From a virus: 25,136 nt of DNA. Location: IMG/VR virus record IMGVR_UViG_3300032893_000264, positions 1 through 25,136 of that record. One strand, written 5' to 3'. This document shows, piece by piece, positions 1 to 25,136 of the stretch; within the stretch, counting starts at the first letter, position 1, and every line of letters begins with the position of its first letter. The notes beneath the pieces are model-generated. The model searched no databases. It had not been told where the DNA came from and saw only the letters and a program-made list of their open reading frames with translations. Position numbers and translations under genes: made by a program.

Positions 1-750
1 GAGTTTGATATAGATATTTGGAATGATCCTGAATTTAAAGTTGAAGTATTAAAAGGATTTAATCCCAAGAATGTGGATCAAACTTCTTATAGTAAATATA
101 GTGAAGGAGATTGGGATTATAATATAATAAAAGGCAGTAAATTAATTCCAATAAAACAATATGTTGGAAGTAAACAACGTTCCAAAAAAGAATTGGCAAT
201 TCAACATTTAGATACAACACATAAACATAAAGTTCCCTATGGCTTTGGTTCTAAAAACCCCAAATATTTGGAACATAGAAGATGGCAAATGGCTAATGCA
301 GCTGAAGAAGGAAAAAAAGAAAACCTGTATCCTAGACTTAATGAAGAAATTTTTGCAGATTTGGAAAAAAATGTTAAAAAGGAAGAAAAAGAAGATATAC
401 TAAATAAAAGAGTTATTAAAGTTTTAAAGGATGCAGGAAATGAAGATGTTAAAGTATGTTTGATTAATGGTGATTATGTTAGAGGAAAGAATCCCGGTTT
501 AAATTTTGATGGTTTTGTAGATGGTGGCCATCACTATGTAACTAGTCTTCCGGGCTATAAAAAATGGATTCCAGAGGATGAAATTTGGATAGATGATGTA
601 TTTGAAGTAAAACCCCATGATTTAAGAGCCATATTACAACATGAATATACTGAAAGAAATTTAATGAAGTATAAAAAACATAGCTATGATGATGCCCATG
701 AATATGCCAATAAGAAAGAATCATCCTATAGAGAAAAAAATAAAAAATAA
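1..750 (+). CDS. Unrecognised protein with an HExxE / AH-type putative metal-binding C-terminus, 5' partial
   Basis: The frame is open from base 1, so the true start lies before the window. A GTG at 73 is only a possible internal start. The middle is charged and lysine-rich. The C-terminal third carries a compact set of likely metal-ligand residues: GGHHYV near nt 520-537, EIWIDD near 580-597, LQHEYTER near 634-657 and YDDAHEYA near 685-708. A histidine pair, an HExxE helix and a later AH helix look like a small metal-dependent domain, possibly zincin-like. I recall this arrangement from phage proteins but cannot name the family, so enzymatic activity is inference. THKHKVPYG near nt 217-243 resembles HTHKVEYG in the 2H phosphoesterase at 16781-17563. 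Three bases separate its stop from the next gene, so the two are probably co-transcribed. Confidence 0.75.
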   Translation, partial: EFDIDIWNDPEFKVEVLKGFNPKNVDQTSYSKYSEGDWDYNIIKGSKLIPIKQYVGSKQRSKKELAIQHLDTTHKHKVPYGFGSKNPKYLEHRRWQMANAAEEGKKENLYPRLNEEIFADLEKNVKKEEKEDILNKRVIKVLKDAGNEDVKVCLINGDYVRGKNPGLNFDGFVDGGHHYVTSLPGYKKWIPEDEIWIDDVFEVKPHDLRAILQHEYTERNLMKYKKHSYDDAHEYANKKESSYREKNKK

Positions 751-753
751 AAA

Positions 754-1449
754 TTGAAACTAGTTAGAGAACATATAAATGAAGCAAAAATTGGAGATAT
801 TCTAAAGCCTTTGTCTCAAGAGCAGATCTTAGCTGAAATAAATCATATGTCTCAAGAAGAAAAGGATAAAAGATTAATATCTGCAGCAGAAAATAATAAT
901 ATAAAACTTGTAAAACTATTGCTCAAAGCAGGAGCAGATGTAAATGCTAAAAATAATTATGGCTGGACTGCTTTAATACTGGCTTCAGGGAATGGCCATA
1001 GAGATGTAGTGAAGCTATTGCTTCAGACTGGAGCAGATGTGGATGCTAAAGATAATGATGGCTGGACTGCTTTAATACTGGCTTCAGGGAATGGCCATAT
1101 AGATGTAATAGAACTATTGCTTAAGGCTGGAGCAGATGTGGATGCTAAAAATAATGATGGCTGGACTGCTTTAATGTGGGCTTCATACAATGGCCGTAGA
1201 GATGAGGTGGAGATATTGCTTAAGGCTGGAGCAGATGTAAATGCTAAAAATAAGTATGGCTGGACTGCCTGGACTGCTTTAATATGGGCTTCATCTCATG
1301 GCCATAGAGATGTGGTGGAACTATTGCTTAAGGCTGGAGCAGATGTAAATGCTAAAACTAATAATGGATGGACTGCTTTAATCTGGGCTTCAAAATATGG
1401 TCACAGAGATGTAGTGGAACTATTAAAACAATATGGAGCTAAAGAATAA
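754..1449 (+). CDS. Ankyrin-repeat protein with capsid-targeting-like N-terminus (copy 1)
   Basis: The 231-residue protein starts at a TTG. This start is supported because the next codons encode KLVREHINE, identical to the ATG-started paralogues in the window. Residues 1-10 end in INE, a match to the T4 prohead-protease site (L/I)xE. Residues about 11-50 form a conserved linker (DILKPLSQEQI, then MSQEEKDKRL). About six ankyrin repeats follow, of the type GWTALIWAS..GHRDVVELLLKAGADVNAK, ending in LLKQYGAKE. Ankyrin repeats bind proteins, so a host partner is likely but unknown. The fifth repeat has an inserted WTA (YGWTAWTALIW), an in-frame 9-nt duplication. It is the largest ankyrin protein here and is followed by a terminator. 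Confidence 0.93.
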   Translation: MKLVREHINEAKIGDILKPLSQEQILAEINHMSQEEKDKRLISAAENNNIKLVKLLLKAGADVNAKNNYGWTALILASGNGHRDVVKLLLQTGADVDAKDNDGWTALILASGNGHIDVIELLLKAGADVDAKNNDGWTALMWASYNGRRDEVEILLKAGADVNAKNKYGWTAWTALIWASSHGHRDVVELLLKAGADVNAKTNNGWTALIWASKYGHRDVVELLKQYGAKE

Positions 1450-1450
1450 A
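1386..1450 (+). repeat. 65-bp identity with 19927-19991 (inverted copy)
   Basis: The 3' end of ankyrin copy 1, from GGCTTCAAAATATGG through the stop codon plus one base, matches the reverse complement of 19927-19991 base for base. The flanking bases differ on both sides. Confidence 0.85.
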
Positions 1451-1473
1451 GGAGGAGCTAAAGAATAAAGGAG
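1435..1473 (+). repeat. 19-bp tandem duplication of the ankyrin gene's 3' end
   Basis: The string GGAGCTAAAGAATAAAGGAG occurs at 1435-1454 and again at 1454-1473, offset by 19 bp. The first copy encodes the final GAKE and stop codon. The second lies beyond the stop and supplies the left arm of the terminator stem. This looks like a local duplication at the gene end. Confidence 0.85.
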
Positions 1474-1490
1474 ATTTTTTCTCCTTTTTT
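1467..1490 (+). terminator. Rho-independent-type terminator after ankyrin copy 1
   Basis: The arms AAAGGAG (1467-1473) and CTCCTTT (1481-1487) pair around a T-rich loop and run into more T residues. It separates the upstream unit from the baseplate unit, whose TATAAATA box lies 14 bp further on. Confidence 0.75.
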
Positions 1491-1503
1491 ATTTTGTAAG
1501 ATA

Positions 1504-1511
1504 TATAAATA
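1504..1511 (+). promoter_or_regulatory. T4-like late promoter box TATAAATA before the gp25-like gene
   Basis: An exact TATAAATA lies between a terminator and the ATG at 1521, nine bases before the start codon. In T4, late promoters have this box at about -13 to -6 and no -35 element. By that geometry the transcript would start near 1517, leaving almost no leader, and no SD is visible. In DNA this AT-rich the octamer also occurs by chance (one lies inside the gp25-like gene), so placement is the main support. Confidence 0.55.
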
Positions 1512-1520
1512 AAAAAGTTA

Positions 1521-1883
1521 ATGATAAAAGATCTTTACACCAGATCTCCAGACGATCCCAATTTTAAATATGGAATACTTGATCACTCAGATCCCATTGA
1601 ATCAATTATAACAAAAGTAAAAATGATTTTGGGTACAAGACCAGGTCAAATAATAGGTGATCTTAATTTTGGAGTTGGCATAGAAGATTTAATATTTGAA
1701 ACAAATATTAATCAAACTCAGCTTCAAGAAAGAATAACAGAGCAATTTGAAGCATATATAGCAGAAACAAAGGATTATGTGGTTACACCTATGGTCTCAT
1801 TTGGTAGAGCAGATGGCTATGATTATGCTGTTATAGATATTTATATAAATAATACTAAAACCATAGGACTTTTAGTTAAGTAA
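1521..1883 (+). CDS. gp25/GPW-like baseplate wedge protein
   Basis: At 120 residues the length is close to T4 gp25 (132). The family pattern is visible: a short N-terminal arm, an amphipathic segment (DPIESIITKVKMILGTRPGQ, residues about 21-40), then the glycine-rich DLNFGVGIEDLIFE, then a helix and a C-terminal beta hairpin. In contractile tails gp25/GPW proteins sit in the baseplate wedge next to the sheath and help trigger sheath assembly. It is the first gene of the baseplate unit and is followed 17 bp later by the gp6/J-like gene, the usual order in contractile injection systems. No SD is visible. Confidence 0.9.
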   Translation: MIKDLYTRSPDDPNFKYGILDHSDPIESIITKVKMILGTRPGQIIGDLNFGVGIEDLIFETNINQTQLQERITEQFEAYIAETKDYVVTPMVSFGRADGYDYAVIDIYINNTKTIGLLVK

Positions 1884-1900
1884 AAAATTAAATTACTGAT

Positions 1901-3805
1901 ATGGAAATATTTGATACCTCAAGAATAAGACTCGCAGAATTATATCAAGATGCATTACAATTTATAAAAAATACCTATGGGGATCTGGGACAATATTTTA
2001 CAATGGCTTCACCTATGGGCCAATTATTACAAGTTATATTGCAATATGGCAGAATGATTTTATTCTATAATGAAGATTCTATAACAGAGCTAAATATTAA
2101 AACAGCATCAAGACCCAATAGCATCATAGGATTGGCAAGTTTAACCGGCCACAATCCATCTAGAGCTATGGCAGCAAGAGGAACCATTACACTTTCCTAT
2201 AATGGAACAGCACTACCTTCTGGAGTAACATATTTAATTATTCCCAACTATACCACAATTTCAAATAATCAAAATGGATTAACCTATACAATAGTTTTAT
2301 CAACAGAGGAAGCAATATTTGATTTGAAAAGTGTTACAAACTCTCTTGATTTAAATATTATTCAAGGAACAATGGAATATCAACAGGCAACTGGTACTGG
2401 TGATCCTCTTCAATCCTATAATTTTCAAAATAAAAAAGGAGCATCCATAGATAATTATTATGTAAATGTTTATGTTAATGGAGTTAAATGGGATGTTGTT
2501 GATTCGATATTGGATATGACATTTCAGCAACAAGCAGTAATGGTTAAAACCGGTCAAACAGGAGGAATAGATATTTTCTTTGGCAATGGCTATAATGGAG
2601 ATGTTCCTACCTTAGGAGCCATTATTCTTGTGGAATATTTGATTACTGATGGAGATGCAGGAAATCTCAATTCTATGGCTAGCACAGCTAGCAATACCTG
2701 GACATTTACTACCAAAGGTTATTCTCCTGCCGGAGATCAATTGGACTTGGGAAAATATTTAAATGTTGGCGTTAAAAATGAAATTATGTTTGGAACAGCT
2801 GCAGAGCCTCTTTATTTAACAAGACTTTTAGCACCACGCATGTCAAGAAGTTTTGTTTTGGCCAATGCGAACAATTATATCTATTTTCTTAAAAAATTAA
2901 ATATTTTTACCATTATTGATGCCATTCCTGGCTTTGCAACCTTTGAAGATCAATATGCCTTGGATATGTACAATCAGGCTCAAGCTACCTATAATTCATT
3001 AAATTTGCAATATACGAATATAATAGCCGCCAAAGGTGTTAATTCTGTAGAGGCCATTGATTTAAAAACTCAACTTAATAATGCTCAACAACAACTATAT
3101 TATTATACTCAAAATATTAATTCCCAGAAAAAAGATGATAATACAGTTTATCTATTTTTAGTTCCAGATATAACTAAAAGAATAGCGGCCACAGATAACT
3201 ATTATACTTGTAGTTTGGATGCATTTATTATGTCTGCTGCAGAGCAAACTGCCATATTGGATTTAATTGAACAAAGCGGCCAAAGAGTTTTAACTGTAGA
3301 TAATGTGATATTAACTCCCCAATATCCTAAATTTACATTGAATATGTCTTTAATTCTTTGGGAAAATGCATCCTATGATACAGTTAGACAAAATATTATA
3401 ACACAAACTTCCAATTATTTTTTACAAAATACTAGAAGAGATAGAATTCCTGTTTCTGATTTGATAAGAATAATTGAGCAAATAGATGGAGTAGACTCCG
3501 TTAATGTATGGTTTGATGCCGCAAAGGATAATTTGGCTATTTATTCAACATACTATGGAATTGATGACTATGGAGATATTATTCTTGAACGTTCTGTTAA
3601 AGATGCCTTTGGCAATATGGTTACTGTGCAGGATATTTATCCTCTAATTAGAGGTGGCTTTGAAAATGCTTCTGGAACCTATTATGAAGATAGTTTGGTT
3701 AAAAATGTATTATCTACTGTAAATATTCAAGTTAGAGGATATACAGCCATAAATATTAATTCTGAAAATAATGTGGTAGTTATAAATAATATAACTGGAA
3801 GTTAA
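1901..3805 (+). CDS. gp6/J-like baseplate wedge protein
   Basis: The protein has 634 residues, close to T4 gp6 (660). The N-terminal helical part (residues 1-90) is followed by a beta-rich segment beginning near ITLSYNGTALPSGV, typical of baseplate J-like proteins. Residues about 350-415 hold a Gln/Asn-rich helical insertion (LDMYNQAQATYNS, then LKTQLNNAQQQLYYY), probably a coiled coil. The C-terminal part has the alternating secondary structure seen in J-family proteins (IPVSDLIRIIEQIDGVDSVN). gp6 dimers tie the wedges into the baseplate ring. Position directly after gp25-like supports the call. The stop overlaps the ATG of the next ankyrin gene (TAATG), which suggests coupled translation. 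Confidence 0.85.
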   Translation: MEIFDTSRIRLAELYQDALQFIKNTYGDLGQYFTMASPMGQLLQVILQYGRMILFYNEDSITELNIKTASRPNSIIGLASLTGHNPSRAMAARGTITLSYNGTALPSGVTYLIIPNYTTISNNQNGLTYTIVLSTEEAIFDLKSVTNSLDLNIIQGTMEYQQATGTGDPLQSYNFQNKKGASIDNYYVNVYVNGVKWDVVDSILDMTFQQQAVMVKTGQTGGIDIFFGNGYNGDVPTLGAIILVEYLITDGDAGNLNSMASTASNTWTFTTKGYSPAGDQLDLGKYLNVGVKNEIMFGTAAEPLYLTRLLAPRMSRSFVLANANNYIYFLKKLNIFTIIDAIPGFATFEDQYALDMYNQAQATYNSLNLQYTNIIAAKGVNSVEAIDLKTQLNNAQQQLYYYTQNINSQKKDDNTVYLFLVPDITKRIAATDNYYTCSLDAFIMSAAEQTAILDLIEQSGQRVLTVDNVILTPQYPKFTLNMSLILWENASYDTVRQNIITQTSNYFLQNTRRDRIPVSDLIRIIEQIDGVDSVNVWFDAAKDNLAIYSTYYGIDDYGDIILERSVKDAFGNMVTVQDIYPLIRGGFENASGTYYEDSLVKNVLSTVNIQVRGYTAININSENNVVVINNITGS

Positions 3806-4302
3806 TGAAGCTAGTTAGAGAACATATAAATGAAGCTAAGTTTACAGATATTTTAAAACCTTTGTCTAAAGAACAAATTCTAGATGACTTAAACCATTTA
3901 TCTAAAGAAGAAAAGAATAAAAAACTAGCATTTGCAGCGTCAAATGGAAATATTAAGGCAGTAGAGCTATTTCTTCAGGCTGGAGCAGATGTAAATACTA
4001 AAGGTTTTTATAGCTGTACACCTTTAATATTGGCTTCAATTAATGGACACATAAATATAGTTAAACTATTACTTAAGGCTGGAGCAAATGTGAATGCTAA
4101 AGAGGATAATGGTACTACTTGTTTAATGAAGGCTTCACTTTATGGTTATAAAGATATAGTAAAATTATTACTTAAGGCTGGAGCAGATGTGAATGCTAAT
4201 GATAAAGCAGGCAATACTGCTTGGGGTTGGGCTAGTAGTAAAGGGATAGTAGAATTATTAAAAAAATATGGTGCTAAATATCCTTGGATATCTACCAGAT
4301 AA
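3805..4302 (+). CDS. Ankyrin-repeat protein with capsid-targeting-like N-terminus (copy 2)
   Basis: The 165-residue protein begins MKLVREHINEAK, with a putative cleavage after INE, then the shared linker (FTDILKPLSKEQI, then LSKEEKNKKL). About four ankyrin repeats follow. The last is shortened: after WASSKG the residues normally between GH and IVELL are missing. The C-terminus is GAKYPWISTR instead of GAKE. The start codon shares one base with the stop of the gp6-like gene, so it is expressed with the baseplate genes. The repeats are more diverged from the family consensus than those of copies 1 and 6 (TPLILAS and TCLMKAS instead of TALIWAS). Confidence 0.92.
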   Translation: MKLVREHINEAKFTDILKPLSKEQILDDLNHLSKEEKNKKLAFAASNGNIKAVELFLQAGADVNTKGFYSCTPLILASINGHINIVKLLLKAGANVNAKEDNGTTCLMKASLYGYKDIVKLLLKAGADVNANDKAGNTAWGWASSKGIVELLKKYGAKYPWISTR

Positions 4303-4318
4303 AATAAACGTATAACTT

Positions 4319-4603
4319 ATGGCATTACCTGTAGACATTAATCAACCTAGAAAATTATATACTGTAAGAAATTCCTATCTTTATAATGCAAAGCATTCCA
4401 ATGACGTATTTCTTAATTTAGGATATAACTATAAAGGAAATATATTGCCAAAAGGAACATCTCCTGAATTATGGGCAAATCCTTTGCAGGTTTCCATGAT
4501 TGCAACTCTAGAAAATATTTTACTTTTTTTAATTGAAAATACAAAAAATGTAAAAAAATGGTTTAGCATAGCGCATTCGATTCATACAACTAATATTAAT
4601 TAA
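4319..4603 (+). CDS. Small unknown protein in the baseplate unit
   Basis: This 94-residue frame begins MALPVDINQPRKLY and contains a hydrophobic helix near residues 60-74 (IATLENILLFLIEN). I do not recognise it. It lies 16 bp after ankyrin copy 2 and before the 1200-residue baseplate-type gene, on the same strand, so it is probably a small structural or assembly protein. No SD is visible. The basic C-terminus is followed by a short cysteine-containing frame, so it may be a truncated version of a longer ancestral protein. Confidence 0.6.
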   Translation: MALPVDINQPRKLYTVRNSYLYNAKHSNDVFLNLGYNYKGNILPKGTSPELWANPLQVSMIATLENILLFLIENTKNVKKWFSIAHSIHTTNIN

Positions 4604-4607
4604 AAGA

Positions 4608-4700
4608 TGAAAGAATTTAGAAAAAATGAGAAAAATATATTAATTTGTGAAGAATGTGGTAAAGATTATACAAAATTAAATATAGTATGCCAAATATGAA
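4608..4700 (+). CDS. Possible 30-residue zinc-ribbon fragment
   Basis: An ATG at 4608 opens a 30-codon frame that ends in TGA at 4698-4700 and overlaps the start of the next gene. The peptide contains ICEECGKDY and a later cysteine (IVCQI), like the first half of a zinc ribbon or zinc finger. It could be a tiny protein, a remnant of a larger zinc-binding gene such as a homing endonuclease, or chance. Confidence 0.25.
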
Positions 4701-7700
4701 TATTCAAAATTGGAAAGTTTTTAATAAAGAAGGATCACCTCTAAACTGGTCTCCAGACCCTCTAATTCCTTTAATTATTTCATCACCAACGGGAACTGGA
4801 GCTCAAGGATTTTTGATTACAAATCCCAGTGGAAATGTTGTGGATTCAGCTATTACAAATGGAGGATATTTATATGACAACAACGATATTACTCTTTCAT
4901 ATAAATATGCATTAGATACTACTTCTCATATTTTAACTCCTGCTGAGGCATCAATATTTTTTGTTGATGTTTCCATTTTTAATCCAACTGGCATAAATAC
5001 TCAAAGTATAAGTTCATTAAATTTAAATATAGATGCAAGTTTTATTTATCCCTCTGCAACCTATGCTGCAGCAATATTTTTAAATCCCATATCTCAAGGA
5101 TTGGTAGAAACTGAAAACTTATTTATACTTGAAGAAACATCCACCGGGTATATTCGTCCTCATGATAATGTTAATAATGTTCTTGTAATGGAATTTATAG
5201 GTGATGAAAATCAAATCCAATTTTTTGAAGTGGATGAAAATACATCACAAATATCATGGGCCGATGTTGTAGTTTTTGATTTAAGTACTTTAATATATAG
5301 TACTCCTTTGCAAGTAAACATAGGTTTTAGATCAGATGTGGAAGGAGTATTTGAAAGAATTCTTAGAATTTATCACTTGGTAGGAAATAACTTATACACT
5401 TTAGGTGATGTGGTTGTTGGAGCAGAAGCCATAGGAGAAGATGAAAGATTTAGAACATTACTTTCAAATTTTGGTTTACCAGATCCAGTTACAATTCAAC
5501 AAGTTTTTAAGGAAACAGATATAAATGAAGATTTACCTGATTGGAAAGTATTAAATCAAAAATCTAAACATATGATATTGGAGCATGATAAAATCATGCC
5601 ATTTGTAGGAACATATAAGGGATTAATAAATGCAATAAAATGGTTAGGCTATGATGATATTTATCTTCGTGAATGGTTTTTAAATGTTAAAGAAAATACA
5701 AAATTATCATTAATAGTTCCCTATGATGCAAAGGACAGAACACAAACTATTTTATCATTTAATGCTGACCAAAGAAAAGTTCTTAAAAAATTAAATCAAT
5801 TATCATTAAATTATTGTATAACAAAAGAAACTGGAGCATTAGATGAATGGGGCACACCCATAACAGAGGATTGTTACTCATATAATTTAAAAGAAGTTTA
5901 TATAAAATTACTTTCTCTTAAGAAATGGTTAGAACAAAATATTATTGGAGTAAATTGTAAAATTACAGATATAACGGGAGAAGGCATTTATTTTGAAAGA
6001 ATTCAAAATTTAATATATGAAACAGATAATTTAAGTTATAATTATACTCTTTCTCAAACATTAACACCCTATGGACCAGATGAAAATACAGAATTAATTG
6101 GTGGTGATGCAAGTGTAAGACTAACATTTTTAGAATTAACTCAATCAACTGTAGGTAGTTTTCCTTTTAGTTTTTTGGATACTGTAGAATATGCATGGAA
6201 ACCCACCGATCCATCAAAATATTATTCGTTGGATGATCCCATTTATTTAGCTAATCCTAGTTCATTTGTACTAATTGGCCCAACATTTGAATATCCATTT
6301 ACCAATATTCATGATATAATGTGGAGATTATCTCAAGAAACAGAATCAGGTGTGTTGGATAAAACTTTAGTTAGCAATCCTATTTTGATAATTGATGACG
6401 ATATTCGCTACTATAATCCCTATGATAGTTCATCAATATTTTATGATGTTTCAACAAGTCTAACAATATATTTGGAAAAGGCTTTTTTAAGAAATGCAAA
6501 TAACTATGAATGGGAAAAATCCATAGACTATAGCATTTATCCTAATCCTTCAGCAAATGGTTACATAATGGAATCTTCATTGGGAGTAATTTCTTTATTT
6601 AATGACTATATTACTTTAAATCCAGGAACAAATTCACTATTGCAATATGCGGTGGATAATAACTATAATGTTCCTTTATTAAGTTTTAAAAATTACACAT
6701 ATCTGGATTCTACAGAAAATTTAAATTCTTTTATAGCTGATAAATTTTATAATCTTGATATATTAGATGGAAAAATTGAAATAAATGCAGGCATTCCTAA
6801 TCCATCTAATTCATCCGATAATTTAATAGCTTATGTAAACTGGAATTATGATACTAGCTTAGATCAACAGATGATTACCTATAATCCAGTTTATACATCA
6901 CCAAGAATGAAGTTATTTCAAATTGATCCAAGCGCATATTATTGGGCTGATCCATCCGGATTAACAGGAGGAAATAATCCAAATGTTTATTTACAAGATA
7001 ATAGTATTTATAGTATGAATGTAAATCACATAGGAAATTATAATATTGAATTATTTGCATGGGATGCATACAATAGCATATTTTATAACACAGGAAAAAC
7101 TCTTTATCCAGTATGGATGAAAGCTCCTACCACCTATTTTCTTGTAGATAATTCTTCCTTTATGGACTATGATGCTAGCAAATATATGTCGTATGTAGAT
7201 GTAAATAAAGTAGTATTAAATAATTTATATCCCATTTATGACAGATATATTCCATTGGATGGATTAACTTTATTAAGAGATATGGAGGGAAATCCTTACA
7301 TTAATGTTCCATCAATAACATATTTTCAAGAACTTCCTCTTCCCAATTCCACTAATTTACTTTTTAATTTAACAGAAAAAGTTTTAAATATAGCTGGCTT
7401 AAATATAACAATTCAACCCTATTATCAAAGTTTTAACACAAATGATGATGTTACATTGGTTAAATTTGACAAAGGAAAATTTTCATTGGTTGCAGAGGCA
7501 AGTTCTCATGTTATTTCTTCAATAGGGAACACTTTAACTCTTGATAATATTCCTTCAACTATTTTTCAGGATTCATCTTCATCCATTTATATTTTAAATG
7601 ATACATATAGAAATACGGCTAATCCAATGAATATAAATAATAATTTACATTTGGATGTTAGTAATTATATGTTTTCAGATAATCAATTGGTTGGAATAGT

Positions 7701-8289
7701 TGTTACAGATAATTGCACAGGCTATTCCTGGGGAGCATCCTATAGAGTTATAGATACCAGCGGATTTACACATATTTTTGATAAATATTTTCCTCAATAT
7801 TTTATAGATAATTCTACTAGATATAAAATACAAGCAAAGCATGCATTTTCAACCTTTGCGGAATTTATTCTTAATACAAGTGTTGCCTATGAAATAAATA
7901 ATAATTTTAACATATATTTTGAAAACTCCTACTGCCAAGAAAATTATTTAGACAATACCTTTGTTTATATGAATATTTTATTTGATCACAGTAGAATAAA
8001 TTCATTGTGGTATAATCCTTCATTGAATTTAATTAATTCTGATTTTTATTATTATCAAAATTATATTGATGTAGATTTAAGTACATTGGTAATTTTAAGA
8101 GCAGAATATGATTCAAGTACTTATATGATTGGCCAAAGAAATATTTGGACAGCAACAGATTTAAATACGGGAGATATATTTTTCAAAGTTTATAATGATA
8201 GCGTTCCCATATTATTTGGAGATGTTACTAATTATGATATAAATGTAAGAAGTTATGATATTTATGGAAATTTAATTAAAGCAGAATAA
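4687..8289 (+). CDS. Large baseplate wedge/tail protein (gp7-like by size and position)
   Basis: The protein has 1200 residues; T4 gp7 has 1032. The start may be the ATG at 4687 or the ATG three codons later at 4696, and neither has an SD. The composition is rich in Asn, Tyr, Ser and Asp with short beta strands, typical of phage tail structural proteins. Residues about 280-345 include LPDWKVLN, MPFVGTYKGL and a tryptophan-rich helical patch (IKWLGYDDIYLREWF) that looks like a conserved core. It contains no lysozyme or protease motif that I can see. Position after the gp25- and gp6-like genes matches the wedge gene order of T4-like phages. A tail-fibre-connecting protein is the main alternative. 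Its stop overlaps the next ATG by one base. Confidence 0.65.
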   Translation: MPNMNIQNWKVFNKEGSPLNWSPDPLIPLIISSPTGTGAQGFLITNPSGNVVDSAITNGGYLYDNNDITLSYKYALDTTSHILTPAEASIFFVDVSIFNPTGINTQSISSLNLNIDASFIYPSATYAAAIFLNPISQGLVETENLFILEETSTGYIRPHDNVNNVLVMEFIGDENQIQFFEVDENTSQISWADVVVFDLSTLIYSTPLQVNIGFRSDVEGVFERILRIYHLVGNNLYTLGDVVVGAEAIGEDERFRTLLSNFGLPDPVTIQQVFKETDINEDLPDWKVLNQKSKHMILEHDKIMPFVGTYKGLINAIKWLGYDDIYLREWFLNVKENTKLSLIVPYDAKDRTQTILSFNADQRKVLKKLNQLSLNYCITKETGALDEWGTPITEDCYSYNLKEVYIKLLSLKKWLEQNIIGVNCKITDITGEGIYFERIQNLIYETDNLSYNYTLSQTLTPYGPDENTELIGGDASVRLTFLELTQSTVGSFPFSFLDTVEYAWKPTDPSKYYSLDDPIYLANPSSFVLIGPTFEYPFTNIHDIMWRLSQETESGVLDKTLVSNPILIIDDDIRYYNPYDSSSIFYDVSTSLTIYLEKAFLRNANNYEWEKSIDYSIYPNPSANGYIMESSLGVISLFNDYITLNPGTNSLLQYAVDNNYNVPLLSFKNYTYLDSTENLNSFIADKFYNLDILDGKIEINAGIPNPSNSSDNLIAYVNWNYDTSLDQQMITYNPVYTSPRMKLFQIDPSAYYWADPSGLTGGNNPNVYLQDNSIYSMNVNHIGNYNIELFAWDAYNSIFYNTGKTLYPVWMKAPTTYFLVDNSSFMDYDASKYMSYVDVNKVVLNNLYPIYDRYIPLDGLTLLRDMEGNPYINVPSITYFQELPLPNSTNLLFNLTEKVLNIAGLNITIQPYYQSFNTNDDVTLVKFDKGKFSLVAEASSHVISSIGNTLTLDNIPSTIFQDSSSSIYILNDTYRNTANPMNINNNLHLDVSNYMFSDNQLVGIVVTDNCTGYSWGASYRVIDTSGFTHIFDKYFPQYFIDNSTRYKIQAKHAFSTFAEFILNTSVAYEINNNFNIYFENSYCQENYLDNTFVYMNILFDHSRINSLWYNPSLNLINSDFYYYQNYIDVDLSTLVILRAEYDSSTYMIGQRNIWTATDLNTGDIFFKVYNDSVPILFGDVTNYDINVRSYDIYGNLIKAE

Positions 8290-8753
8290 TGAAAGATTTT
8301 AAATCTATATTTAAGCCATTGTCTCAAGATCAGATCGCAGAAACTATAAAACTTATGTCTCAAAATGAAAAAAATAAAAGATTAAAGCCTGCCATTGAAG
8401 AAAGTAATGTGTCTTTAGTAAAATTATTAATTGATAATGGTGCAGATATAAATATTAAATATAATAACTATTGGGATCTTATACTTTGGACTATTAATAA
8501 TACAGATTCAAAGGAAATTATAGAATTATTAATTAATGCAGGAGCCAATATAGAAGCAAAGGATAATAATAATTGGACTCCCATAATGTATGCATCATAT
8601 AGGGGTTTAAAAGATGTGGTAGAACTGTTAATTAAAGCTGGAGCTAATATAAATATTAAATCTGTTAATGGAAAAACTGCATTGATGAGAGCAAAGGAAT
8701 ATGATCACAAAGATGTAGTAAAACTTTTAAAACAATATGGAGCTACAGAATGA
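8289..8753 (+). CDS. Ankyrin-repeat protein lacking the targeting peptide (copy 3)
   Basis: This 154-residue member begins MKDFKSIFKPLSQDQI. Its neighbour, copy 4, begins MKLVREHITEDFKSIFRPLSQEQI, so copy 3 corresponds almost exactly to the neighbour with the ten-residue peptide removed. The rest is typical: the linker (MSQNEKNKRL) and about four ankyrin repeats (LLIDNGADINIK, LLINAGANIEAK, LLIKAGANINIK), ending in LLKQYGATE. The ATG shares a base with the preceding stop, and the TGA overlaps the next ATG (ATGA), so translation is probably coupled through all three ankyrin genes. If the peptide targets proteins to the head, this copy would stay in the producing cell. Confidence 0.9.
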   Translation: MKDFKSIFKPLSQDQIAETIKLMSQNEKNKRLKPAIEESNVSLVKLLIDNGADINIKYNNYWDLILWTINNTDSKEIIELLINAGANIEAKDNNNWTPIMYASYRGLKDVVELLIKAGANINIKSVNGKTALMRAKEYDHKDVVKLLKQYGATE

Positions 8754-9136
8754 AACTAGTTAGAGAACATATAACTGAAGACTTTAAATCGATATTTAGG
8801 CCTTTGTCTCAAGAGCAAATTATAGATGAGATAAAACATATGTCTATAAAAGAAAAGAACGAAAGATTATTGGCTGCATCTAGGGCGGGAGATACTAAAG
8901 TAGTGGAGCTATTGCTTCGGGCTGAAGCAGATGTAAATGCTAAAGATAATGATAACTGGACTGCTTTAATGTTTGCTTCATATAAAGACCGTAGAGATGT
9001 GGTGGAACTATTGCTTCAGGCTGGAGCAAAGATGAATGTAAAAACTAATGGAGGTTGGACTGCTTTAACATTGGCTTCACTTAATGAAAATAAAGAAATA
9101 GTAGAACTATTAAAACAATATGGAGCAAAAGAATGA
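8750..9136 (+). CDS. Ankyrin-repeat protein with capsid-targeting-like N-terminus (copy 4)
   Basis: At 128 residues this is the shortest ankyrin member. It starts MKLVREHITE with ITE as the putative cleavage site, then DFKSIFRPLSQEQI, the MS.KEKNERL segment and about three repeats (LLLRAEADVNAK, LLLQAGAKMNVK), ending in LLKQYGAKE. It overlaps copies 3 and 5 by 4 bp each (ATGA). The repeat region is close to copies 1 and 6, while the N-terminal linker matches copy 3. This mosaic pattern suggests recombination among paralogues. Confidence 0.92.
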   Translation: MKLVREHITEDFKSIFRPLSQEQIIDEIKHMSIKEKNERLLAASRAGDTKVVELLLRAEADVNAKDNDNWTALMFASYKDRRDVVELLLQAGAKMNVKTNGGWTALTLASLNENKEIVELLKQYGAKE

Positions 9137-9648
9137 AGCTAGTTAGAGAACATATAAATGAGATTAAATTTAGTGATATTTTAAAACCTTTGTCTCAAGA
9201 GCAAATTTTAAGTGATATAGCTAATATGAGTCAAGAAGAAAAAGATAAAAAATTATTACATTCTGTTATGGTTAATAATGTAACTTCAGCAGAAATGTTA
9301 ATAAGTATGGGAGCAAATGTAAATAAAAAATATCATGGTTGGGATTGTTTATTATGGGCGGCATACCATGGTAATGCAGAAATAGTTAAAGTATTACTAA
9401 AAGCTCCTGGAATAGACATTGAAACAAGGGCAGAAAATGGTAGCAGAACTCCACTAATAATGTGTGCAGTATATAAAAGGAAAAGACACTATGATACAAT
9501 GAAAATATTATTAGATGCAGGAGCCAATGTAAATGCTAAAGATAGAAATGGTAATACTGCATTAGATTGGGCAAAAACTGGAGAATTAACAGATATTGAT
9601 GCAAGATTAATTATAGAACTTTTAAAACAATATGGAGCAAAAGAATAA
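9133..9648 (+). CDS. Ankyrin-repeat protein with capsid-targeting-like N-terminus (copy 5)
   Basis: The 171-residue protein begins MKLVREHINEIK, then SDILKPLSQEQI and MSQEEKDKKL. The repeats are more diverged than in the other copies: YHGWDCLLWAAYHGNAEIVKVLL, a region with a basic insert (YKRKRHYDTMKILLDAGANVNAK), and a final repeat with an insert before IIELLKQYGAKE. It is probably an older copy than 1 and 6. The start overlaps copy 4 (ATGA), and the next gene begins 2 bp after its stop. Confidence 0.92.
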   Translation: MKLVREHINEIKFSDILKPLSQEQILSDIANMSQEEKDKKLLHSVMVNNVTSAEMLISMGANVNKKYHGWDCLLWAAYHGNAEIVKVLLKAPGIDIETRAENGSRTPLIMCAVYKRKRHYDTMKILLDAGANVNAKDRNGNTALDWAKTGELTDIDARLIIELLKQYGAKE

Positions 9649-9650
9649 TT

Positions 9651-10397
9651 ATGATAATAAAAATAAATGAAACCGGCTATATACCTGCATCTTTAATAGA
9701 TACTCAATCTTTTATATTTGAAATTACATTGGGATCATCAGGTTATTTTTATTTGCCAATTACTCAAAATAATGGCTATAGTTATGATTTTATTGTTAAT
9801 TGGGGAGATAATAGTTTAAATGAAAATTATACTACTTCCTACTTTTTTTCTAATTATGCTAAACATTACTATAATGCCGGAACCTATAAAATTTCAATTA
9901 GAGGATTATGCCAATATCTTAATTTTTCAGGTGTTCCAAATTCAGCAAATCTTTCTTTAACATCTATTTTACAATGGGGTTACATAGGCATTGCAAGTTT
10001 AAATCATTCATTTTATAATTGTACCAATTTAATTAGTTTGCCTTCGGGCCCAATAACGGGAATAGATGAAACTGTAATTAATTTTGATGCAAGTTATATA
10101 TTTGGCTATTGTACTTCATTGCCATCTATTCCTTCTCAGTTGTTTCTTAATCTTTCTAACATAAACACCTTTTTATATTCTTTTTCATATTGCGTAGGTT
10201 TATCTTCAATTCCAAGTACATTATTTGATCCTACTCAATTGGCTACTAATTTTGCCTATACATTTTTTAATTGTACTCCATTGGTTGGCAATGCTCCTAC
10301 ACTATGGACTAGAGGAAATGTAACAGTTTCAACTCAGTGTTTTTATGGTTGCACCAATTTAACAAATTACGCATCAATACCTGCAGGCTGGAAATAA
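9651..10397 (+). CDS. Putative receptor-binding adhesin with PKD-like and BspA-like repeats
   Basis: This 248-residue protein has two visible parts. Residues about 38-85 look like a PKD-type beta sandwich: FIVNWGDNS, then KHYYNAGTYKISIRG. Residues about 110-248 hold BspA-like leucine-rich repeats of the form F.NCTNLISLP, FGYCTSLPSIP, FSYCVGLSSIP, FFNCTPL and FYGCTNL, each with an aromatic residue and a cysteine. Such repeats occur in bacterial surface adhesins and phage tail proteins. Its place at the end of the baseplate unit fits a host-recognition tip or fibre. There is no signal peptide, as expected for a virion protein. The exact ligand is unknown. Confidence 0.65.
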   Translation: MIIKINETGYIPASLIDTQSFIFEITLGSSGYFYLPITQNNGYSYDFIVNWGDNSLNENYTTSYFFSNYAKHYYNAGTYKISIRGLCQYLNFSGVPNSANLSLTSILQWGYIGIASLNHSFYNCTNLISLPSGPITGIDETVINFDASYIFGYCTSLPSIPSQLFLNLSNINTFLYSFSYCVGLSSIPSTLFDPTQLATNFAYTFFNCTPLVGNAPTLWTRGNVTVSTQCFYGCTNLTNYASIPAGWK

Positions 10398-10778
10398 ATG
10401 AAAAAAATGCATACCATAGGTGGAGAATCTCTAGATAAATTAAATACATTTATAGAGATTAATGCCAATAGTTGGAAAACTCCCAATAAAATTTCTGTTG
10501 AAGAATTATTATCTCAAGTAAAACATGAAAAATTTTCAAAGGAAATTGATGGAAGCACACTAGTGCTTGATGAAAATATTCAAAAAATAAAAGTTAATGA
10601 AGATCTTTTATTTTCACCTAGTGTATTTAGTGAACCTTTTGATAACCAAAATATAGATTATAATAAACCTCCTGAAGATGCATCTGTAATCACAGGAATG
10701 CATCTGATGGTTGATGATAATTATTTATATATATGGATTAAAAATAGATGGAAAAGAATTCCACTTAGTGAATACTAA
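10398..10778 (+). CDS. Small probable tail/structural protein
   Basis: The 126-residue protein begins one base after the adhesin stop. The N-terminal half is charged and helical. The C-terminus (HLMVDDNYLYIWIKNRWKRI) is a beta-rich ending of a kind I associate with small phage tail-tip or fibre-attached proteins, where a displayed value and its framing strand close the domain. The specific function is not recognisable. It is the last gene of the plus-strand baseplate unit. Its 3' end overlaps the convergent minus-strand gene by 14 bp, with no terminator between them. Confidence 0.65.
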   Translation: MKKMHTIGGESLDKLNTFIEINANSWKTPNKISVEELLSQVKHEKFSKEIDGSTLVLDENIQKIKVNEDLLFSPSVFSEPFDNQNIDYNKPPEDASVITGMHLMVDDNYLYIWIKNRWKRIPLSEY

Positions 10779-10983
10779 GAAAGGCGCTATTAGCAAAAAC
10801 ACCATCAAAAATATTAAAGGCACTATCATCAAGAAAATCATCAAAAAATTCAGTTAATAATATACTGCGCAATTCATAGGACAATTCATAGGACAATTTA
10901 TATTTCATATCAAATTTTGATGAAAGATTATAAAATAATTCATCTTTTGCTTCTTTGGCTTCTGTTCCTATGCCATTATTCAT
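10765..10983 (-). CDS. Small unknown protein downstream of the coiled-coil gene
   Basis: The 72-residue frame starts at an ATG overlapping the last 8 bp of the coiled-coil gene and ends within the last codons of the convergent plus-strand gene. It contains a four-residue tandem duplication (SYELSYELRS) from a short DNA repeat near 10876-10905. The start overlap and co-orientation support a real gene. I do not recognise the product. Confidence 0.5.
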   Translation of the reverse strand: MNNGIGTEAKEAKDELFYNLSSKFDMKYKLSYELSYELRSILLTEFFDDFLDDSAFNIFDGVFANSAFLSIH

Positions 10984-12121
10984 TTTTATAGCTGTTAAAT
11001 GCCTGCTTTACAGTAAATTCATTGGGATTTGCAATTTTTTCTCCATTGGGAAGATAGGCATCGTGAAATGTGGTAGGATAGGTATAAAAATGATTTCCCA
11101 GATTACTTAATTTTGCTACGATTTGATTTTCAATGGAAAATCTTGATCCATCCTCAAATTTAAAAAATATGGTGTTGCTTCTTAATTTATTTCCCATTAC
11201 GGTGGTAGTAAATTTTTTATTCAGTTCAGACATAAAACCACCAAGTTTTTCATACATCTTAAATTGCCATTTTGCAATGGTATCTACACTCATTTCATAT
11301 GCATCTTTTTTAACCTTTTCTTCGTAATTATCAACTAACTTATATGTTTGTTTAAAAGACATAGAGTTTTGCACAGGTTTAATATATTTTCCTATGTATT
11401 CACGATAAAATATATTGTCTTTTTCATAGTATTTATTGCTATCAAGTCCTTCAGGAAATTCTTTTTTAAATCTTTCTATGGTTTTTAAAAGAAATGATTG
11501 TTGATTAGATTCTATTACTTTTCTAAAATTTTCTGCTATTTCATCAATTGCAGATTTAATTTCAGGATTAACCTTTCCTTTTATTTCTTTAAGTTTTTTA
11601 GCTTCTTTTTGTTCTCGAGTGGGAGTAATAATTTTTTTAATTTCTTCAATTTTATCACTTAAATCACTCCAAATTTCAAGATTTTCAAAATATTTTTTTA
11701 CAAATTTTTTCTCTTTTTCTGAAAGGGCCAGTTCAATGGATTGAAGAGATTTTTTTAGTCTTTTATTTTCCACTAAACTATAAAGAGGATAGAAAAAAAT
11801 AGCTTTAAAAAATGCATGATTTTCTCTAGCATTATATAAAGATCTAAATCCTTCTTCCACTGCCAAATTTTCTAAATCATCTCTAAAAGTTTTTAAATCA
11901 TCTGTAGAGGACGATCTTTGTAAATTATCAAAAGTTCTTTCAATAAGTGTTAATTCTTTTTTATCTGTAATTGTAGGATTTTCTTCTGAAAAAGATTCAA
12001 TTTTATTTAAAAATTCTAAAAGTTTTTCACGTGTTTTAGCTGTGCGAATATTATCGTTAATAATTTCTTTTATTTTTTGATAATCAGATTCCAACGATTC
12101 AAAAACAAATTTTGCTCTCAT
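10976..12121 (-). CDS. Coiled-coil protein with a conserved C-terminal domain, possibly virion-associated
   Basis: The 381-residue protein begins MRAKFVFESLES. Residues about 10-260 are highly charged and helical, with coiled-coil-like stretches such as EKKFVKKYFENLEIW and KEAKKLKEIKGKVNPEIKS. The C-terminal 70 residues differ: FFKFEDGSRFSIENQIVAKL, then YTYPTTFHDAYLPNG and a final VKQAFNSY. That ending resembles a recurrent domain of large-phage proteins of unknown function. The N-terminus has a weak resemblance to the targeting peptides elsewhere in the window (VFE near residue 8) but lacks the L/I residue. It lies 17 bp after the protease-like gene and is followed by an overlapping small gene. 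Confidence 0.75.
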   Translation of the reverse strand: MRAKFVFESLESDYQKIKEIINDNIRTAKTREKLLEFLNKIESFSEENPTITDKKELTLIERTFDNLQRSSSTDDLKTFRDDLENLAVEEGFRSLYNARENHAFFKAIFFYPLYSLVENKRLKKSLQSIELALSEKEKKFVKKYFENLEIWSDLSDKIEEIKKIITPTREQKEAKKLKEIKGKVNPEIKSAIDEIAENFRKVIESNQQSFLLKTIERFKKEFPEGLDSNKYYEKDNIFYREYIGKYIKPVQNSMSFKQTYKLVDNYEEKVKKDAYEMSVDTIAKWQFKMYEKLGGFMSELNKKFTTTVMGNKLRSNTIFFKFEDGSRFSIENQIVAKLSNLGNHFYTYPTTFHDAYLPNGEKIANPNEFTVKQAFNSYKNE

Positions 12122-12138
12122 TTTTTATTTATTTATTT

Positions 12139-12612
12139 TCAATTAGAAAATTCAAATTCAATTTTTATATCGGAAAGATCAATATTTAAATCTCTTTGAA
12201 TTTTTTTAACAAATCTACGATCAAATAAAAAATTCCAACTATTTACTGCATTTATGGCATTTATAAGAAAATTTTCGCTTTTAACCTCATGTTTATAGGG
12301 AAATTCTTCTCTATATTCCTTTAGTGATTTTTCACTATCTGAATCTAAACATTTTTTATTGTAAAATAAAACTACATGGCTTGGAGCTACAGGACCAAAA
12401 TTCGTATTATTTTTTTCTTTTCTTTTATTTGAAATGTAGTTGCTTTTACTACTATAAGAATATAAAAAAATAAATTTAGTATCTTTATCAATTAAATTTT
12501 TTTTAATCAACCAGCGATACATTACCAAAGAAGCTATTCCACAACCTCCTTTATTAATGAGTGGAATATTATCTAAATACATTCTAACATCTTCGAGAGT
12601 TTTAAATTCCAT
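12139..12612 (-). CDS. Putative papain-like cysteine protease/hydrolase-fold protein
   Basis: The frame is open from a TTG at 12642, but the ATG at 12612 (MEFKTLEDVRMYL) is the more likely start. Counting from the TTG, C34 lies in GGCGIASLVMYRWL, H89 in PSHVVLFY and D100 in CLDSDS. A cysteine at the start of a helix, a histidine at the start of a strand and an Asp about ten residues later match the C-H-D order of papain-like, C39-like and transglutaminase-like enzymes. A protease, peptidase or amidase role is inference. It could act on host proteins, on peptidoglycan links or in virion maturation. It heads a small minus-strand unit divergent from hsp20. Confidence 0.55.
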   Translation of the reverse strand: MEFKTLEDVRMYLDNIPLINKGGCGIASLVMYRWLIKKNLIDKDTKFIFLYSYSSKSNYISNKRKEKNNTNFGPVAPSHVVLFYNKKCLDSDSEKSLKEYREEFPYKHEVKSENFLINAINAVNSWNFLFDRRFVKKIQRDLNIDLSDIKIEFEFSN

Positions 12613-12734
12613 AGAGTTAAAATTTATATGTAAATATAACAATAAATATCCAAATGATAAAATTCTTTAACAAAAATTTAACATCATTTTTAAAATCTTT
12701 TTATTATAAAAAAATATATAATTATAGAAAAATA

Positions 12735-12776
12735 TTGACCTGACGGCAATATTAATATTAAAGCTTAGGCTTAATA
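12735..12776 (+). promoter_or_regulatory. Candidate promoter and bulged hairpin upstream of hsp20
   Basis: TTGACC at 12735-12740 and TATTAA at 12756-12761 form a sigma70-like pair with a short 15-bp spacer. From 12756 to 12776 there is an inverted repeat with one bulged A: TATT(A)AAGC, loop TTAG, GCTTAATA. It could be an operator or a leader hairpin. It does not resemble a CIRCE element. Confidence 0.4.
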
Positions 12777-12794
12777 AACTAAAATTAACTATTT

Positions 12795-12802
12795 AAGGAG
12801 GT
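12795..12802 (+). promoter_or_regulatory. Strong Shine-Dalgarno site of hsp20
   Basis: AAGGAGGT lies eight bases before the ATG at 12810. It is the only strong SD that I find before a gene start in this window, where most leaders are A/T-rich without SD. Confidence 0.8.
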
Positions 12803-12809
12803 TAAAATT

Positions 12810-13301
12810 ATGAAAAATTTAGCAAAAATTCAAAATGAGATTAAAAATGAAATGCAACCTTGGGAAAAATGGCCTTATCGCCATTCACTAGAACCCTTTG
12901 ATTTATTATTTCGTAATTTTTTTGATTTTGAGACAAATTTTCTACCCGCAACTGAATCTCACCCCAAATATCCTGTGGATATTCATGAGGATGAAAATAA
13001 TTTAAATATTGAAATAGCAGTAGCAGGAGTGGAAAAAGATGATATTCAAATTGAAGAGGAAGGCAATATTTTAAGAGTTACCTATAATAAAGAAAAAGAA
13101 AATGAAGAGCCTAAAGGTGATACTAGCAAACGCTATATTCAAAGAAATATAGCAAAAAGATCATTTAGCTTTGAATGGAAAGTTTCCGATAAATGTGATT
13201 TAAAGAAAATAGATGCATCTCTTGATAAAGGAATTCTTATGATTAAAATTCCTAAAAATAAAGAAGAGGCTGTAACAAAAAATGTTATAAAAATTAAATA
13301 A
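12810..13301 (+). CDS. Small heat-shock protein of the HSP20/alpha-crystallin family
   Basis: The 163-residue protein contains an alpha-crystallin domain at about residues 54-150: YPVDIHEDENNLNIEIAVAG, the charged DDIQIEEEGNILRV segment and GILMIKIPK near 141-149. An IKI motif at the C-terminus (residues 160-162) fits the I/V-x-I/V docking tail. HSP20 proteins are ATP-independent chaperones that hold unfolding proteins as oligomers. Several large phages carry one, presumably to assist virion assembly or protect viral proteins. The gene stands alone, with its own candidate promoter, a strong SD and a terminator, unlike the overlapping genes around it, so its control and timing are probably separate. 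Confidence 0.95.
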   Translation: MKNLAKIQNEIKNEMQPWEKWPYRHSLEPFDLLFRNFFDFETNFLPATESHPKYPVDIHEDENNLNIEIAVAGVEKDDIQIEEEGNILRVTYNKEKENEEPKGDTSKRYIQRNIAKRSFSFEWKVSDKCDLKKIDASLDKGILMIKIPKNKEEAVTKNVIKIK

Positions 13302-13328
13302 AAATAAATTTTGTCAGGGGTTAATATT

Positions 13329-13354
13329 AAAAGGGACTTTTTAGTCCCTTTTTT
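13329..13354. terminator. Bidirectional terminator between hsp20 and the effector operon
   Basis: AAAAGGGACT (13329-13338) pairs perfectly with AGTCCCTTTT (13343-13352) around a TTTT loop, with T runs on one side and A runs on the other. It can end both the hsp20 transcript and the converging minus-strand transcript from 18.2 kb. Confidence 0.9.
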
Positions 13355-13357
13355 ATT

Positions 13358-16336
13358 TTAAATAGGAGGGTATCCAGGAAATCCAAACGTCTTTGCTCCC
13401 GTAGTTGTAAAATTTTTAAGTAAAAAAGTTAACCAGGGTAAATTTGCAAGACTTAAAAGTTCATATTTTGGAAAAGGATCTTTTTTTATTAATAGTGGCA
13501 TTGCCAATAGTAAAGCAGTTTTATAGGCATTAAAATCAAATATGGATGATGTATTATAATCTCCCCTCATTAAATCTTCGTTATTTAATTTAAATTTATT
13601 TAAAAATTTATCTAATTCACTATTATTAATGTTATCATTTATATGTGTATCAATATTTATTATGGGTGTAGGATTTTTAAGAGTTAATCCAAAATTTGCA
13701 GTTTCAGGAACCAAATGAATGGGAAATGCAGCTAGGGTTAAATCAATTTTATCTGCCAATGAAGATAATTCATCTAATTTATTATTTATTTCATTTTCAG
13801 TATCTTCCAAAGATTTTATAGTTCCTGCTACAGAACTTCCAGAATTATAAGCTTCATATAATATTGCATATAATTTTGTTAATTCCCATTTTTTAGTATT
13901 TAAAGAAAGAATTTGATTTTGTAGCTCTAAATTTAATTGTGTCCATTGCGCATATTGTTTGTCGTAATTTAAATTTTGTTGAATTCCCTTTAGCATTTGA
14001 ATATCAGGAGAAGAATACTTTTTTGGTTTATTTTCTTTATTTTTTTGCAATTGATTAGTATCATTGGTAAGTTCTTCATTTATATCATTAATTTGCTCAT
14101 TAATCTTATTTAATTGAGGTTTAATAAGATTTTGTTTGAGACTATTTAAACTATCTCCTATGGCTTTTTTAAGAGCATTAATTTCTGCTTTTAAAGAAGT
14201 GGTTGGATCTCCTATGGGAACTGCATACAATGAAGAATAATTTACAAATAATGTCCAGGGAAAAATATAAACTCCACATATAGATATGCCAATAACAATA
14301 AATCCGTATTTTGTGTTTATACTTTTTAATGGAATATAAACTACTGGAAATAAAATAGGATTTGGCACTATCCATCCTGTAGACCATCCTGTAACTGGAT
14401 TTGCCACACTAACCAATGTAGCGTAGGCACAATATTTTAGCCAATATTCTATATCTCCAAAACCATATTTTGATTCTGGATTTAAGTAATCATTGGTTTC
14501 TTTATTTTTGCAATTATTTTTTTCGGAAAATTTATATAATCTTGCTTCATAGGTTCCATTCCAAGGAATTATGGTGTAATAAGAAAATTCCGCCAAACTA
14601 TTAAGTTCATTTTGTGTTTGCTCTATGGATGCTGGCAAAGAATTTAATTGTATCCATAAATTATCCATAAAATTTTTTATGGTATTTCCCTCAATTATTG
14701 TTTGAGTTTTAAGATCAATTTTTCCTTTTCTTTGGGAAATAAAATTACTTATCATTGTTGTAAAAGTTATTTCTAAAGAAGTAGGATTTTTTATGGCTGC
14801 CAAAGTTTTTTGATATTCCTTATAATATGAAAGCAAATCATATTCAGAGGGTAATGCAGCAGTTATTGCAGCAATATCATATGCGGTTTGCCCCAATGAA
14901 TTAAGATTACTATAATATAAATTTTGTGTATTATCCAATTGATCTTTTATTGCTGAAAGATTTTCATTTTTAGCATTTTTTTCTACATTATCCTTTCCTG
15001 AAATAGTTTGAACATCATTGTTGTAATTTGTATCTAATGTATTAAAATTTTTAACTATGGAATCATATTGAATTTTAACCCCTACATTAATATTTGCTGT
15101 AGAAGAATCATCTTCAGTTGCTATTGCCAACATGGGAGGATATAAAAAATCTACAAAATAATTTTTAAGAAAAGCCTTTGTATCATTAAGTTCTTGATAT
15201 TGTTGCTGCAATAAAGTTGTTTTAGATGAAATAGGATCATCTACTGGTTCCGAAATATCTCTTAAAACTATTTCATTTTTTTGAACATTATCTACAAAAC
15301 CATTTATGGGAGCATATAAAACTGTACTACCCAAATTAGCTATTTTGGTATCAGGAGTCACATATGATCCAATGCCAACAAATGAAATAAATGCTTGGGA
15401 AGTATCATTTTGAATAACTGCATAGGTAGCAATATCCTGTGATGTACTTATATTTGTTGAAGTTTCTGAATTTTGAACTACTGCACAAGTTAAAGCAGTT
15501 TTTAATTCTATTGGCATGTGTGGCACCAGATCATCATCGTTATTAACTGGACAATTTAAAGTGGTGGGTAATGGTAATATATTAACAGAAATATCAAAGG
15601 GTTCCTGTATATTTTCACATATGGTATCTGAAGCTATAGATGCAAGAGAATTTTTTGAATTATTAAAAATTTTTAATCTATTTCCCAAATAAATTCCTGT
15701 GGCTATAGCTATAGCCAATAAAACATTATCAATTTGTTCAAAGCTATTTAATAAATTAGTAAATTCTTTTGTAGATTGATTTTCATTTTTTAAAAATCCA
15801 TAACAATAGCGTAATAACCTTTGAACATATTGTGTTCTATGGAGTGAAGGAAGTTCTGTGGAAAAAAGTTCCTTTACCAAATCTATTATATGATAAAGTA
15901 AATAGGTATAGGATAAAAGTTTAGCACCGTAGTTTTGAACTTCAAGAGTAATTTTATTAAGTTCATTTAAATTAATGGCACTATCGATATCATTTATTTG
16001 TGATGCCAATGATAAAAAATTTCCTGTTTTAATAGAAGCTAAAGGAATAGAACTTTTATTATTTAAGCACGCATTTAATAAATTATTTAGACCATCTGTA
16101 GTTGATTGTGTAGAAGCGTAATTAATTATGGTATTGGAATTTTTATCCTTCTTTAAAAAATTATTTATTTCTTGAGAAGTTTTTTGAATAGGAACTAATT
16201 TTTCAATTAAAGTAAGTGATGAAAGAAGCAATGCAGATAGGCTAAGAGGCTTAGAGAAAAATTGTTTTTCTTCCTGTAAGTCCTCTTGAAATTGTAAATT
16301 ATATTTATTAACCAATGCTTCAATGAATTCATTCAT
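13358..16336 (-). CDS. Large protein of unknown function with lipoyl-like, hydrophobic and coiled-coil segments
   Basis: This 992-residue protein is the last gene of the ART/2H operon; its ATG overlaps the ART stop by 8 bp. The N-terminal third is helical and hydrophobic in places. Around residues 320-360 lies a beta-hammerhead or lipoyl-like segment (GSYVTPDTKIANLG, then YAPINGFVDNV and NEIVLRD). Glutamine- and asparagine-rich coiled-coil stretches flank a hydrophobic region near residues 625-705 (KYGFIVIGISICGVYIFPW), which may be one or two membrane segments or a membrane-interacting part. A second coiled-coil region follows. It could be a structural protein of tail or head, or one that interacts with the cell envelope at infection. 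I do not recognise the family. It ends three bases before the bidirectional terminator. Confidence 0.7.
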   Translation of the reverse strand: MNEFIEALVNKYNLQFQEDLQEEKQFFSKPLSLSALLLSSLTLIEKLVPIQKTSQEINNFLKKDKNSNTIINYASTQSTTDGLNNLLNACLNNKSSIPLASIKTGNFLSLASQINDIDSAINLNELNKITLEVQNYGAKLLSYTYLLYHIIDLVKELFSTELPSLHRTQYVQRLLRYCYGFLKNENQSTKEFTNLLNSFEQIDNVLLAIAIATGIYLGNRLKIFNNSKNSLASIASDTICENIQEPFDISVNILPLPTTLNCPVNNDDDLVPHMPIELKTALTCAVVQNSETSTNISTSQDIATYAVIQNDTSQAFISFVGIGSYVTPDTKIANLGSTVLYAPINGFVDNVQKNEIVLRDISEPVDDPISSKTTLLQQQYQELNDTKAFLKNYFVDFLYPPMLAIATEDDSSTANINVGVKIQYDSIVKNFNTLDTNYNNDVQTISGKDNVEKNAKNENLSAIKDQLDNTQNLYYSNLNSLGQTAYDIAAITAALPSEYDLLSYYKEYQKTLAAIKNPTSLEITFTTMISNFISQRKGKIDLKTQTIIEGNTIKNFMDNLWIQLNSLPASIEQTQNELNSLAEFSYYTIIPWNGTYEARLYKFSEKNNCKNKETNDYLNPESKYGFGDIEYWLKYCAYATLVSVANPVTGWSTGWIVPNPILFPVVYIPLKSINTKYGFIVIGISICGVYIFPWTLFVNYSSLYAVPIGDPTTSLKAEINALKKAIGDSLNSLKQNLIKPQLNKINEQINDINEELTNDTNQLQKNKENKPKKYSSPDIQMLKGIQQNLNYDKQYAQWTQLNLELQNQILSLNTKKWELTKLYAILYEAYNSGSSVAGTIKSLEDTENEINNKLDELSSLADKIDLTLAAFPIHLVPETANFGLTLKNPTPIINIDTHINDNINNSELDKFLNKFKLNNEDLMRGDYNTSSIFDFNAYKTALLLAMPLLIKKDPFPKYELLSLANLPWLTFLLKNFTTTGAKTFGFPGYPPI

Positions 16337-16784
16337 AAATTTTCTTAATTGATAAAACTTCGCTCTTAGTTACATCTATGATAACTTCTCTTTCTTCTGA
16401 ATCATTATTCCAATTATATCTTTTACTAAAATCTTCAAAATCAATAACTATAAAAGGTTTATATTCTATCATATATGTCCAATCTCCTCCACTAAATAAC
16501 ATTGCACTTTTATATGTTTTACTTGTTGATACATATTTTTGTATTTTATCAAAATCTAATATTTCTTTAGGTGTAAATTTTTCATCATTATAGCCAGAAA
16601 CACACCTATAAACCTTTGAAAGTGGTTTAGATTTAATATTTAATTTTTTAGATAAATTAGCAATTTTATTTAATTCATCATAAGCTCCTGCATAAGAAAC
16701 CCAATGATCTAAATATTTTATCAACCAATTAAAATCATTTTCATAATCTTCATTTAGCCAAAATTTATAGGATATAAAGTTCAT
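16329..16784 (-). CDS. Putative ADP-ribosyltransferase (R-S-E class) with a targeting-like N-terminus
   Basis: The 151-residue protein shows the ordered motifs of arginine-type mono-ADP-ribosyltransferases: R60 in KVYRCVSG, the STS strand at 86-88 (KYVSTSKTYKSA) and the ExE pair E131/E133 in SEEREVIID. Such enzymes transfer ADP-ribose from NAD+ to proteins; T4 Alt, ModA and ModB modify host RNA polymerase and other targets. The N-terminus (ISYKFWLNE) ends in LNE at residues 10-12, a match to the T4 prohead-protease consensus (L/I)xE, so the protein may be packaged and injected as Alt is. It is smaller than ModA, so the fold must be minimal. It overlaps the 2H gene by 4 bp and the 992-residue gene by 8 bp. 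The target cannot be read from the sequence. Confidence 0.75.
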   Translation of the reverse strand: MNFISYKFWLNEDYENDFNWLIKYLDHWVSYAGAYDELNKIANLSKKLNIKSKPLSKVYRCVSGYNDEKFTPKEILDFDKIQKYVSTSKTYKSAMLFSGGDWTYMIEYKPFIVIDFEDFSKRYNWNNDSEEREVIIDVTKSEVLSIKKIYE

Positions 16785-17563
16785 TCTTTTAATTTAACAG
16801 TTATTTTTTCTCTATTTCCATCTTTTCTATCAAAGGAATAAACTGCTTTATCAAATTTAACTTTGAATGGTTTTACTTTGCCAACATATTTTTTTCCCTT
16901 TCCTTTTTCTACATAGGCTAAAGTCATGTGAGGATAATATTCTGCATAGGTTTCAGTGTTGGGAAAGGCTTTTTTAATCATATCATGGTATGTCTGTAAA
17001 GCATTATCATTCTTAGGAACATCATATTTTACCACATCATATTCCTCATTTTCAAAAATATGAATGGAATTTATGGTTACATACACCGGGCTTAAAGTTT
17101 TTATAAATTCTTTTACATCTTCAGGTTTTACAGTATTTAGATGTAAACCATAAAAAAGTGTGCAATGAGGTTCTTTTTCTAGACCATAGTTATGGTTTTC
17201 ATCATCATAAATATCTTCCTTTTTAATTCTTTCCAAATGCTTAGGCCAATCATCTAAAGTTGCAAATAACATAACACATCCATATTCTACCTTATGAGTA
17301 TGAGATTCAAATAGCCAATCTTTAAAACTACTAAAGGAAGATTCATGCACCAATGCCTTTTGAATAATATAAATCATTTTCATTGGTGGATTTTTAACAA
17401 GAGTTCCAGGATAGCGAAAAGTATTTCTATCCACTTTTCCTAAATATTTATATTGCATTTTTTCTCCGGCAATTAATCTCATTTGATATAAATCATTGCC
17501 CTTTAAGACTGTATAATTATAGTTATCAAAGTCTTCGTTTCTATAGATTTCTAAATATGGCAT
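16781..17563 (-). CDS. 2H phosphoesterase-family protein with an N-terminal extension
   Basis: Residues about 90-260 carry the two HxT motifs of the 2H phosphoesterase superfamily: HCTLFYG (H133, T135) and HMTLAYV (H212, T214), spaced as in 2'-5' RNA ligase-like and cyclic phosphodiesterase proteins. These enzymes act on cyclic or 2'-5' phosphodiester bonds. T4 Acb1, which degrades CBASS cyclic oligonucleotide signals, belongs to this superfamily, so an anti-defence role is a testable option; RNA processing is another. Residues 1-70 form an extra domain I do not recognise. Between the two parts lies SSFKDWLFE (residues 78-86), like the N-terminal peptides of its operon neighbours. An internal start at residue 61 or 63 (nt 17383 or 17377) would bring it near an N-terminus. 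The start shares a base with the preceding stop (TAATG). Confidence 0.82.
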   Translation of the reverse strand: MPYLEIYRNEDFDNYNYTVLKGNDLYQMRLIAGEKMQYKYLGKVDRNTFRYPGTLVKNPPMKMIYIIQKALVHESSFSSFKDWLFESHTHKVEYGCVMLFATLDDWPKHLERIKKEDIYDDENHNYGLEKEPHCTLFYGLHLNTVKPEDVKEFIKTLSPVYVTINSIHIFENEEYDVVKYDVPKNDNALQTYHDMIKKAFPNTETYAEYYPHMTLAYVEKGKGKKYVGKVKPFKVKFDKAVYSFDRKDGNREKITVKLKE

Positions 17564-18180
17564 TAGGCTTTAAATATTTTATTTTTAAGAGAAGAAATAT
17601 CCTTTTCTTCCAAATCTATCCATAATCTTTCTATTTTAAGGGGTGTATTTTTAAAAAGCCTTATTTCTTTTTCTTCATCTCCGGTAGAAATCATCATATG
17701 GGCTTTTATAGTATCTAACCAATTTATATATTTTACATTTACCGAAGATTCTATTAAAACATCTATGGTTTTTTCTTCATTATTATATCCCCAATGAGGT
17801 TCTGCCGCGTTTTTATCATAACTCCAATATATTCCTAACCTATTTCCCTGTTTCTGTAGATGTTCAAACCAATTATCTTTAACTGTCATTTCTCTCCATA
17901 TTTTTATTAAACCATTTTTGGAAAGATTTTCAAGTTTAAATTTTATTTCATTAAAACGATTTTCAAGTTCATATTCCATCCATTTTTTAAAATCTTCTGT
18001 TTCAACTATTTCACTATCTTCTCCCTCTATATTATTTTCATATTTATAGGCATATGCCATTGCCTCATTATCTGCAACATAATTACGTATATTTTCATCA
18101 TAATCTTTTGAAAAAATATCTTCTTTTTTTACGTCTTGAACGTAACCTTCATTTAACCAATTTCTATAGCTCTTAAACAT
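17563..18180 (-). CDS. ADP-ribosyltransferase-like protein with a targeting-like N-terminus
   Basis: The 205-residue protein begins MFKSYRNWLNEGY, with LNE at residues 9-11 fitting a (L/I)xE cleavage site. Residues about 90-185 hold the likely catalytic domain: R96 in LIKIWREMTV, a strand with LGIYWSYDKNAA (residues 115-126) in the place of the STS motif, and E170/E172 in GDEEKEIRLF as a candidate ExE. The order and spacing match R-S-E ART folds, but the motifs are looser than in the neighbouring ART, so this is a moderate call. It is the first gene of the operon, eight bases behind a TATAAATA box. An inactive or differently specific relative is possible. Confidence 0.6.
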   Translation of the reverse strand: MFKSYRNWLNEGYVQDVKKEDIFSKDYDENIRNYVADNEAMAYAYKYENNIEGEDSEIVETEDFKKWMEYELENRFNEIKFKLENLSKNGLIKIWREMTVKDNWFEHLQKQGNRLGIYWSYDKNAAEPHWGYNNEEKTIDVLIESSVNVKYINWLDTIKAHMMISTGDEEKEIRLFKNTPLKIERLWIDLEEKDISSLKNKIFKA

Positions 18181-18188
18181 TATACACT

Positions 18189-18196
18189 TATTTATA
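18189..18196 (-). promoter_or_regulatory. T4-like late promoter box for the effector operon
   Basis: An exact TATAAATA on the minus strand lies eight bases before the ATG at 18180. This is nearly the same distance as for the gp25-like gene, and again there is no SD. By T4 geometry the transcript would begin about three bases before the start codon. Confidence 0.5.
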
Positions 18197-18201
18197 TTTT
18201 C

Positions 18202-18217
18202 TATAAATATATAAATA
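18202..18217 (+). promoter_or_regulatory. Two abutting TATAAATA boxes facing the homing endonuclease gene
   Basis: TATAAATA occurs at 18202-18209 and again at 18210-18217 on the plus strand, back to back and divergent from the minus-strand box at 18189-18196. The spacing to the ATG at 18310 is about 90 bp, so any transcript would have a leader. The region is very AT-rich, so chance is possible. Confidence 0.4.
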
Positions 18218-18274
18218 AAGTGGTTAGACTTTTGGAGAAGTCAATAGAAGGTTAAAAACTACTGTCCCACTTTA
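18216..18274 (+). other. Potentially structured leader of the homing endonuclease gene
   Basis: TAAAGTGG at 18216-18223 pairs with CCACTTTA at 18267-18274. Inside, GACTT (18227-18231) pairs with AAGTC (18238-18242). A transcript from the first TATAAATA box would start about one base before the outer stem. A short AT hairpin follows at 18274-18290. Function unknown; folding by chance is possible. Confidence 0.3.
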
Positions 18275-18309
18275 ATATATTTTATATATTCTAAAATAAA
18301 AAGGTTATC

Positions 18310-19149
18310 ATGGAAAAAAAATTTAATTTTGTATATATTACTACTAATTTAATTAATGGTAAACAATATGTAGGTGATCATAGCACAAATAATATAGAAA
18401 AAGATAATTATTTAGGAAGTGGAAATTTTAATAATGCATTAAAAAAATACGGAAAACAAAATTTTAAACGAGAAATTCTTGAATTTTTTCCAACAAAGAA
18501 AGAAGCTTTTGATGCTCAAGAAAAATATATTAAATTATTTAACACATTATCTCCAAATGGTTATAATATAAGCCCTACTGGTGGATTTGGAGCAAAAGGA
18601 TTTTTATCTGAAGAATCAAAAAAGAAAATAAGTGAAAAATCAAAATTACGGGTAGGTGAAAAAAATTCATTTTTTGGAAAACATCATACAAAAGAAACAA
18701 AGGAAAATATATCTAAATCTAATAAAGGCAAACAAACATGGTTAGGAAAACATCATACCAAAGAAACAAAGGAAAAATTATCAAAAATATTTTTAGGAAA
18801 ATCTAATCCACATACATTTGAACAAAATGAAAAAATAGGTTTAGCAAATAGAGGGAAACATAGATCCGAAGAAACAAAGAAAAAAATTGGAATAGCTAGT
18901 AAAAATCGTGTACCATGGAATAAAGGAATAAAATTAAGTGATGAACAAAAAATAAATTTAAAAGGAAAAAAATGTTCAGAAGAAACAAAGAAAAAAATAA
19001 GTGATGCACATAAAGGTAAAAAATTATCTGAAGAAACCAAAAAGAAACTTAGCGAAAAATCCACAGGAGAAAATAATGGAATGTATAATAAAAAGCATTC
19101 ACAAGAAACAAAGAAAAAAATAAGTGATACACTTAAATTTAAACACTAA
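18310..19149 (+). CDS. Free-standing GIY-YIG homing endonuclease with NUMOD3 repeats
   Basis: The 279-residue protein starts with a GIY-YIG nuclease domain: VYI at residues 8-10, YVG at 20-22, then YLGSGNFNNALKKYG and, near residue 75, a helix with the likely metal-binding Glu (AQEKYIKLFN). From about residue 95 it carries about nine NUMOD3-type DNA-binding repeats of the form SEETKKKISDAHKGK. Such enzymes cut a site in an uninfected relative and are copied into it by repair. The gene is inserted on the strand opposite to its neighbours, between the spike gene and the effector operon. Its last 11 bases overlap the 3' end of the spike gene. No intron signs are seen, so it is free-standing. Confidence 0.93.
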   Translation: MEKKFNFVYITTNLINGKQYVGDHSTNNIEKDNYLGSGNFNNALKKYGKQNFKREILEFFPTKKEAFDAQEKYIKLFNTLSPNGYNISPTGGFGAKGFLSEESKKKISEKSKLRVGEKNSFFGKHHTKETKENISKSNKGKQTWLGKHHTKETKEKLSKIFLGKSNPHTFEQNEKIGLANRGKHRSEETKKKIGIASKNRVPWNKGIKLSDEQKINLKGKKCSEETKKKISDAHKGKKLSEETKKKLSEKSTGENNGMYNKKHSQETKKKISDTLKFKH

Positions 19150-19915
19150 TTAAAACATTAGAAGATAGAATAGATGCTTTAACAGATTCTACAATACCTA
19201 CATTAACTCCCGGTGTACTTGGGAGTTTGGCATCCAAACTTGATGCCAATATTGATAATAAAGATATTAAAGTTTCTCCTGCGACTCCATGCATGTAGGG
19301 ACCTGTTCCAATTTTTGTAGTTTGAGAGCCAATAACTCTTACTTCATCTGCCACCACCTCTGCTACAGATGCTGCAGAAACATGCACCTCATTTTTTGTG
19401 GATACATTAATGGTATCTCCATCCATTTGAATAAATGAATCTCCATTGGGAGTGGATAATGTTACTAAAGAATCAGGTGTTATTTGAAAAAATGATTCCT
19501 TATGAAAAATTTGAAAACCACTTTGGGGTTGATAAATTACAGTTAAATCTGCATCAGCATCATGCAAAAGAACATGAGTACCTTGGTAATCATTTTTTAT
19601 TTTTTGAATTAAATCATTATCTACATTTTGAATTGCTGTATATTCCGGAGCATATTGATCTCCATTATTAAATTGAACTCTTACAAATTGGCCTACCTTA
19701 GGAACAGATAAAGAGCCTCCACCTGTTGCTCCAAAAATTGCAGAGTGAGCAGGAATTGCCCAAGGCATATATTTATTATCTATATTATCAAATAAACCGA
19801 ACACTTTAACTTGGCATCTTCCTGAAAATGTAGGATCTGCAGTATTAACAATTATACCAATCCAATCATTATCATGAAAATTATGTTGAACATCTACGTC
19901 AGAAGTATATTTCAT
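19139..19915 (-). CDS. gp5-like baseplate central spike protein without a lysozyme domain
   Basis: The 258-residue protein opens with an OB-fold: DWIGIIVNTADPTFSGRCQV, then MPWAIPAHS and SVPKVGQFVRVQFNNGDQ (residues 1-110), as in T4 gp5, P2 gpV and VgrG. Residues about 130-215 are short beta strands with repeated Val/Thr/Ser (DSFIQMDGDTINVSTKNE, then VHVSAASVAEVVADEV), consistent with the triple-stranded beta-helix needle. The helical C-terminus is short. T4 gp5 has 575 residues including a lysozyme domain; none is present here, so cell-wall digestion must come from elsewhere. It is expressed 12 bp after ankyrin copy 6. The gene order LysM, hub, spike supports the call. Confidence 0.85.
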   Translation of the reverse strand: MKYTSDVDVQHNFHDNDWIGIIVNTADPTFSGRCQVKVFGLFDNIDNKYMPWAIPAHSAIFGATGGGSLSVPKVGQFVRVQFNNGDQYAPEYTAIQNVDNDLIQKIKNDYQGTHVLLHDADADLTVIYQPQSGFQIFHKESFFQITPDSLVTLSTPNGDSFIQMDGDTINVSTKNEVHVSAASVAEVVADEVRVIGSQTTKIGTGPYMHGVAGETLISLLSILASSLDAKLPSTPGVNVGIVESVKASILSSNVLISV

Positions 19916-19926
19916 ATAATTAAATT

Positions 19927-19991
19927 TTTATTCTTTAGCTCCATATTGTTTTAATAGTTCCACTACATCTCTGTGACCATATTTTGAAGCC
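19927..19991 (-). repeat. 65-bp identity with 1386-1450 (inverted copy)
   Basis: This is the 3' end of ankyrin copy 6 read on the minus strand. It is the partner of 1386-1450, about 18.5 kb away in opposite orientation. Perfect identity at synonymous positions points to a recent copy or gene conversion. Confidence 0.85.
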
Positions 19992-20416
19992 AACATTAAA
20001 GCAGTCCAGCCATAATTATCTTTAGCATTCACATCTGCTCCAGCCTGAAGCAATAGTTCCACCACATCTCTATGGCCATGAGATGAAGCCCATATTAAAG
20101 CAGTCCAGCCATACTTATCTTTAGCATTTACATCTGCTCCAGCCTGAAGCAATAGCTTCACCACATCTATACGGCCATTAAATGAAGCCCAAATTAAAGC
20201 AGTCAATCCAGTATAATTTTTAGCATTTACATCTGCTCCGGCTTTAAGCAATATCTCTGCAACCTTAGTATTTCCTGTTTTAGATGCAGCCAATAATTTT
20301 TTGTTCTTTTCTTCTTTAGATAAATGGTTTATATCATCTATAATCTGCTCTTGAGACAAAGGCTTTAGAATATCTGTAAGCTTAACTTCATTTATATGTT
20401 CTCTAACTAGCTTCAT
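19928..20416 (-). CDS. Ankyrin-repeat protein with capsid-targeting-like N-terminus (copy 6)
   Basis: This 162-residue protein begins MKLVREHINEVK (putative cleavage after INE), then LTDILKPLSQEQI and LSKEEKNKKL, followed by about four near-consensus repeats (GWTALIWASSHGHRDVVELLLQAGADVNAK) and LLKQYGAKE. Its last 65 bp are identical to the end of copy 1 in inverted orientation, so the two share recent ancestry or gene conversion. It lies between the 558-residue structural gene and the spike gene with 12-bp gaps on both sides. Confidence 0.93.
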   Translation of the reverse strand: MKLVREHINEVKLTDILKPLSQEQIIDDINHLSKEEKNKKLLAASKTGNTKVAEILLKAGADVNAKNYTGLTALIWASFNGRIDVVKLLLQAGADVNAKDKYGWTALIWASSHGHRDVVELLLQAGADVNAKDNYGWTALMLASKYGHRDVVELLKQYGAKE

Positions 20417-20428
20417 TTAAATTTTTAA

Positions 20429-22105
20429 TTAAAGTTTATTGGTTGTAGCAGTGCTTTCAGAAGATGGCGCTTCAATGATACTTCCTATTTGTAATTTTTC
20501 TGTTGTAGCTGTTGATAAAATATTTGTTTGTTTATATGAATTAGCTATGGAAACTGGTTCATTTATTTCTCCCGGGCCAACCATATTTGTAGCTAAAGAA
20601 TAATCTTTTATTGCTTCCCACATTCCTTTATCATTTAAAACTATATTTGCAGCTTTACTTAATTGCACTGTAGGTTGATCTGTAGCCTCTGATTTGGTTA
20701 AAGAAACTAAAAATTCACTTAAAATATTATCTGTTTGAATATGATTTCCCAAATGAGATGAAGGAGCATTACCATACTCATTGGCCACATCACTTATTCC
20801 TTTTCTTATCATTCCAAAAATTGATACTATATCATTAGATTGAATGGCAGTATTTATTTCTGTTAGTGAAACTCCTATTGCAGGTATGGGTGTAACTTTA
20901 GCTTTATTTACAACATCATTAACAAAATTTTGTGCATAGGCTTCTCCAAATTTAATGGCATTTCCTACCAATGTGTTAGGCTGTGTTTGTGCAGAACTTA
21001 TATTATTTTGATTTCTTTGCTCATTATAGGGTAATCCCGACAAATGTTTATTTTGATCATTGGCAGCTTCTCTATATTGAGCAACTTGTAAAGATGAAGG
21101 ATATGTATAGGAATCGTAAGAAATAGAACTATCTTTTGCTCTAGAAGTTCCATTTAATCTTCTATCATTTATAAACATTTGTTGAAATACAGGATAGGTT
21201 TGTAATTCTTTTATGTTGCCAATTTTAATGCCAAATTTAACTGCTCCTTGGGGAGGATCTGAGGAAACAGATAAACTATTTAAATGATCGTAGGTTATAT
21301 CACTTAAATCAAATTCACACATTTCACATGTTATTTGCCAAGTTGGCAAAATATCATCCAATATTTTTAAATAAAGAGGTGATTGCTCTGTTGCTGGAGT
21401 AGGAGAAACATTGGGCAAAATAGGAGAAACTCCTGGAACATTTATGGTAGTTGTTATGGGTTTAGTGGTATCAATGCCATAGCCATTTATGTTACTAGGT
21501 ATGTGAAATGTTCTAAATTCTGCCAAATAAATTTTTAATGAAAAAAATCGCATTAAATCTGGAAGTATCCATCTCTGGTAAACATCATCCCATGCAATTT
21601 TTCTATATAAATTTAATAGATAACTCATTCTTAAATCCAACCCTTCAAGACAAGTAACAACTAATTTTTTATCACTGGTTATTCTTTGGCCTTTTGCTGC
21701 ATCAATTTTTAATAATTCTGAAACACCATCTATGGATTGAAAATAATAGGGATAATTATTTTGTAAATCATTAAATTTTGTTATAAATTCCCTTAGCATA
21801 TTTGCTCTTAGAGGTTCATTTGCATTTTCTAAAAATTGAATTGATGAATAATATTGAGGATCATTTACAACCTTTGCATTATATTTATTGGATGGTAGAG
21901 AATTTATTTTATCATAAAATAAAGGATGAGGTACAGTATCAAATAGCGCTCTATTACCTGAATAGTTATATACTGTATCATTATTTTCAGCAAATACTAA
22001 TCTAAATGAAAAATATGTTGGCTCATCAAATCTTTTTGCTAAAGTATATTGATTTGCTATACTTGGCAAAGGAGATCGAAATGTTTTATAGATATTAGTA
22101 TTCAT
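20429..22105 (-). CDS. Structural protein of the baseplate/tail-tube region
   Basis: The 558-residue protein has a well-ordered N-terminal half: FDEPTYFSFRLVF near residue 26, a segment with YYSSIQFLENANEPLRANML near residue 85, YYFQSIDGVSELL near residue 120, then LEGLDLRMSYLLNLYRKIAWDD and WILPDLMRFFSLKIYLAEFR (residues about 150-215). A CEMCEFDLSDI motif follows near residue 275. I recall this arrangement from structural proteins of large contractile phages, encoded near hub genes, and suspect a role at the baseplate-tail tube junction. The second half is low in motif content and likely flexible. Its ATG directly follows the stop of ankyrin copy 7. The exact T4 counterpart (gp48/gp54 type) is uncertain. 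Confidence 0.6.
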   Translation of the reverse strand: MNTNIYKTFRSPLPSIANQYTLAKRFDEPTYFSFRLVFAENNDTVYNYSGNRALFDTVPHPLFYDKINSLPSNKYNAKVVNDPQYYSSIQFLENANEPLRANMLREFITKFNDLQNNYPYYFQSIDGVSELLKIDAAKGQRITSDKKLVVTCLEGLDLRMSYLLNLYRKIAWDDVYQRWILPDLMRFFSLKIYLAEFRTFHIPSNINGYGIDTTKPITTTINVPGVSPILPNVSPTPATEQSPLYLKILDDILPTWQITCEMCEFDLSDITYDHLNSLSVSSDPPQGAVKFGIKIGNIKELQTYPVFQQMFINDRRLNGTSRAKDSSISYDSYTYPSSLQVAQYREAANDQNKHLSGLPYNEQRNQNNISSAQTQPNTLVGNAIKFGEAYAQNFVNDVVNKAKVTPIPAIGVSLTEINTAIQSNDIVSIFGMIRKGISDVANEYGNAPSSHLGNHIQTDNILSEFLVSLTKSEATDQPTVQLSKAANIVLNDKGMWEAIKDYSLATNMVGPGEINEPVSIANSYKQTNILSTATTEKLQIGSIIEAPSSESTATTNKL

Positions 22106-22723
22106 TTATTTTTTATTTTTTTTAAAAAAACTATGTTTAGAATCTGCACCGGCCTTAAGTAACATTTCTATTATATCTTTATTATCATAAAATGAAGCCC
22201 ATTTTAAAGCTGTCCATCCATTATAATTTTTAGCATTTACATCTGCTCCAGCATCTATTAATAATTTTGCAATATCTTTATAATTATTAGAAGAAGCATA
22301 CATTAAAGCAGTCCAACCCTTATGATCTTTAGCATTCACATCTACACCAGCATTTATCAATAATTTTACTATATCTTTATGAACACCCATTAAAGCTTTT
22401 AATAAAGCAGTATTACCATATTTATTTTTAACATTTATATCTGCTCCTGCGTTAATCAATAATTCCACCATATTTGTCCAACCATAAGTTGAAGCTAATA
22501 TTAGGGGTGTATAGCCTTCAGTATCTTTAAGATTTACATTTGCTCCAGCCCGAATCAATAATTCTATCATTTTACTATTTCCGTTTGCCGCTGCAACTCC
22601 CAGCTTTATATTTTTTTCCTCTTGAGACATATGTTTTAAATCATCTAGAATTTGTTTATCAGATAATGGCCTTATAATATCTGTAAACTTAACTTCATTT
22701 ATATGTTCTCTAACCAGTTTCAA
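22106..22723 (-). CDS. Ankyrin-repeat protein with capsid-targeting-like N-terminus (copy 7)
   Basis: The 205-residue protein starts at a TTG, supported by the downstream KLVREHINE shared with the paralogues. The linker (FTDIIRPLSDKQI, then MSQEEKNIKL) is followed by about five to six repeats with isoleucine-rich variants (LLIDAGADVNAK, LLINAGADINVK). It ends in a basic tail (HSFFKKNKK) in place of LLKQYGAKE. It lies 17 bp after the hub gene and abuts the 558-residue gene. It is one of two family members with a TTG start. Confidence 0.93.
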   Translation of the reverse strand: MKLVREHINEVKFTDIIRPLSDKQILDDLKHMSQEEKNIKLGVAAANGNSKMIELLIRAGANVNLKDTEGYTPLILASTYGWTNMVELLINAGADINVKNKYGNTALLKALMGVHKDIVKLLINAGVDVNAKDHKGWTALMYASSNNYKDIAKLLIDAGADVNAKNYNGWTALKWASFYDNKDIIEMLLKAGADSKHSFFKKNKK

Positions 22724-22740
22724 TTTTTAATTTATATATT

Positions 22741-24339
22741 TTAAGGAATATTATTTGTATTTGTTGCTATTGGCTCTACGGGTATGGGAGGTGGCCATTC
22801 TCTTCTAGTTAAAACAAATTCATGAGTAAAATTACTTTTAATCATTTGTTCATTACTTCCTTCCCAAGATAATGTAAATCCTTTTACTAAATACCACCCG
22901 CTATAAAATAAATCTAGAGCATCATTAAAATTTGTATCAGGATTTATTCTATAATTTTCAACGGGATCTGTTCTAATCAATGCAATGGGAACTTTATCTC
23001 CCCTAATTATGCTAAAATTATTGCCATTTACTTCTATTTTTAAATTTAATTTATCAAGTTCCTTGTTATTTATTAGATTTTGAACCTTTGCTACCTGATA
23101 ATTTTTATGATGATTTCCATCCCACTGCAAATTATCATCATCTGGATTACTTATGGTATATTGTATTCCTAGCCAAGGATATTTTCTATATAGTTCTACA
23201 TAATTATAATTTGCTCTCTTAAGTTCTGTATTGGCAGGATCATCAACATATGCAGCTCTTCCTCTCAATAAAATAGATTTATTGGTTTTATTGGGATCAT
23301 AGGTAGGATCTATGGGAACCTTCCAATATTTTGTAGATTGGGGATTATTATATAAATTACTATTATGTTCAAATAATTCAGCTGTCATTCTTGCTCCCAC
23401 TTGAAATGTAATAGTGGATGAAACATTTATAGGTCTCCAAGTATTTATAAAAAATGGTGTCGTTTTAAAATGAGGAAAATTAGTAAAAACTTTTACTGTT
23501 GCATTTGTATTTATTTCAGAAGTATCAACTCCATAGTTAAAGTTTTTATCAACATTTGTAAGTAATGGAGCAATATCTATTTCGGATTCTGCAGAAAGTA
23601 ATTGTTTATTTATATTCACAAAATTTAAATTATAGTAAACATCTACCCAGCATCTATAAAAAGATTTTGGATCTCCCCAGGCTCTTTCCACCACATTATT
23701 AACAAACATAGATCCCTCTGTATTTGCCTTAAGCCATAGTTGTTTATCATTGGTATTATGTTCATTGGATGCAAAGCCCAATTCAAATAACTTAGCAAAA
23801 TACTGTAAAACTTCAAAGGAAGTTCCAACAAATGCAAAATCATTTCCATGACTTCTTAGGCTAGGAATAAATAGTTCTCCATAAAAAGTTAAAATTACGG
23901 GAGATTTAGTTTCTGTATAATTAACTACGCTATGAACTCCTGTAATTACATAATCATTGCGAACTATTTTTAAAATATCACTTCCATTTCTTATTGCTAT
24001 GGATATAATATCTCCATCTTTTGGCATTTCCTTTGCTATAAATAGCTGATTTGACATTGCCACAGAAACTGTAATGGTTGGTAAAAATTCTGTGCTATCT
24101 ATTCTAACAGATAATAATTCATTTCTACTAAAAATATATTCATTTATTTTTACAAGAGGATATTCTATTGCAGCTACATCTTCTGCCTTTTGCTTTTCTG
24201 CAGTTTTAGAGCCAGGAATAGATAATTCATCCAATTCAAAAGTTTTTTCAAAGACAGTTAAAATTCTATAAACTGTACCTTGGGGTTCCTGTTGAGGCTT
24301 AGATAATGTAGTATTTGTGGGAGAAAAAGTTAATGCCAT
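22741..24339 (-). CDS. gp27-like baseplate hub protein
   Basis: The 532-residue protein has a beta-rich N-terminal part (residues about 60-160) with KINEYIFSRNELLSVRIDS, PTITVSVAMSN and a DGDIISIAIRNG strand, as expected for the tube-like domains of gp27/gpD hub proteins. A helical patch with FVGTSFEVLQYFAKLFELGF (near residue 170) and SMFVNNVVERAWGDP follows. The C-terminal part is again beta-rich (YLVKGFTLSWEGSNEQMIKS). gp27 trimers join the tail tube to the spike. The neighbours, LysM/gp53-like upstream and spike downstream, match this. Its ATG shares a base with the preceding stop (TAATG), so translation is probably coupled. Confidence 0.75.
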   Translation of the reverse strand: MALTFSPTNTTLSKPQQEPQGTVYRILTVFEKTFELDELSIPGSKTAEKQKAEDVAAIEYPLVKINEYIFSRNELLSVRIDSTEFLPTITVSVAMSNQLFIAKEMPKDGDIISIAIRNGSDILKIVRNDYVITGVHSVVNYTETKSPVILTFYGELFIPSLRSHGNDFAFVGTSFEVLQYFAKLFELGFASNEHNTNDKQLWLKANTEGSMFVNNVVERAWGDPKSFYRCWVDVYYNLNFVNINKQLLSAESEIDIAPLLTNVDKNFNYGVDTSEINTNATVKVFTNFPHFKTTPFFINTWRPINVSSTITFQVGARMTAELFEHNSNLYNNPQSTKYWKVPIDPTYDPNKTNKSILLRGRAAYVDDPANTELKRANYNYVELYRKYPWLGIQYTISNPDDDNLQWDGNHHKNYQVAKVQNLINNKELDKLNLKIEVNGNNFSIIRGDKVPIALIRTDPVENYRINPDTNFNDALDLFYSGWYLVKGFTLSWEGSNEQMIKSNFTHEFVLTRREWPPPIPVEPIATNTNNIP

Positions 24340-24923
24340 TAGGTAGTTTTACTTTTAATAAGTGTTGTTAAAAATTCACTTTGAGTCATTCCATTTTGAA
24401 AACAAGTATCTGCTCCAGGACCAAAATAAACTCTTCCATTTCTATAGGTTATTTGCTGTTCACCTTCATTTGCTATATTGGGCGGCAAAAAATTGGCCGG
24501 TGCTCCTCCAACAATTTGTCTATTTTGAAATGCTGGAACAGTGTTGGGAGGAATTTTAGTAGGATCAATGTATTTATAACTATTTCTTATGGTTTGAGCA
24601 TTATTTACATCTGTTCCTGTGGGTTTATTAATTATTGTACTCATGGAATCAAGAGCAGGAATTAAAATAATATCTCCCTCTTTAATGCTAAAGGGATTTG
24701 AAATTCCATTATATTTTAAAATTATTTCAGCATATAAAGAATTATTATAAACAGCTCCAGCAATTAAATCTGGTCTCATTTCAAATTCCTTAGGAACCTT
24801 ATAAATATTATATTTTATATAGTTTCCTGTTGTAAGATTAAACATTGAAGCAGTTATATCTTTTATTTGAATACCATCTGGTCTAGTAAAAAGAGGTTTT
24901 TGATCTAATGAATTAGGAAACAT
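24339..24923 (-). CDS. LysM/gp53-like baseplate protein
   Basis: Residues about 35-95 of this 194-residue protein form a LysM-like unit: YKVPKEFEMRPDLIAGAVY, then LYAEIILKYNGISNPFSI and KEGDIILIPALD. The same pattern occurs in T4 gp53 (a wedge protein) and in the small LysM proteins encoded before the hub in contractile phages, where the domain serves in assembly and not necessarily in peptidoglycan binding. The remaining part is proline-rich and ends in a short helix. The gene precedes the hub with a one-base overlap. No SD is visible in the AT-rich leader. Confidence 0.75.
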   Translation of the reverse strand: MFPNSLDQKPLFTRPDGIQIKDITASMFNLTTGNYIKYNIYKVPKEFEMRPDLIAGAVYNNSLYAEIILKYNGISNPFSIKEGDIILIPALDSMSTIINKPTGTDVNNAQTIRNSYKYIDPTKIPPNTVPAFQNRQIVGGAPANFLPPNIANEGEQQITYRNGRVYFGPGADTCFQNGMTQSEFLTTLIKSKTT

Positions 24924-24937
24924 AAATTTAATTTATT

Positions 24938-25136
24938 TTATAATAATGCACGTTGAGCAATCCAATTAGCTGTTCTATAGGCACTGGTAAATACTTCATC
25001 TGTATCAGCCAAAAATTGAGTTGTTGAATTTTGTGAAGTTCCCAAGCTAAATGCTGATCTATTCCATACACTAACTGAACCACCCATAGGATTAGGTTTT
25101 CCAGATGTCTGGCCAGGAGGAATATAGCCTGCAGTT
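24938..25136 (-). CDS. C-terminal end of an unknown protein, 5' partial
   Basis: On the minus strand a frame enters from beyond the window and runs 65 codons to TAA at 24940-24938. The visible part begins AGYIPPGQTSGKPNPMGGSV and ends DEVFTSAYRTANWIAQRALL. It is uninterrupted and lies 14 bp before the LysM gene on the same strand, so it is probably another tail gene. I do not recognise it. Confidence 0.65.
   Translation of the reverse strand, partial: TAGYIPPGQTSGKPNPMGGSVSVWNRSAFSLGTSQNSTTQFLADTDEVFTSAYRTANWIAQRALL

What the first reader, a model, noticed from the sequence alone, without database searches (positions are those of the whole stretch)
16329..18180. Operon of two ART-like proteins and a 2H phosphoesterase, all with WLNE/WLFE-type peptides
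Three non-homologous proteins in overlapping genes share the pattern (S/F)(Y/F)K.WL.E, at the N-terminus of both ART-like proteins and internally in the 2H protein. T4 Alt is an ART packaged in the head and injected, and T4 Acb1 is a 2H enzyme that destroys CBASS signals. Together they look like a delivered takeover and counter-defence set. The grouping and the shared peptide are seen; injection and targets are inference.
Basis: partly seen in the sequence, partly recalled or inferred. Interest (0 to 1): 0.85.

Follow-up and report, generated by a model that had tools for sequence, protein, structure and literature searches.

The report
Address-tagged head proteins in jumbo phage
Three small enzymes of a giant bacterial virus carry the same kind of short label that phage T4 uses to load proteins into its head, and a 405-kb relative carries such labels on about 60 different genes, so these enzymes are probably part of a large arsenal injected into the host with the viral DNA.

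Summary
Three overlapping minus-strand ORFs (16329-18180) carry (F/Y)xxWLxE: 4 matches among the 26 window proteins (3 of them these) against 0.1 expected, 0 of 1000 shuffles. The 2H copy looks internal only because that ORF has an unusual extension; relatives' 2H proteins start with the peptide. It has the layout of the T4 internal-protein capsid-targeting sequence (T4 MKTYQEFIAE; window MFKSYRNWLNE, MKLVREHINE), ending in the [LI]xE site of the T4 prohead protease. A 405-kb relative has that protease fused to its scaffold, a gp23 capsid protein with a matching LNE|A site, and about 62 tagged proteins. Relatives of the 205-aa protein also lie inside polyproteins, preceded by LNE/INE, alongside 2H, CCA-nucleotidyltransferase or acetyltransferase domains. 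It folds like an ADP-ribosyltransferase. The 2H assignment is firm; the 151-aa ART assignment rests on motifs alone. Anti-CBASS activity is possible but untested. Best reading: payload genes of a greatly expanded T4-type head-packaging and injection system, a new variant of a known kind. Packaging and targets remain inference.

The parts
17563..18180 (-). ART2: 205-aa ADP-ribosyltransferase-fold protein with N-terminal tag
   Evidence: AF2 model from 12 homologs pLDDT 84.4, pTM 0.80; PDB matches dominated by ART folds; R96 and E170xE172 conserved
18148..18168 (-). Tag peptide YRNWLNE of ART2 (propeptide M1-E11 = 18148-18180)
   Evidence: residues 1-9 disordered in the model
16781..17563 (-). 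260-aa ORF: about 70-residue extension of unknown kind, tag, 2H phosphoesterase domain (HCT at residue 133, HMT at residue 212)
   Evidence: PF13563 43.4 bits over its cut-off; H133, T135, H212, T214 invariant in 10 sequences
17306..17326 (-). Tag peptide FKDWLFE in front of the 2H domain
   Evidence: N-terminal in the relatives
17348..17350 (-). Candidate true start codon (GTG) of the 2H protein, with AAAAGG five bases upstream
   Evidence: parallels MHKFxxFKNWL starts of L006, L008 and L047
16329..16784 (-). ART1: 151-aa probable ART (VYR 58-60, STS 86-88, ExE 131-133)
   Evidence: motifs only; no relatives, model failed
16749..16769 (-). Tag peptide YKFWLNE of ART1
754..1449 (+). Ankyrin protein with tag MKLVREHINE
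3805..4302 (+). Ankyrin protein with tag MKLVREHINE
8750..9136 (+). Ankyrin protein with tag MKLVREHITE
9133..9648 (+). Ankyrin protein with tag MKLVREHINE
19928..20416 (-). Ankyrin protein with tag MKLVREHINE
22106..22723 (-). Ankyrin protein with tag MKLVREHINE
10976..12121 (-). 381-aa protein with the third tag class, MRAKFVFE
19139..19915 (-). gp5-like baseplate OB-fold protein, the anchor used to find the clade
   Evidence: PF04717, phrog_430; up to 71% identity to L003

Best explanation
The shared peptide is a T4-type capsid-targeting propeptide. At the prohead stage the N-terminal (Y/F/V)xx(W/H/F)(L/I)xE peptide binds the scaffold core and carries the protein into the head. The gp21-family protease then cuts after the Glu, leaving the mature enzyme in the head to be injected with the DNA. 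The two ART-type enzymes probably modify host proteins (or nucleic acid). The 2H enzyme probably destroys a host cyclic or 2',3'-linked (oligo)nucleotide signal, or heals RNA ends. They belong to a set of about 60 tagged payload genes per genome in this jumbo-phage clade. Shown here: tag position, layout and statistics; a protease, scaffold and capsid protein with matching sites in a relative; the ART fold of ART2; the 2H domain. Inferred: packaging, cleavage, injection, substrates.
For: T4 IPII and IPIII start MKTYQEFIAE|A, and the positions shown by mutation to matter in T4 (4, 7 for targeting; 8, 10 for processing; PMC9026906) are the ones kept here; the tag Glu is residue 10 in 37 of 45 MKxVREHINE-type tags. 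A 405-kb relative encodes Peptidase_S77 (61 bits) in one ORF with a scaffold holding 7 [LI]NE against 0.74 expected, next to gp23 (E=4e-30) with LNE|AAMGG facing T4 LTE|AEIGG. [LI]NE begins in the first ten residues at 8.5 per 1000 against 1.0 downstream, controls flat. 62 tagged proteins in that genome; tag classes 5, 28 and 15 in 470 gene calls against about 0.1 each in shuffles. One heptapeptide is written in 11 ways in 13 genes with no upstream conservation, so the peptide is what is selected. ART2 homologs are preceded by LNE/INE (or LFE) both at N-termini and inside polyproteins. The same 2H family starts with the tag in the relatives.
Against: The window contig itself has no protease, scaffold or capsid gene; these are from a relative. 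The residue after the Glu is Lys in 58 of 87 tags, not the Ala, Gly or Ser usual in T4. The gp23 site was aligned by eye because MAFFT placed a gap there. The L016 clade has related genes without the tag. No proteomics.
Confidence: 0.83

Rival explanations
1. The tagged proteins are virion proteins held on or in the tail/baseplate rather than the head; the peptide is a docking motif for a baseplate protein.
For: In the window and its relatives many tagged genes sit one by one between baseplate genes.
Against: Tagged genes also lie beside the protease and capsid genes and all over the 405-kb genome; the tripeptide equals the capsid and scaffold cleavage tripeptide; the layout equals the T4 head signal. 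T4-like packaged ARTs are also known to lie near baseplate genes (PMC5512222).
Confidence: 0.06
2. For the 2H enzyme alone: it is an RNA-end (2',3'-cyclic phosphate) healing enzyme that works with tRNA repair, not an anti-CBASS nuclease.
For: Best families are 2_5_RNA_ligase2 and, weakly, RNA 2',3'-cyclic phosphodiesterase; in polyprotein L075, and by eye in L066, a CCA-tRNA nucleotidyltransferase occurs in one polypeptide with a 2H domain and ART2.
Against: The 2H of L075 passes the Acb1 cut-off (31.5 against 27 bits) and seven tagged 2H proteins match Acb1 at E<=0.01. Aromatic positions that may correspond to T4 Acb1 Y12, W74 and F107 are kept, though the C-terminal lid E141/W147 is not (hand-read alignment).
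Confidence: 0.45
3. The peptide is a by-product of DNA: a shared translation-initiation leader or a recombination cassette copied between genes.
For: The first 30 bases are more alike (63%) than the flanks.
Against: The same peptide is coded in 11 ways in 13 genes, upstream bases are at chance (34%), and the site also occurs between domains inside polyproteins.
Confidence: 0.03
4. The peptide is a processing or sorting signal for another protease or compartment in the infected cell, unrelated to the head.
For: Lys after the Glu is unusual for gp21; a second motif KFxEESDPIxDMGIG of unknown role follows many tags.
Against: Spacing as in the T4 head signal and the same tripeptide in capsid protein and scaffold.
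Confidence: 0.07

Closest known systems
T4 internal proteins IPI, IPII, IPIII with capsid-targeting sequence (PMC9026906, PMC3012670, PMC12373910)
   Same: Short N-terminal Y/FxxF/W[IL]xE propeptide on otherwise unrelated small proteins; gp21-family protease; a fast-changing counter-defence set.
   Different: T4 has three (at least ten reported across T-even phages); here about 62 in one genome, three tag classes, an added SDPI motif, payloads with ART, 2H and ankyrin domains, multi-module precursors.
T4 Alt (packaged ADP-ribosyltransferase)
   Same: An ART thought to be packaged and injected.
   Different: No sequence match between ART1 and Alt; much smaller; ART2 is closest to Phi92_gp246 of Klebsiella phage Eowyn.
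Polyvalent proteins (Iyer 2017, PMC5512222)
   Same: Injected polyproteins mixing ART, 2H, acetyltransferase and nucleotidyltransferase domains; ART2 relatives sit in such proteins.
   Different: In the window the domains are separate tagged genes, and in the relatives the joints carry prohead-protease sites rather than an autopeptidase domain.
T4 Acb1 (anti-CBASS 2H, gene 57B; PMC9117128)
   Same: 2H fold with both HxT motifs; similar second motif region.
   Different: The window protein is below the Acb1 cut-off; lid residues E141/W147 have no counterpart; T4 57B lacks the full tag.
Giant phage SPN3US / phiKZ head propeptides (PMC5694885)
   Same: Giant phage, many head proteins, propeptides removed after a Glu by a gp21-like protease.
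   Different: SPN3US propeptides are mostly over 100 residues and few (eight processed proteins); here they are about 8-14 residues and many.

Membership tests
T4-type capsid-targeting sequence (CTS) | N-terminal peptide of about 10 residues with aromatic/hydrophobic 4, aromatic 7, I/L 8, E 10 spacing | tested here: met
   ART1, ART2 and six ankyrins in the window; T4 control read from NC_000866
T4-type capsid-targeting sequence (CTS) | Shared by proteins with unrelated mature parts | tested here: met
   ART, 2H, ankyrin and many unknown proteins; only M1 and the Glu are nearly invariant in 96 proteins
T4-type capsid-targeting sequence (CTS) | gp21-family prohead protease in the same phage, cutting at [LI]xE | tested here: met
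   Met in relatives G001, G002 and G022, not checkable in the window contig; specificity inferred from capsid and scaffold sequences
T4-type capsid-targeting sequence (CTS) | Protein is packaged and the peptide removed in the virion | not testable with these tools
   needs proteomics
ADP-ribosyltransferase fold: ART2 (17563-18180) | ART fold with R, S and ExE catalytic residues | tested here: met
   fold matches dominated by ARTs although individually weak, best Foldseek E 0.16 and best Z 5.5; R96 nearly invariant, S120 common, E170 and E172 invariant
ADP-ribosyltransferase fold: ART1 (16329-16784) | ART fold | tested here: inconclusive
   VYR, STS, ExE in order; model pLDDT 35; no relatives
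T4 Alt family | Sequence or profile similarity to Alt | tested here: not met
   BLASTP of ART1 against T4 Alt E=2.7; no Alt family hit for either protein
2H phosphoesterase superfamily | Two HxT motifs and a family profile match | tested here: met
   PF13563 43.4 bits (cut-off 27), PF10469 25.5 (24.4); H133xT135 and H212xT214 invariant
Acb1 anti-CBASS family (PF23474) | Score over the curated cut-off | tested here: not met
   window 15.9 of 27 bits; the homolog in L075 passes with 31.5
Acb1 anti-CBASS family (PF23474) | Cleaves 3'3' cyclic oligonucleotides | not testable with these tools
   needs an assay
Polyvalent proteins | Several conflict domains in one injected polypeptide | tested here: inconclusive
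   Met by ART2 relatives in L075, L068, L066 and L064, not by the separate window genes unless the 260-aa ORF is translated whole

The most novel reading that the evidence does not exclude
This jumbo-phage clade runs a general protein-delivery postal system: some 60 different proteins per genome carry one of three interchangeable 8-14-residue address labels (MxFxxYxxWLNE, MKxVREHINE, MRAxFINE), many with a second KFxEESDPIxDMGIG motif, and multi-domain precursors are diced at the same sites inside the head, so the head delivers a broad counter-defence and takeover arsenal whose label classes may set copy number or location.
Probability: 0.35. Interest if true: 0.8.

Novelty: new variant of a known kind. 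Interest (0 to 1): 0.64.

Why it matters
Most jumbo-phage genes have no assigned role. If the tag is a head address, about 60 unknown genes per genome become predicted injected proteins simply by reading their first dozen residues, and each can be tested for counter-defence. T4, with three such proteins, already yielded three inhibitors of type IV restriction enzymes (PMC12373910). The set also links ART and 2H enzymes, long suspected as injected counter-defence, to a concrete delivery signal.

Tried and rejected
Direct searches for relatives of the 151-aa and 205-aa proteins in IMG/VR by single sequence found none; the 205-aa family was reached only after a partial homolog in L016 was aligned with it. 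The 151-aa protein has no relative in phage records, IMG/VR, 25 related records or bacterial genomes, no profile match to ART2, no BLAST match to T4 Alt, and its model failed. The idea that the peptide is an internal functional motif of the 2H enzyme was dropped because relatives start with it. The idea of a DNA-level leader was dropped on codon diversity. The first 76 residues of the 260-aa ORF match nothing in the held loci. PADLOC matches of tagged proteins were ankyrin-type models only, plus one weak Cmr5 match. Clustering tagged modules by BLAST was swamped by the shared SDPI motif. A tblastn of a tagged two-module protein found nothing in GenBank phages. Literature searches returned no description of this tag family in jumbo phages, which is not proof of absence.
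Full report
WHAT IS THERE. The window is a 25,136-bp virus record of a contractile-tailed phage: gp25-, gp6-, LysM/gp53- and gp5-like baseplate genes were recognised. Its baseplate OB-fold protein is 71% identical to that of a 405,016-bp record (L003 = G001); GenBank phages such as the Prevotella Lak phages are more distant (about 42% over half the protein). Three overlapping minus-strand ORFs lie at 16329-18180: a 205-aa protein (ART2), a 260-aa ORF with a 2H domain, and a 151-aa protein (ART1). The peptide [FY]xxW[LI]xE occurs 4 times in the 26 window proteins against 0.10 expected; three are in these ORFs, two of them within the first 12 residues.

THE INTERNAL COPY. In the relatives the 2H protein begins with the peptide (MKFISFKNWLFE, MHKFIAFKNWLME, MKFSQYIEWLNE and others). 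The window ORF has about 70 additional residues with no detectable relative. An in-frame GTG at 17348-17350 with AAAAGG five bases upstream would give (M)HESSFSSFKDWLFE, parallel to MHKFxxFKNWL. Either this is the real start, or the ORF is a two-module precursor cut after LFE. In both cases the peptide sits directly in front of the 2H domain.

WHAT THE PEPTIDE IS. T4 internal proteins II and III start MKTYQEFIAE|A. Mutational work summarised in PMC9026906 showed that the first 10 residues of IPIII suffice for packaging, that positions 4 and 7 matter for targeting and 8 and 10 for processing, and that gp21 cuts after L/I-x-E. The window tags have the same spacing: Y-xx-W-L-x-E in the two ARTs, F-xx-W-L-x-E before the 2H domain, and V-xx-H-I-x-E (MKLVREHINE, ten residues like IPIII) on six ankyrin proteins at 754, 3805, 8750, 9133, 19928 and 22106. 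A third class, MRAKFVFE, opens the 381-aa ORF at 10976-12121.

THE SYSTEM IN A 405-KB RELATIVE. G001 has a T4 gp21-family protease (Peptidase_S77, 61 bits) in one 781-aa ORF with a scaffold-like C-terminal region, just upstream of a gp23 capsid protein (PF07068, E=4e-30). The capsid protein has LNE|AAMGG where T4 gp23 has LTE|AEIGG; this was aligned by eye, as MAFFT put a gap there. The scaffold region has 7 [LI]NE tripeptides against 0.74 expected (0 of 5000 shuffles). Thus [LI]NE looks like the cleavage tripeptide of this phage, and it is the tripeptide that ends most tags (INE 44, LNE 12 of 87). Genome-wide, [LI]NE starts within the first ten residues at 8.5 per 1000 and beyond residue 200 at 1.0 per 1000, while control tripeptides such as [LI]NK and [LI]ND are flat. 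A pattern census gives 62 tagged proteins; in 470 gene calls the three classes occur 5, 28 and 15 times against about 0.1 each in shuffles. The same heptapeptide VREHINE is written in 11 ways in 13 genes and the DNA upstream is not conserved, so selection is on the peptide. DNA coding exactly MKxVREHINE is found in 23 stretches of IMG/VR, clustered in about a dozen contigs, so this tag version is clade-restricted.

PAYLOADS. Ankyrin repeats (up to 17 members) and 2H domains (7 members) are the only families common among 96 tagged proteins; most match nothing. Many proteins continue with KFxEESDPIxDMGIG after the tag, and several repeat [LI]NEKFxEESDPI... between modules, as expected for precursors cut into pieces.

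ART2. Aligning it with a half-protein at the edge of L016 reached 12 loci. In these the domain is preceded by LNE, INE or a variant (LFE), both in short proteins (MINYKNFINEAS..., MRARLINEM...) and inside longer proteins of 359-1913 residues (KLNEM, VLNEM, FLNEK, LINES). L075 has CCA-type nucleotidyltransferase, 2H (over both the Acb1 and the 2_5_RNA_ligase2 cut-offs) and ART2; L066 has CCA-nucleotidyltransferase, ART2 and a 2H-like end (read by eye); L068 has an acetyltransferase and ART2. So ART2 and 2H are physically joined elsewhere. The AF2 model from 12 sequences has pLDDT 84.4 and pTM 0.80, with the tag disordered. Foldseek matches to the PDB are individually weak (best E 0.16), but nearly all of the top 50 are PARPs or other ART-fold proteins. 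VIA-align gives Z 5.5 over 103 residues and again mostly ART folds; Z values of this size alone would not be decisive. The best viral match is Phi92_gp246 of Klebsiella phage Eowyn (E=6e-6), also seen by tblastn. R96 and E170xE172 are conserved.

2H AND ART1. The 2H protein passes PF13563, with both HxT motifs invariant in ten sequences. It misses the Acb1 cut-off (15.9 of 27 bits), though its homolog in L075 passes (31.5). Against T4 Acb1 (residue roles from PMC9117128) the second HxT region aligns well. By hand-reading, Y94, F170 and Y206 are candidates for the stacking residues Y12, W74 and F107, but the lid residues E141/W147 have no counterpart. An RNA-end role is about as likely as an anti-CBASS role. 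ART1 shows VYR, STS and ExE in the expected order, but no relative, profile or model supports it; I hold its ART assignment at about 0.6.

MECHANISM. Most likely: the tag binds the prohead core, the protein is enclosed, the protease cuts after [LI]xE, and the enzyme is injected with the DNA and acts at once. Shown: tags, protease, matching sites, ART2 fold, 2H domain. Inferred: packaging, cutting, injection, targets. That T4-like internal proteins form a diverse defence set sharing only a CTS is established (PMC3012670); all three T4 IPs are restriction inhibitors (PMC12373910); injected ART/2H polyproteins have been proposed (PMC5512222; PMC7824862). New here are the scale, the three tag classes, the combination of single tagged genes with diced polyproteins, and the ART+2H payload. 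I found no paper describing it, which is not proof of absence.

CAVEATS. The window contig has no head genes. The census patterns were tuned on the data, so counts are approximate. The residue after the Glu is often Lys, unlike T4. The L016 clade carries similar ankyrin genes with another N-terminal motif and no [LI]NE tag.

Noticed in passing
window 754-1449, 3805-4302, 8289-8753, 8750-9136, 9133-9648 (+); 19928-20416, 22106-22723 (-): Seven paralogous ankyrin-repeat genes slotted one by one or in tandem between baseplate genes; six carry MKLVREHI(N/T)E, the one at 8289 lacks the tag and starts at the next conserved motif (FKPLSQDQI).
   Followed up: partly
G001 (L035-L055), about 60 proteins; also L002, L005, L006, L012, L015: A second conserved motif KFxEESDPIxDMGIG follows most tags and recurs between modules of precursors; its role is unknown.
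   Followed up: partly
L016:204-1180 and 6380-8517: A sister clade has the same kind of ankyrin genes beside the same baseplate gene but with an N-terminal (I/L)(F/L)KPKSNxEI motif and no [LI]NE tag; the window ankyrins have a similar ILKPLSQEQI right after their tag.
   Followed up: no
L050:6661-9021 (G001:306661-309021): Prohead protease (gp21-like) and scaffold-like region are in one 781-aa ORF.
   Followed up: partly
L043:7662-9563: A 634-aa tagged protein with an NMN/pantetheine adenylyltransferase-like domain followed by a second [LI]NE-type joint and further unknown parts.
   Followed up: no
L066:1294-7029, L075:3502-6606: CCA-tRNA nucleotidyltransferase domains inside polyproteins that also hold ART2-like and 2H-like domains, suggesting delivered tRNA repair.
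   Followed up: partly
window 18310-19149: GIY-YIG/NUMOD3 homing endonuclease on the opposite strand between ART2 and the gp5-like gene; a different homing-endonuclease-like ORF sits in the same neighbourhood in L003 and L031.
   Followed up: no
window 1-750: ORF cut by the contig edge; 71% identical over its last 128 residues to the C-terminus of a 457-aa tagged protein of G001 (L046:3498-4868), so probably another tagged payload.
   Followed up: partly
window 12810-13301; L003:16153-16590: A small heat-shock-protein-like gene is conserved in the same neighbourhood in both phages (recognised by eye).
   Followed up: no
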